Shown: one piece after another, positions 1 to 64,000 of the stretch
How the letters are laid out: the number at the start of each line of letters is the position of its first letter
Numbering within the stretch: the first letter of the stretch is position 1
Virus record (IMG/VR): IMGVR_UViG_3300008108_000178
Coordinates: 1-64,000 of that record
Source: a virus
DNA length: 64,000 nt
Direction: 5' to 3' (one strand)
Notes under the pieces: model-generated
Seen by the model: only the letters and a program-made list of their open reading frames with translations
Databases searched by the model: none
What the model was told of the DNA's origin: nothing
Made by a program: the position numbers and the translations under genes

Positions 1-1
1 A

Positions 2-184
2 ACACTCACAGACCTGATTTACGATTGGTGGGAAGATGTATTCACAACTCATAGTGATTGGGATATGGAAACTTCCATTGATAATTTGGTAGATGAAATT
101 AGTTTGTGGTTGCCGACAGAACACGAAACTAACAGTTATAAGTGGAATGAGTGTATCCGAATGATTAGGGAGAAACTACGATGA
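2..184 (+). CDS. Hypothetical protein, 5'-truncated by the window edge
   Basis: An open frame runs from the left edge to a TGA. The visible 60 residues are acidic and tryptophan-rich (DWWEDVF near the start, ending MIREKLR). The start codon lies outside the window. Its stop overlaps the next ATG as ATGA, the usual coupling in this gene run. I do not recognise the family. Confidence 0.6.
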   Translation, partial: TLTDLIYDWWEDVFTTHSDWDMETSIDNLVDEISLWLPTEHETNSYKWNECIRMIREKLR

Positions 185-369
185 CTGAACGCAACTTTAA
201 ACAAGAACTTGTACATTCCTGTTATTATGACATGGAATATGGCCACGACAGCGAAACAATTGATTATGATTGTCTGATTGGTATTATCACCGAGTTGTGT
301 GATAGGATTGAAAAACTTGAGGACAAAGTAGATGAACTTAACCCTAACCCGAGATGGAGTTTGGATTGA
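181..369 (+). CDS. Small hypothetical protein, 62 aa
   Basis: It starts in an ATGA overlap with the upstream gene and ends in a TGATG overlap with the next, which supports both boundaries. The protein is acidic with a C-terminal helix (CDRIEKLEDKVDEL) of heptad character, likely a short coiled coil. The function is unknown. Confidence 0.7.
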   Translation: MTERNFKQELVHSCYYDMEYGHDSETIDYDCLIGIITELCDRIEKLEDKVDELNPNPRWSLD

Positions 370-1088
370 TGACTGAACACAATCTACCAGACAAGGATGA
401 TGCTCCTTGGTTAAACACACAATACGATGGATTTATGACACACGAAGAAATTCTTGAAGAAGCAGCACGACGAGAAGCAGAAAACAAAGCATGGACAGCA
501 GTAGAAAAACTTTATGCTGAAAATGGTGATGCTTTAAAAGAACTTGCTGATATCGAAAAGGAAGAACGAATGGATGCAATTAGAACTGCAATTTCTGGTA
601 TCGGTAAGTATTCTGATGCTCTTAAAGAACTTCGTAAGATTGAGCATGAAGAACTGATTGAAGAACTGCAAGCAAAGAAGAAAGAAAACTTCCAACTGGT
701 TGCTGATGCTTGTATGAAAGAGTATGAGCAGAAATATCATCGTGATGTATTCCCAGTAGATGAATACTGGGTGTATATGGTTTCTGAATACTTCGGAACT
801 GGTGAAGGTCAAACTGTGTGTGTTATGATGACACAGGCAAATCCTGGTCATGCAGAAGATTTTGAAACATCTACCAATAGATATGTTCCCTGCACTACAA
901 AGCAATATCGTGCTGTGAGAGCATTCCATGAGCAGTTTGGCACTTGGTATCTTCATGGTCTCAGATTCCTCAGTAAAGAAGATTTCTTCAGTGAATATTC
1001 ATATTACATTCCTCCAGCGATGATGAAACTCTCCAATAAGAGTTGCTACAAAGATTTTCACACTCATGTTCATTATAACTTCTCATGA
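369..1088 (+). CDS. Hypothetical protein with duplicated coiled-coil segment, 239 aa
   Basis: I start at the ATG that overlaps the upstream stop (MTEHNLPDK) rather than an in-frame ATG 15 nt upstream. The N-terminal half is highly charged and helical and contains an internal duplication: DALKELADIEKEE and DALKELRKIEHEE recur about 35 residues apart. The C-terminal half looks globular (VDEYWVYMVSEYF, VCVMMTQANPG). It has no membrane segment or recognisable catalytic motif. It is the largest gene of this early run and is coupled to the next gene by ATGA. Confidence 0.75.
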   Translation: MTEHNLPDKDDAPWLNTQYDGFMTHEEILEEAARREAENKAWTAVEKLYAENGDALKELADIEKEERMDAIRTAISGIGKYSDALKELRKIEHEELIEELQAKKKENFQLVADACMKEYEQKYHRDVFPVDEYWVYMVSEYFGTGEGQTVCVMMTQANPGHAEDFETSTNRYVPCTTKQYRAVRAFHEQFGTWYLHGLRFLSKEDFFSEYSYYIPPAMMKLSNKSCYKDFHTHVHYNFS

Positions 1089-1288
1089 CAGACAAAGAAC
1101 TCTACAACCCTGATGAGTTTCTGCTTGATAATATCAAAGCATATCATTATGAGGTGATGGATGAAGGACATCATGTGTGGATGGCATTCTATTTTGAGAA
1201 TGGTAACACAGGACACTTGAATATTTTCCTAAATGATGGTAAAATTAACACACGTTATGAGGAATGGGATGAAAGAGTGGCTCAGTGA
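1085..1288 (+). CDS. Small hypothetical protein, 67 aa
   Basis: It starts at the ATGA overlap with the preceding stop. It is a compact, aromatic- and acid-rich protein (MDEGHHVWMAFYFENG) predicted to be a small beta-rich fold. It is unrecognised. Confidence 0.7.
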   Translation: MTDKELYNPDEFLLDNIKAYHYEVMDEGHHVWMAFYFENGNTGHLNIFLNDGKINTRYEEWDERVAQ

Positions 1289-1469
1289 TGCCTATTGGCA
1301 TTGGCGTAATGTGTTTTATTTTAGATTCAATGAATACAATGATAGCATCGATAGTGGTGCTTTCTTTGAAGAATTAAACTATGGATGGTATGAAATGTAT
1401 ATCGATCCATATGAGGATTGGTATACTCCTACAATCTCACCTGAACGCAAATTGAGGTTAGGTGAATGA
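1269..1469 (+). CDS. Small hypothetical tryptophan/tyrosine-rich protein, 66 aa
   Basis: The start at 1269 is chosen because a GAGGA ribosome-binding site lies five bases upstream; an in-frame ATG at 1233 is possible but would overlap the previous gene by 56 nt. The protein contains AYWHWRNVFYFRF and NYGWYEMYIDPYEDWY. The downstream neighbour has a related FxSxLNGGWNDM stretch, so the two may be diverged duplicates. The function is unknown. Confidence 0.6.
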   Translation: MKEWLSDAYWHWRNVFYFRFNEYNDSIDSGAFFEELNYGWYEMYIDPYEDWYTPTISPERKLRLGE

Positions 1470-1678
1470 TCATTCCTGTGTTCATTTATAAGAGATTGAT
1501 CGGATTTAAACCGATTATGTACACGCCATTGTGGTGGTGGTTACGATTGATGATGCACCAAGGATTTAGATTTGATGATTATCACATTTGGGGATCATTC
1601 TGGTCGTCATTGAATGGTGGCTGGAATGATATGACATATAAATGGGTGTACAAAACTTATTGGGGAGAAGACAAATGA
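1466..1678 (+). CDS. Small hypothetical tryptophan-rich protein, 70 aa
   Basis: It is coupled by ATGA on both sides. The N-terminus is basic and hydrophobic (MIIPVFIYKRLIGFKP, then TPLWWWLRLMMHQGF), suggesting membrane association. The C-terminal pattern LNGGWNDM...WVYKTYWGED resembles the tail of the preceding protein. The function is unknown. Confidence 0.65.
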   Translation: MIIPVFIYKRLIGFKPIMYTPLWWWLRLMMHQGFRFDDYHIWGSFWSSLNGGWNDMTYKWVYKTYWGEDK

Positions 1679-1860
1679 ATGTACCAACACAATCTGAACT
1701 GATTCACCTTAAAATTCAAGCAGCAATGCGTGAACATATTTTTGAGGAAGATCAAATGAAATATCTTGGTATTCGTGAAGATAACCACTGGTATCTTGTC
1801 GGTGGAGAGCACGAAGTGCCTGTAACTGCTATCCAAATGTTTGAGATGCAAAATGATTGA
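1675..1860 (+). CDS. Small hypothetical protein, 61 aa
   Basis: The start at the ATGA overlap (MNVPTQSEL) is preferred to an upstream in-frame ATG that would overlap the preceding gene by 37 nt. The protein has a helical first half, then YLVGGEHEVPVTAIQMFE, probably a beta hairpin plus helix. It is unrecognised. Confidence 0.65.
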   Translation: MNVPTQSELIHLKIQAAMREHIFEEDQMKYLGIREDNHWYLVGGEHEVPVTAIQMFEMQND

Positions 1861-2008
1861 ATGTACAGAAAATGAAGATGGATCACTTCTCATCACATGG
1901 GATAAAGATGATCCTGTAGAATCAATGCTTAACACATGGACAGAGGAAGACTTTGTTCGTGCTATAATGGATGAAGCAAACTTGCATTTGAAAAATGAAA
2001 CTGTTTAA
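1853..2008 (+). CDS. Small acidic hypothetical protein, 51 aa
   Basis: A 51-codon ATG frame overlaps the upstream gene by 8 nt and the downstream gene by 14 nt and fills an otherwise empty gap. The product (MIECTENEDGSLLITWD...) is strongly acidic. The layout matches its neighbours. The function is unknown. Confidence 0.55.
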   Translation: MIECTENEDGSLLITWDKDDPVESMLNTWTEEDFVRAIMDEANLHLKNETV

Positions 2009-2273
2009 ATTTGAATATCGTGAAGATTTTGGACATGAGTGGTATTTCAAGTTTTTGTTTAACAAGAACTGGGGACTGCTTCAACTGTCAATTGATTGGG
2101 GTGAATTCCCAGGCTATCCATACATTCAGGTAACATCTGGTATGGGGAAGCTTTTTGGTATTCTACTCTGTCTGGGCAAATTCGGATTTTGTGCTGAGGT
2201 GCTTGCCAGAACCTGGCGTCTGTGCTATGATGACGTGAAGTTTGAACTTGAGGACTTGACCAATGGCAATTGA
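1995..2273 (+). CDS. Hypothetical protein, 92 aa
   Basis: The ATG lies inside the end of the previous gene. The protein is aromatic-rich (FGHEWYFKFLFNKNWG) with a hydrophobic glycine-containing middle (GKLFGILLCLGKFGF) that could be amphipathic. The stop overlaps the next start by 11 nt. The function is unknown. Confidence 0.65.
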   Translation: MKLFKFEYREDFGHEWYFKFLFNKNWGLLQLSIDWGEFPGYPYIQVTSGMGKLFGILLCLGKFGFCAEVLARTWRLCYDDVKFELEDLTNGN

Positions 2274-2868
2274 AGGCTACGTCAAATTTGAATACTTTAG
2301 TAAAGGTGTTCAACCTTATTACAACAAAAGTATCTTTCCTGAACTTCTTGATGATGAAAATATTGTCATCAAGACACCTAACATTGAGATGAGTTATCAT
2401 CAATACTTTGGGTTGTTTAAGAAGTTCTTGATGTCTGTTGGTTTTAATGAAAAGAACATCATGCAAGGTGCATGTCATATCGCATTCAATGAAGCGAATG
2501 ACGAGAAAACAATGCGTGAGGTTGCTGAAGAGTATGATCTCATCATGTCTGAACAACTGCCTGAGATTATTGCAGACAGTAAAAAACAGGATGAAGAATG
2601 GATTGAAAAGACTAATGACAGTTGGGAGCAACGATACTGGGCATTGTATCATAAAATGCAACAGCTTGAAGGTGATAGCTCAGAAAAATCATTGGTAGAT
2701 AGAGTTCAGGAAGGATATTCATATTGGAATAATCTTGTTCCTGGGTCACCAGAAGCAAGAGAGCAGGGATGCACTTGTCCTGTGCTAGATAATATGGAAA
2801 TGCCCGAAGATAAAAAATGGGTTAATAGCAAGTGTCCTATTCATGGTAAGAAAAACAAAGAAGAATAA
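2263..2868 (+). CDS. Hypothetical protein with C-terminal Cys/His cluster, 201 aa
   Basis: The protein is mainly helical and acidic. The C-terminal 40 residues carry CTCPVLDN followed about 20 residues later by CPIHGK, a Cys-x-Cys ... Cys-x-x-His arrangement. That arrangement is common at the C-terminus of small phage proteins and is consistent with zinc binding, which is an inference. No enzymatic motif is visible. Confidence 0.7.
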   Translation: MAIEGYVKFEYFSKGVQPYYNKSIFPELLDDENIVIKTPNIEMSYHQYFGLFKKFLMSVGFNEKNIMQGACHIAFNEANDEKTMREVAEEYDLIMSEQLPEIIADSKKQDEEWIEKTNDSWEQRYWALYHKMQQLEGDSSEKSLVDRVQEGYSYWNNLVPGSPEAREQGCTCPVLDNMEMPEDKKWVNSKCPIHGKKNKEE

Positions 2869-3112
2869 ATTTGAACCATTTAAATTTCCATACGAGAAAT
2901 TCCCTATTTGCTTACAGCATTATGAAAAGGAAGATCTTAGAACTTGTTGGTTTGAATGTGAAGAGCATTTCCAAAAGTATGTTTCTAGATACAATTTAAA
3001 TCCAAATGAAATTACATTCAAGCATAAAGATGGTGTGGAGATGGTGGTCGAAAGCACTGGGGGAAAAAGCGTCCGAGTGCGACAACGAAGCAGACAAAGT
3101 AGCAGTGATTAG
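2843..3112 (+). CDS. Hypothetical protein, 89 aa
   Basis: It starts inside the 3' end of the previous gene (26-nt overlap). It begins with a lysine-rich stretch, has three cysteines (ICLQHYEKEDLRTCWFECEEHF) and ends in a basic serine-rich tail. Its last 80 nt overlap the next gene in another frame, so the tail may be partly dictated by that gene. The function is unknown. Confidence 0.55.
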   Translation: MVRKTKKNKFEPFKFPYEKFPICLQHYEKEDLRTCWFECEEHFQKYVSRYNLNPNEITFKHKDGVEMVVESTGGKSVRVRQRSRQSSSD

Positions 3113-3347
3113 GACATTTATATTTGCCACATATTTAATCACTAATGGTTTTATTGTGGCAAATGCTGTTCGTCACTGGAATGATAGAGAAATTAAAGTT
3201 GAGGTACAAATCTATGAAAATCCAAACTATGCAGAAGAGTTACACACAGAAGGATGGAACCGTGTGGGAGTGGAACGAAACTCCCGAATTGAGGGAGTTT
3301 ATCACACAGGAACAGTCAAAGCAAATCGTACAGGTGAATTTGAATGA
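3030..3347 (+). CDS. Membrane protein with one TM helix, 105 aa
   Basis: The start at MVWRWWSKALGEKASECD is chosen because short cyanophage membrane proteins with this kind of tryptophan-rich N-terminus, followed by a single TM helix, are familiar to me. Here the helix is about residues 30-50 (TFIFATYLITNGFIVANAV). The last 50 residues overlap a separate reading frame at 3214-3369 that looks equally protein-like, so the C-terminus may be an extension lost or gained by mutation. The stop is coupled by ATGA to the gene at 3344. Confidence 0.6.
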   Translation: MVWRWWSKALGEKASECDNEADKVAVIRTFIFATYLITNGFIVANAVRHWNDREIKVEVQIYENPNYAEELHTEGWNRVGVERNSRIEGVYHTGTVKANRTGEFE

Positions 3348-3369
3348 AAAACCACAACGAGCATCCTGA
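3214..3369 (+). CDS. Small hypothetical protein nested in overlapping frame, 51 aa
   Basis: This ATG frame lies largely within the 3' part of the TM-protein gene and into the next gene. It encodes KSYTQKDGTVWEWNETPEL, which reads like a small beta hairpin of real coding character. The unusually long overlap on both sides makes it uncertain which frame is expressed, or whether both are. Confidence 0.4.
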   Translation: MKIQTMQKSYTQKDGTVWEWNETPELREFITQEQSKQIVQVNLNEKPQRAS

Positions 3370-3580
3370 AATTGCTGAGGTGAATTGGATTGATGATACA
3401 TTCCGTGTTGAACAATCTCGTTGGAAAACTTGGCGAAGTTATGCGAAAGATGGTAAAGAAATCATCACATCTCTTACTGAAGAACTTTGCATCTCAGCAA
3501 CAAGATTCTACCTCAAAGGTAAACAAGAAGGCTTTCAAGAATGTAAAATTTACGAAGGGGTGGTAGGTGGAAAACTCTAG
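3344..3580 (+). CDS. Hypothetical protein, 78 aa
   Basis: It is ATGA-coupled to the upstream stop. The protein has a basic aromatic centre (WKTWRSYAKDG) and a helical C-terminal half (LCISATRFYLKGKQEGF). The function is unknown. Confidence 0.65.
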   Translation: MKNHNEHPEIAEVNWIDDTFRVEQSRWKTWRSYAKDGKEIITSLTEELCISATRFYLKGKQEGFQECKIYEGVVGGKL

Positions 3581-3731
3581 CTATCCTTATCATGAACTAG
3601 ATCCTACTACGCCATGGTATGAATGGTTATGCTACTGTGAAATCTGTCATCAATTAGATGCACCTGGGCAACCAAACTGGAATAGATATATGCGATATCG
3701 TAATTATCTTAAAGAGGTTGGTGTACTATGA
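3567..3731 (+). CDS. Small CxxC protein with GTG start, 54 aa
   Basis: A GTG immediately follows an in-frame stop, with a GAAGGGG purine run upstream as ribosome-binding site. The frame fills the gap between its neighbours and ends in an ATGA overlap. The product contains WLCYCEICHQL, a Cys-x-Cys-x-x-Cys-His cluster suggestive of metal binding. No ATG is available, so a start-codon-based gene caller limited to longer frames would miss it. Confidence 0.55.
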   Translation: MENSSYPYHELDPTTPWYEWLCYCEICHQLDAPGQPNWNRYMRYRNYLKEVGVL

Positions 3732-3916
3732 GTAATTACACTTTTGATTACACAAGTAATGACGATCGAATAACAGAATTAGAAGCTCGCATAGATTATC
3801 TTGAACGAGAGAATGTTAGCTTGACCAATGAATTGTATGAGCTACACAATCGAATAGATGCTATCGAGGTTTGTAACGACATCAACACACTTAGAAACTT
3901 TACACTTGAAAAATAA
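3728..3916 (+). CDS. Small coiled-coil protein, 62 aa
   Basis: It is ATGA-coupled to the GTG-start gene and TAATG-coupled to the next. Residues about 14-48 (ITELEARIDYLEREN...) have clear leucine/isoleucine heptads, indicating a coiled coil. The function is unknown. Confidence 0.7.
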   Translation: MSNYTFDYTSNDDRITELEARIDYLERENVSLTNELYELHNRIDAIEVCNDINTLRNFTLEK

Positions 3917-4137
3917 TGGCACTATCTGAATCAGTTGAAACTAGTTTGAAAGAGGCAGAAGCATCACTTCGTAATGCTTTAGCCTATGCTGCACGTCAAG
4001 AACGTCCCCTAGTATGTAAAACTATCTCCACTCTCATTGCTGACATTGATCAGCTGATGAAGTTTGACAATTTGATTGATAAACTTGAAGAGAGGATGGA
4101 AGGTGGTAAAGGAAACTGGGGACCATTTAGTTCGTGA
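3916..4137 (+). CDS. Small helical hypothetical protein, 73 aa
   Basis: It overlaps the upstream stop (TAATG). The protein is almost entirely helical (SLKEAEASLRNALAYAARQ) and ends GNWGPFSS. It is the last gene of this coupled run before a roughly 90-bp intergenic space containing a CACTAT/ATAGTG dyad near 4178-4198. The function is unknown. Confidence 0.7.
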   Translation: MALSESVETSLKEAEASLRNALAYAARQERPLVCKTISTLIADIDQLMKFDNLIDKLEERMEGGKGNWGPFSS

Positions 4138-4227
4138 CTATTTGTTACGACATACTTAAGTAAACATTAAGAACTGGCACTATCTGGTTAAATAGTGTTA
4201 GGATTTCAACACATTCGGGATCACACG

Positions 4228-4389
4228 ATGACTCTTCCTCACAAGACAGAACAACTTTCTGAACAAGAGTGGTCAGAAATGACTGCACTCAAACGTGCAA
4301 TCAATCTACGTCCACAGTCTGTTGTTCCTGAAAAGATGGAAATGTTTACAGAATATCTTGTTCGTAGTTTGCGAGAGAAGGGTGGGTGA
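4228..4389 (+). CDS. Small helical hypothetical protein, 53 aa
   Basis: The start at MTLPHKTEQLSEQEW is preferred; an in-frame ATG 33 nt upstream lies in an intergenic leader that contains the dyad. The protein is helical, ending YLVRSLREKGG. It is followed closely by an intrinsic terminator. The function is unknown. Confidence 0.6.
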   Translation: MTLPHKTEQLSEQEWSEMTALKRAINLRPQSVVPEKMEMFTEYLVRSLREKGG

Positions 4390-4408
4390 CAATTTAAAAA
4401 CTGGCACA

Positions 4409-4433
4409 AGGGGGGTTTCGCACCCCCTTTTTT
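4409..4433 (+). terminator. Intrinsic terminator
   Basis: A GGGGGGT stem, TTCG loop and ACCCCC arm are followed by a T run. It closes the transcription unit upstream. Confidence 0.85.
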
Positions 4434-4468
4434 CATGTATATTAAGTGGGTCGAGAGGACACCACCCA

Positions 4469-4618
4469 ATGAAAACCACTTACATTTTCCTTGCATTCAT
4501 TGCCATCCTCATGTACAATGGTATGCTCGCCAAACGTGATGCTGAATTGTTCAGAGCATATGATAAAGTATGTGCTGAACTATCACAACAACACCCTGAT
4601 TGCAAACACGCAAAATGA
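4469..4618 (+). CDS. Small membrane-anchored or secreted protein, 49 aa
   Basis: Translation from 4469 gives MKTTYIFLAFIAILMYNG, a short N-terminal hydrophobic segment resembling a signal anchor, followed by a charged tail with two cysteines. A GAGAGGA purine run precedes the start. A longer in-frame extension upstream would read through the terminator and is rejected. The function is unknown. Confidence 0.65.
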   Translation: MKTTYIFLAFIAILMYNGMLAKRDAELFRAYDKVCAELSQQHPDCKHAK

Positions 4619-4761
4619 AAACATTCAATGTAATACTTGAGCACTGGCAGACCAGAAAGCTTAAGTTCATCACAGTTGAAGAATGCAAAGATATGGATGA
4701 TTGTATCAACCATGTCAAGGAAACTGAACCCGACTTTGAAATTATCCAAATCACACCATGA
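4615..4761 (+). CDS. Small hypothetical protein, 48 aa
   Basis: It has ATGA overlaps at both ends. The product MKTFNVILEHWQTRK... with two cysteines (EECKDMDDCINHV) has a beta-then-helix character. It is a short frame, but its fit between coupled genes supports it. Confidence 0.6.
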   Translation: MKTFNVILEHWQTRKLKFITVEECKDMDDCINHVKETEPDFEIIQITP

Positions 4762-4961
4762 CTGTTATCAAAGATTGCTTCGATGATCCCACTGTCACAC
4801 TGTCAGTGTCAGCTCGGGAAGTTAAATTGATCATGCTTGCAATGAATCGTTTTAACGATGAATTGTATAAAGGTTCATATAAGATGGACGATGATACCAC
4901 ACAGCGGTGGGAGTCCATCATGGACTATGTGACAGATGAAGCACTGACACACGGTGCTTGA
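4758..4961 (+). CDS. Small hypothetical protein, 67 aa
   Basis: It is ATGA-coupled to the preceding gene. It is mainly helical (SAREVKLIMLAMNRFNDEL). Its 3' end overlaps the -35 box of the next promoter. The function is unknown. Confidence 0.65.
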   Translation: MTVIKDCFDDPTVTLSVSAREVKLIMLAMNRFNDELYKGSYKMDDDTTQRWESIMDYVTDEALTHGA

Positions 4962-4986
4962 CCTCACCCCCAACCTCCCCTATACT
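4958..4986 (+). promoter_or_regulatory. sigma70-type promoter
   Basis: TTGACC at 4958-4963 and TATACT at 4981-4986 have a 17-bp spacer. It drives the gene at 5015. The leader beginning about seven bases downstream carries the AGTCAACCA motif shared with two other leaders. Confidence 0.75.
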
Positions 4987-5014
4987 GATTAAGTCAACCA
5001 CACAGGACAAAGAC

Positions 5015-5473
5015 ATGGGCACCCGCTCCCGCATCGGCTATGAACTTCCAGACCACACTGTTGTTTCTGTTTACTGCCATTATGATGGTTATGTTGAGCA
5101 CAATGGTCGTGTTCTGGTTGAACATTACACTGACCGTGATGCGGTAAAAGAACTGATCGACGGTGGTAGCATGTCTTCGCTTCACACTACTCACCTGTGG
5201 GTCACTGCTGCTGTTCGTGACCAGGATGGTCAGATCGTGCGTGACATGGATGGCAACTGGGTGTATTCTCCCACTCGTGATGCTCAGCCTCTCTATCACA
5301 CTGAGCGTGGTGAAGAGCTTCAAATTGATCACACTAGCTTCGATGAGTTTGTTTCTGGTAACTGCAGCGAGGAGTATGCTTACCTGTTTGACCTAAACGG
5401 CAACTGGAAAGCATACAAAATTGGCTGGGGTCCAGTTGAGCGTATCGAACTTCCCAACTACGTTACTGCCTGA
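5015..5473 (+). CDS. Conserved phage hypothetical protein, MGTRSRIG type, 152 aa
   Basis: The start at MGTRSRIGYELPD lies 29 nt behind a strong promoter. Proteins with this N-terminus followed by SVYCHYDGYVEHNG recur in cyanophages and other large phages, to my knowledge without an assigned function. The body is beta-rich and acidic (TSFDEFVSGNCSEEYAYLFD). It has no membrane segment. Base usage is less AT-rich than the structural genes further right. It heads a unit that continues through small coupled genes. Confidence 0.8.
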   Translation: MGTRSRIGYELPDHTVVSVYCHYDGYVEHNGRVLVEHYTDRDAVKELIDGGSMSSLHTTHLWVTAAVRDQDGQIVRDMDGNWVYSPTRDAQPLYHTERGEELQIDHTSFDEFVSGNCSEEYAYLFDLNGNWKAYKIGWGPVERIELPNYVTA

Positions 5474-5476
5474 ACA

Positions 5477-5701
5477 ATGAACGAAAACGACATTACTATT
5501 TCTCTCACAGAATCTCAGCACGAACTGTTGAATGAGATTCTATGTCATGCTGTGAGTTCTGTGCAACTCGTGTCACCATATGATGACGGGATGTACGATC
5601 TGCCACTTGACAACCCGATCATTCAACGCTATACTATGATTGAAAATCTCAGGGAAATGTTCCTTGAGCTTTGGTCCGATCGATTTGAACTTTCCCGATG
5701 A
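5477..5701 (+). CDS. Small hypothetical protein, 74 aa
   Basis: It begins four bases after the upstream stop and is ATGA-coupled downstream. It is a helical protein (SLTESQHELLNEILCHAV). The function is unknown. Confidence 0.65.
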   Translation: MNENDITISLTESQHELLNEILCHAVSSVQLVSPYDDGMYDLPLDNPIIQRYTMIENLREMFLELWSDRFELSR

Positions 5702-5967
5702 AATTTACTGAACTCGACTTTCAACCTCACCCTAACTGGAATGGTGTTCAAGCAAAACACTTCTTTGATAATGGTTATGGAGTGTCTGTAATTAAAGCTT
5801 CCGAATCTTACGGTGGTTCTGAAGGACTTTATGAACTTGCGGTTCTTAAAGGTGGTGAAGAAGATTGGAAAATTTGCTATGATACTCCTATCACAGATGA
5901 TGTTATTGGGCATTTGACCCCAGAAGATATTGACACCATTCTTAATCAAGTTGAGGAATTAAAATGA
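5698..5967 (+). CDS. Hypothetical protein, 89 aa
   Basis: It is ATGA-coupled on both sides. It starts MKFTELDFQPHPNWNG and contains GYGVSVIKASESYGGSEG, a beta-rich small fold of a type seen in cyanophage genomes. The function is unknown. Confidence 0.7.
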   Translation: MKFTELDFQPHPNWNGVQAKHFFDNGYGVSVIKASESYGGSEGLYELAVLKGGEEDWKICYDTPITDDVIGHLTPEDIDTILNQVEELK

Positions 5968-6155
5968 AAACTACTACTGCTCTTGGTGTTGTATTTGGAG
6001 TTGTTCTCCTTGCAACAGTAGGATTACTTGTCCAAACGTGGTTGCTTGGCATCATTCTACCTTGGTTTGGTGTCTCACTGACATTCTGGCAAAACTTTGC
6101 TATTATTGTTCTTGCTAACATGATTACTTATAGTTCTGGAGGTTCTTCCAAATGA
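5964..6155 (+). CDS. Small membrane protein, 63 aa
   Basis: Two hydrophobic segments (about residues 5-32 and 37-56) dominate the sequence, giving a predicted small integral membrane protein with a short GGSSK tail. It is ATGA-coupled to the SPFH-like gene that follows, so the two may act together at the membrane. Confidence 0.7.
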   Translation: MKTTTALGVVFGVVLLATVGLLVQTWLLGIILPWFGVSLTFWQNFAIIVLANMITYSSGGSSK

Positions 6156-6556
6156 AACAAAACGGATATATTGACCCTGTTGCTGTTTTTGTTATTGGTG
6201 GTGTGATTGTGCTTGGTGGTCTCATCTTCATTGGTGGTCCACAATACAATGTGTGGCAACAATCTCTTGCTGGTAAAGCTGAGCTTCAGAAAGCAGAATA
6301 CACTCGCCAGGTGGCTGTGCTTGAAGCACAAGCAAAGAAAGATTCTGCATCACAACTTGCTGAAGCAGAGATTATTCGTGCTCAAGGTGTTGCTAAGGCA
6401 AACCAAATCATTGGTGATAGCCTGAAGGACAACCGTGAGTATCTACAGTACCTGTACATCACTGGTATTGAAGATGGTAGCAAGAATGGCAATGTGACCA
6501 TTTATGTTCCCACCGAAGGTGGAATGCCCGTCCCTACTCTCCAAATGAACAAATGA
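6152..6556 (+). CDS. SPFH/prohibitin-like membrane protein, 134 aa
   Basis: An N-terminal TM helix (about residues 10-31, AVFVIGGVIVLGGLIFIGGP) is followed by a helix rich in Ala, Glu and Lys with RQVAVLEAQAKKDSASQLAEA and EIIRAQGVAKANQIIGDSL. That resembles the C-terminal helical part of band-7/prohibitin proteins. Only this part is present, so it is much shorter than a full SPFH protein. Similar proteins are known in T4-like cyanophages. It may organise membrane complexes or modulate proteolysis; the role is inferred. Confidence 0.7.
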   Translation: MKQNGYIDPVAVFVIGGVIVLGGLIFIGGPQYNVWQQSLAGKAELQKAEYTRQVAVLEAQAKKDSASQLAEAEIIRAQGVAKANQIIGDSLKDNREYLQYLYITGIEDGSKNGNVTIYVPTEGGMPVPTLQMNK

Positions 6557-6717
6557 TTGAAATTCTGCTTGCATCCTTGATCTCCACTACACCCATGGAC
6601 AAATCAGAACAGATTAATCGGTTCTGTGCTTATGTGGTTGGTATTCCATATGCTAGCGATAATTTTACTGATGAAGAGTGGCAAAGATTTGTATATTGTA
6701 GAGAACATCTAAAATGA
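6553..6717 (+). CDS. Small hypothetical protein, 54 aa
   Basis: The frame has ATGA overlaps at both ends. The product starts with a hydrophobic stretch (MIEILLASLISTTPM) and ends EEWQRFVYCREHLK. The function is unknown. Confidence 0.6.
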   Translation: MIEILLASLISTTPMDKSEQINRFCAYVVGIPYASDNFTDEEWQRFVYCREHLK

Positions 6718-6896
6718 TAACCAAAGATGGATATGCTACGGTTCCCTGGGGGAGCCGTTTTGTTTTGATCTATAATGGCTACCAGCTCAGCGACCACAAG
6801 ACGTATGAGCAGGCTGTGGACGCCTTGAAGAAGCATCGTAGCCTCACCAGGCAGCCCAAGACCAAATCAAAGGCTAAGCTGCCCCTGGATGATTAA
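6714..6896 (+). CDS. Small basic hypothetical protein, 60 aa
   Basis: It is ATGA-coupled to the upstream gene. A beta-rich start (YATVPWGSRFVLIYNGYQL) is followed by a lysine-rich tail (KTKSKAKLPLDD), possibly nucleic-acid binding. It is unrecognised. Confidence 0.6.
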   Translation: MITKDGYATVPWGSRFVLIYNGYQLSDHKTYEQAVDALKKHRSLTRQPKTKSKAKLPLDD

Positions 6897-6915
6897 CAAA
6901 TGCCACAGACCACGC

Positions 6916-6944
6916 TTGCACTCCGCAGCCACCTGTGCTATGAT
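6916..6944 (+). promoter_or_regulatory. sigma70-type promoter
   Basis: TTGCAC (6916-6921) and TATGAT (6939-6944) have a 17-bp spacer, upstream of the gene at 6973. A frame that reads through this promoter from 6900 is rejected as a gene. Confidence 0.7.
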
Positions 6945-6972
6945 ACGGGGGTAGTCAAGGCACAGGAGCCTT

Positions 6973-7173
6973 ATGACCCAACCAGTTTTCGTAAAGAAGA
7001 AACCATTTCCGCAAGGTGCCGCAATGCCATACATGGTACGTGGCATTGTAAACTCAAAACGTGTGGAATTGATCGATCGTCGTACCAATTTCCGCATTGG
7101 CATTTATCCTAATGAGGATTGTGCCTATGAAGCCCGTCGTTTTCAACTCATGCGTGAAGGTTATGAAGTGTGA
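6973..7173 (+). CDS. Small hypothetical protein, 66 aa
   Basis: It starts after a GGAG ribosome-binding site 29 nt behind a promoter. The protein MTQPVFVKKKPFPQG...RGIVNSKRVELIDRR looks like a small beta domain followed by a helix with ARRFQLMREGYEV. The type is familiar in cyanophages and the function is unknown. Confidence 0.7.
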   Translation: MTQPVFVKKKPFPQGAAMPYMVRGIVNSKRVELIDRRTNFRIGIYPNEDCAYEARRFQLMREGYEV

Positions 7174-7306
7174 AGTACAGCTCTACGTTGCAGGCACCGT
7201 ATTTTACGAGACAGTCATTGCTCGTAATTATGAAGAAGCAAAACAAACTGCTCTTGCCCGCAATCCTAAAGCTAAAGTCATCGCTGTTACTGCTAAGTTT
7301 AACTGA
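7163..7306 (+). CDS. Small conserved cyanophage protein, 47 aa
   Basis: The start at MKCEVQLYVAGTVFYE overlaps the previous gene by 11 nt. The beta hairpin plus helix (ARNYEEAKQTALARNPKAKVI) matches a short protein I recall from many cyanophages. The function is unknown. Confidence 0.7.
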   Translation: MKCEVQLYVAGTVFYETVIARNYEEAKQTALARNPKAKVIAVTAKFN

Positions 7307-7464
7307 TGAATCTAACTGAAGAAGAACTTAACTACATCATGTCTGCTATGCAGCTGATGAGTACAAGACAAGAAGCATTCCTTCAACAACAATGCAATTG
7401 TGATTCAAGGAAACTCTATGCTAAACTATTTGATCTTAATGAGGTACTTCACGATGCAAACTGA
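7306..7464 (+). CDS. Small helical hypothetical protein, 52 aa
   Basis: The ATG overlaps the upstream TGA by one base. It is a helical product (MNLTEEELNYIMSAMQLM) with a CNC pair in the middle. The 11-nt overlap with the next gene fits the local pattern. The function is unknown. Confidence 0.6.
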   Translation: MNLTEEELNYIMSAMQLMSTRQEAFLQQQCNCDSRKLYAKLFDLNEVLHDAN

Positions 7465-7573
7465 ACACAACCAAGAAGAACAACACATTGATGATCTGTT
7501 CATGATGGCATTAGAAGAAAAAGCAGCAGAACTTGAAATCACTGTGGATTATTACATGGCTGAATTCATGTAA
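7454..7573 (+). CDS. Very small acidic protein, 39 aa
   Basis: A 39-codon ATG frame overlaps the previous gene by 11 nt and ends before a 34-bp gap. It is acidic and helical (DDLFMMALEEKAAELEI). The support is positional only. Confidence 0.45.
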   Translation: MQTEHNQEEQHIDDLFMMALEEKAAELEITVDYYMAEFM

Positions 7574-7607
7574 TCTAAATACTAGTTGTCTCTAAAACCA
7601 TCTTAAC

Positions 7608-7760
7608 ATGGCAGCAAACATCGACCAAGCAAATGCTCTTATTGGTGAACTCAAAGACACCATTAAAGATTTGCAACACCAAAACGAAAACCTTCAACAT
7701 CAAGTTGATACTCTCACTCAAGAACTAGATCTACGTCATGATAAATTCTATGATTGCTGA
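7608..7760 (+). CDS. Small coiled-coil protein, 50 aa
   Basis: It starts MAANIDQANALIGELKD and runs as a continuous heptad helix (LQHQNENLQHQVDTLTQEL), so a coiled coil is likely. A possible CTAAATAC late-promoter-like string lies about 30 nt upstream. It overlaps the next gene by 23 nt. Confidence 0.6.
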   Translation: MAANIDQANALIGELKDTIKDLQHQNENLQHQVDTLTQELDLRHDKFYDC

Positions 7761-8013
7761 TGTAGTTATTGATTTTGATAATCATTTAAAACATGGTAGG
7801 GTGTATCTTGTTGAACTACAAGTAGCTTATCAAGATGCACCAGATGATGCACCATCAAGTATTGATATTGATATCTACGTTGTAGCTACTAGCCATTATA
7901 TGGCACAATACATTGCCCACACTATGTACCCTGATGTAATGAGTATTCATGTCCACGAAGAACCCATCACAGAATACGGTTATGCTGCCAGAAGGAACAG
8001 AGGTATATTATAA
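7738..8013 (+). CDS. Hypothetical protein, 91 aa
   Basis: It starts inside the previous coiled-coil gene. It is acidic and beta-rich, with VYLVELQVAYQDAPDDAP and DIDIYVVATSHYMAQYIA, resembling small cyanophage proteins of unknown function. It overlaps the next gene by 32 nt in another frame. Confidence 0.65.
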   Translation: MINSMIADVVIDFDNHLKHGRVYLVELQVAYQDAPDDAPSSIDIDIYVVATSHYMAQYIAHTMYPDVMSIHVHEEPITEYGYAARRNRGIL

Positions 8014-8173
8014 TGGCATGTATGGTATAGTACGTTTCACTTGCGAACACTACATTACTGTATGTGTCCGCAAATTCCCAGATGATCCACGCAGAGATGT
8101 GTGTATCTTAGTCTATCCTAATCAACAACATCAAATTGAACTTGTTCGAGGTAACCATTCACACGAATCATGA
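7982..8173 (+). CDS. Small conserved cyanophage beta-barrel-like protein, 63 aa
   Basis: The start at MLPEGTEVYYNGMYG is chosen over an upstream ATG because related cyanophage proteins begin this way. It continues IVRFTCEHYITVCV, a small SH3-like barrel pattern by inspection. The function is unknown. Confidence 0.65.
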   Translation: MLPEGTEVYYNGMYGIVRFTCEHYITVCVRKFPDDPRRDVCILVYPNQQHQIELVRGNHSHES

Positions 8174-8370
8174 CTTACTTTTCTGATTTTGATACAACTG
8201 AATACTACTACAATGATGAAAGCCTGAGGAAATCTATCCTCCAACAAGCTAATGACATTTACCTGGAACCCACTTTGGAAACTGTCCCAGACGACCTGTT
8301 CGATGAGCTGGATCTACCCTATTATATTGAAGCACACAACAACGCCTGGCTGACCGAGGAAGCTCTCTAA
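8170..8370 (+). CDS. Small acidic hypothetical protein, 66 aa
   Basis: It is ATGA-coupled upstream and TAATG-coupled downstream. It is very acidic (SDFDTTEYYYNDES, VPDDLFDELDLPYY). The function is unknown. Confidence 0.65.
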   Translation: MTYFSDFDTTEYYYNDESLRKSILQQANDIYLEPTLETVPDDLFDELDLPYYIEAHNNAWLTEEAL

Positions 8371-8543
8371 TGAATAAAGCACATCTTCAGAATGCAGTCA
8401 ACAAAATGGATAAAGCTCTTATCTACACAAAAGAAATGACTACTGATCCTGAACATGGTTATGCTTTCTCTTACGGTTATCTCCACGCTCAAGCTCAAGA
8501 GCTTAATGCTATCCTGAAAGCACTCTTGACACTCCCACAATAA
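8370..8543 (+). CDS. Small helical hypothetical protein, 57 aa
   Basis: The ATG overlaps the upstream stop by one base. Helical throughout (MNKAHLQNAVNKMDKALIY; LHAQAQELNAILKALL). The -35 box of the next promoter lies inside its last codons. The function is unknown. Confidence 0.6.
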   Translation: MNKAHLQNAVNKMDKALIYTKEMTTDPEHGYAFSYGYLHAQAQELNAILKALLTLPQ

Positions 8544-8554
8544 TCTGTTAAACT
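8526..8554 (+). promoter_or_regulatory. sigma70-type promoter
   Basis: A perfect TTGACA (8526-8531), a 17-bp spacer and TAAACT (8549-8554) start the unit at 8579. Confidence 0.75.
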
Positions 8555-8578
8555 GTTACTACACTCATGGAGGATACT

Positions 8579-8809
8579 ATGAACACTGAACTGATGTACG
8601 TTGTCATCGAAAACAAAGCACTCGCTATTGATTACAATGGCACTCCCGTCGTTTGTAATGTCATTCAACAAGATGATATTGAATACGTTGATTGGGATTC
8701 TGCTGATCCTATCGACTGGCTTGACCTTAACCCAGATCAATACCAACTATTCAAAGAAACTGTTGATTTCCTCCATACTCATACACAACAAAACATTTTT
8801 GTAAAATGA
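8579..8809 (+). CDS. Small acidic hypothetical protein, 76 aa
   Basis: The start at 8579 is chosen because GGAGG sits five bases upstream; an in-frame ATG at 8567 would leave that site inside the gene. The protein (MNTELMYVVIENKALAIDYNG) is beta-rich, then acidic (DWDSADPIDWLDLNPD). It is ATGA-coupled to the next gene. The function is unknown. Confidence 0.7.
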   Translation: MNTELMYVVIENKALAIDYNGTPVVCNVIQQDDIEYVDWDSADPIDWLDLNPDQYQLFKETVDFLHTHTQQNIFVK

Positions 8810-9045
8810 CTAAGTTATCCTCTGTTGTAGTAACTCACGCTAAAGATCTTCTCACTATTACAGAGGATCTTAAAGTAAAACCAAAAGAAAATCTCTCCAC
8901 AAGAGAACATCAACTCTTCTGGCGTTATCATGGTCGATTCCCTCAAGAATTTACTCAAGCAATCATTGATTCCCTCCCACCAGAATATGATTTCGTTTCC
9001 TACAATCATCTCACTAATACACTGGAGGTCTGTCCTCATGTCTGA
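8806..9045 (+). CDS. Small hypothetical protein, 79 aa
   Basis: It is ATGA-coupled to its neighbour. It is helical with LFWRYHGRFPQEFTQAI, and no known motif is visible. Confidence 0.65.
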   Translation: MTKLSSVVVTHAKDLLTITEDLKVKPKENLSTREHQLFWRYHGRFPQEFTQAIIDSLPPEYDFVSYNHLTNTLEVCPHV

Positions 9046-9250
9046 TAAAGAATTAAAAGAACAAGAATCTGTATCTGATCAGTCAGATAATATTCTATCC
9101 TACATGCAAGATAGATTCTATCAACTAGTACAAGATGATCGTATGGAAGATGCTATCGCTATTGGGGATGAATTTATTGAATGGATGAAAGATGATGAAG
9201 ATGAAGTCTTCCTTTATTATAATGAACATGAACTAAAAGAATTACTCTAG
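9038..9250 (+). CDS. Small acidic hypothetical protein, 70 aa
   Basis: The start at 9038 (MSDKELKEQESVSDQ) has a GGAGG site nine bases upstream; an earlier in-frame ATG would overlap the preceding gene by over 100 nt. It is strongly acidic and helical (EFIEWMKDDEDEVFLYY). It is the last gene before the structured non-coding region. Confidence 0.65.
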   Translation: MSDKELKEQESVSDQSDNILSYMQDRFYQLVQDDRMEDAIAIGDEFIEWMKDDEDEVFLYYNEHELKELL

Positions 9251-9254
9251 AGTA

Positions 9255-9334
9255 TAGTTTTCCACAGGATACGGAACAATTGTGGAAAAACCTGTGGAAA
9301 ACTACTATATTAATAAATGTTTAAATTAATATAG
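9255..9334. other. DnaA-box-like cluster and AT-rich palindrome (candidate origin)
   Basis: Three copies of TTTTCCACA lie within 45 bp: 9258-9266 on the + strand, and 9281-9289 and 9293-9301 as the complement. TTTTCCACA is the DnaA-box sequence described for cyanobacteria. The outer copies form a perfect 14-bp inverted repeat (TAGTTTTCCACAGG at 9255-9268, its complement at 9291-9304). Directly adjoining is an AT-rich inverted repeat, CTATATTAAT (9305-9314) and ATTAATATAG (9325-9334). Arrangement and AT-richness suggest a replication origin or DnaA-binding regulatory site; this is inference. Confidence 0.55.
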
Positions 9335-9540
9335 TTGTGTGTTCTATTCCTAACATATAGTATAGAGTAAAACCGAGTTTAACAGTGGAAATGTTCTGAA
9401 ATGTACGGAGGTGATGTTGTCTTAGCACGCCTGCTACCGAAAGTCAAGCCAGTGTATGCCAGTTCTCAAAGTGGCACAGAGACCCTTGACAACTCGATGT
9501 CAACCACTCTTGTGCCAGTTCATTGAGTGTCACAGTGGGC

Positions 9541-9569
9541 TTGACAACCCCTAGGATCTCGGATATACT
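9541..9569 (+). promoter_or_regulatory. Strong sigma70-type promoter
   Basis: TTGACA (9541-9546), a 17-bp spacer and TATACT (9564-9569) match the consensus well. It is directed at the gene at 9699 through a roughly 120-nt structured leader. Confidence 0.8.
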
Positions 9570-9608
9570 AGGGTCATGGAAATCAAGGAATTCCAAGATT
9601 TCCGAAAA

Positions 9609-9665
9609 TCTCAAAAATCGAAAAAGTCTAAAAAGTCAAATTTTAAGATTTTAAGATTTTTGAGA
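9609..9665. repeat. Inverted repeat in leader of 9699 gene
   Basis: TCTCAAAAATC (9609-9619) is matched perfectly by GATTTTTGAGA (9655-9665), with A-rich and T-rich tracts between. It forms a long hairpin in the 5' leader. A similar A/T-tract hairpin precedes the gene at 10992. Confidence 0.6.
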
Positions 9666-9698
9666 AACTTAACATTTAACCTTTAACCATTAACAAAC

Positions 9699-9941
9699 AT
9701 GATTAACATTACTAACATTGATTCTAATGCAATTGCAACTATCAATGTAAATGAAAAAACCAGTACTGTAGGTATTACCTATGTTAGTAGTGGTAAAGAG
9801 TATAACTATGCTCTTAATGGTATTACTGTACAGGACTTTGTTAGTTCTGTGAACAATGTTATTGAAAACAACCAAAGTGTGGGTCGTTTCGTTAACAAAG
9901 CGATCCGAGAGGACCAGACGCTGCAGATTATGGCAGTTTGA
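9699..9941 (+). CDS. KTSC-like small protein, 80 aa
   Basis: The protein has IATINVNEKTSTVGITYVSS, then KEYNYALNGI and NNQSVGRFVNKAIRE. That resembles the KTSC pattern: a short beta sheet with a Tyr-containing strand, then a helix ending before S-x-G-x-x-x-N. A second protein with the same layout lies at 14113. KTSC domains are linked to RNA metabolism by association only. The strong promoter and structured leader suggest high expression. Confidence 0.6.
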   Translation: MINITNIDSNAIATINVNEKTSTVGITYVSSGKEYNYALNGITVQDFVSSVNNVIENNQSVGRFVNKAIREDQTLQIMAV

Positions 9942-9991
9942 GTCCTAAATATTACGAAACTGTAACAAAAAGGAACAGAAACTAGACAAAA

Positions 9992-10156
9992 ATGGCAAAA
10001 TCAACTCGTAAATACACAGAATCTTTTAAAGATCTGAACCTTGAAGATGACTTCGAGAACTTCGGTTATGAAGTTCAGAATCAGAAACGTTATTCAACTA
10101 GGAATAAACGTCAGACCAAATTCAAGGATTACGATGATCATGTAGACTGGGATTGA
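9992..10156 (+). CDS. Small basic/acidic protein, 54 aa
   Basis: An ATG frame (MAKSTRKYTESFKDLNLE) with a basic centre (RYSTRNKRQTKFKD) is preceded by an AGGAAC purine stretch at a loose distance. It ends just before an intrinsic terminator. The function is unknown. Confidence 0.65.
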   Translation: MAKSTRKYTESFKDLNLEDDFENFGYEVQNQKRYSTRNKRQTKFKDYDDHVDWD

Positions 10157-10164
10157 ATAACATT

Positions 10165-10187
10165 AGGGGCAGCAATGCCCCTTTTTT
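10165..10187 (+). terminator. Intrinsic terminator with GCAA tetraloop
   Basis: AGGGGCA (10165-10171), GCAA loop and TGCCCCT (10176-10182) are followed by five or more T. It ends the unit started at 9541. Confidence 0.85.
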
Positions 10188-10316
10188 ATTCACTTTCGAT
10201 TGTATATTATCTGGTGTCTGGTGGGATGACACCTAGCCAGTTCCAGAAGTGGCACACAGAGGCTTCCAGGTGGGTCTGGTGGCTGTATTGTTGATGAGTC
10301 AACCACAGACACCACG

Positions 10317-10481
10317 ATGAAATTCTTCTTCAGCTTCAAGGCTTTCTACTTTGCACTGAACTTCAAGAATCGTCACCATATGGAGGAGGCATTTGGTCTT
10401 GCCTTTGGTGATTATTACACTGGCTATTACTATGGTGATGGCTGGTGTGCTGGTAAGCTTGACGCCAACGGCTGCCTGTGA
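10317..10481 (+). CDS. Small aromatic-rich protein, 54 aa
   Basis: The ATG frame MKFFFSFKAFYFALNFKN is followed by GDYYTGYYYGDGWCAG. Its leader carries AGTCAACCA (10297-10305), shared with the leaders of the genes at 5015 and 10560. Its TGA lies within a 24-bp dyad. The function is unknown. Confidence 0.6.
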   Translation: MKFFFSFKAFYFALNFKNRHHMEEAFGLAFGDYYTGYYYGDGWCAGKLDANGCL

Positions 10482-10507
10482 CACCTGACAAGCTGGCACA
10501 TGAGGGA

Positions 10508-10535
10508 TAGACACCCTCCCGTCAGCTGCTATACT
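10508..10535 (+). promoter_or_regulatory. sigma70-type promoter
   Basis: TAGACA (10508-10513), a 16-bp spacer and TATACT (10530-10535) are followed by the shared AGTCAACCA leader (10541-10549). It drives the gene at 10560. Confidence 0.65.
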
Positions 10536-10559
10536 AACAGAGTCAACCAAAGACACATC

Positions 10560-10733
10560 ATGCAGAACTATTTCAACACCAGGATAGTTGAACGCCACCA
10601 GGATCACATTGATCTGAACAATAGCATGGCTGAGTTCTCCAATTTCATGCTATCAATGGAATCACTGCTGACTGAATCTGACAAGGTATGGTGGGCAGAC
10701 CAGAAGAAGTTCTTTATTTGTTACGACGTATGA
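10560..10733 (+). CDS. Small hypothetical protein, 57 aa
   Basis: The start MQNYFNTRIVERHQDH lies at the end of the shared leader; an in-frame extension to 10500 would cross the promoter. It is helical, ending VWWADQKKFFICYDV. It is ATGA-coupled to a small membrane protein. Confidence 0.6.
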   Translation: MQNYFNTRIVERHQDHIDLNNSMAEFSNFMLSMESLLTESDKVWWADQKKFFICYDV

Positions 10734-10858
10734 CAGTTGACACGCTTGGGTTCGGTGGCGATGCCGTCACCATGTTAGGATTCGTGGGGGTGACAGCCAC
10801 CCTCTTTATCCTTTTTACAATTTTTAGAAGTTATGCAAATTCACCAATTCGCAAATAA
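10730..10858 (+). CDS. Small single-TM protein, 42 aa
   Basis: An ATGA-coupled 42-codon frame has one hydrophobic helix at about residues 14-31 (MLGFVGVTATLFILFTIF) and a short basic tail. Size and coupling fit small phage membrane proteins. The function is unknown. Confidence 0.55.
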   Translation: MTVDTLGFGGDAVTMLGFVGVTATLFILFTIFRSYANSPIRK

Positions 10859-10875
10859 CTGAAAATTGTAAAAAT

Positions 10876-10930
10876 CTAAAAAAGTCAAAAAGTTAAAAAT
10901 TTAAAAAACTTAATTTTTTGACTTTTTTAG
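10876..10930. repeat. Perfect 16-bp inverted repeat (A/T-tract hairpin)
   Basis: CTAAAAAAGTCAAAAA (10876-10891) is matched exactly by its complement at 10915-10930. It lies in the 130-bp leader between the genes at 10730 and 10992, and is followed by TTAACCA-type short repeats (about 10960-10985) like those before the gene at 9699. Confidence 0.65.
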
Positions 10931-10991
10931 ATAATTAGATAAAGTTAATCTTTAAAGATTAACATTTAACCATTAACCATTAACATTCTTT

Positions 10992-11117
10992 ATGGAAAAC
11001 AACTTATTTCTTGAATATGTAAATCAAGAACTACAATACTATAAAGAATACATTGAAGACTATGAATACGATGATTATAGTATAGGAGAGAGTCTAGAAT
11101 ATACTATAGCTGAATAG
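10992..11117 (+). CDS. Very small acidic tyrosine-rich protein, 41 aa
   Basis: The ATG frame (MENNLFLEYVNQELQYYKE) ends inside a perfect 11-bp stem-loop. Its leader resembles that of the gene at 9699. It is strongly acidic. The function is unknown. Confidence 0.5.
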   Translation: MENNLFLEYVNQELQYYKEYIEDYEYDDYSIGESLEYTIAE

Positions 11118-11213
11118 CTATAGTATAGAATATAAAGAATAGAATAACATATTCTATTCTTTATATACAGTACAAAATATAAAGAATAAAACAGTGTTGT
11201 TTTATTCTTTATA
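11101..11213. repeat. Three consecutive perfect hairpins
   Basis: ATACTATAGCT pairs with AGCTATAGTAT (11101-11126, GAAT loop). A 16-bp stem follows at 11130-11145/11151-11166, then a 15-bp stem at 11178-11192/11199-11213. The last two share the core TATAAAGAATA and its complement, so they look like a diverged duplication. The pattern suggests mRNA 3'-end stabilisation or a termination array. Confidence 0.7.
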
Positions 11214-11244
11214 CAAACCACAGTTCTTTATTCTAATCACCAAA

Positions 11245-11457
11245 ATGTTTGACACTTCGATGATGATTTCCATGCTCCGTAAGGGTAGCAATGGCTTTGA
11301 AATCCTGCAGATTCTTGATACTATCACCGATGATTCGGTGGAGTCAGTATCACAAATTGTCAAGGTGCTAAGTGACACTATCTCAACAGCAGTAGATGAT
11401 ACTGAAGCTGAAACAGTTAGTTACAACAACCCTACTCTAGATTTCATCAAATTCTAG
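11245..11457 (+). CDS. Small hypothetical protein, 70 aa
   Basis: The start MFDTSMMISMLRKGSNG is used; an upstream in-frame ATG lies within the hairpin array and is rejected. It is a helical protein (DSVESVSQIVKVLSDTI) ending DFIKF. A perfect 24-bp dyad follows directly. The function is unknown. Confidence 0.6.
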   Translation: MFDTSMMISMLRKGSNGFEILQILDTITDDSVESVSQIVKVLSDTISTAVDDTEAETVSYNNPTLDFIKF

Positions 11458-11527
11458 TCAGTGTGTGCCACTTATCTTAGTGGCACATAATTCTCCCATT
11501 TTGAATTTGTCTGGGTTATTGTTGTTT

Positions 11528-11552
11528 TGTGGTTGAGAAAAACCACATTTTT
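11528..11552 (+). terminator. Intrinsic terminator candidate
   Basis: TGTGGTT (11528-11534), GAGAAA loop and AACCACA (11541-11547) are followed by five T. It lies upstream of the membrane-protein gene. The stem is weaker than the other terminators. Confidence 0.6.
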
Positions 11553-11573
11553 CACCTGAATCTTTTTCCACAA

Positions 11574-11909
11574 GTGAACAGCTACTCTTTCCCTCCTGCT
11601 GATGATCTGATCTCTGTATTTTCGGAGATAGATTATAACAAACTGATTCGCCAGTTTGTTATGCTTACTGCCACCGTGGTTGCTATCATCGTTGGCACAA
11701 CAGTTTGGTTTTACAACCGTGTCCGCCAATGGTATACAAACGGTGGTAAAGAACAGGTAATTAGTATTATCAACCGTTCGGCACTGTTTATCAACAATCG
11801 GACGGGCTTGATTGATAAGATCTCTGCACATGTAGTTAAGTTCTACAACCGTGTGGAGTTTGTATATCATTCTCTCACAGATTTGGCAGAGGGAGTATAT
11901 AAAATGTGA
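11574..11909 (+). CDS. Membrane protein with GTG start, 111 aa
   Basis: No ATG exists near the 5' end. I choose GTG at 11574 (VNSYSFPPADDLISVF) because an alternative GTG at 11529 lies in the terminator stem. A TM helix (LTATVVAIIVGTTVWFY) covers about residues 31-47, followed by a basic helical region. A TTTTCCACA box overlaps the start at 11564-11572. The stop lies in a 24-bp dyad. The function is unknown. Confidence 0.55.
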   Translation: MNSYSFPPADDLISVFSEIDYNKLIRQFVMLTATVVAIIVGTTVWFYNRVRQWYTNGGKEQVISIINRSALFINNRTGLIDKISAHVVKFYNRVEFVYHSLTDLAEGVYKM

Positions 11910-11986
11910 CACTAATACTAGTGGCACAGTAAAAGAGCACTGTGCCCAAAATCGTGTATTCTAGTTTCTGTTGAGTTAATTCTTCA

Positions 11987-12163
11987 ATGTTCGCTATCAC
12001 CTCCACTGAAACGTACAATGAGGCAAATGCAGAGGTATTTGCAAGCTTTGATGATGCAAACGATGCTGCATTTGACTGGTCTGTTGAGCTTAACGGTCGC
12101 CCCGTTATTGTATGGAAACTGACCCGTGCTAATCCTATCAAATGGATGAAAGTCACCGCCTGA
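11987..12163 (+). CDS. Small hypothetical protein, 58 aa
   Basis: The ATG frame MFAITSTETYNEANAEVF is preceded by the leader TAGTTTCTGTTGAG (11962-11975), repeated before the GP88-like gene. It is likely a beta hairpin plus helix (FDDANDAAFDWSVEL). The function is unknown. Confidence 0.65.
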   Translation: MFAITSTETYNEANAEVFASFDDANDAAFDWSVELNGRPVIVWKLTRANPIKWMKVTA

Positions 12164-12186
12164 TTCTTTACACAAACTCAAACGCC

Positions 12187-12360
12187 ATGTTCATCACAAA
12201 CTCTTTCGCTGATTCTGATAAAGCTTGCCAGATTGCGATGGCAAATTATAAGAAACAGATCGAACGTGAGAATCACTATCGCCAGCAAGTTCGGGATGGC
12301 ATAATACCAGCCCCAAACTATAATTATACTCAAACCTGGGATATTTCAGACAGAGACTAA
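12187..12360 (+). CDS. Small hypothetical protein, 57 aa
   Basis: The start at MFITNSFADSDKACQI parallels the start of the preceding gene (MFAITST...); an upstream in-frame ATG overlaps that gene. It is a basic helical protein ending in TQTWDISDRD. It is followed by a strong stem-loop. Confidence 0.6.
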   Translation: MFITNSFADSDKACQIAMANYKKQIERENHYRQQVRDGIIPAPNYNYTQTWDISDRD

Positions 12361-12367
12361 CAACAAT

Positions 12368-12387
12368 GGGGGAGCAATCGCTCCCCC
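12368..12387 (+). terminator. GC-rich stem-loop without T run
   Basis: GGGGGAGC (12368-12375), AATC loop and GCTCCCCC (12380-12387) form a perfect 8-bp stem. There is no T tract, so it may act as an mRNA 3'-end stabiliser rather than a classic terminator. Confidence 0.6.
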
Positions 12388-12423
12388 TATCTAACACAAA
12401 CTCATCGCCAATTCTTAACAACA

Positions 12424-12618
12424 ATGCAGCTCGCATTTGTCACCCCAAAATCTAACAAAGCCAAAAACAGATTCTCTAATCTAATGGAGAAACATCCTGG
12501 CTGCATAGTAGAACAAATCAAAGGCAATCGGGTGTTTTTGAGATCACAAAATGATCGCAACTTTTTCTGGGTTGATATTAATAATGACAGCGATTGGGGA
12601 ATAGTTTTTAATACATAG
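12424..12618 (+). CDS. Small hypothetical protein, 64 aa
   Basis: The ATG frame starts MQLAFVTPKSNKAKNRF and contains two beta-type segments (GCIVEQIKGNRVFLRSQ, NFFWVDIN). Its stop overlaps the first unit of a 27-bp tandem repeat. The function is unknown. Confidence 0.65.
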   Translation: MQLAFVTPKSNKAKNRFSNLMEKHPGCIVEQIKGNRVFLRSQNDRNFFWVDINNDSDWGIVFNT

Positions 12619-12723
12619 CAAACGTTATGTATTTCTATCATTTAGCAAACGTTATGTATTAATAATACATAGCAAACACTATGTGATAGAAATACATAGC
12701 AAACGCTATGTGATTATTAACAA
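12616..12723. repeat. Four-copy 27-bp tandem repeat (iteron-like)
   Basis: The core TAGCAAAC recurs at 12616, 12643, 12670 and 12697, exactly 27 bp apart. Each copy forms a dyad around AAAC, best in the fourth (ACATAGC/GCTATGT). The changes in the right arm (GTTATGT, ACTATGT, GCTATGT) show divergence between copies. The array lies in the gap before the GP88-like gene. Iteron or operator function is inferred. Confidence 0.75.
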
Positions 12724-12814
12724 CAATGTGGACAGTTGTGAGAGTGTCCACTATTCTCACCACTGCCCCTGTTATCCTGTATTGTAGTTTCTGTTGAGCC
12801 AATTCACCTCACAA

Positions 12815-13573
12815 ATGACTCTCAAATTCTCCAAGGGTAACGCTAAGCTTGGCACTCACACTTTGATTTTCAATCTACCTGCAGGCAAGACATGTCCTGG
12901 TGCTATGTATTGCAAATCGTTCGCCATTATTGATGAGAATGGCAAGCGTAAGATTCAAGACGGTGAGCATACAGAATTCCGCTGCTTTGCAGCATCATCG
13001 GAGGCACAATATGATGCCCCTTTCTATAATCGTAAAGAGAATCTAGAGACAATTGTAGAATATCTGCGAGTTTCAGTTGATTATGCTGCAGAGCAAATTA
13101 GCGTTGCTTTGAATCATCATCGGACCCGTAAAACCGAGCTAGTTCGTATACACGAGTCTGGCGACTTTTTCTCTCACGCTTACTTGCAAGCTTGGGTTAA
13201 AGTTGCACAAATCAACCCTGATTTGAAGTTTTATTGTTATTCCAAATCTCTGCCAATGTTCGTCGATTTCGGTATAGCAAACCTGCCCGATAATTTCTAC
13301 CTTACTGCATCTTACGGCGGTGCATTTGATAGTTTAATCGATGCTGGATTGTTCCCCCGTTACAGTAAAGTAGTGATGACCGATGATGATGCTAACTCGC
13401 TCGGTTTAGAAGTTGATCACGACGATACACACTGTTTTGGTAACAAACCGTTCGCACTGTTAGTGCACTCAACCCAGCCTAAAGGTTCGGCTTGGGGTAA
13501 GGCAATCCATGCACGCCGTAAGGCTAACAAATTCAGCGGTTACAGTAAGGGTAAGAAACCAGTGGCAGCTTAA
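12815..13573 (+). CDS. GP88-family protein, 252 aa
   Basis: The ATG at 12815 (MTLKFSKGNAKLGTHTL) is preferred to an upstream TTG. Recognisable GP88-family features are the N-terminal LPAGKTCPGAMYC (C27, C33) with FRCFAAS (C57), RIHESGDFF (residues 111-119), KFYCYSKSLP (about 138-147), DHDDTH (201-206) and FALLVHSTQPKGS. The family occurs in mycobacteriophages and cyanophages; I know of no proven function. The three conserved cysteines could bind a metal or cluster (inference). It has its own leader with the TAGTTTCTGTTGAG motif and its own terminator. Confidence 0.75.
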   Translation: MTLKFSKGNAKLGTHTLIFNLPAGKTCPGAMYCKSFAIIDENGKRKIQDGEHTEFRCFAASSEAQYDAPFYNRKENLETIVEYLRVSVDYAAEQISVALNHHRTRKTELVRIHESGDFFSHAYLQAWVKVAQINPDLKFYCYSKSLPMFVDFGIANLPDNFYLTASYGGAFDSLIDAGLFPRYSKVVMTDDDANSLGLEVDHDDTHCFGNKPFALLVHSTQPKGSAWGKAIHARRKANKFSGYSKGKKPVAA

Positions 13574-13585
13574 ATATAGAGAATT

Positions 13586-13611
13586 GGGGGCAAATCTGCC
13601 CCCCTTTTTTT
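13586..13611 (+). terminator. Intrinsic terminator
   Basis: GGGGGCA (13586-13592), AATC loop and TGCCCCC (13597-13603) are followed by a run of seven T. It ends the GP88-like gene. Confidence 0.85.
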
Positions 13612-13764
13612 ATACAAACTCCTAGGGTGTGCCAATTCCCGAACTGACCCAATTTTTCGGTTTTGTATCACCACGAACATCCGAGAGATCTGAGATCGTC
13701 TATATTAGTTTCAACGAGGGGGGGAGAGATCCACACCTCGTTATCACAAACTACCCCAAGGGTT

Positions 13765-14055
13765 ATGTTCAACTCCACTCGCTTTTTCTGCCTCACTGGT
13801 AACGCTGAGGCTCTGGCAGTTAGCCTCATCGAAAACCCCAAAATCATCGGTCCTAAGCGTGCACAAATGCTCTTTAATCTGGCCACTGAAGGTGAGAACA
13901 AAATAGGCCGAAATGCACTGCAAAAGTGTGCACAAGCTGCGAACCGCCATCGTGTTATTTTCAACGGCGAGGTTATGCACAACAATCGGGTGTTCAGCAA
14001 AGCATCAACTAAGCGCCTGATGTTCTGGGCTCAAAATAAGAATACCCCTGTCTGA
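13765..14055 (+). CDS. Hypothetical basic protein, 96 aa
   Basis: The start MFNSTRFFCLTGNAEAL is preferred; a longer frame from 13663 crosses a leader with the TATATTAGTTTC motif at 13701-13712. The protein is helical and basic (KRAQMLFNLATEGENKIGR, KASTKRLMFWAQNK), compatible with nucleic-acid binding. It is unrecognised. Confidence 0.65.
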   Translation: MFNSTRFFCLTGNAEALAVSLIENPKIIGPKRAQMLFNLATEGENKIGRNALQKCAQAANRHRVIFNGEVMHNNRVFSKASTKRLMFWAQNKNTPV

Positions 14056-14070
14056 GTTAGCATCACAAAT

Positions 14071-14087
14071 GGGGGCAATCTGCCCCC
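14071..14087 (+). terminator. GC-rich stem-loop without T run
   Basis: GGGGGCA, ATC loop and TGCCCCC lie 15 bp past the preceding stop. It resembles the terminator at 13586 but lacks the T tract. Confidence 0.55.
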
Positions 14088-14112
14088 TTCCAAAATCTCA
14101 CAAATTCCCAAA

Positions 14113-14385
14113 ATGTCTGTTTCTTTCAACATCAGCGATTCCATGCTTTATCGCCAGTTTAGTGTAGAAGAATCCTCCGCTATCTACTGCATTTCAGTGT
14201 TACATAACAACGTAACTGTTGCCTACCATAGCAACACTGAAAAACAGTACATTTTCAGGGCTAGCGATATTTTTGCCCCCGTCATTCGTGACGCCATTCG
14301 TCACTTTAACCCCGCCGAAATTAGCATCGGCAAGCTGATAGCCAAGGCACGTAAAGTAGGCGATCTGGAAATAATAAATATCTGA
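14113..14385 (+). CDS. KTSC-like protein, 90 aa
   Basis: The layout follows the protein at 9699: strands (YCISVLHNNVTVAYHS), a Tyr-containing strand (KQYIFRASDI), a helix, then EISIGKLIAKARKVGDLEII. The two are probably distant paralogues by this pattern. It is terminated at 14419. The function is unknown. Confidence 0.6.
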   Translation: MSVSFNISDSMLYRQFSVEESSAIYCISVLHNNVTVAYHSNTEKQYIFRASDIFAPVIRDAIRHFNPAEISIGKLIAKARKVGDLEIINI

Positions 14386-14394
14386 CACTTTCCT

Positions 14395-14410
14395 AGATAT
14401 AATTATATCT
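14395..14410. repeat. 16-bp palindrome
   Basis: AGATATAATTATATCT is a perfect palindrome between the preceding stop and the terminator. It may be an operator or part of an extended terminator structure. Confidence 0.55.
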
Positions 14411-14418
14411 AAGATCTT

Positions 14419-14447
14419 GAGGGTAATTATAATTACCCTCTTTTTTT
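14419..14447 (+). terminator. Intrinsic terminator
   Basis: A perfect 22-bp palindrome with arms GAGGGTAATTA and TAATTACCCTC is followed by seven T. Confidence 0.85.
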
Positions 14448-14474
14448 ATGTTTTGAAATAAAATATAATTTAAC

Positions 14475-14815
14475 GATTTGCAGAGTATTATTAATACATA
14501 ACATATACTAAGTATTAATAATACACAGTATATGCAGATTAATTAGAATCAACAATTAATCATATTTGCAGAATATTAATAATACATAGCATATACAATG
14601 TATTATTAATACATAACGATTGCAGATTATTAATAATACAATAAAATCGTAATTTCACAATAATTAGAATTAACAATAAATTACGATTTTATTGTATTAT
14701 TAATAACAATCAAATAGTATTGCAAAGTATTAATAATAACAGCTAATTACGATTGCAAAGTAATTATAATTAACAGTTAATCGTAATCGTTCGTTTATTA
14801 TAATAAACGATAAGC
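14475..14815. repeat. AT-rich repeat and palindrome block, no gene
   Basis: A non-coding stretch of about 340 bp is built from degenerate repeats. TGCAGA or TGCAAA occurs at about 14479, 14533, 14567, 14621, 14721 and 14754, each followed by an A/T palindromic segment. Between the fourth and fifth lies a perfect 29-bp inverted repeat (arms 14627-14655 and 14678-14706, 22-nt loop). An 18-bp palindrome (CGTTTATTATAATAAACG) closes the block at 14792-14809. It lies at the boundary between the structured region and the late genes. Confidence 0.7.
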
Positions 14816-14865
14816 GTCCCCAAAAAAGTACCTTCTTTCTAAGCTATAAACGTTTCCCAGAGCCC

Positions 14866-14873
14866 GATAAATA
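14866..14873 (+). promoter_or_regulatory. Candidate T4-type late promoter
   Basis: GATAAATA lies about 77 bp upstream of the gene at 14950. It resembles the T4 late -10 element TATAAATA and is the first such element before the structural genes. Confidence 0.5.
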
Positions 14874-14949
14874 TTAAAAGGAATTTCCAAAGTGAAATCC
14901 CCCGATTCCAAAAAAATTTCCCAGAAAATTTTTCGCTAAAAAAGTCGCC

Positions 14950-15162
14950 ATGAAACAACGAGTAACTTACAAGACCAAGGATGGTTCGTTGAGAGAACAA
15001 GTATTTGATGATTTCAATGAATTCGCAGATCTCATCCAAGACGCCGCCATGGACTACTATGCTGGTGGGCAACCTGAGATGAGCGTAGAGACAATGTATG
15101 ACAATATGGTAAAGAAGGAGAAAGTAACAAATAATGAACCAAGACCTGAACTCCTTGATTGA
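14950..15162 (+). CDS. Small hypothetical protein, 70 aa
   Basis: It starts MKQRVTYKTKDGSLREQ after an AT-rich leader. The helical middle (FDDFNEFADLIQDAAMDYY) resembles short cyanophage proteins. It overlaps the next gene by 29 nt. The function is unknown. Confidence 0.65.
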   Translation: MKQRVTYKTKDGSLREQVFDDFNEFADLIQDAAMDYYAGGQPEMSVETMYDNMVKKEKVTNNEPRPELLD

Positions 15163-15295
15163 GAGAATTGAGAGATTAGAGGCGTCCCTCTACAATCTCA
15201 GATTAATGTACAGACCTCCCGAACGGGAGGGTCATGTAAGTATAACTGAATACTTAGATGAAGTAGAGAATAGAATAAAAAATTTAGAAAATTAA
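15134..15295 (+). CDS. Small coiled-coil protein, 53 aa
   Basis: The ATG frame MNQDLNSLIERIERLEASL begins with a heptad helix, and a second helix ends VENRIKNLEN. It is likely a short coiled coil. It ends five bases before the PAAR-like gene. Confidence 0.6.
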   Translation: MNQDLNSLIERIERLEASLYNLRLMYRPPEREGHVSITEYLDEVENRIKNLEN

Positions 15296-15300
15296 GAGTT

Positions 15301-15675
15301 ATGCCATTACTTGTCGGACCAGAGACCCCTGACACCACATCGGTGAATGGTCCTTGCACGTATCCAGCAAAACCAGTAACAGGAGCACAGGTATCCCCGA
15401 ATATATTCATTAATGGGGAACCTGTGAAGTTTTTACATAATGCTATAGCACCAGATAGTGTAACAGGTGTTCCGAATAATCCGTTAGTACCGTGTGTTAT
15501 TCCAGAAGCTGCGAGGGTAGTAGTAACAAGTGTGAATACTTCAGTATTTTTTAACAATCTACTACCTGCTGTGCAAGGGGACGCCACGGAACTCACATCC
15601 TTCCCTGGGACGAAGCGAGTATTCGTCGCACCATTTCAGCATCCGACTGTGATTATTGGTGGAGGGGTTGCGTGA
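15301..15675 (+). CDS. PAAR-like baseplate spike-tip candidate, 124 aa
   Basis: The protein is small, beta-rich and glycine/proline/valine-dominated: NIFINGEPVKFLHNAI in the first half, VVVTSVNTSVFFNN in the middle and FVAPFQHPTVIIGGGVA at the end. The rhythm of strand-Asn-Gly-x-Pro-strand resembles PAAR proteins that cap the tail spike (T4 gp5.4 role), and it sits just upstream of the baseplate genes. Histidines that could bind the tip metal are present (H46, H114), but I cannot align them reliably. An unrelated small structural protein is the alternative. Confidence 0.5.
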   Translation: MPLLVGPETPDTTSVNGPCTYPAKPVTGAQVSPNIFINGEPVKFLHNAIAPDSVTGVPNNPLVPCVIPEAARVVVTSVNTSVFFNNLLPAVQGDATELTSFPGTKRVFVAPFQHPTVIIGGGVA

Positions 15676-15696
15676 TTGGTCTGGGTGTGCTACAAT
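15668..15696 (+). promoter_or_regulatory. sigma70-type promoter candidate
   Basis: TTGCGT (15668-15673), a 17-bp spacer and TACAAT (15691-15696) lie upstream of the small basic-protein gene at 15722. Confidence 0.55.
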
Positions 15697-15721
15697 AGGT
15701 AGGTAAACAACTGAGGTTCTC

Positions 15722-15868
15722 ATGGCAAAGCGTCCTTCATTTACTAATAGCAATCTGATCGAGTCGAAGCCCAAGAAGTCCCGTCAGGGAAATGGGGCAC
15801 ATACGAAGTATGCTGCTACGAGTCGTAATGGTGCTCGTAAGCGTTATCGTGGTCAGGGTAAGGGCTGA
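15722..15868 (+). CDS. Small highly basic protein, 48 aa
   Basis: The ATG frame MAKRPSFTNSNLIESKPKK ends NGARKRYRGQGKG. The lysine/arginine richness suggests RNA or DNA binding. A TGAGG ribosome-binding sequence precedes the start, and the gene has its own promoter and terminator, suggesting stand-alone expression. Short proteins starting this way are known to me from cyanophages; the function is unknown. Confidence 0.7.
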   Translation: MAKRPSFTNSNLIESKPKKSRQGNGAHTKYAATSRNGARKRYRGQGKG

Positions 15869-15876
15869 TATATTTT

Positions 15877-15901
15877 GCGATCCTTAGGGGTCGCTTTTTT
15901 T
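15877..15901 (+). terminator. Intrinsic terminator
   Basis: GCGATCC (15877-15883) pairs with GGGTCGC (15888-15894), with one G-T pair, followed by a seven-T run. Confidence 0.8.
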
Positions 15902-15981
15902 ATGTGTAAATAGAATTGTATCTCTGAAGCAAGGGATAGCAACCCCTTTAAAAGTTCTGTTTAACCTTATGGAGAAAACAG

Positions 15982-16158
15982 ATGGCTAATGTTGATAAAA
16001 GTAAGGAGTTCGTCCAATCGGGCATGACTCTGATATCAGAACAGGCGAGTGATCGCCTGTTGAAAAAAGCCCAATACAAAGTACCAGATGACCGTTACAG
16101 TAGACCATGTGGCGGTTCTGGTGGGTTTGATGACTTTGTGGAGAGGTGGCATGAGTGA
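15982..16158 (+). CDS. Small hypothetical protein, 58 aa
   Basis: The ATG frame MANVDKSKEFVQSGMTLIS has a GGAGA site about eight bases upstream. It ends CGGSGGFDDFVERWHE. The stop is two bases before the late promoter of the gp25 gene. The function is unknown. Confidence 0.65.
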   Translation: MANVDKSKEFVQSGMTLISEQASDRLLKKAQYKVPDDRYSRPCGGSGGFDDFVERWHE

Positions 16159-16159
16159 C

Positions 16160-16167
16160 TATAAATA
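16160..16167 (+). promoter_or_regulatory. T4-type late promoter
   Basis: An exact TATAAATA lies 14 bp before the possible gp25 start at 16181, so the leader would be very short. Confidence 0.7.
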
Positions 16168-16180
16168 ATAACAAACGTTT

Positions 16181-16582
16181 TTGTCTACTGTGCCGCAGTT
16201 TCAAACATTTAAGGATTTAAATGTGACATTCAAGCCTCATCCTATTACTGGTGATTTAATTACTAGTAAGGATGAGGCTGCTGTTAAACAGGCCATTGTT
16301 AATCTTTTGTTAACTAACAAAGGTGAACGTTTATTCAATTCTCAGATTGGATCAGATATTCCTAGATTATTATTTGAACAATTAGATTATGGTGTAGCAG
16401 CCCTGGTCCAATCTGAGATTAAAAACGTATTAACGGATTACGAACCTAGAATTAATATTATATCGTTAGAAGTTATACCAAATTTTGATGATAATGGATT
16501 TGATGTTGGATTGGAATTTGAGATTATAGGTAGAAACGATATTCCACTCAACGTAGAATTCTTTTTAGAGAGAACTCGATAA
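16181..16582 (+). CDS. 25: Baseplate wedge subunit gp25
   Basis: gp25 is the lysozyme-like (GPW/gp25 family) subunit at the inner end of the baseplate wedge, touching gp6 and the sheath. The length is typical (130-134 aa). Conserved parts include VTFKPHPITGDLIT, AIVNLLLTNKGERLFN and the C-terminal FEIIGRNDIPLNVEFFLER. The start is unusual: no ATG exists, and the choices are TTG at 16181 or GTG at 16190 (giving MPQFQTFKDL). No clear ribosome-binding site precedes either. The gp6 gene follows without a gap. Confidence 0.9.
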   Translation: MSTVPQFQTFKDLNVTFKPHPITGDLITSKDEAAVKQAIVNLLLTNKGERLFNSQIGSDIPRLLFEQLDYGVAALVQSEIKNVLTDYEPRINIISLEVIPNFDDNGFDVGLEFEIIGRNDIPLNVEFFLERTR

Positions 16583-18376
16583 ATGCCATACACACAAGTA
16601 TCAAATTTAGATTATAATGATATAAAAATTGCTTTAAAGGAATATTTAAGATCCCAATCAGATTTCACTGATTATGATTTTGAAGGTTCTGTGTGGAGCA
16701 CATTACTTGATGTGTTAGCGTATAATACTTATTATACAGCATTCAATACTAATCTAGTTGTTAACGAGTTATTCTTAGATTCAGCAACCCTAAGAGATAA
16801 TGTAGTTGCAATCGCCAAACAACTAGGTTATGTACCAAAATCAGTAACGTCACCCGTAGCTTATATTAGTTTTGATGTTAATTTCACTAATACAACCCCT
16901 GATGTTGCTATTTTAAGGACTGGATCTGCATTTACGACTATTTTTGATTCTGAACTATATCAATATACGACATTAGATGATGTTTCTGCTGCAGTAGAGA
17001 ATGGGACAGCATCATTCATTAATGTACCAATCTACGAAGGTTCATTAATTAAAAATTCATACACTGTTAATACTTCTCTTAAGTCACAACGATTTTTGAT
17101 TCAAAATCAAGGTGTTGATGCTAGTAGTGTTAGAGTAAGGGTATATCCTTCTCAGAATTCATCTGCTTATGAAATTTATGAAAGAGCAGAAAATATCTTA
17201 GAAGTAAACTCCGAAACTAAATCATATTTCTTAAATGAAGTTGAAGATGAGAATTATGAGATTTTCTTTGGTGATGGAGTATTAGGTAAAAAGCTAGAAA
17301 GTGGTCAATTTATTGAAGTTAGCTATCTAGTAACTAATGGTCCTGCTACAAATGGAGCAAAGACCTTTGTGTTCAATGGTATTATCGATGATAGAAATAA
17401 TTCATCTTATCCATTGAGTGTAGTTGTAACTTCTGTATTAGCAGCTTCTGGTGGAGAGGACATTGAAAGCATTGACAAAATTAAATACAATGCCCCTAGG
17501 TATTTCGGTACACAAGACCGTGCAGTGACCTCACAGGACTACGCAGCCATCGTTAGGAACGTTTATCCAGCAGTAGCGGATATCATTACTTTTGGTGGAG
17601 AAGAAGCAAGTCCACCTGAATATGGAAAAGTAAAGATTGTAATCAAACCTTCCAATGCAAATTTACTTTCTTCATTTACCAAACAAGATATTATAAGAAA
17701 ATTAAAGCCTTTTATGGTTGGATCTGTCACTGCAGACATTATTGATCCATCAATTCTATTTGTTGAATTAACAAGTAAAATTTATTTTGATAGAACTAAG
17801 ACAAACTTACCACCAACAGAGATTGTAAAGAAAGTAAGAACTTCTATTCAACAATATATTGATCAATCAGATACTGAAAAATTCAACGGTAAGTTTAGGT
17901 ATAGTAGATTTATTGGAGTAATTGATGATTCGGATAGATCAATTAATTCTAATCAAACTACAGTAATGATGAGAAAGGATTTCTATCCTGCTATTAATTC
18001 TTCATTTTTTTATGAGGTTTGCTTCCAAAATACTTTTGACAAAGATTGTGAAGGTCCAACATTACATTCTACTGGATTTAAAGTAACAGAATTCCCTAAT
18101 TATACAGTGTATTTGGAAGATAGGGATGGTAGAATCGTCCTATATAGAATAGATGATTTAACTGGACTAAAAATAGTTTTAAATGACTCCATTGGAGCAA
18201 TAAACTATGATAAAGGTGAAGTTATGTTGTATGATTTAACTATCATCCGTGGTTCGTTTGAAGACAACCGAATTGAACTAAGAGTAAAGCCTTTAAGCAA
18301 TGATATTAATGCGGTAAGAGAGGTTTTCCTAGACGTTGATATGACAACAAGTAAGTTCACTGCTTATCCCGAGTAG
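16583..18376 (+). CDS. 6: Baseplate wedge subunit gp6
   Basis: At 597 aa it fits the gp6/J-like baseplate wedge family, which forms the continuous inner ring of the baseplate. It starts at the ATG immediately after gp25. Family-typical stretches include DYDFEGSVWSTLLDVLAYN near the N-terminus, AKQLGYVPKSVTSPVAYI, and the central APRYFGTQDRAVTSQDYAAI followed by FGGEEASPPEYGKVKIVI. The C-terminal domain (about residues 480-597) is beta-rich. In T4, gp6 assembles with gp7, gp10, gp8, gp53 and gp25. Confidence 0.9.
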   Translation: MPYTQVSNLDYNDIKIALKEYLRSQSDFTDYDFEGSVWSTLLDVLAYNTYYTAFNTNLVVNELFLDSATLRDNVVAIAKQLGYVPKSVTSPVAYISFDVNFTNTTPDVAILRTGSAFTTIFDSELYQYTTLDDVSAAVENGTASFINVPIYEGSLIKNSYTVNTSLKSQRFLIQNQGVDASSVRVRVYPSQNSSAYEIYERAENILEVNSETKSYFLNEVEDENYEIFFGDGVLGKKLESGQFIEVSYLVTNGPATNGAKTFVFNGIIDDRNNSSYPLSVVVTSVLAASGGEDIESIDKIKYNAPRYFGTQDRAVTSQDYAAIVRNVYPAVADIITFGGEEASPPEYGKVKIVIKPSNANLLSSFTKQDIIRKLKPFMVGSVTADIIDPSILFVELTSKIYFDRTKTNLPPTEIVKKVRTSIQQYIDQSDTEKFNGKFRYSRFIGVIDDSDRSINSNQTTVMMRKDFYPAINSSFFYEVCFQNTFDKDCEGPTLHSTGFKVTEFPNYTVYLEDRDGRIVLYRIDDLTGLKIVLNDSIGAINYDKGEVMLYDLTIIRGSFEDNRIELRVKPLSNDINAVREVFLDVDMTTSKFTAYPE

Positions 18377-18381
18377 ATTAA

Positions 18382-21300
18382 ATGGCTGCAAAGACAAGAA
18401 ATATCTCTACCTTAATTGAATCTCAACTACCTGGGTTTATAGTTTCTGAATACGAAAACTTCTCCAAGTTTGTAGAGAAATACTATGAACAACTAGAAAT
18501 ACAAGGTCAACCACTTGACATTATTTCTAATGTTACGAAGTATCGTGACATCAATTATTACGAGAAGAATTTACTCAATCAATTTACAAAGTTATCTTCT
18601 AGTATTGTAGAAACTGATACGACTATTACAGTAGAAGATGCTACTTCATTTCCAGAGCAGAATGGTTATATCAAAATTGGTAATGAAATTTGCTTCTATA
18701 AGGAAAGAACTGATACTGAGTTTTTAGAAGTTTCTAGAGGTGTAAGTGGAAATACCACTTTAGGAGATTTGTACGAAACTTCTAATTTTGTAACCACTCA
18801 AGCAGAACCACACTACACAAATGATACTGTATATAATGTAAGTAATCTATTTTTGTATGCTTTTGTAAAAAGCTTTGAATCGCAGTATCTTGGTGGATTT
18901 CCAGAAGCATATTTAAAAGGTGATGTAGATAAGCGTGTACTTATCAAAAATATTAGTGACTTTTATAAGGCAAAGGGCACTAATAAGTCAATTAAATTTA
19001 TTTTTAACTCTATTGTTTCTAAGAGTGCCGAAGATACTCCAGAAACATATAACCCAAAGGATTTTACTTTAAAATCTTCAACTTCTGATTGGGTAAGTAA
19101 TTATTCAATTAAAGCAAAGATATTAACTGGTGATGTCAATAAACTAGTTGGAACTAAAATAACACAAAGAACGGAAAATTCTTTTGCATCTGCTGTTATT
19201 GATGCTGTAAACTATGGTGGTTCCGATGGAGTATTTGAAATAATTTTATCTCCAGGATCTGTTAATGGCAATTTTAAAATTGCAGCTCAAACAACATTAC
19301 GTAAAGATATTTTAGTTGATAATACTACAGGTGATAGAATTGATGTATATTCAACATTAGGATGGGATCAAAAAGGAGAATTAATTATAAATTCGGAAAG
19401 AATTTCGTTTACGAACAAAAATGTCAACCAATTTATAATTTCTGGTAGATCAAACCCAAACACTACCCATGTTGCTGGAACGCCTGTCTATAGTAATGAT
19501 ACTTTAATTGCAACATATGAAGGTGGCTCAGCAACAATGCTTGCTCTTGGTGTTTTATATAATTTAAATGTAGTCAATGGAAAGCCATATTCAAATTCTG
19601 GAGATAAAGTACAAATTTCAGAATCTGGATTTGAAAGTAATCATCCTGTCATTCAAGCTAATTGGTTTTTAAATACCAATTTCAGAAAAGCATTTTCTCC
19701 ACTAAATGCTCAAGTAGCTCAGGCAATTTCTGATTTAAATTCTGATGTATCTGCAATTTATGAAGATGATCAGTATTTTTATATTTGTTCTTCTGGATAT
19801 CCTCATCATGGAATACTGAAGGAATCTTCACCAGTTAATTTAGAAGATCAGAAATTTTTAAAATTAGTAAGAAAGAATCCAATTAATACTACAGAAGTAT
19901 ATCCAATATCAAATAGAGATGTTGGTATATTGAAAGATGGCTCGGTAGTATATGGCAATAAAGATTTTGAAACAGTTAAGTTTGGAGAAATAATTTCAGT
20001 AAATGTTGAAAATAAAGGAGTTGGTTACAAAAATCCTCCGTTTGTTTTAATTAATAATGAACCTTACAAAGCTAGATGTTTTCTTGCGGGTGAGGTGGTA
20101 GATTTTGTAGAAATTTTATCAGACGATATTTACGAAGAAGAGCCAATTATCACTATTACATCTGGAAGAAATGCAAAATTAAAACCAGTTGTAACAAATG
20201 GAGAAATTACTAGTATTAGAGTAGAAAATCCTGGAGAATATTATTCTTCTCCTCCAACAATTAGAATTTTTGATGCTTTGGGTAAAGGAGCATTTGCTGA
20301 ATATGAGGCTATTGTTTCTCCAGAAGGTCAAATAACAAGATGCAAAAAAATAAGCGGTGGTCGTTTTTATAATAGAAATAGTTTAGTTGTAGAGGTATTG
20401 CCAGCTGGTTCTGGTGCTTTTGCTTCTGCAAAAATTAGAGAGTGGACAAAAGATAGATTTAAAAAATATCGTTTAGAGTTAGATTCAAATAATTCATATG
20501 TATTTTCCAACTTCAATCCAAAAATTGGATTAGGATATGGAGTAGTTGCAAATCCAGCAAATTTAAGATTTAGATCTAACGATAATATTAACAGCGTTTT
20601 AGGGGAAAATCCTGGAACTAAAACTCATTCTCCAATTTTAGGATTTGCTTATGACGGAAATCCAATTTATGGACCTTATGGATTTTCTGATCCTGGAAAT
20701 GCAAATTCCACTGTGGTTAGAATTAATAGTGGATATCAATTAAACACATCAAGGCAAAATGGACCCTCAATTACTGAATATGAATTAGGAACTTTTGTTG
20801 ATGATTATGTTTGGGTTCCATCTGTTAATAGTGGGAAAACTGAATTAGATGAAAACAATGGGAGATTTTGTGTAACTCCAGAATATCCTAAAGGAACCTA
20901 TGCATACTTTGTAACTATAAATTCTTCTGGACAACCAGTATATCCATATATTATTGGAAAAAATTTCTATTCTTTACCAGTAGATTCAAATTATAACTCA
21001 AATATTTCTCAAGATGATTTACCAAAAAATCTAAAACGTTTAAAAACTAGCGATATCGATAACAATGGCGTAAATTCATTTGCGTTAATTGGTGATACTA
21101 CAAAAGGTAATATCAATGGAGCATATTCTGATTATTCAATAGAAACATTTTCAGTTGGTTCTGAATTATTCATTGATAATTTAGGCACAGGTGGTGCTGG
21201 AGCAAAGGCATTTGTTTCTTCGGTTAATGGCAAAAATACAACAGTATTAGAATCAGTAGACGAAAAAGCATTAGTTATTGATTTGGTGCAAAACGCTTAT

Positions 21301-24300
21301 CTTTTTGAGGGAGATACCCTTTTCCAAGGTGATGGTGTTTTATTAACGCAAATTATTGTAGATAATACAGAAATAAATGATTTCCAATCTTCAGAATCTC
21401 CAAATGTAAAAGTTGTTAATGATTTATCAGTTGGTCCAGATGGATCATTTAGAGTTATTCAAGATTTATCAGCAGATTTAACACAAGGCGAAATTATTGG
21501 TGATGTCGTAAATGATAGTAGAGTTGTATTAAGATCAGTACAAAATACATTTGATCCATCTTTACCTGTATTTGCTACAATTAAAGTTTTAAATCTTTTA
21601 TTAAACAAAAATGGTACTTACACAAAAGATTCTATAATATCATTTATTAGAGAAGATGATGGTATTGTATTTGGAACTGGTTTAGTATTAGAAGGATCAT
21701 TAAAACAAAATTCTTTAAAGGTTAGGATAATTACTGGAGATATTTTTGCATCGGAAGATTTTATTATAAAAAGTAATGTATTATCAGATACTTCAAGTGC
21801 AAAAATTATATCAACAACATCTCTTAGCGAAAATTTAACTATTACAAATATAAATGATAAAGTAGCAATATTACAAACAGATGAAGATCATAATTTAGCT
21901 AATGGCGATAAAGTATTTGTAAATATTTTTCCAGATGATTCTATCACAGAAACAACTTATTATGTAAGGAAACGACTTTATCAAAAAGCCGTTTTAGAAG
22001 AATTAAATTTCAATGGTAAAATAATTGATACTGGTATTGGTAGATTTGACGTATTAAATAGCGGAGCTGATTACGAAAGTGGTACTTACACTGATGTAGA
22101 ATTAATTTTTGTTGATTCCTCGAAAGCTAGAAAAAATATCGGCAAGCCTGGAGATCCAGGAAATGCTAGGGCAACAATTGAGGTATTTAATGTTGGTGGA
22201 GGATTTGGAAGAGTTTCTTCAATTACATTAACAAATAAAGGTTATGGTTATAGAAAATCAGATATTTTAACAGTTGCTGATGAAGACTTAAATCGTCTTG
22301 TTGCTTCAACTAGAACAGCTAGATTAAATTTATTTGTTGATCATTCTGGATTTTCTGCTGAAAATACTCAGTTGAAATTAACTACTGTAAATGATTTATC
22401 AAATGGCGATTATCTAAATATTGGAAATGAAATTGTAAAAATTACTTCAGTTAATAAAACAAATAAAACTGTTTTATTAGAAAGAGGTCAGAAAAACACC
22501 ACCGCATCTGATCATTTTAATGATCAATTAGTAACATTCCAAGAAACATCATATAAATTAAATACAAATTATAGAATTTTAGGAGATGGATTAAATTCTC
22601 CATATGTTGTTTCGTACAACCCAACAACTAGAGAATTAGTTGTTGCGTATGAATATAATGTAACTAATCCGACAAAAATATTACAAAGTAGTATTTTCTT
22701 CGATCAAAATAATCCAAGTAAGTTTGTAAAAGTTGAGTCTGTACAAGAGCCAGAGTATAAGTTAGAATTTAGCAAAAATCAACTTAATTTTGATATCAAC
22801 CCAACTATAGAAATACAAAAATACTACAAGTATAAGTTTGATACTAGCCACCCATCAATGCTAGATACATATCTAGATTTTTCATCTAGTTTAAATTATA
22901 ATTTATTTACAGAAGAAAAAAATGTAAGCTCAAATTTACCAGGAACTGCAGGATCTTTTGTATCAATAAAACTTGGTTTTGGACCAAATATTTCTTCAAA
23001 CACATACGAAGAAATATCACCAGTAAACTTCAATAATTATTATTATTTTATTAAAGCTTCTGCAAATGTTAATACAGATGGATCTTCCTTGAAAGTTATT
23101 GATGATCCTCTTTCTGGTGAACACACTGTAATATACTCAACAAATAGAAAATTTGTTTATAATGTAAGAACATTACCTCAATATGATGGATCTGGTGCTA
23201 TTTCATATACAACTACTTCGCAATTTGCTATTGGATCTATTTCTAATATTTCCATTAATGATACAGGAAATAATTACGAGCTACTTCCTATTTGCAGAGG
23301 AATTATTCCATCTCCATTAAATATTGCTACTGTTTCAGCAACCATAGATTTAACAACTGGTTATCTTTCATCAATTGTTGTAACTGAGCAAGGAAATAAT
23401 TATTCAAAGCCAATTGCTATTATTACAGATGGTGATGGAATTGATTATAAACTAGAATGTATATCAGAAAATGGTAAGCTAAAAGCAGTTAATATATTAA
23501 ATTCTGGTAAAGGATTTACATATAACCCAACAATCAAAATATTTGAATCTGATATTAAAGTATTTTTAACATCAGATAATATTGGAATACCAAAAAATAT
23601 AAAATTAATAAACAGTGGATATGGTTATAATTCAGATTATTCGACAATTCCTACATATAAATCAACTTCAACATTTGTATTAAAGAATTTTGAAGATGAT
23701 TCTTTCTATGCTGGAGAAAAAATTGCTCAATATGAAAATAATATTTTGATAGCAGAAGCTGTAGTAGCTAAAAATGGATGGAGAATTGGAAGTAATTTAT
23801 TAAAAGTCGAAAATATAAAGGGAATATTTAAAAATAATCTACCAATTAAAGGTTTTGCAAGATCTAAAACTGCATTATTAATATCACAATTAGATACAAC
23901 ATTTTTACCTGATATTAGAACATATTCAGACAACGTTGGTAGATTTAATTCGGAAAGAGGAAAGTTAAGTTCAAATTCCCAAAAACTAACAGATTCTTAT
24001 TTTTATCAAGACTACTCATATGTAATTAAATCAAGAACTCCTATAGATTTTTGGCGTGATTTAATCAAAGAAACAACACACCCAGCAGGTTTTCAGCTTT
24101 TTGGTGAGTTAATAGTTGAATCTGAAGGCAATACTTCAATGCCTTCTGAAATAAAAGAAATTGAAACTCACTCATTTATAAATTTAAAACCACAAAATAT
24201 CTCAGTTGTCAATACTAGAAAATATATTACAGAAAATATTGTATCTTTTGCAGATAGCAATATAGAAAGAGGTATAGGATCTGTTGCAATTGATACTTTT

Positions 24301-27300
24301 GATTCTTCAGAAACTGTAGCAAGAGAATTGATTCTAGCTAGACCATTTGATGGGGATTTTGATCCAAATAGTGGAATTCTTTATGGTACTAAAACTTTCA
24401 CTCTTTTAGATAAAAAAACAAATAGTGCATACGCACCATACAATGAAAGTTCATTAATTATAACAATTGATGGAGTTTTACAAGAGCCAGGAAAATCATT
24501 TACTATCAAAGGTAATAAAATAACTTTTGCTCAGCCTCCTTTAGGAGAAAGATTAGCGGAAGGTCAAGTAGTAGAAGCTCAGAAGTTTTATTGTAGAGCA
24601 ATTAAGTTCAAAGATAATACACTGAATTCCACATATATCAGAAAAATGCAAAATATTTCTGATCAATTTGATGGAGAAACAAGAATATTTGATTTATATG
24701 AAGAAAATGGTTCTATTGTAAAAACATTACCAAATGAAAAATTAATTGTTGCATTGAATGGAGTTTTACAAAATGCAAGAACTACAGAAGAAGAGCCTTT
24801 TGAAAATTCATATGCAATTATAAGATCTCAAGATCCTACAGTAACTGATAAAATTGCCTTCACAGAACCACCAATAAGTCACGGTGAACTATATGATAGT
24901 ACTGATGATATTGTAATAAGAGAAAAGTGTTTTATTTACAGTATTGGTTCATATAGAAGATTAAGTATTGATTCTAGAACTGTAAAATACAGAGGAGCTG
25001 GTCCTTTCTTAATTTTAGATGAGGTACAGAATTCTGTTGTCAAAGTTGATGATCCTTTATACGCAATAGTTTTCATAGATGGTGTATTACAAATACCTGG
25101 GAAATCTTATGATATTGTAGGACCAAATATAACTTTCTCATCTCCTCTACAATACTACGAAGATGAAACAGGCAAACAAGTATTGCAAAAAGTTTCTATC
25201 TTATTATTCTACGGTAGAGATAAAGCAAAAACTTTAACTTTCTATGATTTTGAACCTAATGCATATTATTCCCAAGCAAATTTAGTAATAACTGGTTCGC
25301 CCGATGTACAAAATTTTTATGCTTGGTTTGCAAATTATTTGGGATCCAACGTAATAGTTTCTCAAAATGGAAATAAAATTGGTAAAATAAAATCGTTTGT
25401 TCCTGGAAGCAATGATTTAAACTTAACTTTGCTATGCTCAGCTTTTTATGAAATAGATTCTTCTGATTTAATATTTATAAATCCAGAATCTGGAGATAGT
25501 TTTGTGTTATCTGGCATTGAATCTTCTTCAATTTCATACTTAGAAGATGAAGATGGCGTGAGAAAATTACAAGTTGATGTTCCATCTTGGTTGCTCGGAA
25601 CAAAGCTTGGCAAAGATGCTTACTCGGAAAGAACAAAACTATATTCTAATTTGAATATTGGCGACTTAATTAAAATTGATGGCGAATCTGAGTTTAGAGA
25701 AATTGTATCAATTCCAGAATTAGTAAATACAAAACAGTACAATACTGGAGAATTTTTACCTAAGGATATTTACTCTAGAGTACAAGCAACTAATTATAAT
25801 GATATAGTTAGAGGAGAAGGTTTAAGTATAACAGCTGAAATTGACGCTAATGGTACTATAACAAAATTAAATTGGAATAGAAGAGATTTAATGCTTTTCT
25901 TTAATAATAATGTACTATTACAGCCAACCGCATATCAGTATTATACTGCACCTATAATTGATTTTATTCCAAGAACTCAAAATGGTGGTGGAGCAAGAGC
26001 AGAAGTAATTGCAATTGGTGGACAAATTGTAGATATTGTTTTAATTGATGGTGGCTATGGCTATTCAGAACCTCCTCAAGTAGTTATATCTAGAGGATAT
26101 AACAGAATTAAGGGAAGATCAAGAAAATTTGATACCACCACTATATTAAATGTTTCTCCACCAATAGCATTCTCAGATAGTTTAACTTCAAGTAGTGAAG
26201 TTACTTTAGTATCATATGGTCCTGCAGGTCAAGCTATTTTCTCTGTTATTAATTTAAGTGCTTTAGCAGGAGAATTAGATGTATCTAGAAATATTATTTC
26301 TATTATAACTCCAGAAGAAAAAATAGTTACATTTAGTAATCCAAAAGATATTACTCAAATTATTATACAGCCGCCAGTACCTAAACTAAAATCTGATATA
26401 ATAAGGACTTCTACTGCAATTCATAATTACATAGATGTTCCATTCGATATAGTTTCTTCTTCAACAATTACTTCAGTAAACAAAGAATTAACAACAATTA
26501 TTTCTAAACAAATTAATGAGGCATTTGTTCAATTAGACACTGCTTCTATTAATGATATTGGTGCATTCTTAGACGCTCCTTTATCAGAAACTGATAATAT
26601 TGTGTATGTTCCAGATACAATAAGATTCCCTGATTCAAGTAGATTATTAATTGGAAGAGAAATTGTTTATTATGAGAAAAAGAAAACAGATAGATTTTTA
26701 TCTGTTACTAGAGGAGCAGATGGAACTACAGCTCAAACACATAATGCAGGAGATTATCTAAGACATCTACCTAAGATTGTAAGTGTTGTTCCAGTTGGAG
26801 CAGCAATAATTCAATCTATTGTTTCTATCGAATCTGATCATGATACATTTACTGAATTATTAAAAACAGTAAGTACAGAAATAGTAGAGCCATCAATATC
26901 CCATGACTTAACTTCATTAACATCAAGTCAACAAATAGAACTTGATAATACGGAAGTTGATGTTATTCCTTGGATTGGTATTATTCCACCTCCTTCATAT
27001 AATGTAATTTCTACTGTATATTCAACATCATCTAGTGTACAAACTATTGTAGAATCGCTTAAAATAGATTCTTCTACTTCATCTGTAATAACAGTAAAAC
27101 AGTCCAATATTCAAATTTCTGTAGATCAGAATATTAATGTTGATGTTTCTACGTTAATAACCTCAGCTCAAATTATTTCCAATGCAGAATCTTCTGTAGA
27201 TTCTTTATTTGCAACAGTAATAACTTCTACACATAATGCATCTGAAATCATGCATGATGTGAATATATTATCAAATGCAACTATTGAAAATTATTCAACT

Positions 27301-28527
27301 AATTATATTTTACGAAATGAATCTTCTGTAGAAACTATAATTTCTACTATTAACACAATAGAAAATACAATAAATGAGATTTTAGTTATTCCTCCTACAT
27401 CATATTCTGAAGTAAGAAATTCTCATTCAATAACTAGAATTTTCTATGCTCAGATTCCTCCTTTATCGACTATTGCAGAATCTGTTGTTGTTTCTCCAAT
27501 AGAAACAACAATTGAATTAACAAATAATTTAAGTGTTGAAGTTGTTGATACCAAGAATACAATAATTTCTTCTCATATTGATGCTAGATACGAAAATACA
27601 TTTATATCAACACAATCTGCAAAAATTGTTTCCACAATTAAAGAAATTACTGATTTTGTAAGTTATGATATTAATTCTAGTTTAACAAGTTATTCATCGG
27701 CGGTAACTTCAACTAAGAATACAATTGAATCCACTACTACAGTAATTTCTAATTTTGTTGAGTATGATGTAACTCCAGTATCAATTCATGTATGTCCAAT
27801 AATTAATTCTTCTTATATTGCTTCTTCTAGCAATATTGTAGCTTCTGTAAATCCAAATTCTTCAGAAACTACAATAAGAATTGACACCTCTGCTGGCATT
27901 TCTGGAACATCAAGAAGAGAAATAGATTATAATACAGGAATTCTTGATTTCTTCACAGAATCTGTCGTATTACAAAATCCAATAAAAACTAGAAACCAAG
28001 GATTCCTTACATTGTTAGAACCAATAAATGTCATTACATCAAGAAATGGTTCTACTGTAGAAGTGTCTAATAAAAATGTAGAAAGAGATGCTTTCTATGA
28101 TGCTTATAATTTGGGGAATGCTGGATATACAATTACCGCATTTGAAAATAATGCTTTTATGAATACTGGAGCATTTGATGTATCAGGTTCTATTGAATCT
28201 ATAACATATGCTTATCCAAATTTAACATTGAATGATTTTACCCAAAGAAAATATTCTTCAATTACTTTAACTGGAGAATTTTTCAATTTAGCTATTCCAT
28301 CAATTAATGATATTGGATCTAGATTATCAACTAGTATTTCTAATACTTCATCAAGTATTACAATAAGTAATGCTTCAAAATTCCCAAGTAGTGGTAAAAT
28401 TTTAATTAATAAAGAAATTATAAGTTATACTACTAAAAATGGAAACACATTATCAGGATTAACTAGAGGTGTAGACAATACAATTCCAGCATCACATAGT
28501 TTGAATGACTACTTGAGGTCATTCTAA
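18382..28527 (+). CDS. Giant baseplate structural protein with YHYH domain (gp7-like position), 3381 aa
   Basis: It follows gp6, where T4 has gp7, but is about three times the T4 gp7 length. The N-terminus (LIESQLPGFIVSEYENFSKF, YEQLEIQGQPLDII) and a gp7-like helical start suggest wedge attachment. Around residues 745-765 it has a YHYH-domain core (GFAYDGNPIYGPYGF). A module of the form FP..G.I.IG.EI..Y......F..V.RG recurs near residues 76-133, 323-373, 1334-1385, 2727-2795 and 3310-3381. Glycine/tyrosine-proline repeats (KGVGYKNPPFVLI, GGYGYSEPPQVVI) are scattered. Residues about 2807-3167 form a Ser/Thr/Ile/Val-rich low-complexity segment. Codon use is extremely AT-rich. It is likely a wedge-plus-fibre protein; exact equivalence to gp7 is inferred. 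Confidence 0.75.
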   Translation: MAAKTRNISTLIESQLPGFIVSEYENFSKFVEKYYEQLEIQGQPLDIISNVTKYRDINYYEKNLLNQFTKLSSSIVETDTTITVEDATSFPEQNGYIKIGNEICFYKERTDTEFLEVSRGVSGNTTLGDLYETSNFVTTQAEPHYTNDTVYNVSNLFLYAFVKSFESQYLGGFPEAYLKGDVDKRVLIKNISDFYKAKGTNKSIKFIFNSIVSKSAEDTPETYNPKDFTLKSSTSDWVSNYSIKAKILTGDVNKLVGTKITQRTENSFASAVIDAVNYGGSDGVFEIILSPGSVNGNFKIAAQTTLRKDILVDNTTGDRIDVYSTLGWDQKGELIINSERISFTNKNVNQFIISGRSNPNTTHVAGTPVYSNDTLIATYEGGSATMLALGVLYNLNVVNGKPYSNSGDKVQISESGFESNHPVIQANWFLNTNFRKAFSPLNAQVAQAISDLNSDVSAIYEDDQYFYICSSGYPHHGILKESSPVNLEDQKFLKLVRKNPINTTEVYPISNRDVGILKDGSVVYGNKDFETVKFGEIISVNVENKGVGYKNPPFVLINNEPYKARCFLAGEVVDFVEILSDDIYEEEPIITITSGRNAKLKPVVTNGEITSIRVENPGEYYSSPPTIRIFDALGKGAFAEYEAIVSPEGQITRCKKISGGRFYNRNSLVVEVLPAGSGAFASAKIREWTKDRFKKYRLELDSNNSYVFSNFNPKIGLGYGVVANPANLRFRSNDNINSVLGENPGTKTHSPILGFAYDGNPIYGPYGFSDPGNANSTVVRINSGYQLNTSRQNGPSITEYELGTFVDDYVWVPSVNSGKTELDENNGRFCVTPEYPKGTYAYFVTINSSGQPVYPYIIGKNFYSLPVDSNYNSNISQDDLPKNLKRLKTSDIDNNGVNSFALIGDTTKGNINGAYSDYSIETFSVGSELFIDNLGTGGAGAKAFVSSVNGKNTTVLESVDEKALVIDLVQNAYLFEGDTLFQGDGVLLTQIIVDNTEINDFQSSESPNVKVVNDLSVGPDGSFRVIQDLSADLTQGEIIGDVVNDSRVVLRSVQNTFDPSLPVFATIKVLNLLLNKNGTYTKDSIISFIREDDGIVFGTGLVLEGSLKQNSLKVRIITGDIFASEDFIIKSNVLSDTSSAKIISTTSLSENLTITNINDKVAILQTDEDHNLANGDKVFVNIFPDDSITETTYYVRKRLYQKAVLEELNFNGKIIDTGIGRFDVLNSGADYESGTYTDVELIFVDSSKARKNIGKPGDPGNARATIEVFNVGGGFGRVSSITLTNKGYGYRKSDILTVADEDLNRLVASTRTARLNLFVDHSGFSAENTQLKLTTVNDLSNGDYLNIGNEIVKITSVNKTNKTVLLERGQKNTTASDHFNDQLVTFQETSYKLNTNYRILGDGLNSPYVVSYNPTTRELVVAYEYNVTNPTKILQSSIFFDQNNPSKFVKVESVQEPEYKLEFSKNQLNFDINPTIEIQKYYKYKFDTSHPSMLDTYLDFSSSLNYNLFTEEKNVSSNLPGTAGSFVSIKLGFGPNISSNTYEEISPVNFNNYYYFIKASANVNTDGSSLKVIDDPLSGEHTVIYSTNRKFVYNVRTLPQYDGSGAISYTTTSQFAIGSISNISINDTGNNYELLPICRGIIPSPLNIATVSATIDLTTGYLSSIVVTEQGNNYSKPIAIITDGDGIDYKLECISENGKLKAVNILNSGKGFTYNPTIKIFESDIKVFLTSDNIGIPKNIKLINSGYGYNSDYSTIPTYKSTSTFVLKNFEDDSFYAGEKIAQYENNILIAEAVVAKNGWRIGSNLLKVENIKGIFKNNLPIKGFARSKTALLISQLDTTFLPDIRTYSDNVGRFNSERGKLSSNSQKLTDSYFYQDYSYVIKSRTPIDFWRDLIKETTHPAGFQLFGELIVESEGNTSMPSEIKEIETHSFINLKPQNISVVNTRKYITENIVSFADSNIERGIGSVAIDTFDSSETVARELILARPFDGDFDPNSGILYGTKTFTLLDKKTNSAYAPYNESSLIITIDGVLQEPGKSFTIKGNKITFAQPPLGERLAEGQVVEAQKFYCRAIKFKDNTLNSTYIRKMQNISDQFDGETRIFDLYEENGSIVKTLPNEKLIVALNGVLQNARTTEEEPFENSYAIIRSQDPTVTDKIAFTEPPISHGELYDSTDDIVIREKCFIYSIGSYRRLSIDSRTVKYRGAGPFLILDEVQNSVVKVDDPLYAIVFIDGVLQIPGKSYDIVGPNITFSSPLQYYEDETGKQVLQKVSILLFYGRDKAKTLTFYDFEPNAYYSQANLVITGSPDVQNFYAWFANYLGSNVIVSQNGNKIGKIKSFVPGSNDLNLTLLCSAFYEIDSSDLIFINPESGDSFVLSGIESSSISYLEDEDGVRKLQVDVPSWLLGTKLGKDAYSERTKLYSNLNIGDLIKIDGESEFREIVSIPELVNTKQYNTGEFLPKDIYSRVQATNYNDIVRGEGLSITAEIDANGTITKLNWNRRDLMLFFNNNVLLQPTAYQYYTAPIIDFIPRTQNGGGARAEVIAIGGQIVDIVLIDGGYGYSEPPQVVISRGYNRIKGRSRKFDTTTILNVSPPIAFSDSLTSSSEVTLVSYGPAGQAIFSVINLSALAGELDVSRNIISIITPEEKIVTFSNPKDITQIIIQPPVPKLKSDIIRTSTAIHNYIDVPFDIVSSSTITSVNKELTTIISKQINEAFVQLDTASINDIGAFLDAPLSETDNIVYVPDTIRFPDSSRLLIGREIVYYEKKKTDRFLSVTRGADGTTAQTHNAGDYLRHLPKIVSVVPVGAAIIQSIVSIESDHDTFTELLKTVSTEIVEPSISHDLTSLTSSQQIELDNTEVDVIPWIGIIPPPSYNVISTVYSTSSSVQTIVESLKIDSSTSSVITVKQSNIQISVDQNINVDVSTLITSAQIISNAESSVDSLFATVITSTHNASEIMHDVNILSNATIENYSTNYILRNESSVETIISTINTIENTINEILVIPPTSYSEVRNSHSITRIFYAQIPPLSTIAESVVVSPIETTIELTNNLSVEVVDTKNTIISSHIDARYENTFISTQSAKIVSTIKEITDFVSYDINSSLTSYSSAVTSTKNTIESTTTVISNFVEYDVTPVSIHVCPIINSSYIASSSNIVASVNPNSSETTIRIDTSAGISGTSRREIDYNTGILDFFTESVVLQNPIKTRNQGFLTLLEPINVITSRNGSTVEVSNKNVERDAFYDAYNLGNAGYTITAFENNAFMNTGAFDVSGSIESITYAYPNLTLNDFTQRKYSSITLTGEFFNLAIPSINDIGSRLSTSISNTSSSITISNASKFPSSGKILINKEIISYTTKNGNTLSGLTRGVDNTIPASHSLNDYLRSF

Positions 28528-28531
28528 ATTT

Positions 28532-28539
28532 TATAAATA
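28532..28539 (+). promoter_or_regulatory. T4-type late promoter
   Basis: TATAAATA, followed by a second partial ATAAATA, lies 44 bp upstream of the gp8 start. Confidence 0.7.
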
Positions 28540-28582
28540 TAAATAAATCAGACAAAACGTTTTCACTAGAGAGATTAATTAA

Positions 28583-30412
28583 ATGGCTGCTATTATCTCA
28601 GATAAGTTTAGAATTTTTAATGCTAAACAGTTTCTAGAGTCTCTATCTGAAGGATCGACTGATAATGGTACTGAGCGTACCAGAATGTATTTCTTTGTCG
28701 GTCGTCCACAAAGATGGGATTCATACGTAGAAATTTATAATAAAAATGCTACAGCTTTTGTTGCTGGCAATGAAGTATATGTTGGTGCTTCTTATGCTGG
28801 AGCAACTTTTAAAGCTACTGTTAGAGCTGTCTATGAAGATAGCCTACTTCTTTATAATGTTGGTCCTACAACATCTTCTGTACCAGCAGCAGGAGCAACT
28901 TTAAAGGGTTGGAATGGCACCGCTGATACTGGTGCTACTGCTGTTACTGGTGTTTATAGATATGCGTCGGAAGATGTTCCACCAGTACCTCTAGATAATC
29001 AAAAAGAAAAATTTGATCTTTATGACGATATTATTGCTGCGAAGAGAATTACATCTGATTTTGCTCGTGCAGTTATTCGTCGTTACAATTGGGATTTAGT
29101 TGCTAATCCTAAGTTTGACATGTGGAAGCCCGATTACTCTGCTACTCCAGGTAGCGGCGGTCAGGTAGGCAAACAAGCAGCTACAGGCGCTACTTCAATT
29201 GGAGATGCTAAGTTTTATGTAATTAATTCACAGTATGAAGTATTTAAGTGCCTATATAATGGTCAAAATCCAGCGAATTTAACTGGTCAAAATGCAACTA
29301 ACGAGCCAAAAACCACTCCTTCAGCAGGTCAAGGTTCATATGCAAATGGTATCTTCACTGAAGAGGCTGGCAATGCTGGTTATGTTTGGAAATATATGTA
29401 CACCATTCCTACAAATGATGTACTTCGTTTCCTTTCAACTGATTTCATGCCAATTGTTGCTCCTACAGACACTACTCGTCAGGCAACAGAAGCAGCTGCA
29501 GTTAATGGTGCAGTAAATGTGGTTCTAATTGAAGCTGCTGGAGCCAATCTTCCAAATGGTACACATTATGCTCCAATCATTGGTGATGGCACTGGTGGTA
29601 AAGTTTCTTTAGTTGTGACCGCAGGTTCATTAGTTTCGGTATCAGTAACAGCTCCTGGAAGTGGTTATACTTATGCATCAGTTCCACTCAAAACTGGTAC
29701 TGGTTCTGGAGCAACTGCATATGGTTTGTTTAGTGATTCTGCGTTAACTTCTTCTGTCACTGTTGGAAGTACAGCAACTGGAGCATTGGAAGGTGTTATT
29801 TCTCCACAAGGTGGTCATGGTTCTGATATGGAGCTTGAGCTTAATGCTAAGCGTGTTATGACAAATATTCGCCTAACCTATGCAGAAGGTTCAGGTGACT
29901 TCCCAGTAGATAATGATTTCCGCAGAATTGGTATTCTCAAGGATCCATTTGCATATGGTACAACTTCATTTGCTACTGTAGATACAGTTAATGGTCTATA
30001 TGCTGTTAAAATTGATGGTGCAACTGCAGATTTCCAACCAGATGAAACAATTACTCAAACAGTAACTGGCGGCGTTGCAAAAGGAACTGTTGTTTCTTGG
30101 ACTCTTGATTCTGGTAGTACTACTGATGGTGTACTTAAGTATATCCAATCACCAGATCTCCACAAAGATTCTGGTAAAGTAAGAGCATTTGAATCAAATG
30201 GAGCTAATGCAATTACTGGATCAATCTCACTTGCTAGTGGTACTGTAGATACAGCAAATAATTCAACTGTTCTAGGAGTAACATTTGCAAATGGTCTCGC
30301 AAATCCTGAAATTGCTGCTAATAGTGGTGATATGATTTATGTAGAAAATAGAAGACTAATCACCAGAGCACCAGACCAAATCGAAGATATCAAACTCGTA
30401 ATTGAGTTTTGA
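28583..30412 (+). CDS. 8: Baseplate wedge subunit gp8
   Basis: gp8 is a dimeric baseplate wedge subunit. The N-terminus (ISDKFRIFNAKQFLESLSE, FFVGRPQRWD), GYVWKYMYTIPTNDVLRFL at about residues 268-286, and the C-terminus GDMIYVENRRLITRAPDQIE match T4 gp8 landmarks. T4 gp8 ends with the same GxMIYxENR...DQxE layout. At 609 aa it is larger than T4 gp8 (334 aa); the extra mass includes a glycine-rich GSGYTYAS...GSGAT repeat at about residues 359-380 of the type found in the neighbouring fibre proteins. It has its own late promoter and terminator. Confidence 0.9.
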   Translation: MAAIISDKFRIFNAKQFLESLSEGSTDNGTERTRMYFFVGRPQRWDSYVEIYNKNATAFVAGNEVYVGASYAGATFKATVRAVYEDSLLLYNVGPTTSSVPAAGATLKGWNGTADTGATAVTGVYRYASEDVPPVPLDNQKEKFDLYDDIIAAKRITSDFARAVIRRYNWDLVANPKFDMWKPDYSATPGSGGQVGKQAATGATSIGDAKFYVINSQYEVFKCLYNGQNPANLTGQNATNEPKTTPSAGQGSYANGIFTEEAGNAGYVWKYMYTIPTNDVLRFLSTDFMPIVAPTDTTRQATEAAAVNGAVNVVLIEAAGANLPNGTHYAPIIGDGTGGKVSLVVTAGSLVSVSVTAPGSGYTYASVPLKTGTGSGATAYGLFSDSALTSSVTVGSTATGALEGVISPQGGHGSDMELELNAKRVMTNIRLTYAEGSGDFPVDNDFRRIGILKDPFAYGTTSFATVDTVNGLYAVKIDGATADFQPDETITQTVTGGVAKGTVVSWTLDSGSTTDGVLKYIQSPDLHKDSGKVRAFESNGANAITGSISLASGTVDTANNSTVLGVTFANGLANPEIAANSGDMIYVENRRLITRAPDQIEDIKLVIEF

Positions 30413-30427
30413 TTTAAAATAAAAGTT

Positions 30428-30458
30428 AAATCTCCCCTTATTGGGGAGATTTTTTTTT
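30428..30458 (+). terminator. Intrinsic terminator
   Basis: AAATCTCCCC (30428-30437), TTATT loop and GGGGAGATTT are followed by a T run. It ends gp8 transcription. Confidence 0.9.
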
Positions 30459-30467
30459 ATCTTTACT

Positions 30468-30475
30468 GATAAATA
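30468..30475 (+). promoter_or_regulatory. T4-type late promoter
   Basis: GATAAATA lies 42 bp before the ATG at 30517 and directly behind the gp8 terminator. Confidence 0.65.
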
Positions 30476-30516
30476 AGATAGGGAAATAGGTTCCAAAGTA
30501 GAGAGATTCATTTACG

Positions 30517-30612
30517 ATGCCACAGAAGACAAATCTTAACGTATCACCATATTTTGATGATTTTGATCCACAAAAGAATTTTAGTTATCTTCAGTTTCTG
30601 AAGTTGCTGTAA
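30517..30612 (+). pseudogene. Detached N-terminus of the DUF4815-like structural gene
   Basis: The ATG here is correctly placed behind the late promoter and an AGAG site. It encodes MPQKTNLNVSPYFDDFDPQK, then loses the family sequence and stops after 31 codons. Cyanophage proteins of this family start in the same way, and then continue with an arginine/leucine-containing region (VQAREL type) that is absent here. The remaining gene resumes at 30585 in the -1 frame. I read this as a 5' deletion plus frame break; sequencing or assembly error is the alternative. Confidence 0.7.
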
Positions 30613-30818
30613 ATGAAAATGGCGCTATCGTATATAAAAAATATGATATTAAAAATTTAATAGGATCTACTTTACGTGGCATTAATTCTGGTGTAACTGG
30701 AGTTGTTATTGAAACTGAGTACGCAACTACAGAAGAAGCAGATACAATTTTTGTTAATTATGTAAACAGTGGCGATGCAGGAAATGAATCTACTTTTAGA
30801 CAAGGAGAAACTTTAGAA

Positions 30819-33800
30819 GTGGTAGGTGGTATTAATACTCCATTGTTGGTAGTGGGAACAGATGGTAGTGTTTTACCTACTACAATTTCTGTATACAATC
30901 CCGAAACACAAGAAACTACCTCATTGACTAGTCCAGCAATGGGATATGCTACCGCATTAAAAGTAGAAGAAGGTATCTATTTCGTAAACGGTTATTTTGT
31001 AAGAAACCAAGAACAACTTTTAATTGTTGACAAATATTATGATAAGCCATCTGCAAAAATTGGATTTAACATTATTGAAGATATTATAACTCCAGAAGAA
31101 GATGCATCTCTTTACGACAATGCTAGAGGGTTTTCAAACTACTCTGCTCCTGGAGCACATAGATTAAAACTTTCTCTTGATCTCAAGAAATATGGATATG
31201 AACAATTAACTGATAAAAATTTCATACAGTTAATTAAAATTAAAAATGGTATTGTAGAAAAGCAAGTAAGACCAGCAGATTATACATTACTAGAAGAAAC
31301 ACTAGCAAGGAGAACTTTTGATGAATCTGGTGATTATGTAGTAAAAGATTTTTCAGTAGATATTAGAGAGTACTACCAAAAAAACAACAACGGAGGTATT
31401 TTCAAATTATCTGCGAATGGATTAGTAAATAATATTTCAGAAGAACAAGCATCTAAAAAATTACTTGCAAGTATTGGACCTGGCAAAGCATATGTGCGTG
31501 GTTTTGAAATAGTAAATAAAGAAACCAAGTATTTAGAAATCGATAAAGCAAGAGATACTTTAACAAGAGATAATGTAACTATTAAATCCAAAGGCTCTTC
31601 TACATTTAAAATTTCTAACGTATTTGGTAGTGTACCTCTTAATAATGTTGCAGGAGATTTGACAGCTTACCCAGATGTTTATTTGAGCTGTGTATTTAAT
31701 GATGGTTCAATTGGGTTAAATGGTCAAGAAGAAGATGATTATTTTAAACTCACAAAATCTAGAAGAGCACAAACATTTACATTAAAAGATGGTATAAAAA
31801 CAATTTATGTTCAAGTTGCTGATAATTTACCAGCTTCAAGAAATGAATATCCATCTACTTTATGGTATGTAAAAACTCGTAGTGGTGGAGAACCTTCTTC
31901 CGTTGGTTCAGTTGATGTTTTAGCTGGGTCTATTTGCAAAAGAAATGATGTTTCTACTGCTGCTGGACAATTTTATGTAGAATTTACTATTACTGGAGAT
32001 AAATCAGTATTAGATACATATTTTCTTGAGTACGATGATGGAGGAGCTGGTAAGCTACGACTACTGTACGAAACAGAAGCAGATGCTCTAGCAGGTGCTG
32101 CTACTTATTATGGCAGGATAGTTGATTATAACAATACAATTACTCCAGTAATTGGAATTACAAAGCCAAAGAATTTTACTCTTTCTGATAGAGCATTAGG
32201 TTTTAATCCAGATACAGACATTGTTGTTTCCAAAGGAAGGAGTGGTATAAATTCAAGACCATATAGTGGTATTTTTAATTTTTCTTATTTTAATCCAATT
32301 TTCTTCACAAAACTTACATTAGAAGAATCCCCATCTATTGGATTTGATATTGGAAAATATATTACAGGAAAAACTAGCAATGCATATGGAGTAATTGAAT
32401 CTGATACTACAGAAAATTATAGCAGTGGCAATACTTTATTTGTTACCGTTCTTTCTGGAGAATTTATTTCAGGAGAAACTATTTCTGACGAAGATGGAAA
32501 TAGTTTAAAAATTGCAACAGATAACACAATTTCACATTTCATTGTCACTAATCGTGGCAATGGATATACCACAGATGTCAAATTAATTATTGATGGTGAT
32601 GAAGTTAATTCTACTAAAGTAAATCCAGAATTAATTGGAGGATCTATTTACAAAATTGATATTAATGATAAGAATGCATTAAGAAAAGAATATGCAGCTC
32701 CGCCTATAGTGACTGCATCCCCTCAGCCAGATTCTCAAGAAAATTACGCAACGATTGTCCCAGTATTATATAAAAATACTGTTTTAATTTATAATCCACA
32801 AAATGTAAAATCAATATATTCTAACTACAATAATTACGTATTTACGGCAGATATTGATTTTACAAAAACAGAATATTCTGCATACAAGCAAATTACTAAC
32901 TTTACTTTCTCTGGAAAGAAAGGAGATCGTTATATTGAATGCAATGGTTTTGGAGCAAATTTATCTAAAGATTTAATTCAAGGTGATATTATTCAATTTA
33001 CTGATGAAGTTAATCAAGTAATTAAAAATATTGTTCAATATACTTCCGACGCTCAAGGTGTATTCAAGTCAAGAATTTATTTAGACTATAGTTTACCAAA
33101 TGATATTGTAAATGCAAGCGTAGTTAGAATTAGACCAAATATTGAAAATGTTACTTCATCTTTAGTTTATCCAACAGGAAGCAAGCAAGTTGCTTCTTTA
33201 GTAAAAGATACTTCAGATACAAAAATCAAATGCTATATTAGAAAAGATTTCACTACAGATCTTTCTTCTAGCGGTGGTACTCTAACTTTTACTGCTCAAC
33301 TAGCTACAGGATTTCAAAGATTTGTTTCATATTCAGAAAATTCTTTTGTCCTAACAGTTTTAGATAAAGGAGGTTCGACCGCAGTAAACACTGGAGATAT
33401 TGTTTATATTCCAGAAGAATATATATCAATTAATAATCCATCAACAGATTCAACTGGGATTACAACTGGTTCTGCTGTGATTACACTACCAGATAACTAT
33501 TTTGGTTCTGGTTTAACTAATTATCCTAAATTGAAATTAACTGCTACTGTAGAAATTGATAAAGCTAAGCCAAGGTTAAAGACTTCAATTACTAATAAAA
33601 GAATTGTTGTTAGCTCAAGTGGCGATAAAGTTATTCCATTACGTGGTATTGATTACGATGGAGAAAATATCGAAGTTTATTCATATTCTGATGCATACAA
33701 ATTAAGATATGTTTATGAAGGTACATCAACTACACCACCAGACGTTGATGCAAGTGGACAATTAATTAGTGGCACAGATATTACATACAAATTTACATTC

Positions 33801-36800
33801 GATGATGGTCAACGAGATACTTTATATGATGTCTCTAGAATCGTTCTCAAGCCAGGATTTGATGCTCCTAATGGACAATTAGTTATTGCATTTGATTATT
33901 TTGAACACTCACAAGGAGATTTTTGTACGGTAGATTCATATTTACATGAAGCAGGAGTACCTGCAGAAGAAATTCCATCATTTAATTCTGCATTAAATGG
34001 AATTGTTTCACTAAAAGATGTAATTGATTTTAGACCAAAAGTAGATTCTAATACTACTATTACGGGATTCCAAGATGTTTCTATTTTAGCAAATCCAGAA
34101 GGTAAGAGCTATGTAAACTTCGTTGGAGATGGAGGAGTAATTTCATCAACACCAGCATCAGATAAAAATCTTGAGTATACTATTTCATTTAGCGAAACGC
34201 AATACTTAGATCGTATTGATGGAATTTTCTTAAATAAAAAAGGAGAGTTTATTGTAAAGCAAGGCAATTCTTCAATGAATCCTTCTAAGCCAGATAATGT
34301 AGATGATGCAATTGCTATTTGCTATATTCATATTCCATCATTTACTATTACTAGCAAAGATGTACGAATTGTTCCAGTAGACAATCGTAGATATACTATG
34401 CGTGACATTGGAAAATTGGAGAAGCGCATTGAACGTCTCGAATACTACACAACTTTAAGTATTCTTGAACAACAAGCACTCAACATGCAAATTAAGGATG
34501 AGATTGGATTAGATAGATTTAAGAGTGGCTTTATTGTAGATAATTTTGAATCGCATGGCATCGGTAATATCAAATCATCGGATTACAGATGTTCTATAGA
34601 TACTCAGCAAGCTGTTTTACGTCCACAGGTCAAAGAAAATAGTCTTAATCTAGTTGAGATTAACACTAGAGATGATCAACGTTCTATTGCTGGATATACA
34701 AAATCAAATAATATTGTAACATTACCATTTAGATCAATAAAAGTTCTTGGCAATGAATACGCAACCAAGACTATAAATCCAAATCCATTTGTGGTTATTC
34801 AATATGTTGGAGATTGTTCCATATCTCCAGTTATCGACCAGTGGTATGATACTTCTATTGCTCCATTGGCAATAAACAATAATACAAGTCATTTTACTAT
34901 TTTCCAAGCAAAAGATGATGTAAAAGAATCACTATCTAGTATATTCAATTCATTTGTTATTAATTGGGTTGGAACAAATGCTTCATTTTTAAATATAAAT
35001 TCGTTTGCTTCTGTTGCTAGCGAAACTACAAATTCTTCGGTTCAACAAGCGTCTATTGCAAGTTCTTCTAATGTTAATCCACAAAATAATGAAATTGGAA
35101 AAGGTATTAATTCAAAGACAGTAAACAACAATAGTGTCGCATCATCATTGCAGTTTTTTGCTAGATCTATTCCTATTAAATTTAAGGTTCAACGATTAAA
35201 AGCTAATACAAATTTAAATGTTTATGTTGATGGTAGAAATATTAATCGTTGGGTAGTTCCTGATGCAATTTTTACTGGAGTAGCAGGTAATTCTTTATCT
35301 ACTTTTAATTCTTCATTAGTAACAGATGAAAATGGAAATTTAAGTGGAGTTGTTTTATTCCCAGCTGGTTATCCACCAATTGAAAACTCAAGATGGACTG
35401 GAAATGTAAATACTGTTTCTTATGATGAAGGTTCTGAAGAAATTAGATTTACCGCTGGAGAAAAAACAATTACGTTTGCATCTTCATCTGAATACTCAGA
35501 TAAATTATCTTCAGATACTTATGCTGAAATTAAGTTTTATTCTTCTGGAATTATTCCAGAAAATCCACCTTCAGTAATTTCAACTTCTGCTGCTTATTTC
35601 AAAGCTAATGAAGGAGTTCAGTTAGTCAATAGCAATACAGATCAAGAATCAAAACCAAATCCATTAGCACAAACATTTAAAATTGAAAATTTTGCTGGTG
35701 GTATGTTTACTACTGGGGTTGATTTGTTCTTTAATAAAAAAGATAATGTAGTACCAATTAGAGTATATTTAACTAATATTGATACAGGAAAACCTGGAAA
35801 ATATATTATTCCTGGATCAGAATCTGTAATGTATCCAGAAACTTATTTAAAAGTTTACCTTACTGGCGATTCCGATACAATTTCAATTAAGAAAGGTGAA
35901 TTTGTAAAAGGTAAAAATTCAAATGCAACTGGTCCAGTTTTAAAAGTATTTGATAAAAATAATATTTTAGTTGGAGACGAAAATTCTGTTCAATTCCAAC
36001 TAAACAAAGAGCAAGTTTATACACTTGTTTTAAGTAATAATAATGGTGTTTCATTTTTACAAAATGAACCATTAGAAATTGCATCAATTACTGAATTTAA
36101 TAATACTAGAAATAAAAGTGCAGTTTTAACAATTGCAAAAGATTCTGGAAAAGTAATTGATTTGAAAGTAACTAATGTAGGAGATAATTATGAAAGTGCT
36201 ACTATTGTAATTGAAAGCCCTCAACTTCCAGGAGGAAGTACTGCAACTGGTACAGTTAGCGTTTCTGAATTTAAAATTTATAATGCAGAAATTTCATTAA
36301 ATGGTCGTGGTTATACAGAAGCTCCTTCAGTTGTAGTTAAAGGAGTTGGTAGTGGTGCAGGGGAAGCTAAGATAGAATCGGTAATTGAAATAGATACCCC
36401 AGCTGTAAGGATGGGAATTGCTACCGATGAATTTAGTGAAACTAAATCTATAGTGCCAACTAGATTTAACTTTAAGCACCCAGTATATTTGCAAAATAAT
36501 TCAGAATATGCCTTAACTATAGAAACAGATTCTATCAACTATGAAATTTGGTCCTCTAGATTAGGAGAGACTGAAATTGCAACAAGCACTACAGTTAATT
36601 CACAACCACTACTAGGTTCTGTTTATAAATCACAAAATACTGATAACTGGACAGAAGATTTATTTGAAGATATTAAATTTACTTTATATAGAGCAGAATT
36701 TGATATTTCAAGGCCAGCTGAATTATTATTAACTAATAGTAATTTAGGATATGAATTATTAGATTCAAATCCATTTGAAACTAGTGTTAGATCTTCTACT

Positions 36801-38405
36801 AATGCTACTTCAAATCTATTTAAAAATAATAACTCAATTGTAAAAGTAAATCACAGAGACCATGGATTTGAAGATTCAGGAAAATCATATGTATTCTTTA
36901 GAAATGCAGAAACTGTTGGTGGAATTGCGTCAACCACGTTAAATTCGTTATTATTCAAAATTACTAATTCTGGATTAGATTCTTATAATATTATTTCCCC
37001 AAATCGAGCTGGATCTAGTGTTGTTGGTGGTGGTAATAAAGTTTTAGCTTCATACAATAGAAAATATGAAAAACTTTATGCACAAATTTCATACCTACAA
37101 TTAGAAGGAACTACTATTGACACCTTTGTAAAAACTACAAATATTACTCCAGTAGATTCTAAATCTATTAATTTCCCTTCATACACACAAACAGATTATG
37201 AAAAAACTTTCTTAAATCAAGAACAGTTTTTCTCAAATCAAAAAATAGTTGCTTCCAGAATTAATGAGACTTTAAATTCACTTAATAGATCTTTAACATA
37301 TAAAGTCAATTTATCTTCAACCATTTCTTATCTATCTCCAGTAATTGATTTAAATACTTGTTCCGTTAAAATGTCAACTAATAGAATTGAAAATTCTACT
37401 GGTTATGAAAATAGATTTGGTAAAAGATATCAAGTATTAAAATTCTCTCCTCTTTATAATATTGGTTTAATTGTTGTTGGTTCTGATGACGATTTAGTTA
37501 CTGGTACTGTATTATCTGGACAAACAAGTAAAGCAGTTGGAACAATATTGAATTACAGTAATAATGTAGCATTAATAACATTAAATACTTCAGTTTCATT
37601 TGAAACTAATGAGCAAATTATTGCTACTACTTCTGCTGGTATTCGCATTACATCAGTTAATTTAAGTGTTTCTTCTTCAACTGAACAAATTTACACATTC
37701 AGTGAAAATGCTGATTTGATTGCATATTATCCACAAAATGTAAATATTGATTATGGTAATATTATTAATGGTAAAATTATTTCGTGGGATTCTAAAGATA
37801 AAAAAATTATTGTAGAAAATAGTTATTTACCAATTTCAAATAACTATACTAGCCCTATTACAAAAGATAGTGCATTTGTAAGAAAAGAAACTGAACAATC
37901 ACAAGATATCTTTAGAGTTGGGGATATTGTAAAAACTGGAGATGGTAAATATGTTACTGTTTCTGAAATGAATTTCACGACTGGAGTTGATTTCACACCA
38001 GAAGTTAGTTCGAGAAATAGTTCAGCATTAGCAAAGTATGTTTCTAAAGAAGTTGCAATTAATAGTCCTGGAACTTCAGTAGATGTTAGAATCACTGCAA
38101 ATGTAAAAGATACCGAAAATATAAAAATTCTTTACAAGATTAAAGAAGCATCATTGCAATCAAATTTTGAGGACATTAATTGGAAATATTTTAATATTGA
38201 TGGTTCTCCTGATAATGAGGATTTAGCAACAGCAGAAAATTCAATTTCAGCAATTGTTGAAAAGCAATCTTCGTATCAAGAATTTAAATACAGTGCTACA
38301 AATTTACCAGAATTTACTTCCTTTGCTATAAAAATTATAATGAAAACAGATGATCCAGCATATTCTCCCAAAATTCAAGATGTTCGTGCAGTAGCTTCAT
38401 TCTAA
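30819..38405 (+). CDS. DUF4815-like baseplate/tail structural protein, 5' end disrupted, 2528 aa
   Basis: The frame is open from 30585, but its first conventional start is GTG at 30819. The sequence before it (SVSEVAVNENGAIVYKKYD, 30591 on) is clearly coding. Landmarks: EGIYFVNGYFVRNQEQLLIV, ARGFSNYSAPGAHRLKLSL, FDYFEHSQGDFCTVDSY, and a helical part around residues 1195-1260 (RDIGKLEKRIERLEYYTTL, then GFIVDNFESHGIGN), all typical of this large cyanophage virion protein. The C-terminal half is beta-rich and fibre-like, with GRGYTEAPSVVV-type repeats. In related phages it sits with gp8 and is thought to be a wedge/fibre component. The natural start is at 30517 (see the fragment entry). Confidence 0.75.
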   Translation: MVGGINTPLLVVGTDGSVLPTTISVYNPETQETTSLTSPAMGYATALKVEEGIYFVNGYFVRNQEQLLIVDKYYDKPSAKIGFNIIEDIITPEEDASLYDNARGFSNYSAPGAHRLKLSLDLKKYGYEQLTDKNFIQLIKIKNGIVEKQVRPADYTLLEETLARRTFDESGDYVVKDFSVDIREYYQKNNNGGIFKLSANGLVNNISEEQASKKLLASIGPGKAYVRGFEIVNKETKYLEIDKARDTLTRDNVTIKSKGSSTFKISNVFGSVPLNNVAGDLTAYPDVYLSCVFNDGSIGLNGQEEDDYFKLTKSRRAQTFTLKDGIKTIYVQVADNLPASRNEYPSTLWYVKTRSGGEPSSVGSVDVLAGSICKRNDVSTAAGQFYVEFTITGDKSVLDTYFLEYDDGGAGKLRLLYETEADALAGAATYYGRIVDYNNTITPVIGITKPKNFTLSDRALGFNPDTDIVVSKGRSGINSRPYSGIFNFSYFNPIFFTKLTLEESPSIGFDIGKYITGKTSNAYGVIESDTTENYSSGNTLFVTVLSGEFISGETISDEDGNSLKIATDNTISHFIVTNRGNGYTTDVKLIIDGDEVNSTKVNPELIGGSIYKIDINDKNALRKEYAAPPIVTASPQPDSQENYATIVPVLYKNTVLIYNPQNVKSIYSNYNNYVFTADIDFTKTEYSAYKQITNFTFSGKKGDRYIECNGFGANLSKDLIQGDIIQFTDEVNQVIKNIVQYTSDAQGVFKSRIYLDYSLPNDIVNASVVRIRPNIENVTSSLVYPTGSKQVASLVKDTSDTKIKCYIRKDFTTDLSSSGGTLTFTAQLATGFQRFVSYSENSFVLTVLDKGGSTAVNTGDIVYIPEEYISINNPSTDSTGITTGSAVITLPDNYFGSGLTNYPKLKLTATVEIDKAKPRLKTSITNKRIVVSSSGDKVIPLRGIDYDGENIEVYSYSDAYKLRYVYEGTSTTPPDVDASGQLISGTDITYKFTFDDGQRDTLYDVSRIVLKPGFDAPNGQLVIAFDYFEHSQGDFCTVDSYLHEAGVPAEEIPSFNSALNGIVSLKDVIDFRPKVDSNTTITGFQDVSILANPEGKSYVNFVGDGGVISSTPASDKNLEYTISFSETQYLDRIDGIFLNKKGEFIVKQGNSSMNPSKPDNVDDAIAICYIHIPSFTITSKDVRIVPVDNRRYTMRDIGKLEKRIERLEYYTTLSILEQQALNMQIKDEIGLDRFKSGFIVDNFESHGIGNIKSSDYRCSIDTQQAVLRPQVKENSLNLVEINTRDDQRSIAGYTKSNNIVTLPFRSIKVLGNEYATKTINPNPFVVIQYVGDCSISPVIDQWYDTSIAPLAINNNTSHFTIFQAKDDVKESLSSIFNSFVINWVGTNASFLNINSFASVASETTNSSVQQASIASSSNVNPQNNEIGKGINSKTVNNNSVASSLQFFARSIPIKFKVQRLKANTNLNVYVDGRNINRWVVPDAIFTGVAGNSLSTFNSSLVTDENGNLSGVVLFPAGYPPIENSRWTGNVNTVSYDEGSEEIRFTAGEKTITFASSSEYSDKLSSDTYAEIKFYSSGIIPENPPSVISTSAAYFKANEGVQLVNSNTDQESKPNPLAQTFKIENFAGGMFTTGVDLFFNKKDNVVPIRVYLTNIDTGKPGKYIIPGSESVMYPETYLKVYLTGDSDTISIKKGEFVKGKNSNATGPVLKVFDKNNILVGDENSVQFQLNKEQVYTLVLSNNNGVSFLQNEPLEIASITEFNNTRNKSAVLTIAKDSGKVIDLKVTNVGDNYESATIVIESPQLPGGSTATGTVSVSEFKIYNAEISLNGRGYTEAPSVVVKGVGSGAGEAKIESVIEIDTPAVRMGIATDEFSETKSIVPTRFNFKHPVYLQNNSEYALTIETDSINYEIWSSRLGETEIATSTTVNSQPLLGSVYKSQNTDNWTEDLFEDIKFTLYRAEFDISRPAELLLTNSNLGYELLDSNPFETSVRSSTNATSNLFKNNNSIVKVNHRDHGFEDSGKSYVFFRNAETVGGIASTTLNSLLFKITNSGLDSYNIISPNRAGSSVVGGGNKVLASYNRKYEKLYAQISYLQLEGTTIDTFVKTTNITPVDSKSINFPSYTQTDYEKTFLNQEQFFSNQKIVASRINETLNSLNRSLTYKVNLSSTISYLSPVIDLNTCSVKMSTNRIENSTGYENRFGKRYQVLKFSPLYNIGLIVVGSDDDLVTGTVLSGQTSKAVGTILNYSNNVALITLNTSVSFETNEQIIATTSAGIRITSVNLSVSSSTEQIYTFSENADLIAYYPQNVNIDYGNIINGKIISWDSKDKKIIVENSYLPISNNYTSPITKDSAFVRKETEQSQDIFRVGDIVKTGDGKYVTVSEMNFTTGVDFTPEVSSRNSSALAKYVSKEVAINSPGTSVDVRITANVKDTENIKILYKIKEASLQSNFEDINWKYFNIDGSPDNEDLATAENSISAIVEKQSSYQEFKYSATNLPEFTSFAIKIIMKTDDPAYSPKIQDVRAVASF

Positions 38406-38599
38406 TGTATATTCAAGTTGAAGGCCATCCAAATTTAGTTAGAGATGCTAACACTGGGGCAATCATAAGTAGGGATCGCCCCACAAAAAGATTAACATCT
38501 GAGTTTAATACAATGAAAGATGACATAAATACTTTGAAGGAAGAACTATCTGAAATTAAACAGCTTCTTAGAGAGATTGTAAGAAATGCCAGCAATTAA
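38405..38599 (+). CDS. Small coiled-coil structural-region protein, 64 aa
   Basis: It begins in a TAATG overlap. The start MYIQVEGHPNLVRDANTGAI is followed by a heptad helix (DDINTLKEELSEIKQLL). Short proteins of this plan stand between structural genes in many cyanophages. It may be a chaperone or minor virion protein; that role is inferred. Confidence 0.75.
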   Translation: MYIQVEGHPNLVRDANTGAIISRDRPTKRLTSEFNTMKDDINTLKEELSEIKQLLREIVRNASN

Positions 38600-41500
38600 C
38601 GTCGCCAAAACAGATACCTTTGAGATTCAAAGGCAAAAAATTAATCAGATTGGTAATCAAATTTTTAGCATATCTCAAGGTGGTAGTGATTTATCTACTG
38701 GCAATTTAAAATTAGGTGATGGATTAGTAGATTCTCCTTCTTTGTCTTTTTTATCTGATGGAGAATTAGGACTATTTAAAGCCTCCCAAGAAACTGTTGG
38801 ATTTGTTAGTGCATCCAAAAAAATATTTCAATATGATTCTATTGGTAGCTACTTCTTTAGAGATTTATTAATTCAAAAAAAGCAAATTAATGCGGTCTCG
38901 ATTGAAAACGAAGGAAAAAATTATGATCCTGGATCATATACTAATATTCCTGCGTTAGGTGGTGCTGGTGCTGGAGCAACTTTAGATATTACTGTTTCGG
39001 CATACAGTGGAACAACTACTCCTGGATCTGGATATACCTATCCGTCAAGCGGAGGTGGTTTAGGGGGAGGAGGTGTTCAGCAATTTACTGGCATTCCATT
39101 ATCTGGAGGTAATGGAACTGGAGCAATTGCAAACTTAACTTTTTCAAATGGAGGATTTTCAGAAACAGATATAACTACATTTGGAACTGGTTATTTAGTT
39201 GGTAACACACTAGTTCTTCCATCTACAAAAAATAATATATCTGTAACTATACAGCAAAACCAATCATCTATTACTGTAGCATCCACTGCGGGATTTTTTG
39301 TTGGTATGGTACTCACTAAAGTTAGTGGAACACCGTCTTTAGTGGCTCCAAATGATTTAAATGGCAATCCTTTACCATTAGTTATAACAGGAATTAGTGG
39401 TGATACGACTATTCAAACTAATGGTCAAGGATCTGCAGATGGTAATGCAGTATATAATTTTAGTGTTCCTTGGGGTTCTGGAATAGGTTATAACTATGTA
39501 ATTAATAAATTAGGCATAATAACAGAAGTTAGTATAAATGAAATTGGCAATGGTTATGAAGAAGGAAATATTTTAACTGTTAATAATCTTGCTTTAACTA
39601 AACCAATTCCATATACAGTTGCAACTAAACAATCAATTTTAGTTACATTTACTACTACTGTACCATCATCATATTTTACTGTTGGTAATAATTACGTTTT
39701 TACTCAATCTGGTCCGACTGGAGATACAAACACTACTGTAACAGTAATAGAAAAACAAGTTACTGGTTTAAATATTACTGACATAACAGTAACTGTTGTT
39801 GGTACATCGGGAAGTGTTTCTTCTGGTAATACAGTTGGTCCTTATACAGTTGATACTGCAACCCAAGGAAATAAATACACCATAGATTTTAATGATGGCA
39901 ATGATGCTCAATTATATCCAGATTTTACTCTATTAAAAGATAATACATATACATTTACTTATCCAAGTAACCATCCACTAAAATTTAGTATTCATCCAAG
40001 AGGAATTTGGAACACTAAAAATGTTGGTGTTTTAAATGTAACTACAGGAAGTAAAGTTTTAAACGTTGCTAATACTACTGGCATATTGCCAGGAATGATA
40101 GTAGAAAAAGATAATAGTGTTACAGGAGAACTTGCTGCTTATGCAGCAAATACCACAGTAGTATCAGTTACTTCAAATACCGTAACAATTTCTGATTTTC
40201 CGACATCAGCAGGAGAAGTTACTACTATTTTCAAAGGAGCTTTATATAATGGTACTGAGGTAACATACGGAAATACTACAGTAACAATTCGTCCAAGTAT
40301 TGATACTCCACCAACTTTATATTACTACTGCTCTCAACATTCGGACATGTCGGGTGGTCTAGGTTATGAAGCAGTAGTAACAGTAAGTCAAATTAATCCA
40401 AAAGTATTTGGTTCGGAAGCTGAATTTTTTGTTGACGCTGTAGATATTACTGATATGTTTACAGCAAATATCGAAGATGGTTTAGTTACAACTTTTAATA
40501 TTCAAAGTACTCAAGTAACAAGTAATATTTTAAATGCCACTACTGGAAATATTACTTCAGTATCTGCAAACACTAGTGTAACTACACCATTATTAAGAAA
40601 TACTTCTAATTTAACTTTAACATCTGGCGATACATCTAATATAGTATTAAATACTCAATCGTTAAAGTTAGGAACGGCATTAACGATTACTTCTTCTTCT
40701 GGTAAAATAGAAACATTAGGAGAAATAAAAACTTCAGATAAAATAAATGTAAGTGATGTTTTAAATATAACAAATGCGGATATTAAATCTTTAGGTACTA
40801 GCGATATTAGTTTATCGCCAGCAACAAATAGAGTAGTAAAAATTAATGCTAATTCTGCTTTAGTTATTCCTTCTGGAAATAGCTCGGCAAGACCAACTAT
40901 TTTAGCAGAAAATGGTGCTATAAGATTTAATACTACTACCCAACAATATGAAGGTTATAGTCAATCTGCCGCATCATGGTCTTCTTTAGGTGGTGTTAGA
41001 GATCTTGATGGAAATACTTATATTTTAGCAGAAGAAACAATAGGTGCAAATGACAACACATTATGGTTTATTAATGATAATAATAATACAATAAAATTCA
41101 CACCAGTTTATCAAGAATTTGTAAGTACAAAAAAAGTAAGATCGGTAAACACTTCCGCTCCAGAATATACAGAATGGAATTCAAATATTCCAGTAACTGC
41201 TGGACAATATTTAAAATATAGAAATAATATTTATGTTGTTGTTTCTTCTGGTGTAACTGGAACTTCTGGTTCCGAACCAACTAATACCAGTGGAAATAAT
41301 TTTCCAAATGGAACTTGCATATTAGCATATTTTACTACAGCAGTAGCACCATTAACTTTTGAAGAAATTTCAGAACTTAGAATAGCTCCAACTGGAGGAA
41401 CGCCATTATCTATTAACGGAGATCTTCGATTAGCAAATAATGTTATATCTACTGATATAAATGATTTATTAGTTCGTCCAAATTCTGGTAAAAAAGTTAC

Positions 41501-42398
41501 TATTGATGCTAATACTTCTTTAGTTCTTCCAGTAGGAAATAGTAATGAAAGAGGTGCTCCAGTAAGAGGTTCTGTTAGATTTAACACAACAATTCTTCAA
41601 TATGAAGGATACGATGGTACTAACTGGTCTTCTTTAGGAGGAGTTCGTGATGTAGATGGAAATACTTATATTATACCAGAATTATCCCCTGGCTCTAATG
41701 AAAATATTTTATATTTCTATAATAATGGAAATAATACATTAAGAGTAACAGAAAACCAAATAGAATTAGATTCTATTGATACTATTAATTCAGTAGATTC
41801 AGATATATTAAATTTAAATGCTAAATTAATAACATTCGATAATTTATCTACTTCTATTGATAATAATGGATCTAGTACATTTATTACAACAACTAAAGAT
41901 AATCTTGATTTTGGATTATCAAGTGGTTTAACAAATGATCCATTACTTAGATTATCTGATACTGGTGATATTTACTACAATCTTGGTTTTGGTTCTGGAA
42001 TCTATAATGGTCTTAAAATATTAGATACAGATTTAAAACAATTTGAGTTAGCTGATTACAAACTTTCTACATCTAAAGTTATTTTAAATAGAGGAACTGT
42101 TAATTCAGGAAGTTCTGTTATATATAATCCAGCTGTACATGCTTCTGCTAAGGTTCAAGTTATTGCTCATAATACTACAACAGGTGATAAAGAATTTATA
42201 GAATATTCTGTAATTGATAAAGGATCTGATATATTCTTTACTGATTTTGGCAATGTTAAAACAGGAGCAGAATTAATTTCATGTATATTTGATTTTAATG
42301 CTAGCAATAATGTTCGTATAACATTTACGTTAGATACTACTATAACTGCTGGCAATTTAGTAGAGGTTACTGTTATTAGTAATATTATTAAGAGGTAA
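38586..42398 (+). CDS. Tail fibre/structural protein with cupredoxin-like motif, 1270 aa
   Basis: It overlaps the preceding gene by 14 nt. The N-terminus (MPAINVAKTDTFEIQRQKIN) is helical and the remainder is a beta-repeat protein. Residues about 445-590 contain a pattern like a type-1 copper cupredoxin: DNTYTFTYPSNHPLKFS (H463), then LYYYCSQHSDMSG (C582, H585, M588), split by an inserted loop. Two copies of a fibre module (GGVRDLDGNTYI near residue 800 and GGVRDVDGNTYI near 1018) lie further on. That module is familiar in cyanophage fibre proteins. It is probably part of a tail or whisker fibre; copper binding is inference. Confidence 0.7.
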   Translation: MPAINVAKTDTFEIQRQKINQIGNQIFSISQGGSDLSTGNLKLGDGLVDSPSLSFLSDGELGLFKASQETVGFVSASKKIFQYDSIGSYFFRDLLIQKKQINAVSIENEGKNYDPGSYTNIPALGGAGAGATLDITVSAYSGTTTPGSGYTYPSSGGGLGGGGVQQFTGIPLSGGNGTGAIANLTFSNGGFSETDITTFGTGYLVGNTLVLPSTKNNISVTIQQNQSSITVASTAGFFVGMVLTKVSGTPSLVAPNDLNGNPLPLVITGISGDTTIQTNGQGSADGNAVYNFSVPWGSGIGYNYVINKLGIITEVSINEIGNGYEEGNILTVNNLALTKPIPYTVATKQSILVTFTTTVPSSYFTVGNNYVFTQSGPTGDTNTTVTVIEKQVTGLNITDITVTVVGTSGSVSSGNTVGPYTVDTATQGNKYTIDFNDGNDAQLYPDFTLLKDNTYTFTYPSNHPLKFSIHPRGIWNTKNVGVLNVTTGSKVLNVANTTGILPGMIVEKDNSVTGELAAYAANTTVVSVTSNTVTISDFPTSAGEVTTIFKGALYNGTEVTYGNTTVTIRPSIDTPPTLYYYCSQHSDMSGGLGYEAVVTVSQINPKVFGSEAEFFVDAVDITDMFTANIEDGLVTTFNIQSTQVTSNILNATTGNITSVSANTSVTTPLLRNTSNLTLTSGDTSNIVLNTQSLKLGTALTITSSSGKIETLGEIKTSDKINVSDVLNITNADIKSLGTSDISLSPATNRVVKINANSALVIPSGNSSARPTILAENGAIRFNTTTQQYEGYSQSAASWSSLGGVRDLDGNTYILAEETIGANDNTLWFINDNNNTIKFTPVYQEFVSTKKVRSVNTSAPEYTEWNSNIPVTAGQYLKYRNNIYVVVSSGVTGTSGSEPTNTSGNNFPNGTCILAYFTTAVAPLTFEEISELRIAPTGGTPLSINGDLRLANNVISTDINDLLVRPNSGKKVTIDANTSLVLPVGNSNERGAPVRGSVRFNTTILQYEGYDGTNWSSLGGVRDVDGNTYIIPELSPGSNENILYFYNNGNNTLRVTENQIELDSIDTINSVDSDILNLNAKLITFDNLSTSIDNNGSSTFITTTKDNLDFGLSSGLTNDPLLRLSDTGDIYYNLGFGSGIYNGLKILDTDLKQFELADYKLSTSKVILNRGTVNSGSSVIYNPAVHASAKVQVIAHNTTTGDKEFIEYSVIDKGSDIFFTDFGNVKTGAELISCIFDFNASNNVRITFTLDTTITAGNLVEVTVISNIIKR

Positions 42399-42400
42399 AC

Positions 42401-42910
42401 ATGGCATCAAATTTAAAAACGTTAGATTCTGTAGGTGGATTTTCAGTAGATAATACTACTTTAATTAATGAAAAAAAAGATATCAAAAATGCTAATTCTT
42501 TAGAGGTTAAAAATTCTTTTTATCAAGATAGTTCAACTACATATTATATTTTACGTGGATTAAATACATCGACACTTTCTTTAGATGATGTCGGAAGTCA
42601 AATTATTCTTCCTTCAAACACTATTAATTTTATTACTGCAAGTATAGTTGCGGTTAATGCTACTGGAGGTGGTCATTTATCTTCAAAAATTGAAAGCGCC
42701 GTTTCTGTTGGATCTAATGGTAATGTACAAGAATTGTCATCAATGACTACTATTATTAAAGATAGTATTCCAGAAGGAGAGTCTTGGACAATACAACCTT
42801 TTGATTCTGGCTCTGCAAATAGATATAGTTACTCTACAGTTAGAGCAGGTACAACAGCAACTATTAAATGGGTTGTTTACGTCAAAGTAGTAAGTATAGC
42901 TTGGTCTTGA
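42401..42910 (+). CDS. Structural-region hypothetical protein, 169 aa
   Basis: A good AAGAGG ribosome-binding site precedes the ATG. The protein starts MASNLKTLDSVGGFSVDN and is beta-rich, with no membrane segment (ASIVAVNATGGGHLSSKIES; ATIKWVVYVKVVSIAWS). Similar proteins occur between fibre genes of cyanophages, so a minor fibre or attachment protein is likely. Confidence 0.65.
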   Translation: MASNLKTLDSVGGFSVDNTTLINEKKDIKNANSLEVKNSFYQDSSTTYYILRGLNTSTLSLDDVGSQIILPSNTINFITASIVAVNATGGGHLSSKIESAVSVGSNGNVQELSSMTTIIKDSIPEGESWTIQPFDSGSANRYSYSTVRAGTTATIKWVVYVKVVSIAWS

Positions 42911-42960
42911 TGCTAAATAGTTAAAGAAAATAAAATTTACGCCAGAGGCTCGATAGTAAG

Positions 42961-45900
42961 ATGAGTTTTCAGTTTAATTCCGATAGGGAACAAATTAGAG
43001 CTATTAATCCTTCTTTAATTGGTAGTAATGAATTAACAATTCGTTCTGGATCTGGATCAAACGAAAAAGAAATCCTGCGAGCACAACTAGATGCGAATAC
43101 GACACTCCCTAGAGTCGGCATCAATAGAACTGGTAATAGAATAGATAGAATTCAAGTAACTAATGGGGGTTCTGGATATACTTTACAGCCAACAGTTACT
43201 TTATCTGCCCCCCCTAATGGAGGAATACAAGCACTAGCTTCAGCAGTAATTAGTGATGGTAGTGTAGTAGCAGTTCTAATTGATAATATTGGAGGTGGTT
43301 ACGAAACAGCTCCTTCAGTAACTATTACTGGAGGTAATGGAAATGGAGCTACTGCAGTTGCTTATTTGGATACAGTAGATTTTGAGTTAGATATTAATGG
43401 TGCAATCAGAACATCGACCTCTATCATTTCCGATACTGCAAGAATTTTAAACCTAGATATTGATAATTTTGTTACTCCAGATGCTCAATTTAGAGCACCA
43501 AATTTAAAAACATATTTAAATAGTGGAGGAACTCCTTGGTCTAGTAATGTTATTATCCAAGAAGGTCAATATAGATACCACAATACTAATGTATACCAGG
43601 CATTAAATACAGGAACTACTGGAACTACTCCACCACAACATACCGATGGCATTGTATTAAATGGTGAAGTTAGATTTAAACATATTGGTATTAGAGCTAA
43701 TGATGTAAATCAACCTTATTTTAATGAAGGTGGTCAATCTGGAGTATTTCCTAGGTCAATAACTCCACAGTTTGGCGATAGATCCGACAAGATTGCTACT
43801 ACAGAATATGTTTTAAATCTAGCTACAAATGATGTTGGTGGTAGAGTTTATGTTTCTGAACAAATTGGTAGTGATTTAAATGATGGTCGTTCTGCTGTTA
43901 ATCCAGTTAGAACAATTAAAAAAGCGGCACAAATTGCATGGACAACTCCTGGTGTAAAAGAAACTATTATTGTTTCTGGCGGTGATTATGTAGAAGATAA
44001 CCCAATTTCACTTCCACCAGATGCTTCTGTTGTTGGTGATAACCTTCGTCTTGTTATCATCAGACCAAACAATCCAAGAAAACACATCTTTAAGTTTGGA
44101 GATAAGAACTATGTAACTGGTGTTACTTATAGAGATAAGATCGATTCTAATGGTGATCCAGTTGCTACTTGGGATTACGCTATGGTCTTTGATGACAAAC
44201 AGCGTATCGAAATTGATTACACAGCAAATGGAGATTTTGGAACTGATTTCCCCGTAGGTCATCAAATTTTTGGTCCAGAAAAATTCCGTTCAACATATCA
44301 AACAAATACTGGTTTATCACAATTAACATCAGGCCAAAGGGTTAAAGGTGTTAATACTGGTGCTATTGGTTTATTAACTGATGTAACTTTTAATAGAATC
44401 ACTGGTGCTGATGCTTATGTAAATGGATCTGTTGATTTTAGTATTATTAGTGGTAGTTTTAATGCTGGAGAAACATTTCAATATGGTGGTATTGGAGTAG
44501 TTCAATTTGCTCAAAATACTGCATACACATTAGGTCAACTTGTGTGGACTGGTGATAATGTATATACTATTACTGTTGCGGGTATTTCTGGTTCATCTGC
44601 ACCTTCACATACTTCAGGAGCAATTACAAATGGTAGTGCTGAATTCACTTTCCTAAGGGAAGCATATGAATTTATTTCGACAGATATTCGTTCCATTAGA
44701 GCAGAAGGAGAAGTAGTATTTACTGATTATGATATAACAACTGCTTTACCTATCGTAAGAATTGATTTTTCAAAACAAGGCGATCCATCCGTAGCCACTG
44801 GCGGTTTTGGTGACTATGGAACTCCAGAAGATCTTGGTGGTATTGTTTTCTACACTAATGCTCTTGTTGGTAGACAAAATACTCATAATTTTAAAGAAGG
44901 TCAAGAAATTTTAATTTCTAATCTTCCAACATCATCTCCTGATCTTTCTTTCTTAAATGGCAAGCAAAGAATTTACAAAGTTTTAGAAGATGCAGATGGA
45001 AGAACTAGAAGATTTGTTATTCCAAAAAAGACTACAGTAACTATAGATTCAAATTTTGATCCTGGTCAATTTGCTAGTGTAAGATCATATTCCAGATCAG
45101 TAACTCTTTCATTACTAAACTCCCCAAATAAGTTTCCTGTAGCAACTCCAGTAGCTAGAAGATATCAGGATGCTTGCTTGCAAATCAGAAACAATATTGA
45201 TTTTATTGCTGATGAAGTTGTAAGAAAAATCAATGATCAATTTAAACAAGAATATTTTAGTGTTTATGGTATTAGTGGGGTAGAGTTTAAAATTTATCTT
45301 GGACCATCGAGATTTATCCACACTTATGTAAGTGGAGGTACAGTAAGATTCAATAATACTAATTATAATATTACAAATTTTGTTTATGATAATGTGGTAA
45401 CTGGAGAGGCTACTATCACAACATCTATTCCAGTTGCTTCATTAACAGAAGATAGTATAGTAAAACTTTCTGGAATTGTTGTAGAATGTGATATTGATGG
45501 CGTTACAACACAAAAAGTATACCCAAGTTTTAATATTCCAGTTAGTGATTCCAAGTGCCGTAGAGATATTGGTCACTTCTTAAATGCTGTTTGTAGAGAT
45601 TTAGAATTTGGTAGTAATTATAATATTATTAATGCAGCCAAAAAATATATCTCTGCTGGCCAAATTGACCTTGTAGATTATGAAATTACTCAAACAATTC
45701 GTGCTATTGAGTATGCCAGAGAATTAGCAATTTATGCAATGAGGAAGTGGAGGACTGGTAATGGTACTCCATCAGATCCAGTTTATGTTCCTCAGTATTC
45801 TTCTTTACAAAGATACACAGACCCAACCGTAATTGATGATATTTCTTCTCCTGCTTGTGCCAACGTAGCATCAGCTATCAACACTTTATCGTATCTATTT

Positions 45901-48900
45901 GTAGATGTATTAGCAAACGGTGCTTCTGGCACTTCATTAGATGCTGCTTATCTTATTGCTAGAAATAGAGATTTTATTGCTGATGAAGCATACGGAAAAA
46001 CTAAAGCACTATATCCATCATTGAATCTTTCAAATATCAATGAAAGAAAGTGCCGTAGAGATATTAATTTTATTATTAGTGGATTAATAAGAGACATAAT
46101 TCTTGGTGGTAATGCTGGTATTGTAACTGCTGTAGAATCATATTTTAGTGGTTCTGTATTAACTGGCATTCCCGAGGCACAAAGAGATGAAACTATCTAT
46201 GCTTTCAATCAAGTAAGAGATCTTTGTATCCTTGCTATGAGAAATTGGAAGACTGGAACTAATGGCACTGGATCTGTTTATACTCCATTGCATACACCAA
46301 TTCCATTATTTACAGATAATACAATTTTAATTGATCCAAATGTAAATAAATGCGCCACTATAGTTTCAAATATCACAACATCATTTGCGTTGCTTGAAGA
46401 TATTTTAGATGGAACTATTTCTCCTGGAGCAACAACAAAAACATTTGGTACATTATTTGATACTGTAAATATCGTAACTTACCCAGATAGCGTAATTTAT
46501 GATGCAGATGGAGTTGTTTATACTCCACGTTCTGACTATGATGACTATCCAATTATTGAAGCGTCTCCATACACACAGAACGCATCTGTAATTTCATTCC
46601 TTGGTGGCGGTGGTGCTCTTATTGATGGTTCCAAAGTCAAGCAACCAAACTGTCCTTTCCCTGGTCTAGAACTTGATGGTTCTGCAACCTTCCCGAATCA
46701 GGGTAAATCGATGGTTGCCGCTGCATTCACTATCGTATCTTTTGGTGGTACTGGTTATAAAATTATCAACGATGGTTATGTTCAGCTTGTTTCTGTATTC
46801 GTTATCTTCTGTGCTGATGGTGTTCTTGCAGAATCTGGTGGATATGCTTCAATTACTAACTCAGCTACAAACTTTGGTATCTTTGCGTTAAGAGCAAGAG
46901 GATACAATGATTTTGCTTACTCATTTGACGTTGGCACTATTACTAACGTGTCATCAACACCAACTGGAAGAACAATATTTACTGTTGATGGTCTTGGAAG
47001 AGAGCCACTTGAGCATTATGTTGTAAAAATTGATGGTTATGAAAATGTAAATCCAGATATTGAATACTTTATTGATACTGTTGGTGCAGTTACTGTTGGT
47101 CCTCCTTTCTCTGCTCAAATTACCATTGAGTCTGGATCTGGAGGAGGAGCAGAATTTAAGTCAATTTCTACTGGCCAAGCTGTATCATCTTCTACATTAA
47201 CTGGGAAAACAATTAGATTACATAGACCATCTATTGTTAACTCTTCCTCACATACTTGGGAATTTGCTGGTTCTGGTACAAATTATAATGCTCTACCAGA
47301 AAATGGTGGTGTTAAAATTGAAGCATACGAACAAGTATCTCAAGACTACGGGCGTGTTTATGTTTCTGGTACTGATGAACTTGGTGACTTCAAGGTTGGT
47401 ACATTTGCTCGTATTGAAAACAGAACTGGTAATATTACTTTCACTGGTACAGTTACCATTTCGGAAGTTGAATTCCTTAAGTTAAAAGGTGGCGACGTTG
47501 TTGTTACTGGTTTCGATGCTTCAAATACTCTTGGAGGTGCTAATTCAACTGACTCTAAACTACCAACTCAGAAGGCAGTTAGAGACTATATTACTAATAA
47601 CTTAGGCCCATACATCAACAAGCCATATTCAACAAATGCTGTTCCTAGAGCACTTGTTGAACTGACAGATTCTGGCAAGATTTCAATTGATCAGATTCCA
47701 CCACTAAGACCATTTAGTGTATTTACAGTTCCAGACCAAACATCTCGTCTTGCTATTGAAGGAGCACTTGCTGGTGATATTGCGATTCAGCAAGATACTT
47801 CAACTTCTTACATTCTCAATAATGATAATGGAAGTTTATTCGTATCATTTAATATAGATCCAACTTTACAATTTACTACTAATGATGTATTTACTGGTAG
47901 TATTTCTGGAGGAAAAATTCAGGCAACTGAATATAGACAGGGAGTTGTTTATCAAATTAATTTAACTGACCCAGGATCTGGATATACTACAACTCCAGTT
48001 ATAACTATTACTGGAGGAAATCCACAAGCAGGTGCTATTCAAGCAGCAGCTACTTGTACAATTGCTAATGGTCAAGTTGTTACTGTTAAAATAGTATCGT
48101 TTAATGGATTGATCGGCGGTAAAGGATACACAACTCCTCCAACTGTTACTTTCTCTGCTCCATCTGGTGCTGGCACACAAGCAACTGGTGTAGCATTAAT
48201 TGAAAGTAGATTATACGGAGATATCGTCAATAATATTAAAATGGGAGAGGCTGATACAATTCAGTCAAGTGATATTCCAGCAGAAACTATTGAAATCAAT
48301 AGAGTTGTAAATACCTCTGCTTCTAATAATAATAACTGGGTATCGCTTTCAACAAATCAAATTGCTGCTTCTGATATCACATCTGGGGTTATTGCTACTT
48401 CTAGACTTGCTAATAACTCAGATGCTGCAAACTCTTTCTCATTCTTGAGAGGTGACCAAGCATATGCTCCAGTAGTTCAATCAATTAAAGGAGCAGAGAA
48501 TAGATATTTTGCCAAATTATATTCACAAGCATCTAGTGGTTCTTCTCAATTATTATTTACAACAAATTCAAATACTTTAGTTGGTCATACAGTTGTAAAT
48601 AATCTTACTGGTATTCAAGCAAATACTAGTATCAATGGTGTTATAACTTCTGGTGGTATTACCACAGTATCATTAAACAATCCATTAACATCTACAATAG
48701 CAGCTGGAACTATTATTGAATTTGAAAGAGGTGCTTCACCACTTGTATTTGAATCTTCATTTACTCAAGGTGGATTTGTTGATAGTATTGTTATTGCTAG
48801 TGGTGGTTCTGGATTTACTAATGGTCAGTATTTTGATGTACCACTAACTGGTGGTTCTGGAACAGGTTTAAGATCTAATATTATTGTTTCTAATGGAATT

Positions 48901-51591
48901 GTAACAGAGCTTACTGTAACTAACTCTGGTGCTGGATATACTGCAGATTTTAATGTTTCTTCTGCTCCAGCAGAACTTGGTGGTGGATCTGGTTTAGTTT
49001 TAGCTGCAAAAGTCAGTACTGTAAACAGACAGTATGCTAATACCTCTCTCGATATTCAAAGAGTTACTGACCTCACAATTTCGGCAGATGAATTTGGTAC
49101 TATTGGTGTTGCTAGATTCAGAAAATCTCAGTTCCTAATCGGTCAATCAGGTAATGGTTCGGTTGTTTTAAAGACTGGAGCAGATAGTGGATTAGATGCT
49201 GACTTGTTAGATGGCGCTCAAGGTTCTTACTATCTTAATGCTTCTAACTTAAACGCTGGAACAGTATCAGTAGATAGACTTTCAGGTACTTACAATATTA
49301 GTATTTCTGGTCAGTCTGGTAATACAATCCGTGTTATCACAAATACTTCAAACCCAACTTCAAATCCATCTCCAAATGCATTCTCAACTGGTATTGTTGC
49401 AGATACAAGAAATAATGTTTCTAATGGATTATCTGATGGAGGAACCAAAAATTTAGTTCTTACATTAAGACCAGGAGGATCAGGATTTACTGTAGATGGT
49501 GGTGTTAAACAATTAGCATTTACTGATAATGATAATATGTGGTTACGTGGTTCTGGAACCAACGTAGATGCATTTGGTTCTTGGGCTAAAGTTTGGACTT
49601 CCTTAAATGATGGCCCTGGAACTGGACTAGATGCTGATAGATTAGACAATAGACAAGGAACATGGTATCAAAATGCACTTAATGTTAATTTTGGAACTTT
49701 AAGTGATAATAGATTACCATCATATCAATCTAGAAAAGATTTCCAAGATTCAATTAGAGTATTATCATTTACTGGTCAACCAAGATATAGAATTTTCATC
49801 CCAGATGAAATTCTAACATCAACTCCATTCCTTCCTGGTTTAACAGTTAACTTATATAATTCAAATGATCAAGGTACTGGTGTAATTTCTATTACTAATG
49901 TAGAAATTAATAATGATACAAATGATGTATTTAATAATTACACCATTATCACTGGTACTTTAACTACTGGTAATTTTGTAGGTGCTGTTACTATTGGTAC
50001 AGCAAGTAATAAAAAAGCATTTAGAGATTTTAGTATTGCTACTCTTGATGCAAATGCAGATGGTATACCAGACGGAACTTTTGTTGCTGCTGCTTTAGAA
50101 AGTGATGGAGGAACAGCTAATTTAAGACTTGGAAGAAAAGATGGACAAGCATCTTCTCCTGGATTATATTTTAACTCATCTCAATTAGCTGCATCTTACA
50201 ATGCTGCTATCGTTGCTACAGGTGGTAATGGATCAACTGGAAGCGGAACTCTTGATGTCAAAGTTTTAAATGCTGACGGATTTACTTTAAATGGAAATAC
50301 TATTTGGAATGCTGGTAATGTAACATTCAATAGTACTAATGTAGTATCAACTGCTGTTATTCGTGATGCTTCTGGTAATTTTGCTGCGGGAACAATCACA
50401 GCAAATCTAACTGGTGCTGCTTCTCAAAACGTACTTAAAGCTGGCGATACCATGACTGGTTCGCTAACTCTTACTGGTGCTGGAAGCAACTTCAGTGTAT
50501 CTGGAACTTCTGGATTTGTTGGTAATGTTACTATGAGTGGTAACTTAACAGTTGATACAAATACTTTATTTGTTGACTCCACTAATGATAGTGTTGGAAT
50601 TGGAACTATATCACAATCAAACCAATCAAAACTTCATGTACAAGGTAATCATGTCAGTGGTCATTCCATCATAAAAGTACAAAGGAATAATTCTGATGTA
50701 AGTTCAATTGGATTTTATTCACAGTCTTCTGTGAGAGATGCTTTAATATATTCCAACAATAGTGCTCAATTATTCCTAGAAACTGCTGGTGCTGGAGCTA
50801 GTATCCTTCTCGCTCCAAATGGATCTACACGTTTAACTCTTCTTGCTACAGGGGAAGTTGGAGTAAGTAGATCCCCAGCATCTGGATATGCTTTAGATGT
50901 ATCTGGTAAGGGTAGATTCTCTACATCTATGGAAATTCGTGATGCTTCTGATAATTCTGGAGCATCGATGTTATTCCTTGGTGCTAGTGGCTTTAGAAAT
51001 TTCAGAATTGGCAATCAACTCAATGCTAATGATGTATTTGAAATTACTCCATCTACTGCAAACGGAGGAACAACTTGGGGTACAACTCCAGCATTAGCAA
51101 TTCAAGGTGCGAATAATAGAGTTGCAATTAATACCTCAAACTTCTCTGGTACTGATACATCAGTAAGTCCAAATGTAACTAGAAATTATAATTTAAATAT
51201 CCAAGGTGATATCAATATCAATGGTAACGTATTCCAAAATAATGCAGCATTTGTAACTTCTAGATGGACACAAGCAACAAATCAACTAGATATCTATAGA
51301 TTATCTAAAGTTGGTATAAATAAAGCTAATCCAGATTATACATTACATGTTTCTGGAACTATAAATTTTGAAGGATCTTCTTTCACTTCACAAGCAAATA
51401 CAAGTGTTCTTTATGTAAATGGTGATAGACAATATATTGATACTTATGGGGTATTTAAAACAAATAGAAATACCGTAAATGAAGATATAACTATTCCTTC
51501 AAATACAAATGCTATGAGTGCTGGTCCTATCACTATAAATAGTGGAAGGATAATAACAATTGCATCAGGAGCCTCATGGTCTGTAGTTTAA
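42961..51591 (+). CDS. Giant beta-helical tail fibre protein, 2876 aa
   Basis: Layout by inspection: N-terminal glycine/tyrosine repeats (GSGYTLQPTVTL, GGGYETAPSVTI, residues about 65-135). A right-handed beta-helix/pectate-lyase-like start follows at about 295 (VYVSEQIGSDLNDGRSAVNP, then RTIKKAAQIAW and LPPDASVVGDNLR). Two tandem helical inserts at about 850-945 and 1000-1105 share CRRDI...RD...G, with ARNRDFIADEAYG in the second and NNIDFIADEVV in the first. The helix returns at about 1234-1327 (GGTGYKIINDGYVQLVSVFV). The C-terminal third has fibre repeats (DADLLDGAQGSYY, DADRLDNRQGTWY, VGINKANPDYTLHVSG). It ends in SGRIITIASGASWSVV, a closing motif shared by phage fibres. It is probably the main host-contacting fibre. 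Confidence 0.8.
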   Translation: MSFQFNSDREQIRAINPSLIGSNELTIRSGSGSNEKEILRAQLDANTTLPRVGINRTGNRIDRIQVTNGGSGYTLQPTVTLSAPPNGGIQALASAVISDGSVVAVLIDNIGGGYETAPSVTITGGNGNGATAVAYLDTVDFELDINGAIRTSTSIISDTARILNLDIDNFVTPDAQFRAPNLKTYLNSGGTPWSSNVIIQEGQYRYHNTNVYQALNTGTTGTTPPQHTDGIVLNGEVRFKHIGIRANDVNQPYFNEGGQSGVFPRSITPQFGDRSDKIATTEYVLNLATNDVGGRVYVSEQIGSDLNDGRSAVNPVRTIKKAAQIAWTTPGVKETIIVSGGDYVEDNPISLPPDASVVGDNLRLVIIRPNNPRKHIFKFGDKNYVTGVTYRDKIDSNGDPVATWDYAMVFDDKQRIEIDYTANGDFGTDFPVGHQIFGPEKFRSTYQTNTGLSQLTSGQRVKGVNTGAIGLLTDVTFNRITGADAYVNGSVDFSIISGSFNAGETFQYGGIGVVQFAQNTAYTLGQLVWTGDNVYTITVAGISGSSAPSHTSGAITNGSAEFTFLREAYEFISTDIRSIRAEGEVVFTDYDITTALPIVRIDFSKQGDPSVATGGFGDYGTPEDLGGIVFYTNALVGRQNTHNFKEGQEILISNLPTSSPDLSFLNGKQRIYKVLEDADGRTRRFVIPKKTTVTIDSNFDPGQFASVRSYSRSVTLSLLNSPNKFPVATPVARRYQDACLQIRNNIDFIADEVVRKINDQFKQEYFSVYGISGVEFKIYLGPSRFIHTYVSGGTVRFNNTNYNITNFVYDNVVTGEATITTSIPVASLTEDSIVKLSGIVVECDIDGVTTQKVYPSFNIPVSDSKCRRDIGHFLNAVCRDLEFGSNYNIINAAKKYISAGQIDLVDYEITQTIRAIEYARELAIYAMRKWRTGNGTPSDPVYVPQYSSLQRYTDPTVIDDISSPACANVASAINTLSYLFVDVLANGASGTSLDAAYLIARNRDFIADEAYGKTKALYPSLNLSNINERKCRRDINFIISGLIRDIILGGNAGIVTAVESYFSGSVLTGIPEAQRDETIYAFNQVRDLCILAMRNWKTGTNGTGSVYTPLHTPIPLFTDNTILIDPNVNKCATIVSNITTSFALLEDILDGTISPGATTKTFGTLFDTVNIVTYPDSVIYDADGVVYTPRSDYDDYPIIEASPYTQNASVISFLGGGGALIDGSKVKQPNCPFPGLELDGSATFPNQGKSMVAAAFTIVSFGGTGYKIINDGYVQLVSVFVIFCADGVLAESGGYASITNSATNFGIFALRARGYNDFAYSFDVGTITNVSSTPTGRTIFTVDGLGREPLEHYVVKIDGYENVNPDIEYFIDTVGAVTVGPPFSAQITIESGSGGGAEFKSISTGQAVSSSTLTGKTIRLHRPSIVNSSSHTWEFAGSGTNYNALPENGGVKIEAYEQVSQDYGRVYVSGTDELGDFKVGTFARIENRTGNITFTGTVTISEVEFLKLKGGDVVVTGFDASNTLGGANSTDSKLPTQKAVRDYITNNLGPYINKPYSTNAVPRALVELTDSGKISIDQIPPLRPFSVFTVPDQTSRLAIEGALAGDIAIQQDTSTSYILNNDNGSLFVSFNIDPTLQFTTNDVFTGSISGGKIQATEYRQGVVYQINLTDPGSGYTTTPVITITGGNPQAGAIQAAATCTIANGQVVTVKIVSFNGLIGGKGYTTPPTVTFSAPSGAGTQATGVALIESRLYGDIVNNIKMGEADTIQSSDIPAETIEINRVVNTSASNNNNWVSLSTNQIAASDITSGVIATSRLANNSDAANSFSFLRGDQAYAPVVQSIKGAENRYFAKLYSQASSGSSQLLFTTNSNTLVGHTVVNNLTGIQANTSINGVITSGGITTVSLNNPLTSTIAAGTIIEFERGASPLVFESSFTQGGFVDSIVIASGGSGFTNGQYFDVPLTGGSGTGLRSNIIVSNGIVTELTVTNSGAGYTADFNVSSAPAELGGGSGLVLAAKVSTVNRQYANTSLDIQRVTDLTISADEFGTIGVARFRKSQFLIGQSGNGSVVLKTGADSGLDADLLDGAQGSYYLNASNLNAGTVSVDRLSGTYNISISGQSGNTIRVITNTSNPTSNPSPNAFSTGIVADTRNNVSNGLSDGGTKNLVLTLRPGGSGFTVDGGVKQLAFTDNDNMWLRGSGTNVDAFGSWAKVWTSLNDGPGTGLDADRLDNRQGTWYQNALNVNFGTLSDNRLPSYQSRKDFQDSIRVLSFTGQPRYRIFIPDEILTSTPFLPGLTVNLYNSNDQGTGVISITNVEINNDTNDVFNNYTIITGTLTTGNFVGAVTIGTASNKKAFRDFSIATLDANADGIPDGTFVAAALESDGGTANLRLGRKDGQASSPGLYFNSSQLAASYNAAIVATGGNGSTGSGTLDVKVLNADGFTLNGNTIWNAGNVTFNSTNVVSTAVIRDASGNFAAGTITANLTGAASQNVLKAGDTMTGSLTLTGAGSNFSVSGTSGFVGNVTMSGNLTVDTNTLFVDSTNDSVGIGTISQSNQSKLHVQGNHVSGHSIIKVQRNNSDVSSIGFYSQSSVRDALIYSNNSAQLFLETAGAGASILLAPNGSTRLTLLATGEVGVSRSPASGYALDVSGKGRFSTSMEIRDASDNSGASMLFLGASGFRNFRIGNQLNANDVFEITPSTANGGTTWGTTPALAIQGANNRVAINTSNFSGTDTSVSPNVTRNYNLNIQGDININGNVFQNNAAFVTSRWTQATNQLDIYRLSKVGINKANPDYTLHVSGTINFEGSSFTSQANTSVLYVNGDRQYIDTYGVFKTNRNTVNEDITIPSNTNAMSAGPITINSGRIITIASGASWSVV

Positions 51592-51604
51592 TTTATATAG
51601 AAAA

Positions 51605-52354
51605 ATGAGTAGCATATTTGTAAATACGATTCAAGCATCTACTGGGAATACCGTTACTGTTGCTTCTGGAGTAAGTCTTTCTTTAGGAGGAACGGTATTA
51701 AATAGTTCTTCTTTATTGCCAAATCCATCAGGTCAAGCTGGGAAAATTTTAAAATCAAATGGCTCTTCATTCATTTATGATGTTGCTGGAGTAAAACAAG
51801 TTTTAGTTTATACTTCAAATGGAAGTTATACGCCATCTAGTGGAACTAGACTAGTATACGTTAGATTAGTTGGAGCTGGTGGAGGTGGTTCTGGTTATGG
51901 AGAATCTGGAGGTTCTGGTGGTTACGCAGAAGGATTTGTAGACATGACTGGAGTAAATAATGTAAATATTACTATAGGCACTGGAGGAACTGGGTCATAT
52001 TATTCTGGTGGTGCTGGTGGAGGAACTACCACATCATTTGGTTCTTATATGAGTGCTACGGGAGGAAATGGTGCAAATACTTCTCACCAACATTGTGGTG
52101 GTCTTCCTGGAGTTGGATCTGGAGGACAATTAGCAATTTATGGTGGTGGTGGCACTGGTCATGGATACAATGGTAGAGGTGGAGGAAATTATTTCGGGGG
52201 AGCTGGTGCTGCTGGTCATCCACAAGGCGGAAACTTTAATCAAAATCATAACAGCCATCAAATCCCAGGAGTTGGTGGTATAAATGGCTGGGCAACTAGT
52301 TATCCTGGCAACACTGGGGGTAACGGTATGGTAGTAATCTGGGAGTACTCATAA
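51605..52354 (+). CDS. Glycine-rich adhesin-like tail protein, copy 1, 249 aa
   Basis: The N-terminal 45 residues (MSSIFVNTIQASTGNTVTVA...) are a fibre-attachment-type beta segment. The rest is glycine-rich with GAGGGGSGYGESGGSGGYAE, then SHQHCGGLPGVGSGG and FGGAGAAGHPQGG. The style recalls the glycine-rich loops of receptor-binding adhesins such as T2 gp38 (an analogy). It is the first of three tandem paralogues that share the HQHCGGLPGVG core but differ in flanking loops. They directly follow the giant fibre gene. Confidence 0.75.
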   Translation: MSSIFVNTIQASTGNTVTVASGVSLSLGGTVLNSSSLLPNPSGQAGKILKSNGSSFIYDVAGVKQVLVYTSNGSYTPSSGTRLVYVRLVGAGGGGSGYGESGGSGGYAEGFVDMTGVNNVNITIGTGGTGSYYSGGAGGGTTTSFGSYMSATGGNGANTSHQHCGGLPGVGSGGQLAIYGGGGTGHGYNGRGGGNYFGGAGAAGHPQGGNFNQNHNSHQIPGVGGINGWATSYPGNTGGNGMVVIWEYS

Positions 52355-53112
52355 TGTCAATATTAAAAGTAAACGAAATAAGACCACAATCTGGAACAAC
52401 AATTACTATTCCTTCTGGACACCAATTAAGTCTAGCAGGAACTATTGTAAATTCAAATTCATTTCCTCCAAGTTTTTCTGGGCAAGCAGGAAAATTTTTA
52501 CAATCTGATGGAACTAATTTAAACTGGCAAAGTTTAGGACCAGTTGCTATTAGAACATTTACCGCAAATGGAACTTGGACGAAACCAGCTGGAGTAACTA
52601 AAATTCTTGTTCGTGTACAAGGTGGTGGAGGATCTGCATCTGGCGTAGGAGAAGGTGGAGGAGGTGGAGGATTTTCCGAAAAATTTATTGATGTTACTTC
52701 GGTCTCAAGTGTAAATGTCACCGTTGGTCAAGGATCCACTGCTAGTACGTATTATGCAAATACTGCTGGAGCAGGAACGGCATCTTCGTTCGGTAGTTAT
52801 GTAACTGCTACTGGAGGAAATGGAGGAAATCAATCACATCAACATTGTGGTGGTCTTCCTGGCGTTGGGTCAGGAGGAGATTTAAATCTTTATGGTGGAG
52901 GTGGATCTGGGCACATGTATTGGTCTGGACCTCCAGGAGGAAATTCTTTTTATGGCGGTGCTGGAGCTTCTGGTCATCCACAAGGTGGAGATTATGCACA
53001 TAATCATTCATCTCATGCAGCATTTGGTTGTGGGGGAACTGCTGGTTATCACACAGAAAGAAGAGGTGCTAATGGAATGCCTGGAGTAGTAGTCGTATAC
53101 GAATTTGTATAA
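52354..53112 (+). CDS. Glycine-rich adhesin-like tail protein, copy 2, 252 aa
   Basis: The ATG overlaps the upstream stop. It is a paralogue of its two neighbours: same N-terminal block (SGTTITIPSGHQLSLAGTIV), GGGGSA-type glycine clusters, the shared HQHCGGLPGVGSGGDLN core and GASGHPQGG. Loops between them are specific (MYWSGPPGGNSF; HSSHAAFGCGG). A DNA-encoded set of adhesin variants is likely; receptor recognition is inferred. Confidence 0.75.
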   Translation: MSILKVNEIRPQSGTTITIPSGHQLSLAGTIVNSNSFPPSFSGQAGKFLQSDGTNLNWQSLGPVAIRTFTANGTWTKPAGVTKILVRVQGGGGSASGVGEGGGGGGFSEKFIDVTSVSSVNVTVGQGSTASTYYANTAGAGTASSFGSYVTATGGNGGNQSHQHCGGLPGVGSGGDLNLYGGGGSGHMYWSGPPGGNSFYGGAGASGHPQGGDYAHNHSSHAAFGCGGTAGYHTERRGANGMPGVVVVYEFV

Positions 53113-53114
53113 CC

Positions 53115-53876
53115 ATGTCAACACTAAACGTAAATAACATAGAATCTTCTAGTGGTACTACTATTTTAATACCATCTGGAAATAGTTTATCCTTAGCTGG
53201 AACTGTAGTAAATTCATCTACTCTTCCACCAAATCCATCAGGACAAACAAATCAAGCTTTATATACAAATGGTTCCGCTGTTTCTTTTAATGTTACAGGA
53301 CCAAGAAGTATCCAAACATTTACTAGCAGTGGAACTTGGACAAAGCCAAGTGGCATTAGTAAAATATGGGTAATGTTATGTGGGGGTGGAGGTGCAGCAT
53401 CTGCTCACTCAGAATCTGGAGGTGCTGGAGGATATTGTGAGAAACTAATCGATGTTAGTTCAGTATCATCTGTTCAAGTTACGATTGGAGATGGCTCTAC
53501 TTCATGGACATATTATTCTGGTGCTGCAGGAGGAGGTGGAACTAGTTCTTTTGGTACTTATATGAGTGCGACAGGAGGTAGAGGCGCAAATACTTCTCAC
53601 CAACATTGCGGTGGTCTTCCTGGAGTAGGTACTGGCGGAGACTTGAATGTTTATGGTGGTGGTGGCACGGGTCATATGTCATGGGCATGTATGAAAGGTG
53701 GTTCATCTTATTTTGGAGGAGCTGGAGTAAGTGGCCATCCCCAAGGAGGTAATTTTGCTCATAGTTATTGGGATAGATCAGCTCCTGGTTGTGGAGGAAC
53801 TGCTGGGTATGATAATAACTCAACATTAGGAGCTTATGGAAGAGGTGGATTGTGTATTATCTACGAATATGCGTAA
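53115..53876 (+). CDS. Glycine-rich adhesin-like tail protein, copy 3, 253 aa
   Basis: It starts two bases after the previous stop. It shares with its paralogues SGTTILIPSGNSLSLAGTVV, HQHCGGLPGVGTGGDLN and YFGGAGVSGHPQGG. It carries its own loops (MSWACMKGGSS; YWDRSAPGCGGTAGYDNN). The stop is at a late-promoter-like AATAAATA. The tryptophans in the loops are possible substrates for the halogenase encoded nearby. Confidence 0.75.
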   Translation: MSTLNVNNIESSSGTTILIPSGNSLSLAGTVVNSSTLPPNPSGQTNQALYTNGSAVSFNVTGPRSIQTFTSSGTWTKPSGISKIWVMLCGGGGAASAHSESGGAGGYCEKLIDVSSVSSVQVTIGDGSTSWTYYSGAAGGGGTSSFGTYMSATGGRGANTSHQHCGGLPGVGTGGDLNVYGGGGTGHMSWACMKGGSSYFGGAGVSGHPQGGNFAHSYWDRSAPGCGGTAGYDNNSTLGAYGRGGLCIIYEYA

Positions 53877-53883
53877 ATAAATA
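53876..53883 (+). promoter_or_regulatory. Candidate T4-type late promoter
   Basis: AATAAATA lies 28 bp upstream of the gene at 53911, with a GGAG-type ribosome-binding site further down. It may drive the assembly gene and the oxygenase run. Confidence 0.5.
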
Positions 53884-53910
53884 GTTTATATAAACAGGAG
53901 ATTTACAATA

Positions 53911-54372
53911 ATGAAAAGGGTTTTACTTGATTTTAGAGGAGTTATTAACGATGTTGTTGAGGTTGGATCTGAATTTGAAATTTATGATGGTCCAGACACA
54001 ACAATTAAATGGGTTTTATGTCCACATGATGGAGTAGACGGCACTTGGCATTGTCAAGATGGTGAATGGATTTCTCCAGATAGAAAAAAAGATGTAAATT
54101 ATGATATGCAAAGAAAAATTGCATACGGTACATTAGAAGAACAATTGGGAATGCTTTATCATGATATAAAATCTGGCAATTTACAAGATGGCGAATGGAT
54201 TAGAATGCAAGATAATGTAAAATCTGCTATTATCTCACAAAGACAATATGAATCAGATCCAGCTAATATTGAAGGAAAGGTGGATCTAAAGTATCATACA
54301 GAAACAGATCCTGCATGGAATCATTTACCAGCAGAAGAAATTATTCCCCCATCATTTGATCACTTAAAATAA
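53911..54372 (+). CDS. Tail-fibre-assembly-like protein, 153 aa
   Basis: A CAGGAG site precedes the ATG. The pattern MQRKIAYGTLEEQLGMLYHD followed by GEWIRMQDNVKSAI resembles the QR.xYxSxxxQLDxxxH...VKxxxP motif of small phage tail proteins near fibre genes. A role as chaperone or fibre-associated protein is inferred. It contains tryptophan-rich DGTWHCQDGEWIS at about residues 49-61. It precedes the halogenase gene. Confidence 0.6.
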   Translation: MKRVLLDFRGVINDVVEVGSEFEIYDGPDTTIKWVLCPHDGVDGTWHCQDGEWISPDRKKDVNYDMQRKIAYGTLEEQLGMLYHDIKSGNLQDGEWIRMQDNVKSAIISQRQYESDPANIEGKVDLKYHTETDPAWNHLPAEEIIPPSFDHLK

Positions 54373-54388
54373 TAATTAAATTATAATC

Positions 54389-55975
54389 ATGAAAATAAAT
54401 TCAATATGCATCGTCGGAGGTGGCTCCAGTGGATGGATGGCAGCGGCTGCAATTGCCGTTAATTTACCAAATATTAAGTTAACTGTTATAGAACCAACTG
54501 ATATTCCCATCGTTGGAGTTGGAGAATCAACATTAGGTCACATCAATCGTTATTTGCATTGTATTGGATTGGGAGGTAAAGATAAAGAATGGATGCCACA
54601 ATGTGAAGCTTCTTATAAAGTTTCTATTCAATTTTCCGATTTTAAACAAAAAGGACATGTATTTCAGTATCCATTTGGAAAGCATGATTATACAAATAAC
54701 AAAACTCCAAATGATTGGGCATATCTAAAAAATTTAATTCCAGAATTTAATGACACTTATTCAGAATTTTATAATCCAATTACGTATCTAGCAAATACAA
54801 ATAAGATGGTTTCTGATAACTCTATTATTAGAAACTTTAATTTTACTATGGATACTGCGTATCATTTTAATGCTACTCAGTTTGGTCAATATTTGAAAAA
54901 TAATATTTGTATCCCAAAAGGAGTTACTGTAATAAGAGATAGTATCGAAGATGTAGTTATAAATGAAGATGGAGAGATTGAATACCTAGTAGCAAAATTA
55001 ACTCCAAGAATGAAATTAAAATATGATTTGTATATTGATTGCACTGGATTCAAATCATTGATCCTAGAAAAGAAAATGGGATCAAAATTTATAAGTTTTA
55101 ATGATGTACTATTAAATGATACTGCATTAGCAACTAGAATCCCATATATTGATATAGAAAAAGAACTAACTAATGTTACAGACTGCTGTGCATTAAAAAA
55201 TGGATGGGTTTGGAATATTCCATTGTGGAGTAGAATTGGAACTGGATATTGTTATTCTAGTAAATTTACTACTAAAGAAAATGCAGAAAAAGAATTTAGA
55301 GAACATCTAGCAAAAATTGATAAGAAAAGAGCTGAAGAAGCAGAGTTATTTACAATTAATATTAGACATGGTAAACGTGAAAAAGCTTGGGTAAAAAATT
55401 GTTTAGGTATTGGTCTTTCTTACGGATTTTTAGAGCCACTAGAATCTACTGGATTATTAACAACACATGAAAATGTTTTGCGATTAGTTGATACACTACA
55501 AAAAAGAGAAGGTTATGTAACAAAATTAGATGTTGATGGTTATAACCATGCAGTAGATTATGATTTAGAATCATTTAAAGATTTTATTGTTATGCACTAT
55601 GTGCTTTCACAAAGAGATGATAGTGATTATTGGAAATATATCAAATATGAAATGGATGTAGTTCCGCCAGAAATGATTACTGATAGACTAGTAACAAGTC
55701 CAAGACTTTATAGAGAATTTTTACATGATAGTTATAGAAGTCATAATTTTAGTGACTTAGATGGCATTCTTTATATTGCTCATGGAATGGACTATCTTCC
55801 TGTAGGAAAAACTCAAACTGAATATAGATTTTCGGAAAATGGTTATTTTAATAAAGATCAATTGATAAAAGATGTAAAAATTCCACATGATAGGTATAAA
55901 AAACAAGTACTACGTCATCTGGATAAATGCCCGTCTACATACAAATTTTTGAAGGACAACATTTACAATGCTTAA
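54389..55975 (+). CDS. Flavin-dependent tryptophan halogenase, 528 aa
   Basis: The enzyme uses FADH2 (supplied by a flavin reductase), oxygen and chloride or bromide to halogenate an indole ring. The FAD motif GGGSSG is at residues 10-15; a second GVGEST at 43-48. Catalytic lysine K77 lies in EASYKVSIQF, the halogenase signature WVWNIP is at 273-278, and GFLEPLESTGL contains the glutamate E352 expected for catalysis and the chloride-binding ST-G turn. Length is typical for the PrnA/RebH class. Substrate is unknown: free tryptophan, a peptide or another indole. I see no flavin reductase gene in the window, so a host reductase would be needed. It starts the enzyme run of seven overlapping or adjacent genes. 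Confidence 0.9.
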   Translation: MKINSICIVGGGSSGWMAAAAIAVNLPNIKLTVIEPTDIPIVGVGESTLGHINRYLHCIGLGGKDKEWMPQCEASYKVSIQFSDFKQKGHVFQYPFGKHDYTNNKTPNDWAYLKNLIPEFNDTYSEFYNPITYLANTNKMVSDNSIIRNFNFTMDTAYHFNATQFGQYLKNNICIPKGVTVIRDSIEDVVINEDGEIEYLVAKLTPRMKLKYDLYIDCTGFKSLILEKKMGSKFISFNDVLLNDTALATRIPYIDIEKELTNVTDCCALKNGWVWNIPLWSRIGTGYCYSSKFTTKENAEKEFREHLAKIDKKRAEEAELFTINIRHGKREKAWVKNCLGIGLSYGFLEPLESTGLLTTHENVLRLVDTLQKREGYVTKLDVDGYNHAVDYDLESFKDFIVMHYVLSQRDDSDYWKYIKYEMDVVPPEMITDRLVTSPRLYREFLHDSYRSHNFSDLDGILYIAHGMDYLPVGKTQTEYRFSENGYFNKDQLIKDVKIPHDRYKKQVLRHLDKCPSTYKFLKDNIYNA

Positions 55976-56774
55976 TAATTTTTTTAAAAAGAAATCTCCT
56001 ACAATAAGATTTTTTTCTCTTACCCCAGGAGTAAATACTTTATATCCAATTATAAAATCTAATAAATTAAATCGTGAATGGGTAACAGAAGAAAAAATTG
56101 ATTATGAAAATAGAAAATCTAAATGTCCATTTGGATTTTTATCAACACAAGGAATTGATCGTGTTAGTAGTATTGGAAAATGCCCAGCAATTAGTGGAAT
56201 AATTGGAGCTGGATTTACAATAAGAGCACCAGCAGATTTTGTTGTGATGACAAATGGAGATAAAACAACGCTCGATTTCAAATACAAAAATATTGTTCCT
56301 CATATTGAATATGTAACAAAGCACGAAAAAGAAGTATCAAGTTGGTTATTAGATTCTTCTAAAGATAATACTCTAAATCAGGTTTTAAAAGTAAATACTC
56401 CATGGAGAATTACTTGCGATTCTGATGATATTATTTTTCTAGTAACAAAAGTTCCATTCGTCAAAGAAGATAGATTCACAGCTGTTACTGGAATTTTAGA
56501 TCCAAAAACAGCATATGAAATAAATATACAACTTTTTTGGCACGTACTAAATGGAGAAGAAGTTATAAAAGCTGGCACACCCTTATGTAATTACATTCCA
56601 ATTTCTAGATCTTTATTGCAAAATATTTCTTTTGTTTCTGAAGATGCTGAAGAAAGAGATTATCTTGTCGAAAGAGAAATGCTATTTTCTTATGAACATG
56701 TATTTTCAAATTCAAACACTTTGAAAGATAAAGTATCTAGAGTTGTAAAAATATTAAAAAAATATTATGGTTGA
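55968..56774 (+). CDS. DUF6065-like protein in halogenase operon, 268 aa
   Basis: It overlaps the halogenase stop by 8 nt and the next start by 8 nt. The protein is beta-rich with KCPFGFLSTQGID early, VNTPWRITCDSDDIIFLV in the middle, and FWHVLNGEEVIKAGTPLCNY with PISRS later, the order I associate with DUF6065. It shows no clear HxD metal motif. It possibly helps bind substrate or product for the halogenase or oxygenases, inferred only from the operon. Confidence 0.5.
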   Translation: MLNNFFKKKSPTIRFFSLTPGVNTLYPIIKSNKLNREWVTEEKIDYENRKSKCPFGFLSTQGIDRVSSIGKCPAISGIIGAGFTIRAPADFVVMTNGDKTTLDFKYKNIVPHIEYVTKHEKEVSSWLLDSSKDNTLNQVLKVNTPWRITCDSDDIIFLVTKVPFVKEDRFTAVTGILDPKTAYEINIQLFWHVLNGEEVIKAGTPLCNYIPISRSLLQNISFVSEDAEERDYLVEREMLFSYEHVFSNSNTLKDKVSRVVKILKKYYG

Positions 56775-57360
56775 ATTATTTCCTATAAAAATTTACAAAT
56801 CTTCAATTGTTCCATCTAGTAGTGACGACAAGATTTGTGAAGATATCTTAAATGATCTTTTTTCAAAATCAACAGAAAATTATTGGGCAGGAGAAAGTGG
56901 ATTTTCTACTGGAGAGTTTTCACTTTCTCTACATCAATATAAAGAATTTAATTGGTTATTTGATTCTCTAGTTTCTCATTTAGGTGCATACTGGGATGAA
57001 TTATCTTATGGAAATATACCTGTTTATTTGAGAGATAGTTGGGCAAATTTGCATTACTCTAATCACGAAACAGAAGAGCATTCACATTCTGATGGATTAC
57101 TAGGAAATTCAATAATATCTGGAGTTTTTTATTTTAGAAAACCAGAAAATGAATCTAACATAATTTTTTGCAACCCATTAGATTATATACTAAGATTACA
57201 ACCATATAAAGATTTAAAAGGTATAAAAACCATTGGAGAAGAAATAAAAACAAATCAATATGATTTTTTACTTTTCCCTTCTTGGTTGCGTCATAGAGTA
57301 CCAGCATTCAAATCAAATTCAAAAAGAATAGCTATATCGTTTAACTATGCAAGAGTATGA
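56767..57360 (+). CDS. Putative 2OG-Fe(II) oxygenase, TIGR02466-like, 197 aa
   Basis: It opens VELFPIKIYKSSI, a family-typical LFPxxIY start. The metal motif EEHSHSDG gives H105/H107 (with D109), followed by GVFYFRKPE, then FPSWLRHRVPAF with the distal histidine H176 and R187 for 2-oxoglutarate. Overlaps on both sides show tight coupling with its neighbours. The substrate is unknown. Confidence 0.7.
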   Translation: MVELFPIKIYKSSIVPSSSDDKICEDILNDLFSKSTENYWAGESGFSTGEFSLSLHQYKEFNWLFDSLVSHLGAYWDELSYGNIPVYLRDSWANLHYSNHETEEHSHSDGLLGNSIISGVFYFRKPENESNIIFCNPLDYILRLQPYKDLKGIKTIGEEIKTNQYDFLLFPSWLRHRVPAFKSNSKRIAISFNYARV

Positions 57361-58126
57361 TATAAATGATTTTAGAAAAATGTCTATCTCTTCAGTTTAC
57401 TTTAATGATGAGATTAAAATAAAATCAATTAAAAATTTAGAATATGAATACATTAAATTAGATAAAAATGTAGGATATTGGATTACCGATTGTCCATTTG
57501 TAGATGGATCTTTTATAAAATATATGGAATTTGTTAAATCAAATCCTATATGGAGAATGAATAACGAATACGATTTGGAAGATACTAATCCATTTGCAAC
57601 AATTCATCTACCAGATTTTTCAACTAGACCATTGTTTAATTTATTATATCAATTTTACTCTTCTACTATTGGTTATAATAAAGATGTTTCGGTAAATGAT
57701 TGGGGAAATATTTATTTTAAAGAGCACTCACGTCCTATAAAAAGATGGAGGCTTCCTCATATGGATTATGTTTCTGGTTTGGTAGCTAATCTTTGGTTTA
57801 CTAATCATGATATAAATTCTACAGGAACTAATTTATATTTTTATAAAGGAGTGACTCATGGAATTAATTATGATTTCCAAGTAAATGAAAGTCATCCATT
57901 ATATAAAGAATGGCACAATATGAAATCTAAAGATCGTGATATTAAATGGAATAATTTTTCTATCGATGAAGCTAACTATTGGGGATTTGAATTGCTTGGC
58001 AAAGCTCCAACTAAATATAGTTGTATGACAATGTACTATCCAAATATTTCTCATGCTCCATTTATTGAAGATGACATAAAATTTAGATGGTCACATACTT
58101 TTAGTTGTTTTTCTAATTTTTTATGA
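57347..58126 (+). CDS. Putative 2OG-Fe(II) oxygenase, DUF6445-like, 259 aa
   Basis: Metal-ligand candidates are H138 and D140 in LPHMDYVSGLVANLWF and H236 in YPNISHAPF, with R247 in FRWSHTFSC as the 2-oxoglutarate anchor. The segment GTNLYFYKG between them fits the double-stranded beta-helix fold. It overlaps the previous gene by 14 nt. I recall similar proteins close to bacterial tryptophan halogenases, which supports a joint function. Confidence 0.65.
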   Translation: MQEYDINDFRKMSISSVYFNDEIKIKSIKNLEYEYIKLDKNVGYWITDCPFVDGSFIKYMEFVKSNPIWRMNNEYDLEDTNPFATIHLPDFSTRPLFNLLYQFYSSTIGYNKDVSVNDWGNIYFKEHSRPIKRWRLPHMDYVSGLVANLWFTNHDINSTGTNLYFYKGVTHGINYDFQVNESHPLYKEWHNMKSKDRDIKWNNFSIDEANYWGFELLGKAPTKYSCMTMYYPNISHAPFIEDDIKFRWSHTFSCFSNFL

Positions 58127-58713
58127 TTAATGTTGAGCATATTTTTCCTGTTCCTATTTGGTCAATTGATTTAGATCTTAATTTAAACGAGATAGAAACT
58201 TATATAAGATCTATTAAAAATGTATCTAATGGGCGAGCTATTTCAAATGTAAATGGATGGCAATCAGATTCATTTGATACAAAACAAGAAACAATTCCAG
58301 AGATAAAAAGGTTATTTTATCTCATACAAAAATATTTAAAATTATGTTATGCAGAATATGGTAGTGCAGAAAACCCAGAAATTGACAATTATTGGTTTAA
58401 TATAAATTATCCAGGTTCTTCAAATTTAGATCATCTACATTCTAGATGTTTTTTATCTGGTTGCTTTTATGTAAATACATCTCTTAACTGTGGGGATATT
58501 GTTTTTAAAAGATCTTCATTAGAAGATTATATAATTTCTTCTAATGTTGGATTATCTAATACTAAACTATCGGCATCTCATTGGAAATATTCCACGAAGC
58601 CAAATCAAGTATTAATATTTCCTTCATGGATTTCTCATTTTGTCGAAGAAAATAAATCATCAGAAGATAGAATTTCAATTGCTTTTAATACGAGGTCTTT
58701 AAAATGGGAGTAA
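58123..58713 (+). CDS. Putative 2OG-Fe(II) oxygenase, TIGR02466-like, 196 aa
   Basis: It is a paralogue of the protein at 56767: the start VEHIFPVPIWSID, HLHSRCFLSGCFYV (H104, H106), FPSWISHFVEEN (H172) and RISIAFNTRS (R183). It is ATGA-coupled to the previous gene and overlaps the next by 10 nt. The duplicated enzyme suggests two different target positions or substrates. Confidence 0.7.
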   Translation: MINVEHIFPVPIWSIDLDLNLNEIETYIRSIKNVSNGRAISNVNGWQSDSFDTKQETIPEIKRLFYLIQKYLKLCYAEYGSAENPEIDNYWFNINYPGSSNLDHLHSRCFLSGCFYVNTSLNCGDIVFKRSSLEDYIISSNVGLSNTKLSASHWKYSTKPNQVLIFPSWISHFVEENKSSEDRISIAFNTRSLKWE

Positions 58714-59318
58714 AAATTATTGATAATTTATTACCAAAAAAATTAGAAAACGATATTATGGATCTTACCATGGGAACATCATTTCCATGGTTTTATATAA
58801 ATGATATAACTAGAAATGTGAGCGGTGAAGGAATTTATGCTCAGCCAGGATTTCATAACACTCCATTTATACATTATGCTCCATCAAATCCATTTTTTGA
58901 TTATTTCAAATCTTTATCTTTTATTATAGAAGATCAAATAAATTGGAAACATGATTTAAATTTGTTTAGATTAAGATGCGGATTAAATTATCCGTTAGTA
59001 CATCAAAATAAAAAATTTAGTTGGGAATGGAATTATCCTCATATTGATCATAATCCAGATTTTGTTACTGGAAAAACTTTTACTTGTTTATACTATGTTA
59101 ATGATTCTGACGGAGATACATTTGTTTTCAATGAAGTAGAGGAATCAAAAAATTACACCGTGATGGAAAGGATATCTCCTAAAAAAGGAAGAATTGCAAT
59201 ATTTGATGGAGAGCATTATCACGCAAGTTCTTCTCCTAGACTATCAAATTCCAGAATTGTTTTAGCTTTTAATTATCATGATAAAAAATATTTTACGAGA
59301 TCTGAAGAAACAAATTAA
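58704..59318 (+). CDS. Putative 2OG-Fe(II) oxygenase, 204 aa
   Basis: Classic layout: NYPHIDHNPDF (H113, D115), FTCLYYVNDSDGDTFVF, GRIAIFDGEHYHASSS (H173) and SNSRIVLAFNYH (R184). The start at 58704 overlaps the previous gene by 10 nt and gives MGVKIIDNLLP, the common N-terminus of prolyl-hydroxylase-like enzymes. The substrate is unknown. Confidence 0.75.
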   Translation: MGVKIIDNLLPKKLENDIMDLTMGTSFPWFYINDITRNVSGEGIYAQPGFHNTPFIHYAPSNPFFDYFKSLSFIIEDQINWKHDLNLFRLRCGLNYPLVHQNKKFSWEWNYPHIDHNPDFVTGKTFTCLYYVNDSDGDTFVFNEVEESKNYTVMERISPKKGRIAIFDGEHYHASSSPRLSNSRIVLAFNYHDKKYFTRSEETN

Positions 59319-59973
59319 ATTTGATGATCAATGTGTTGTTATAAAAGATTTTATTTCAAATCCAAATATATTAATTTCGTGGTATGACGTTGAAGAAGCT
59401 TTAAATTATAATTTATTTAAATTTGAAATTATACAAAATGGCAATAAATTACCTATACCAGAAATGAATTATTTTTGGTATTCAAAAATAATTCAAGACA
59501 AAAAATACATTTATGATTTCATCATCAACGGTAATGCTTTTGTAATATTAGAATATAGAAATAAAGAAATCAACAATTTACTACAGCAAATAGAAAATTT
59601 TTTTGATGTCTTATGTGATGCTCATATTTATGGTGGGATATCAGAATATTCAAAATCATTTACACCGCATGTTGATATTCCTCCAAATTTTATTTTACAA
59701 ATAGAAGGAACTACGACATGGAAAATATATAAAAATTGTGCATCTGATTTATTTTCACAAGAAGATATAAATTCTTCAGTAGACAAAAATATTTTAGAAA
59801 TAGATAAAGAAGTGATATTATCACCTGGAGATATTCTTTACATACCATCAAGAAGATTTCATGAGGCTATACCAACGGGGAAAAGACTTTCTATAAGTAT
59901 TCCATGTAGACCAAAAAAATACGATAGAAGTATGTTTAATTTAGATAGAAATTACTATGAAATTACAAGTTAA
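59278..59973 (+). CDS. Cupin/JmjC-like oxygenase (cupin_8 type), 231 aa
   Basis: Metal motif FTPHVDIPPNF (H131, D133), GTTTWKIY and SPGDILYIPSRRFHEAIP (H195) correspond to cupin_8/JmjC-like hydroxylases, several of which modify proteins or tRNA. The start at 59278 overlaps its neighbour by 41 nt, the longest overlap in the run; no later ATG is suitable. The product ends NLDRNYYEITS. Confidence 0.7.
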   Translation: MIKNILRDLKKQIKFDDQCVVIKDFISNPNILISWYDVEEALNYNLFKFEIIQNGNKLPIPEMNYFWYSKIIQDKKYIYDFIINGNAFVILEYRNKEINNLLQQIENFFDVLCDAHIYGGISEYSKSFTPHVDIPPNFILQIEGTTTWKIYKNCASDLFSQEDINSSVDKNILEIDKEVILSPGDILYIPSRRFHEAIPTGKRLSISIPCRPKKYDRSMFNLDRNYYEITS

Positions 59974-60628
59974 TGATTGGGATGAGCCAATGCTAGAATC
60001 AGGCAAAGATTTTCCTCCTATCTTAAAATTGGTAAAAAATGCAATACCAAAAGAAGTATTAACAATCATGGATATCGAATTTACAATGATGCGTGATTGT
60101 ATGAAAACTTTAAACAGTACTAATGGATTTAATGATCCATCAGTTCACAATTCTTTTTCTTGGTATTCTCCAATATGTTTTGAAACTTTAAGTGTTTATT
60201 TACAGCCATTGGTAGAAAAAGAAGTTGGAGAAAAATTGTTTCCTACGTATTCATATGCTAGAATTTATATGAATAATAGTGTGTTGACTAAGCATACTGA
60301 TAGAAAAAGTTCTCAATTATCAGCAAGTTGTTGTATAAGAAAGGACGCAGATTGGCCACTTTGTTTTAAAACAAAAGAAGGTATTGAAGAATTTGATATG
60401 GATCCAGGAGATATAGTAATTTCTTCAGGAACAAAAATTCCTCATTGGAGAGAACCATATACAGGTAATGAACATATGCAAGCATTTTTACAATATGTTT
60501 ATGTCGATGGAAAATATTCTCATTTAAAATATGACACTAGACCATGTTTAGCATCTGATTATGAATTAACTGCTCCTTATATAAAAGAAGAAGTTAATCG
60601 AAGATATAATCATCCATACATTTCATAA
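59957..60628 (+). CDS. 2OG-Fe(II) oxygenase, prolyl-hydroxylase-like, 223 aa
   Basis: Metal ligands H113 and D115 (LTKHTDRKSS) and H163 (KIPHWREPY) are embedded in SYARIYMNNSVL and DMDPGDIVISSGTKIPHW. This arrangement is common in cyanophage oxygenases of the prolyl-4-hydroxylase group. The C-terminal region has FLQYVYVDG and DTRPC. It ends the enzyme run; the next late promoter overlaps its stop. Confidence 0.75.
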   Translation: MKLQVNDWDEPMLESGKDFPPILKLVKNAIPKEVLTIMDIEFTMMRDCMKTLNSTNGFNDPSVHNSFSWYSPICFETLSVYLQPLVEKEVGEKLFPTYSYARIYMNNSVLTKHTDRKSSQLSASCCIRKDADWPLCFKTKEGIEEFDMDPGDIVISSGTKIPHWREPYTGNEHMQAFLQYVYVDGKYSHLKYDTRPCLASDYELTAPYIKEEVNRRYNHPYIS

Positions 60629-60631
60629 ATA
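60624..60631 (+). promoter_or_regulatory. Candidate T4-type late promoter
   Basis: CATAAATA spans the stop of the last oxygenase gene, 22 bp before the gene at 60653. Confidence 0.55.
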
Positions 60632-60652
60632 TAGTAGAATTAATTTAGTATT

Positions 60653-60913
60653 ATGATTGAAGCAACCGAAAATAAAACATATACATTTGAAGAAATTTGG
60701 GAAAATTTTGCATCTCAATTAAATGAAGCGAGAATCCAATTGAATAATAAAGAAGAAGAAATTCAAGCAGAAGCTGCTCATATGACAAGAATTGATCTTA
60801 CTGAATTTAATGACTTAAGAACTGCTGTTATTAAATTAGAAGCAGCATTAGAAACTATGGATATTTTGAGAGTAAATTTATTCAACCAAGAATCATTGAT
60901 TGTAAAACAATGA
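60653..60913 (+). CDS. Small helical protein, 86 aa
   Basis: It starts MIEATENKTYTFEEIWENF. The rest is one long helix with acidic heptads (ARIQLNNKEEEIQAEA; FNDLRTAVIKLEAALETM), likely a coiled coil. A late-promoter-like GATAAATA follows the stop. The function is unknown. Confidence 0.7.
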   Translation: MIEATENKTYTFEEIWENFASQLNEARIQLNNKEEEIQAEAAHMTRIDLTEFNDLRTAVIKLEAALETMDILRVNLFNQESLIVKQ

Positions 60914-60919
60914 TAAATA
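60912..60919 (+). promoter_or_regulatory. Candidate T4-type late promoter
   Basis: GATAAATA lies 28 bp before the gene at 60948. Confidence 0.55.
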
Positions 60920-60947
60920 ATCATACACATAATTATTATTGATCACT

Positions 60948-61130
60948 ATGGACACCGAACAACTTAAGAAAAATTTTGAAGATCAACTTGCTACTACAGA
61001 AAAGCAAATCGCCGAGCTGGAAGCAAATCTAGAAAAAGCAAAAGAGTATCGCCTTAAACTACAAGGCGGTCTAGAAACTCTAATTCTTCTGAATCCGCCA
61101 GAAGAATCTACAGAAGAAGTAGCAGAATAA
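60948..61130 (+). CDS. Small coiled-coil protein, 60 aa
   Basis: The ATG at 60948 (MDTEQLKKNFEDQLATTEK) is chosen over an upstream TTG because it lies at the right distance from the late promoter. The continuous heptad (IAELEANLEKAKEYRLKLQ) indicates a coiled coil, with an acidic tail (EESTEEVAE). The type is common before gp13 in cyanophages. Confidence 0.75.
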   Translation: MDTEQLKKNFEDQLATTEKQIAELEANLEKAKEYRLKLQGGLETLILLNPPEESTEEVAE

Positions 61131-61136
61131 TCTTCA

Positions 61137-61171
61137 AATCCCTATCTGATAAATACAGGTAGGGATTTTTT
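61137..61171 (+). terminator. Intrinsic terminator with a late promoter in its loop
   Basis: AATCCCTATCTG (61137-61148) pairs with CAGGTAGGGATT (61156-61167) with one G-T pair, then TTTT. The loop plus the last stem base reads GATAAATA (61148-61155), a T4-type late promoter for gp13 at 61184. Confidence 0.8.
61148..61155 (+). promoter_or_regulatory. T4-type late promoter inside the terminator loop
   Basis: GATAAATA lies 29 bp upstream of the gp13 start. Termination of the upstream transcript and restart for the neck operon would share the same DNA. Confidence 0.65.
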
Positions 61172-61183
61172 GTATCTAATTAA

Positions 61184-62014
61184 ATGGCACAGCCATCTAC
61201 AAGACAGGGACTAATTGATTATTGCAAAAGGCAATTAGGTGCTCCTGTGCTACAGATCAATATTGATGACGCTCAAGTTGGAGATGTCATTGATGATGCT
61301 ATTCAGTATTATCAGGAATGGCATTATGATGGTGTGGAAAGAATGTATCTCAAACATCAGGTAACAGCAGATGATGTTGCTAGATTTACTGCTTCTAATG
61401 AATTAAATAGCACAGCAGATCCTGATGCATCTACATGGGAGAATAGAAAAAACTTTATTGAAGTGCCAGATCATGTAATCGGTATTTCAAAAGTATTTGG
61501 TGTGTCATCTAATTGGGTTCGCAATGATTTGTTTGGTTTAAGCAACCAGTATTTCTTGATGGATGTATTTTCATTTTCATCTGGATTTGCTTTTGGTAAT
61601 TTTGATATGACAAATTATTATATGATTCGTCAGTATTTTGAAACTCTTGATATGGTTGTCAATACTGGTGCATTAGTTGAGTATAGATTTAACAAAAGAC
61701 AGGATCGTTTGTTTATTGATATTGATGTAAACAGATTGACAGAAGGAAATTATATTTTAATTGAATGTTATAGAGCATTGAATCCAGATGAATTTAATCA
61801 AATCTATAATGATAGTTTTGTGAAGAAGTATGCTACTGCTCTCATGAAGAGGCAGTGGGGACAGAACTTAATTAAGTATAATGCTGTCCAACTTCCTGGT
61901 GGTATCACACTAAATGGAAGACAGATTTATGAAGATGCGTTGGCGGAACTTGCTCAATTAGAAGCTGATATGCCAACCAAGTATACACTCCCACCAATGG
62001 ATATGATCGGATAA
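61184..62014 (+). CDS. 13: Neck protein gp13
   Basis: gp13 closes the head-tail neck with gp14 after DNA packaging. Length (276 aa) fits. The N-terminus QPSTRQGLIDYCKRQLGAP, then VLQINIDDAQVGDVIDDAIQ and the later YRFNKRQDRLFIDIDVN are family features. The gp14 gene begins two bases after its stop. Confidence 0.9.
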   Translation: MAQPSTRQGLIDYCKRQLGAPVLQINIDDAQVGDVIDDAIQYYQEWHYDGVERMYLKHQVTADDVARFTASNELNSTADPDASTWENRKNFIEVPDHVIGISKVFGVSSNWVRNDLFGLSNQYFLMDVFSFSSGFAFGNFDMTNYYMIRQYFETLDMVVNTGALVEYRFNKRQDRLFIDIDVNRLTEGNYILIECYRALNPDEFNQIYNDSFVKKYATALMKRQWGQNLIKYNAVQLPGGITLNGRQIYEDALAELAQLEADMPTKYTLPPMDMIG

Positions 62015-62015
62015 G

Positions 62016-62900
62016 ATGCCTACTAGTCCTTACTTTCCCCCATACTACGAAGGATATTCTGGCGAGCAAAATCTCGTACAGGATCTTGTTGACGAACAGA
62101 TAAAACTGTTTGGATCGGATATCTATTATATCCCAAGAACTATTCTTAAAGATAATACATTAGATGATGTAATCTATTCTAAATTTGAAAGTCAATTTCA
62201 AGTTGAAATGCTTCTTTCTAATGTTGAAGGTTTTGGTGAGCAATCAGAATTTATTTCCAAATTTGGTATTCGCATTACCGACGAAGTTAAATTTATTGTT
62301 TCTGCAAGAAGATGGGCAGAATCAGAAGAACAATATAATCCACCTTTAACTGTTGCTGGAAGACCGAATGAAGGAGATCTTTTATACTTTCCATTAACTA
62401 CAGATATCTATGAAATTAAATTTGTAGAAAGAGAATCTCCTTTCTATCAGTTTGGCAAGATTCAGTTTATCATTATGACTGCAGAAATCTATGAAATTGG
62501 TAACGATAAAATTAATACTGGTATTGAAGCAATTGATGAAATTGAACAACTATTCAGTTCTGCTATTGCACTCAATATGAAGGTTGGTGGTACTGGAAAC
62601 TTTGATATTGGTGAAGTAGTTACTGGTAGTATATCAAATGAAACTGGAGAAGTCAAGTCTTGGAATCCAACAACAAGAGTTGTTCAGATTATTAATCGCA
62701 CAGGAACATTTGTCGAAAATGAAAGTTTAACAGGTGATGATAGCGGAGCAGTTTGGGTCGTAGATAATTTCTCTACGATTGAAAATACTAATTCTGAATA
62801 TGATCAAAATAAATATATTGAAGACACTGCAGATCCTCTTATTGATTGGGGTGAAGTAAACCCATTCGGGGAATATGGAAATATAGGAGATAGCTTTTAA
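62016..62900 (+). CDS. 14: Neck protein gp14
   Basis: It works with gp13 at the portal-tail joint. N-terminal GYSGEQNLVQDLVDEQIK, KLFGSDIYYIPRTILKDNT and the C-terminal acidic NPFGEYGNIGDSF are characteristic. Length 294 aa. It overlaps the gp15 start by one base. Confidence 0.9.
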   Translation: MPTSPYFPPYYEGYSGEQNLVQDLVDEQIKLFGSDIYYIPRTILKDNTLDDVIYSKFESQFQVEMLLSNVEGFGEQSEFISKFGIRITDEVKFIVSARRWAESEEQYNPPLTVAGRPNEGDLLYFPLTTDIYEIKFVERESPFYQFGKIQFIIMTAEIYEIGNDKINTGIEAIDEIEQLFSSAIALNMKVGGTGNFDIGEVVTGSISNETGEVKSWNPTTRVVQIINRTGTFVENESLTGDDSGAVWVVDNFSTIENTNSEYDQNKYIEDTADPLIDWGEVNPFGEYGNIGDSF

Positions 62901-63703
62901 TGTTAGGACCACACTATTATAACGAGGCAATACGCAAAACTGTCGTTGCATTTGGAACACTATTCAATAATATCGAAATTCAAAAGCTAGATCCACAAAC
63001 AAAGGATGTTCTTGAAGTAGAAAAAGTTCCTCTTGGTTATGGACCAAAAAATAAATTTCTTACTCGTTTAGAACAGAACCCAGAAGTGGGAAGAAAGGTT
63101 GCTATTCAGTTGCCTCGTATATATTTCGAGATGACTGGTATTAATTACGATAACGCAAGAAAGACAAGTCCTATTCAAAAATATAGAACTGTTGTTGCAG
63201 ATAATGGTAATGAAGTAAGAGTTCAATATGTTCCTGTTCCATATAACATGGATTTTGAACTTGGTATTATTGCTAAGTCCCAGGATGATGGTCTGCAAAT
63301 TATTGAACAGATCTTACCATACTTTCAACCAAATTTTAACCTTACTCTTAATTTCATTCCAGACATGGATGAGAAGAGAGATGTTGCTGTAATTTTAAAT
63401 AGTGTAGATTATGAAGATGATTGGGAAGATGATTTCATGCAACGCCGTAGTATTATTTGGACTTTGAATTTTACCGCTAAGTCATACATATACGGTCCTT
63501 TCAATCAAGCTGGTATTATTCGCAAAGCTACAGTTTACGAATCAGTTGGTGATCTAAATCAAAGCAGAAGAAATGCTGCATATTCTTATACACCAAAAGC
63601 ACTTGAAGATATTAATGATGATGGTGTTATAGATAACTTAGATGATGCTCTGGTTATGCCAGATGATGATTTCGGATTTAATGAAGGTGTAGAGTTCTTT
63701 TAA
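62900..63703 (+). CDS. 15: Tail sheath stabiliser/completion protein gp15
   Basis: gp15 caps the tail tube and sheath and links to the neck. It begins MLGPHYYNEAIRKTVVAFGT and includes FNNIEIQKLD, PLGYGPKNKFLTRLEQNP and IWTLNFTAKSYIYGP, matching the family. Length 267 aa. Confidence 0.9.
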   Translation: MLGPHYYNEAIRKTVVAFGTLFNNIEIQKLDPQTKDVLEVEKVPLGYGPKNKFLTRLEQNPEVGRKVAIQLPRIYFEMTGINYDNARKTSPIQKYRTVVADNGNEVRVQYVPVPYNMDFELGIIAKSQDDGLQIIEQILPYFQPNFNLTLNFIPDMDEKRDVAVILNSVDYEDDWEDDFMQRRSIIWTLNFTAKSYIYGPFNQAGIIRKATVYESVGDLNQSRRNAAYSYTPKALEDINDDGVIDNLDDALVMPDDDFGFNEGVEFF

Positions 63704-63709
63704 CAACAT

Positions 63710-64000
63710 ATGAATGAGTTTGAAAAAAGCATGGAACAAATTTTTGATATTGATATTACTGCAGAAGAAACTGAAGTAGTTGAGCAAAAGAAAGAGGATC
63801 CTAAATTGAAAGAGGATCCTCAAAAGGATTATGAATATACCAGGGGGGAACTCTATAGCCTCATCAGCAAGGGCCAGGAGGCTGTACAAGGTGCCTTAGA
63901 GGTCGCTCAGGAGTCAGGACACCCGAGAGCCTATGAAGTTGCTGTAGCGGCGATGAAACACGTTGCTGACATGACTGATAAGCTGATCGATCTTCAGAAA
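63710..64000 (+). CDS. 16: Small terminase subunit gp16, 3'-truncated by the window edge
   Basis: The ATG lies six bases after gp15. The visible 97 residues have an acidic variable start, then YEYTRGELYSLISKGQEAVQ and SGHPRAYEVAVAAMKHVAD, the helical DNA-recognition part of T4-like small terminases. It starts the packaging cassette; gp17 would be expected next, outside the window. Confidence 0.85.
   Translation, partial: MNEFEKSMEQIFDIDITAEETEVVEQKKEDPKLKEDPQKDYEYTRGELYSLISKGQEAVQGALEVAQESGHPRAYEVAVAAMKHVADMTDKLIDLQK

Follow-up and report, generated by a model that had tools for sequence, protein, structure and literature searches.

A 24-bp dyad that recurs in this phage DNA, centred near -53, is probably where a dimeric activator of early promoters binds, and this putative activator is itself probably encoded by the phage. 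Judged from its context, the dyad forms the upstream portion of predicted sigma-70-type promoters.

The window, i.e. the whole stretch of 64,000 nt analysed here, was taken from IMGVR_UViG_3300008108_000178, an IMG/VR virus fragment of 64,766 bases. By sequence comparison its relatives were T4-like phages of Synechococcus and Prochlorococcus, a virion protein matched cyanophages only and the region 8900-14900 aligned best with Synechococcus phage Sf-FR1. From these matches the window belongs to a marine cyanophage of the T4-like type, a group that ranks among the most abundant viruses of the sea. Numerous small ORFs precede gp25/gp6 (ORFs at 16190 and 16583), and it is within this block that the dyads were located.

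The consensus of the dyad was TGTGCCA[G/C]TTnnnnAA[G/C]TGGCACA, in its full form TGTG[C/a]CA[G/C]TTnnnnAA[G/C]TG[G/t]CACA. With up to three mismatches the window contained 11 matches (1.86 expected), a number reached in none of 100 shuffles. When position 5 of the half-site was set to N and at most two mismatches were permitted, nine matches were found compared with 2.5 expected. A weight matrix was trained on 311 unique dyad sites from other IMG/VR contigs, the window sites being outside of the training set. It returned nine window sites with a score of at least 15 (4385, 4928, 9455, 9511, 10233, 10477, 11464, 11905 and 13628), whereas none was expected in Markov-shuffled sequence. A previous sequence-only reading had listed six copies, at 9455, 9511, 10233, 10477, 11464 and 11905. 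All six are present and above chance, but the list was incomplete, since 4385 and 4928 are good copies as well and the half-site near 4401, taken to stand alone, belongs to the 4385 dyad as its right arm. For another half-site noted at 4173 no dyad was scored, and what had been described as a half-match at about 13627 turned out to be a weak dyad at 13628. The choice of 11464 as the best copy was confirmed (no mismatch, matrix score 31.5). The dyads at 9455, 9511, 10477 and 11905 had one mismatch each and the one at 10233, with a poor left arm, had three.

The position of the dyad relative to a -10 box was nearly invariant. We counted -10 hexamers (at least 5/6, TA..T) and TTGACA (at least 5/6) in both directions around the 311 unique viral sites. 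A -10 began 28 nt downstream of the dyad end in 23 cases, 29 nt downstream in 122 and 30 nt downstream in 49 (194 in total), compared with approximately 1-3 per position elsewhere, and TTGACA occurred at exactly 7 nt from the dyad end 66 times versus about 3. As a control in the whole viral collection, the dyad followed by N28-30 and TATAAT was present in at least 120 stretches, and the dyad followed by N60-62 and TATAAT in three. Based on this fixed distance of 28-30 nt the dyad would be an upstream promoter element which marks the starts of transcripts rather than their ends. If transcription starts 7 nt after the -10, it would span from about -65 to -42 with its centre at about -53 to -53.5. 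Bidirectional promoters were rejected as a rule, because a good -10 on both sides was found in 26 sites versus 41 if the two sides were independent.

In the window, seven of the nine dyads had their -10 at the expected spacing, in each case on the gene (+) strand and shortly before a plausible ORF start; the exceptions were 9455 and 13628. Dyad GGTGACAATTTAAAAACTGGCACA (4385..4408, + strand as are all following features; score 23.2, E ~0) would be the upstream element for the promoter of an ORF that starts at 4469. Its -10 box TATATT (4438..4443) lies 29 nt past the dyad end, and the gap between both is filled at the -35 place by a terminator-like hairpin, GGGGG-TTTCGCA-CCCCC-TTTTTT (4409..4434). 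Dyad TGTGACAGATGAAGCACTGACACA (4928..4951, score 21.3) matches TGTGNCA-N10-TGNCACA exactly and is assigned to the ORF starting at 5015, with TTGACC at 4958 and the -10 box TATACT at 4981..4986 (gap 29). Dyad CTAGCCAGTTCCAGAAGTGGCACA (10233..10256) with its degenerate left arm precedes the -10 TATTGT (10286-10291, gap 29) and an ORF starting at 10317; a terminator-like hairpin is located just upstream of it at 10165-10182. For dyad TGTGACACCTGACAAGCTGGCACA (10477..10500), TAGACA at 10508 and the -10 TATACT (10530-10535, gap 29) are followed by an ORF start at 10560. The best dyad, TGTGCCACTTATCTTAGTGGCACA (11464..11487), has the -10 TATTGT (11517-11522, gap 29) and a probable start GTG at 11574. 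Dyad TGTGACACTAATACTAGTGGCACA (11905..11928, score 28.9), conserved with S-T4 and S-SKS1 and also with Syn9 early promoters, is followed by the -10 TATTCT (11957-11962, gap 28) within CGTGTATTCTA and by an ORF starting at 11987. The weak ninth dyad TGTGCCAATTCCCGAACTGACCCA (13628..13651, score 19.1) is preceded by a further terminator-like hairpin at 13586-13603.

As to host-type sigma-70 features, the -10 was strong and fixed, and a -35, which such promoters have at 16-18 nt from the -10, was recognisable in a minority. TTGACA was matched at 3/6 or less in 133 of 185 promoters, slightly better than in the control; this set had been selected on its strong -10. Hairpins of at least 5 bp were found within the dyad/-10 gap in 34 of these 185 promoters compared with 7 in shuffled gaps, five of the gaps having a hairpin with a T-run (0 in shuffles). 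A terminator-like hairpin precisely at the -35 place was present at 4409-4434 of the window and at 53915 of P-SSM2. A promoter that tolerates a hairpin at this place would need help from upstream. The 9511 dyad has a promoter with a good -35 as well as a -10 (TTGACA-N17-TATACT, 9541..9569, -10 at 9564-9569, gap 29).

The sequence-only reading had suggested a motif search in relatives, with absence elsewhere and missing conservation as arguments against the dyads; the element proved to be widespread and conserved. Exact sites were found in Syn9 (2), S-PM2 (3), P-SSM2 (6), P-HM2 (3) and P-TIM40 (5), and none in T4, Ma-LMM01 and Syn5; the reversed control pattern gave none in all genomes searched. 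In the five dyad-bearing phages 18 of 19 strict sites fell within the block of small genes that precedes the baseplate genes gp25/gp6. For nearly all matrix sites of P-SSM2 and P-TIM40, a TATAAT that was perfect or almost so followed at 29-30 nt. Syn9 carried four near-identical promoters CGTGTATTCTATA at 46338, 48607, 51049 and 53045, each with a dyad at the same distance. The promoters of P-HM2 follow the orientation of the genes, as those at 37626 and 38254 serve minus-strand genes and have minus-strand -10 boxes. Additionally, a T4-type major capsid protein was identified on 9 of 24 long dyad-bearing IMG/VR contigs, the rest being partial records in which this protein was not found.

The motif was restricted to these phages. 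The strict dyad was present in 4 of 300 genomes of the host-related cyanobacterial family, which is about chance, and the dyad with a -10 in one of 121 genomes, where the lone match lies inside a longer, unrelated inverted repeat. A host regulon was also considered and rejected: matches in genome contigs were near chance and scattered over unrelated phyla, the cyanobacterial ones being located in ordinary host contigs.

According to the mechanism we propose, a dimeric protein would bind the two inverted half-sites just upstream of the -35 position and would help the host RNA polymerase with its primary sigma factor at promoters with a good -10 and a poor -35. The dimer is suggested by the dyad symmetry. 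Rigid spacing, a site upstream of the -35 and the poor -35 together make activation the likely effect. The dyad-bearing genes are presumed to be early from their location in the small-gene block. The activator would be phage-encoded and either packaged in the virion or produced very early, since early promoters fire first and a phage factor would need to be delivered by the virion or expressed from dyad-free promoters. Its phage origin is favoured by the absence of the dyad from hosts. T4-like cyanophages take over host transcription without MotA/AsiA of T4. We would only tentatively suggest, as a somewhat doubtful extension, that a virion-borne or immediately made, sequence-specific dimeric activator at -53 directs the host polymerase to the early promoters as a take-over strategy. 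We know of no such early-promoter strategy in T4.

Among the early ORFs of the window neither a convincing transcription-factor family nor an Ogr-type zinc finger was found. Two candidate binders were rejected. The 'transcriptional regulator' gp230 of Syn9 had no Pfam match, was present in 462 phage records, two of them named for Caulobacter, and showed no link to the dyads. A MazE/AbrB-like family of 54 aa (321 cyanophage records) was acidic and absent from the complete, dyad-bearing phages Sf-FR1 and P-HM2. The Phd-like phrog_375 was checked for its spread as a further candidate.

A host transcription factor exploited by the phage would compete with the phage-encoded part of this reading only and not with activation. 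Early promoters must fire before phage proteins exist unless a factor is injected, and there is a precedent in cyanophages, as host PhoB was reported to act on some S-PM2d promoters (PMC10976474). However, a host regulator with such a site should have host targets, and the strict dyad occurred at chance level in the host family; a host protein of loose specificity with a looser site may nevertheless be used. A host factor appears to be the less probable source, although it deserves some weight.

A repressor operator, at which a dimeric protein made during infection shuts off the early promoters, is fairly improbable. The earlier proposal of a dimeric-protein operator at gene boundaries is well supported with respect to a DNA site (no arm covariation, conserved half-sites, many copies in many related phages), whereas the fixed -10 downstream favours an activator over a repressor or a terminator. 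A palindrome beside a promoter would fit a repressor equally and the fixed distance could serve one too; furthermore, the tandem copies (9455/9511 and the 57-58 bp arrays of L065 and L071) resemble cooperative operators and some dyad promoters have a good -35 (9511). On the other hand, the spacing to the -10 is constant within ~1 bp across diverged promoters, which is better explained by contact with the polymerase than by blocking, and the site is upstream of the -35 and not over -35/-10. In most promoters the -35 box is weak, or a hairpin stands in its place, and the main argument against a repressor is that a promoter which tolerates this would need help from upstream.

RNA hairpins acting as terminators or processing signals at operon ends are very improbable. 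Several copies do overlap or follow stop codons: as had been noted before, 10477 and 11905 overlap TGA stops and 11464, where a 9-bp stem is possible, comes after the TAG at 11455-11457. But the arms showed no covariation across the 311 viral copies. Positions 7 and 16 formed a Watson-Crick or GU pair in 98 of 311 copies compared with 143 expected, i.e. more rarely than by chance, and pairing of positions 4 and 19 was at chance level. Instead of 7/16 pairing, G/G or C/C on the same strand was commoner than chance (172 versus 128.7, sd 7.9). By this over-representation perfect symmetry is avoided, which suggests that the bound complex may itself be asymmetric. A T-run after the dyads was not found, nor was the paired stem with T-run of an intrinsic terminator, and separate terminator-like hairpins adjoin the dyads (10165-10182, 13586-13603 and 4408-4430). 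The predicted target is a double-stranded DNA site and not an RNA hairpin or terminator.

Chance or low-complexity recurrence, for which the degenerate copies at 10233 and 13628 might speak, is negligible, given that no shuffle reached the count, nine strong sites stand against none expected and the element is conserved in dozens of other viruses.

The putative activator site is probably, as a whole or in part, the element of Doron et al. 2016, who reportedly found that early genes of Syn9 are controlled by a novel regulatory element, obtained similar results in P-TIM40 and described its conservation in T4-like cyanophages. That element resembles the dyad in phage group, in its conservation in T4-like cyanophages and, judged from the location of the dyads, probably in its tie to early genes. 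Both phages of that study carry dyad promoters within one gene block, so that the dyad, or a part of it, is most likely already known. The sequence of their element was not found in the literature searched, and it could be the dyad, the -10 part or another one. The present analysis adds the precise dyad sequence and its spacing to the -10, tests for DNA versus RNA and for absence from hosts, the tandem variant and the one with a terminator in place of the -35, and the placement of nine sites in a phage that has not been cultured.

Late promoters of P2/P4 are activated by the phage-encoded Ogr/Delta proteins at a dyad-symmetric site near -55, with a weak -35 and the host sigma-70 polymerase. 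The cyanophage dyads are similar in being centred at about -53.5 from a predicted start, upstream of a poor -35. The P2/P4 system differs in being late, in its shorter site TGT-N12-ACA and in its zinc-finger activator, a type not seen in the early ORFs of the window. CRP binds TGTGA-N6-TCACA and the cyanobacterial NtcA binds GTA-N8-TAC, often with the centre at -41.5 or -61.5. Class I/II CRP and NtcA promoters have a dimeric activator bound to an inverted repeat in front of a weak -35, as is proposed here, but the cyanophage half-sites TGTGCCA-N10-TGGCACA are centred near -53 and agree with CRP and NtcA neither in half-site nor in spacing. In T4 the MotA box at -30 is an upstream box that replaces -35 contacts. 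A T4-like phage on host polymerase whose upstream box would stand in for -35 contacts is comparable to this, whereas a 24-bp dyad is unlike the short MotA box or the late box TATAAATA, and T4 itself has no dyads. The exact spacing rule lets early promoters and operon starts be called in uncultured phage genomes, and the dyad is usable as a bait for its putative activator.

The dyad TATGCCAGTTCTCAAAGTGGCACA (9455..9478) is followed 7 nt downstream by TTGACA, without a -10, and lies upstream of its promoter-proximal partner TGTGCCAGTTCATTGAGTGTCACA (9511..9534, score 29.7). Directly 5' of it is the block GTTGTCTTAGCACGC...CGAAAGTCAAG (9406..9450), which was conserved in an alignment of eight cyanophages and matched by 30 phage records. 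Seven relatives in this alignment had one dyad and then the -10, and the window had approximately 55 extra bases including the second dyad. Because the relatives lack this stretch of ~55 bp, 9455 can be regarded as the distal dyad of a tandem pair that shares the single -10 at 9564. Across the orthologous promoters of the eight phages the dyad and the -10 were kept and the remainder drifts. Tandem dyads were also present in L065 and L071, with a period of 57-58 bp.

Directly 5' of the 9455 dyad, which is the upstream member of the 9455/9511 tandem pair, the window contained a strongly conserved block from 9406 to 9450 (GTTGTCTTAGCACGC...CGAAAGTCAAG). This region had matches in 30 Synechococcus phage records and was as invariant as the 9455 dyad itself. 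The block is possibly a second protein site of this single promoter.

A-/T-run-rich leaders preceded short ORFs at 9600-9690 and 10816-10990, with AAAAAGTC/GACTTTTT and TTAACATTTAACCATTAACA as repeated motifs. Orthologous promoters of other cyanophages were likewise followed downstream by a similar A-/T-run leader.

At 4408-4430 of the window an intrinsic-terminator-like hairpin was located between the dyad and the -10 box, replacing the -35 box. P-SSM2 has this arrangement at 53915, as do a few IMG/VR promoters. Additionally, a near-consensus sigma-70 promoter without a dyad (TTGACA-N17-TATACT, 5607-5635) was present within the dyad-bearing gene block.

Among 311 IMG/VR dyads from other viral contigs (loci L009-L128 of the compared sequences), the eighth base of the two half-sites tended to differ: 172 dyads, versus 129 expected, had G/G or C/C when read along one strand. 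Perfect palindromes are therefore avoided. Tandem arrays of several dyads each, with a period of 57-63 bp, were found in the loci L065 (89-382) and L071 (1641-1934), where most units carried TTGACA 7 nt downstream.

In P-SSM2 (NC_006883), three dyads with a perfect TATAAT were located on the minus strand at 66336-66591 (within locus L263), opposite to the annotated genes, which are all on the plus strand. They may drive an unannotated antisense or non-coding transcript.

A small acidic MazE/AbrB-like protein is encoded in Syn9 (53843-54016; L158 3843-4016) and P-TIM40 (L261 9540-9704); its family was present in 321 cyanophage records, with the early block as a frequent location. Just 5' of gp25, the window encoded a very basic protein of 48 aa (phrog_516, 15722-15868), found in 444 phage records, every one named as a cyanophage or marine virus.

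Follow-up and report, generated by a model that had tools for sequence, protein, structure and literature searches.

A lineage-specific dyad array beside an invariant element at the early/late junction of a T4-like cyanophage: a candidate control region of the late baseplate operon

The late promoter of T4-like cyanophages is described by the motif NATAAATA, and early as well as late promoters have been reported in S-PM2, Syn9 and RB49 (PMC2984593). Cyanomyoviruses lack MotA, and in T4-like cyanophages, which possess neither MotA nor AsiA, the passage from early to late expression and the start of replication are unsettled (PMC2984593); a predicted theta origin in Syn9 is attributed by the same source to Weigele 2007. 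In T4 itself oriE carries 12-nt direct repeats, and oriF and oriG need a promoter together with an AT-rich unwinding element (PMC3016281). Promoter-stem-loop (PeSL) cassettes have moreover been proposed for T4-like phages (PMC4503421).

The DNA considered here (the window, 64,000 nt) belongs to an IMG/VR virus fragment with a record length of 64,766 bp, and comes from a T4-like cyanophage (Kyanoviridae), which infects marine cyanobacteria. Among named phages the closest are T4-like phages of Synechococcus, with Sf-FR1 in first place at 71% identity across gp25/gp6; neither a tRNA/tmRNA search nor a search of a plasmid collection returned a match. Up to 14.4 kb the ORFs are small and probably represent early genes, while farther downstream a PAAR-like ORF, gp25 and gp6 are followed by very large ORFs (Table 1). 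An earlier note on this DNA had placed a repeat block exactly where early-type genes give way to late structural genes, a position borne out by the small ORFs and terminator on its upstream side and by the late-promoter motif, PAAR-like ORF and baseplate genes on the other. Its statement that about 340 bp hold no gene is true, and the gene-free DNA is wider, extending over about 565 bp between a stop codon at 14385 and an ATG at 14950. The late region includes three ORFs of unusual size (18382-28527, 30819-38405 and 42961-51591, encoding 3381, 2528 and 2876 aa, respectively), the first of which corresponds in position to a YHYH domain-containing protein in Sf-FR1.

Table 1. Features of the junction, in window positions (strand as reported; a dot marks features without orientation)
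Feature	Positions	Strand	Remarks
Last small ORF upstream	14113..14385	+	90 aa; PHROG 4357 (unknown function); homologue of SfFR1_66
Hairpin GAGGGTAATTATAATTACCCTC plus T-run, resembling an intrinsic terminator, at the end of the upstream gene set	14419..14448	+	hairpin at 14419-14440
Array of degenerate modules of about 34 bp and about 27 bp	14475..14790	+	box AACARTTAATTACGATTGCAAAG alternating with AT dyads GTATTAATAATAC, TAATTATAATTA, TAATTAGAATTA
Left arm of perfect 29-bp inverted repeat	14627..14655	.	
Right arm of perfect 29-bp inverted repeat	14678..14706	.	
Best-preserved box copy AACAGCTAATTACGATTGCAAAG	14738..14760	+	profile score 29.4
Box of the terminal module, AACAGTTAAT	14772..14781	+	conserved in AT-array relatives
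Terminal perfect 20-bp palindrome TCGTTTATTATAATAAACGA	14791..14810	.	contains TATAAT (14799-14804), 17 nt past the AACAGTTAAT box
Invariant element, 45 nt, AAAAAAGTACCTTCTTTCTAAGCTATAAACGTTTCCCAGAGCCC	14822..14866	+	22-nt core CTAAGCTATAAACGTTTCCCAG at 14839-14860
T4-type late promoter motif GATAAATA	14866..14873	+	consensus NATAAATA; 28 nt past core start
First ORF past the invariant element	14950..15162	+	homologue of SfFR1_67
PAAR-like ORF	15301..15675	+	Pfam PAAR_motif E = 0.004, below curated cut-off; PHROG 11361
gp25, baseplate wedge	16181..16582	+	
gp6, baseplate wedge	16583..18376	+	

The block has an AT content of 80%; the most AT-rich 341-bp stretch of the window starts at 14441 and its least stable 340-bp duplex at 14398. 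The six TGCARA heads that had been noticed in it start at 14479, 14533, 14567, 14621, 14721 and 14754 (spacings 54, 34, 54, 100 and 33), against about 0.45 expected per 341 bp from the 84 occurrences on the + strand of the 64 kb. The perfect 29-bp inverted repeat with its 22-nt gap was likewise recovered. The longest arm reached 13 in 60 dinucleotide shuffles of the block and 22 in 60 shuffles of its own 11-mers; both this repeat and the self-complementarity of the block are far above shuffles. The palindrome described as closing the block is there too, with a length of 20 bp rather than 18. Folding gave z = -10.3 as DNA and -10.4 as RNA relative to dinucleotide shuffles, which break the repeat modules, so that a palindromic tandem array scores high by construction. 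Independent contigs have homologous arrays at the same place, which makes an assembly artefact unlikely.

The spacings of the heads are explained by modules of 34 and 27 nt (54 = 2 x 27, 34, 100 = about 3 x 33, and 33), and the claim that each head is followed by a different AT palindrome corresponds to AT dyads of differing sequence lying between the boxes (GTATTAATAATAC, TAATTATAATTA, TTAATTAGAATTAA and others). The box profile (AACARTTAATTACGATTGCAAAG) matched 131 sites in 12 arrays compared with 1.4 in shuffles; this 23-nt profile drifted on iteration to a general AAT-N4-ATT dyad, and the per-site counts span both dyad types. Boxes are spaced by 17, 34, 61 (34+27), 88 (34+27+27) and 95 (34+34+27) nt, and in most relatives the autocorrelation peaks at 33-34 nt with a 17-nt half-period. 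Matches scoring at least 19 are found at this locus only, in the window as in Sf-FR1. The terminal module joins the AACAGTTAAT box, possibly a -35-like or activator site, to the closing palindrome, and the arrangement AACAGTTAAT-N17-TATAAT occurs in the window and in nine of 15 aligned relatives, TATAAT being lost in the other six. Because the layout of box and dyad and the length of the array modules equal those of this module, which adjoins the invariant element, the array looks like the outcome of its repeated duplication. A sigma-70 scan of the array returned six promoter-like sites against 6.0 in shuffles, i.e., at chance, and a reading of the modules as plain sigma-70 promoters, with -35/-10 pairs above chance, was abandoned. 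Elsewhere in the window, at 12599-12720, a small intergenic hairpin cluster with TACATAGCAAACGCTATGTGAT units and TATTAATAATA joints resembles the array modules of two related loci (L016 and L023), and is followed by a GTGGACA..TGTCCAC hairpin.

The array ends at a nearly invariant 22-nt core within a 45-nt element, which the earlier note had overlooked. The element recurs in 34 IMG/VR contigs (29-nt pattern), 28 phage records and 86 stretches (22-nt core), and the isolates that bear it include Sf-FR1, S-PM2, P-RSM6 and S-CAM1; none of the isolates found carries a long AT array. In five complete or long relatives the core is present once per genome with at most two mismatches, S-CAM7 among them having a second, weaker match, while no good match to the element was obtained in S-SM1 or in the first 50 kb of Syn9; in S-SM1 a gp5-like gene occupies its place. 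Wherever gp25 was found (48 loci) it is encoded downstream of the element and on its strand, at a median of 1.8 kb, and in 32 of 60 loci (C/A)TAAATA stands exactly 28 nt past the core start. In the window a NATAAATA-like motif precedes the late structural genes, as expected of a late promoter. Positions 5 and 9 of the core covary almost perfectly, with CTAAGCTATAAA (G..T) in 30 loci, CTAACCTACAAA (C..C) in 29 and a mixed G..C in one (S-H9-1 type), which could reflect lineage or co-variation with a recognising protein. L236 and similar loci lack the NATAAATA motif and show, about 12 nt farther on, TGCTATAAT, of the extended -10 type. About 50 nt past the core, at 14910-14930 and in relatives, a second conserved stretch, AAAAAAATTTCCCAGAAAATTTTT, repeats the TTTCCCAG of the core. 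The open-access literature searched reports the late-promoter motif and an overlap of early with late promoters in cyanomyoviruses, and contained no description of either the element or the array, which is not proof of novelty.

Along the sequence the terminator is followed by the array, then by the terminal dyad, the invariant element, the late promoter and the operon. We give about even odds (a probability of roughly 0.5) to the reading that the block is the promoter or control region of the late baseplate operon, fast-evolving and made of lineage-specific, reiterated protein-binding dyads. It would be the variable upstream half, built of repeats, of a control region from which the late baseplate/tail operon starts, its units being promoter-proximal modules (AACAGTTAAT-N17-dyad with TATAAT) reiterated between the terminator and the element. 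The dyads may serve as repeated sites for a dimeric DNA-binding protein, of host or phage, and/or as weak sigma-70-like promoters, and cooperative binding on the 17/34-bp ladder could determine when, or how strongly, the late genes are transcribed from the element. In that case the 29-bp inverted repeat would have arisen incidentally, through templated repair or the copying of modules in inverted orientation, and would not be required for function. Anatomy, conservation and module turnover can be read off the sequences compared, and from them we infer protein binding and transcription.

Relatives were retrieved through gp25, the upstream ORF and the invariant element, and about a dozen related contigs have homologous arrays, 200 to about 1,100 nt long, at the same intergenic place. 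The pattern TTGCARANTATTAATAATA hit 22 loci in IMG/VR, with multiple copies in only two, both cyanophages with the element; the other 20, all single-copy, are probable chance matches. A serious rival to the control region, in our opinion possible but on the unlikely side, is a non-adaptive array at a recombination hot spot, in which template switching and unequal exchange multiply palindromic modules within a tolerant intergenic gap and function resides only in the adjacent element, a PeSL-like behaviour. Several observations fit this explanation. The alignment of L016 with L023 comprises 855 identical and 42 substituted columns and long indels of 61 and 122 nt, which are module lengths, and on this comparison gains and losses involve entire modules. 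Most lineages lack the array and others have one of different sequence, and long inverted repeats form afresh from genome to genome: the 29-bp repeat is private to the window, and other arrays have their own, of differing sequence (28 bp in L023, 25 in L137, 21 in L016 and 17 in L145), the tendency to form them being general among the arrays compared. Between L016 and L023 seven dyad centres are flipped (TATTAATAATA/TATTATTAATA), and about 20 changed paired columns include two double changes, against 0.2-0.3 expected under random placement; RNA covariation had been considered for this pair and was dropped, as two double changes are too few to argue from. The resemblance of the terminator and promoter-like unit to the proposed PeSL cassettes points in the same direction.

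Sequence identities at the junction likewise fit the non-adaptive explanation. The arrays of two relatives are 93-97% identical, against about 60-70% for their gp25/gp6; for L016 vs. L023 the figure for gp25/gp6 is about 58-77%, and the array plus about 1.3 kb downstream is mostly 81-97% identical. Because array and downstream DNA are far more identical than gp25/gp6, the early/late junction is, on these identities, a place of exchange between lineages, and a link with recombination is to this extent favoured, the earlier note having offered a recombination-dependent replication site as one possible role of the block. Between L041 and L046, at around 1.3-2 kb past the element, identity drops sharply (about 95% to about 65%), which marks a recent breakpoint of exchange close to gp25.

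A non-adaptive array is harder to reconcile with the constant 33-34-bp phase and the conserved non-palindromic box across relatives, and with the confinement of arrays to the side of the element rather than their scattering, the small related cluster at 12599-12720 being the exception. The double changes at many pairs of the terminal dyad also speak against it: in 15 sequences 87% of the cells are paired, double changes affect five of nine pairs, and none of 500 shuffles was as good. This shows that the symmetry of the terminal dyad is maintained; dyad-templated repair could also yield it, and double changes in dyads can arise by template switching without selection. Conservation of paired arms through compensatory changes, which had been put forward as a check on the block, gives a divided outcome: the 29-bp arms have no orthologue, and it is in the terminal palindrome that pairing is kept.

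The relation between array and element was compared over 62 distinct loci, each with at least 420 nt upstream, taking z > 5 as strong repeats. Strong upstream repeats accompany the element in 19 loci and are weak or absent (z <= 5) in 43, where the intergenic DNA often measures just 50-80 nt. In at least one other clade (L125/L127/L130) unrelated dyad repeats, CTAAGTNACACNTAG, lie upstream of the element, with six sites in a 192-kb record, at most one mismatch each and all within 270 nt upstream of it. Given that most loci have no array and another clade has other dyads, a constant element with lineage-specific dyad arrays is, among these loci, the general pattern, and the many loci with an element and no array imply that the array is not essential for late transcription.

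These counts bear as well on a replication origin, which we regard as doubtful, and in which the AT-rich array would be a duplex-unwinding region with iteron-like repeats and the element plus promoter an R-loop or initiator site, as in T4 oriE/oriF. The block does rank with the most AT-rich and the least stable stretches of the window, its repeats are iterated and evenly spaced (33-34/17-nt periodicity) in the manner of oriE, the element is single-copy at a fixed locus, and there is loose synteny with oriE, upstream of 5.4 (PAAR) and gene 6. Nonetheless, repeats of the oriE type would be present family-wide at the locus, and here they are strong in less than a third of the loci, most of the others leaving little intergenic room; this distribution speaks against a universal origin. 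No turn at the element is seen in the cumulative GC skew of the three complete relatives Sf-FR1, S-PM2 and P-RSM6, which is monotone and uninformative, and the unwinding element of T4 oriF/oriG lies downstream of the promoter, whereas the AT-rich stretch here lies upstream. The oriE analogy is weaker than it appears, as the T4 repeats are part of the coding sequence of gene 5, of whose product they are inferred to encode a beta-helix, and the oriE iterons were accordingly downgraded as a parallel. In the T4 75-86 kb region (L186, 5420-5545) the repeats near oriE (GTTGAAGGTAATG and similar) look like coding repeats, and their location in gene 5 questions their reading as replication iterons.

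That the array or the element acts as a structured or small RNA (riboregulator, sRNA or leader) is very improbable, for the strong predicted folding that favours it (array z -10.4, arrays of most relatives z -2.3 to -11.5) is opposed by the lack of an Rfam match in the window, an invariant element unstructured as RNA (z +0.9), the position of the array after the terminator, a fold not homologous among relatives, and perfect dyads with 0-1 nt between arms, which fit duplex DNA.

On a wider and rather speculative view, one undescribed cis element would act in many Kyanoviridae as master switch, perhaps as origin, at the early/late junction, and lineages would have independently grown unrelated dyad arrays beside it, a situation that, if true, would be like the fast-turnover co-evolution of binding sites and initiators. 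A single-copy, nearly invariant element at a fixed position, next to a fast-evolving array, offers in any case a short and concrete piece of DNA on which to address questions of promoter, protein binding and origin.

Compared with the described systems, the locus shares with plasmid iteron origins tandem sites phased at about three helical turns, and differs from them in that no initiator gene was found, the dyad cores vary and the array is dispensable in the family. Like T4 oriE (PMC3016281) it has evenly spaced repeats upstream of a PAAR/gene 6 baseplate module, in loose synteny, whereas the T4 repeats are 12-nt and intragenic and those described here are 34/27-bp dyads in non-coding DNA; repEA and repEB were not identified here. 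As in the R-loop origins oriF and oriG, a promoter adjoins an AT-rich, easily melted stretch, unlike them on the upstream side and in cyanomyoviruses, which are without MotA (PMC2984593). The terminator stem-loop and promoter-like unit at a mosaic junction recall the PeSL cassettes of T4-like phages, whose near-identical copies are dispersed between genes, whereas here the modules are in tandem and high-scoring boxes occur at one locus only. With the late or dual promoter regions of cyanophages the locus has in common a late motif before structural genes, a sigma-70-like -10 nearby and a terminator in front; it is set apart from them by an invariant 22-nt core at a fixed distance upstream of the late motif and by a lineage-specific array of dyad modules.

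Follow-up and report, generated by a model that had tools for sequence, protein, structure and literature searches.

What substrate a cyanophage might modify with a flavin-dependent halogenase and six oxygenases encoded behind its tail fibre genes is the question raised by this locus. In the literature searched, the functions offered for viral halogenases and for the many 2OG oxygenases of cyanophages are conjectures only, namely antibiotic protection, DNA repair and host metabolism. The window analysed here, a 64,000-nt stretch of a 64.8-kb IMG/VR record, carries T4-like cyanophage tail and neck genes. From 54389 to 60628 it encodes the halogenase, a dUTPase-fold protein and six Fe(II)/2OG-type oxygenases, all on the + strand and overlapping or abutting; here the ORF list agrees with the initial annotation. 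A 2876-aa ORF lies directly 5′ (42961-51591, +) and aligns with tail fibre and structural proteins of related cyanophages. Three paralogous Gly-rich tail-tip proteins follow it on the + strand. The first two (51605-52354, 249 aa; 52354-53112, 252 aa) are included in the family alignments and score 336 and 379 with the family's own HMM, and the third, the candidate substrate (53115-53876, 253 aa), matches PF21722 Gly_rich_2 (E = 9e-8) and phrog_863 (tail; E = 2e-61). The enzymes had been placed directly behind these paralogues; the paralogues were recovered, but a previously unmentioned gene for a 153-aa phrog_1787 protein (53911-54372, +; E = 9e-24) intervenes. This gene is present in nearly all Gly-rich loci, and its position makes a role as fibre chaperone possible. 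Downstream of the enzymes lies neck gp13/head-tail adaptor Ad2 (61184-62014, +), with 79% identity to Sf-FR1 Ad2. Since the same gene order is seen again in dozens of contigs, the order of the cassette is not due to chance. The frequency of a TAAATA late-promoter motif did not exceed chance expectation.

Judged from its sequence, the 528-aa product of 54389-55975 (+) is an intact flavin-dependent halogenase of the VirX1 clade. It matches PF04820 (E = 1.7e-103; 347 bits against a cutoff of 21) and phrog_2928 (E = 4e-157), and its nearest solved structure is VirX1 (6QGM, E = 6e-144). The FAD motif, K77, WVWNIP and E352 noticed initially were all upheld by the Pfam match and by family conservation: G10, G12 and G15 of the GxGxxG motif are conserved, W273-V-W-N-I-P278 is present, and among the halogenases of Gly-rich loci the catalytic K77 is kept in 101/101 and E352 in 100/101. 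The sequence of VirX1 (PDB 6QGM, Syn10/syn9) is identical to that of syn9 gp42, which holds the same slot in the same kind of cassette as the window halogenase, and the two enzymes share ∼45% identity and the same K/E/WxWxIP residues. VirX1 halogenates aromatics with FADH2, O2 and halide, an activity demonstrated for VirX1 only; its open active site takes bulky aromatics, including phenols, and many small aromatics are iodinated in vitro (PMC8407142). Unlike the window enzyme, it has been examined in isolation, as a biocatalyst for small molecules (PMC8407142), and neither a natural substrate nor an adhesin link for VirX1 was found in the literature searched, including PMC8407142. Stand-alone VirX1-type halogenase genes exist in S-B64, S-MbCM6, L022, L037 and L033. 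Tryptophan halogenases of the PrnA/RebH type have the Pfam Trp_halogenase fold and active site in common with the window halogenase, but serve antibiotic pathways, in which free tryptophan is the substrate. Beside the window halogenase there are no PrnA-type companion pathway genes; its neighbours are oxygenase, dUTPase-fold, fibre and neck genes.

Profile searches assigned the six oxygenases to TIGR02466 (two genes), a DUF6445-like family (phrog_1644), 2OG-FeII_Oxy_3, JmjC_2 and phrog_2954. Each had been described as carrying an HxD or HxH pair and a distal histidine, and this proved correct, the metal triads being invariant within each of the six families; four have an HxD..H triad and both TIGR02466 proteins an HxH..H variant. 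Matches above curated cutoffs were obtained for the two TIGR02466 genes (56767-57360, +, 79.7 bits against a cutoff of 62.5, H105xH107..H176 and R187 invariant; 58123-58713, +, 87.2 bits, H104xH106..H172 and R183 invariant), the 2OG-FeII_Oxy_3 gene (58704-59318, +; phrog_274; PF13640, 31.0 bits against a cutoff of 27; H113xD115..H173..R184 invariant) and the JmjC_2 cupin gene (59278-59973, +; PF08007, E = 5e-19; H131xD133..H195 invariant). The DUF6445-like gene (57347-58126, +; phrog_1644, E = 2e-15; H138xD140..H236 invariant) and the sixth oxygenase gene (59957-60628, +; phrog_2954, E = 8e-53; H113xD115..H163 invariant) were called from PHROGs and motif, and for the former also from DUF6445 in its relatives, 6/33 of which match PF20043. 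The closest solved relatives of the JmjC_2 protein are the histidyl hydroxylases MINA (2XDV, E = 8e-7) and NO66; sequence searches gave no convincing solved relative of the DUF6445-like protein. The oxygenase complement differs widely among cassette loci. Three of the PHROG names are misnomers: 'minor coat protein' for phrog_1644, 'DNA endonuclease V' for phrog_274 and 'ferrochelatase' for phrog_2954.

The gene between the halogenase and the first oxygenase (55968-56774, +; 268 aa, phrog_7084) had been called DUF6065-like. The gene is present and the likeness is weak: PF19541 gave no match to the window protein and was found in 4/44 of its relatives (best E 0.004). Its AlphaFold model (pLDDT 91) has a predicted dUTPase fold (Foldseek, E = 1.5e-4; TM 0.29-0.38 of query), and P27, C72, P73, D90, H119, K141 and W146 are conserved in the family. 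Considered as a seventh oxygenase, it was rejected, having no conserved HxD..H metal triad and a dUTPase-like fold; it is possibly an adaptor.

The Gly-rich proteins look like receptor-binding fibre tips of the Pam3 kind. In the model of the third paralogue (AF2, pLDDT 87) a TNF-like base carries a Gly-rich loop domain, and the top Foldseek match is the Pam3 fibre 7YPX_A (E = 2.1e-8, TM 0.53), which together with the PF21722 match agrees with their earlier description as adhesin-like. Searches by sequence gave no convincing solved relatives of the Gly-rich or phrog_1787 proteins. Among 178 Gly-rich proteins, E100, Y134, N159, H164 and H187 are 93-99% conserved, and they are also kept in 17/17 halogenase-only loci. 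Tyr134, His164 and His187 are near-invariant and sit mid-loop in the Gly-rich domain, probably in a distal position on the tip. Histidine content is 5.5%, about tenfold higher than the 0.5% of Gly-rich tips without a halogenase at the locus. The initial annotation had named tryptophan as the residue to check for halogen. Tryptophan is disfavoured as a target because it is scarce in the Gly-rich domain (0.8%); this content is the same as in Gly-rich tips at halogenase-free loci, and the sole conserved tryptophan, W75, is positioned before the Gly-rich loops. The candidates are instead the near-invariant tyrosine and histidines, though the conserved Tyr/His/Glu residues could serve structure, metal binding or receptor contact. 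A relation between the JmjC gene and a histidine motif in the fifth loop, strong in raw counts (35/42 vs 2/13, Fisher p = 1.5e-5), was dropped after phylogenetic contrasts gave r of 0.19-0.26 and p of about 0.3. S-RIM44 has the full cassette yet a degraded fifth-loop motif.

The association of the cassette with this adhesin family was investigated by counting loci of ocean viruses dereplicated at 90%, with Gly-rich genes scored within 6 kb of the halogenase. Every Gly-rich locus had an adjoining halogenase (66/66), and 63/77 halogenase loci had Gly-rich genes within that distance, or 35/46 among halogenase-seeded hits only. As a control independent of the cassette, loci were anchored on the neck gene gp13; three had both, 38 had neither and none had one alone (n = 41). 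All 20 isolate records with a Gly-rich protein are cassette phages, and Syn1, from the same genus and with the same site, has neither Gly-rich genes nor cassette. The linkage is found at more than one genome site, between giant fibre and gp13 (as in the window) and between fibre and helicase, and with inverted orientation, affecting the whole enzyme block in L086 and the oxygenases in L238. Where a halogenase locus lacks this Gly-rich family, it mostly adjoins other fibre-tip genes all the same, either tandem paralogues that look C1q-like and have tail-fibre PHROG matches, or other Gly_rich_2 proteins; in S-SRM01 the neighbour is a 'gp37-gp38 adhesin tip complex'. The co-occurrence search that had been named beforehand thus ties the cassette to fibre-tip genes, and placement independent of fibre genes was seen neither in the locus counts nor in the gp13 control. 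Halogenases and oxygenases had been described as occurring singly in cyanophages; the same whole cassette is present in the isolates syn9/Syn10, S-RIM44, S-CREM1, P-TIM40 and Sf-CH3. In syn9 the Gly-rich protein is gp38. The Gly-rich, phrog_1787 and DUF6065-like genes were absent from 80 cellular halogenase neighbourhoods. No paper joining the cassette with adhesins, and none on clusters of halogenase with TonB receptor, SapC and cupin genes, was found in the literature searched.

This linkage suggests that the phage completes its receptor-binding tips by chemical modification, with the Gly-rich protein as candidate substrate; probably the cassette is a module dedicated to maturing this part of the tail. 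The Gly-rich proteins and the enzymes encoded behind them would be synthesized together late in infection. The halogenase, of VirX1 type, would use reduced flavin and seawater halide on an electron-rich aromatic side chain of the tip loops, most likely at Tyr134 and less likely at His164 or His187; the halogen is perhaps iodine or bromine because of the preference of VirX1. Other side chains of the loops would be hydroxylated by the 2OG oxygenases, and the surface with which mature fibres touch the host would then bear both kinds of modified residue. The benefit may lie in receptor affinity, stability or host-range tuning. Against this reading stand the wide variation of the oxygenase complement, the stand-alone VirX1-type halogenases and the non-detection of Gly-rich proteins in one virion proteome, that of S-SZBM1. 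The broader proposal is that many marine T4-like phages use several enzymes to halogenate and hydroxylate their tips at fixed Tyr/His positions, and that VirX1 has the adhesin as its natural substrate; it is put forward tentatively, at a little under an even chance. The linkage offers one concrete candidate substrate for a common marine phage gene class, including the solved VirX1. If the proposal is true, virus-made non-canonical amino acids take part in host recognition, and the enzymes are tools for protein-level halogenation and hydroxylation with a known client protein.

Adhesin linkage would be equally expected if the enzymes modified the receptor that the adhesin binds. The cassette would then act on a host receptor or other surface component, for example so that progeny do not stick to the lysing cell or a second phage is excluded, and would travel with the adhesin since both match the same receptor. 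The virion proteome of S-SZBM1, in which the halogenase and oxygenases are unreported, fits cell-acting enzymes (PMC9146016). The same proteome (PMC9146016) includes the neighbouring fibre proteins _51 to _54 but not the Gly-rich proteins _48 and _49, for each of which 8-9 tryptic peptides are predicted. The Gly-rich domain contains few Lys or Arg residues. Nevertheless, core order and adhesin residues are constant across Synechococcus and Prochlorococcus hosts despite expected receptor differences, and cytoplasmic enzymes would have to reach the receptor before its export; we regard a host target as unlikely.

In a reading as auxiliary metabolism, free tryptophan or some other small molecule would be the substrate of the halogenase, in a PrnA-like manner that protects against antibiotics, and the oxygenases would work on metabolites or repair DNA. 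This is suggested by the family names, by published annotations proposing antibiotic protection or DNA repair, and by the in vitro range of VirX1 (PMC8407142). It is a rather improbable reading given the near-absolute linkage to one adhesin family; the cassette and its near neighbourhood contain no pyrrolnitrin-type companion or repair genes, and the linked enzymes adjoin fibre genes rather than uvsX/uvsY. Neither these two genes nor uvsW was found beside cassette oxygenases, whose sites are tail fibre/neck or fibre/helicase. We give just as little weight to an insertion hot spot behind the tail fibres, where adhesin and enzymes would be swapped as a host-range block with no biochemical contact and the conserved adhesin residues would be a structural or metal site. 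The same site does hold different tip genes and other oxygenases in other phages, and metal binding by the conserved histidines is possible. However, with a hot spot one would often expect to meet tip genes and enzymes apart, and no such case was seen for this adhesin family (66/66; 0 discordant of 41), while the linkage persists across different sites and inverted orders.

Maturation of a viral tip by dedicated enzymes can be compared with known systems. RiPP clusters with a halogenase and oxygenases, such as that of MibH, place a substrate gene and then tailoring enzymes in one operon. The cassette likewise has its presumed substrate gene followed by tailoring enzymes, but that substrate is a folded structural protein, and neither leader peptide nor short precursor is present. 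The ORF list contains no RiPP precursor ORF, the genes before the enzymes encoding 153 aa and 249-253 aa, and the overlapping or abutting cassette genes leave no space for an additional small ORF between them. Mimivirus L230, a collagen lysyl hydroxylase, is a viral 2OG oxygenase for which a Gly-rich structural protein of the same virus, its collagen, has been proposed as client. It resembles the cassette as proposed in pairing such an enzyme with such a client, and differs in being the single enzyme of a eukaryotic virus, with collagen lysine chemistry and without a halogenase or receptor-tip linkage. PMC5802723 and PMC9546862 deal with this hydroxylase. The fibre gp24 of cyanophage Pam3 with its chaperone gp25, and the adhesin gp38 of Salmonella phage S16, resemble the window proteins in the predicted tip of TNF-like base and Gly-rich loops, and in both Pam3 and the window a small gene lies behind the fibre gene. 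The Pam3 tip has hypervariable loop ends and no described modifying enzymes (PMC9608196), whereas in the Gly-rich family of the window the mid-loop Tyr/His/Glu residues are near-invariant.

The window comes from a 64.8-kb IMG/VR virus record and covers most of it. The tail-fibre gene at 42961-51591 (2876 aa) precedes three Gly-rich paralogous genes (51605-53876), a gene for a 153-aa protein (53911-54372) and a halogenase gene with seven smaller genes in overlapping frames that end at 60628; an 86-aa gene and then the neck genes gp13-gp15 lie downstream. The halogenase matches PF04820, and its nearest solved structure is that of VirX1, a cyanophage flavin-dependent halogenase. Six of the seven small genes encode Fe(II)/2OG-type oxygenases (two TIGR02466, one DUF6445-like, one 2OG-FeII_Oxy_3, one JmjC_2 and one phrog_2954 protein), each with an HxD or HxH pair and a distal His that are invariant across 46-92 relatives; the nearest solved relatives of the JmjC_2 protein are the histidyl hydroxylases MINA and NO66. 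The product of 55968-56774 is weakly DUF6065-like, with a dUTPase fold. Profile matches, metal-binding triads and gene layout thus bear out the halogenase/oxygenase cassette that the initial annotation had placed behind the Gly-rich genes. The invariant triad is also present in proteins that databases, including cyanophage RefSeq records, name 'minor coat protein' (57347-58126, phrog_1644), 'DNA endonuclease V' (58704-59318, phrog_274) and 'ferrochelatase' (59957-60628, phrog_2954), names that are probably wrong for these proteins. Elsewhere, dense short ORFs (<260 aa) at 1-16000 resemble a cyanophage early region; by eye, it ends with a PAAR-like spike ORF (15301-15675), after which gp25/gp6-like genes follow.

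The halogenase, the Gly-rich protein and the 153-aa protein each served as seed for a scan of IMG/VR; the three scans together yielded ∼230 loci, which were annotated by HMMs made from the cassette genes and merged into 97 clusters where halogenase or Gly-rich proteins were 90% identical. The commonest order was Gly-rich (1-4 copies), 153-aa protein, halogenase (1-3), DUF6065-like, then oxygenases. Where 2.5 kb or more of downstream sequence was available, 66/66 Gly-rich clusters carried a halogenase; where 4 kb or more of upstream sequence was available, 63/77 halogenase clusters had Gly-rich genes within 6 kb (35/46 when restricted to halogenase-seeded hits). Among deposited phages, all 20 records with the Gly-rich protein belong to cassette phages (Sf-CH3, Sf-FP1, Sf-FR1, S-RIM44, S-CREM1, syn9, Syn10, P-TIM40, S-WAM1, S-SZBM1 and P-RSM6).

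Search bias was controlled by anchoring on the neck gene gp13, chosen independently of the cassette, in 41 loci that extend 7 kb or more upstream of it: both the Gly-rich family and the halogenase occurred in 3, neither in 38 and only one in none (Fisher p=9e-5; the three positive loci are related to each other). Both are missing from Syn1, which shares its genus and the site with S-RIM44. The module occupies one site between giant fibre and gp13 (the window, Sf-CH3, S-RIM44, Sf-FR1) and another between fibres and helicase (P-TIM40, S-WAM1, S-SZBM1). Convergent to the Gly-rich genes are the enzyme block in locus L086 and the oxygenases in L238, so that adjacency is not explained by shared transcription. 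Gly-rich, 153-aa and DUF6065-like genes were absent from 80 cellular halogenase neighbourhoods. The co-occurrence proposed initially therefore holds, with no discordant locus in the gp13 control, and we are confident that linkage of the cassette to tip adhesins is established as far as genomics allows. The component families are already known; their arrangement and probable purpose appear to be new.

The exceptions point the same way. Most of the 14 halogenase clusters without the window-type Gly-rich family adjoin fibre-tip genes of another kind: Gly-rich proteins outside that family (Sf-CH11, L065, L089, L059), tandem paralogues that carry a C1q-like 'FTAPVxGYY' signature and have relatives in tail-fibre PHROGs (L021, L085, L088, L093), or LamG-like-looking genes (L092), the C1q and LamG labels being based on sequence appearance rather than Pfam hits. 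The halogenase of S-SRM01, which is more distant, is flanked by a tail-fibre gene and by one with the annotation 'gp37-gp38 adhesin tip complex', and five halogenase genes stand alone (S-B64, S-MbCM6, L022, L033, L037). C1q-like-looking tip genes with conserved His/aromatic motifs adjoin halogenase/oxygenase clusters, often convergently (L085:15745-18647, L088:14461-17354 and L020:2703-4489, each with three tandem paralogues, and L093:12280-13206), and may represent another type of tip on which the same chemistry is used.

For the Gly-rich protein, an AlphaFold2 model (mean pLDDT 87) had its best match in the cyanophage Pam3 fibre gp24 (7YPX_A, E=2.1e-8, TM 0.53), whose tip combines a TNF-like domain with Gly-rich loops and whose hypervariable distal end is thought to bind the receptor (PMC9608196). 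In contrast to that hypervariable end, 178 cassette-linked Gly-rich proteins have near-invariant residues between the strands of the model (E100 99%, Y134 99%, N159 93%, H164 98%, H187 97%, H208 84%), and other loop positions, for example 188-194, are freely variable; by analogy with Pam3, the conserved mid-loop residues would lie distally on the tip. In eight loci with a halogenase and at most one recognised oxygenase, E100, Y134, N159, H164 and H187 were retained in 17/17 proteins and the His-rich fifth loop was not. His made up 5.5% of the cassette-linked domain versus 0.5% in a set of 14 Gly-rich tips whose loci lack a halogenase (p=5e-10), a comparison of different protein families and so supportive only, as is that for Trp, which the initial annotation had named as halogen target and which was not enriched (0.8% versus 1.0%). 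Because of the near-invariance, the His enrichment and the lack of Trp enrichment, Tyr134, then His164/His187, are the favoured candidate targets over Trp. Tandem paralogues within one locus differ strongly in the fifth loop (L186, L019, L104, third Gly-rich gene), as though the phage maintained several alternative tips.

That the Gly-rich tip adhesin is the substrate of the cassette is the best explanation and, in our judgement, somewhat probable; the modified residues are predicted ones. Mimivirus L230 provides a precedent for hydroxylation of a Gly-rich viral protein by an enzyme that the virus itself encodes. Possibly the cassette instead modifies the receptor, which the linkage by itself fits equally well. 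Against the adhesin as substrate, fibre proteins _51 to _54 were detected in the S-SZBM1 virion proteome, and Gly-rich _48/_49, with 8-9 possible tryptic peptides each, and the cassette enzymes were not (PMC9146016). Also against it, a test for covariation of the JmjC oxygenase with a loop His motif failed after accounting for phylogeny. The VirX1 sequence (6QGM) is identical to syn9 gp42, which is located in a cassette behind Gly-rich genes; the enzyme forms a trimer, and its large, open active site takes bulky phenols and heterocycles, with iodide as the preferred halide (PMC8407142). Published suggestions for these phage genes are protection from antibiotics, a role in DNA repair or a role in host metabolism (PMC2984593, PMC3037559, PMC9964418, PMC9146016, PMC10452541); no proposal linking the enzymes to adhesins was found in the open-access literature, and an earlier one may exist elsewhere.

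Other genes recur in these neighbourhoods. Several phages with the module at the fibre/helicase site have, immediately before the adhesin genes, a gene for a Cys- and Gly-rich protein (GCYGCWGGG...HASCSGCSAGGGG), as in L006:4378-5328 (syn9 gp36), L122 and L158. A phrog_1458 protein of 409 to 563 aa with clustered Cys motifs, perhaps a metalloenzyme, accompanies the halogenase (L025:8760-9989, L092:15105-16796) and, in L025 and related contigs, is found where most oxygenases are absent; Pfam and PDB comparison gave no convincing family for it. Four Campylobacter phage records also match the halogenase. In L355:1-10001, three tandem Gly-rich paralogues of another family (365-376 aa) precede gp13 with TIGR02466-like oxygenases and no halogenase, and oxygenase-only tip cassettes may therefore exist.
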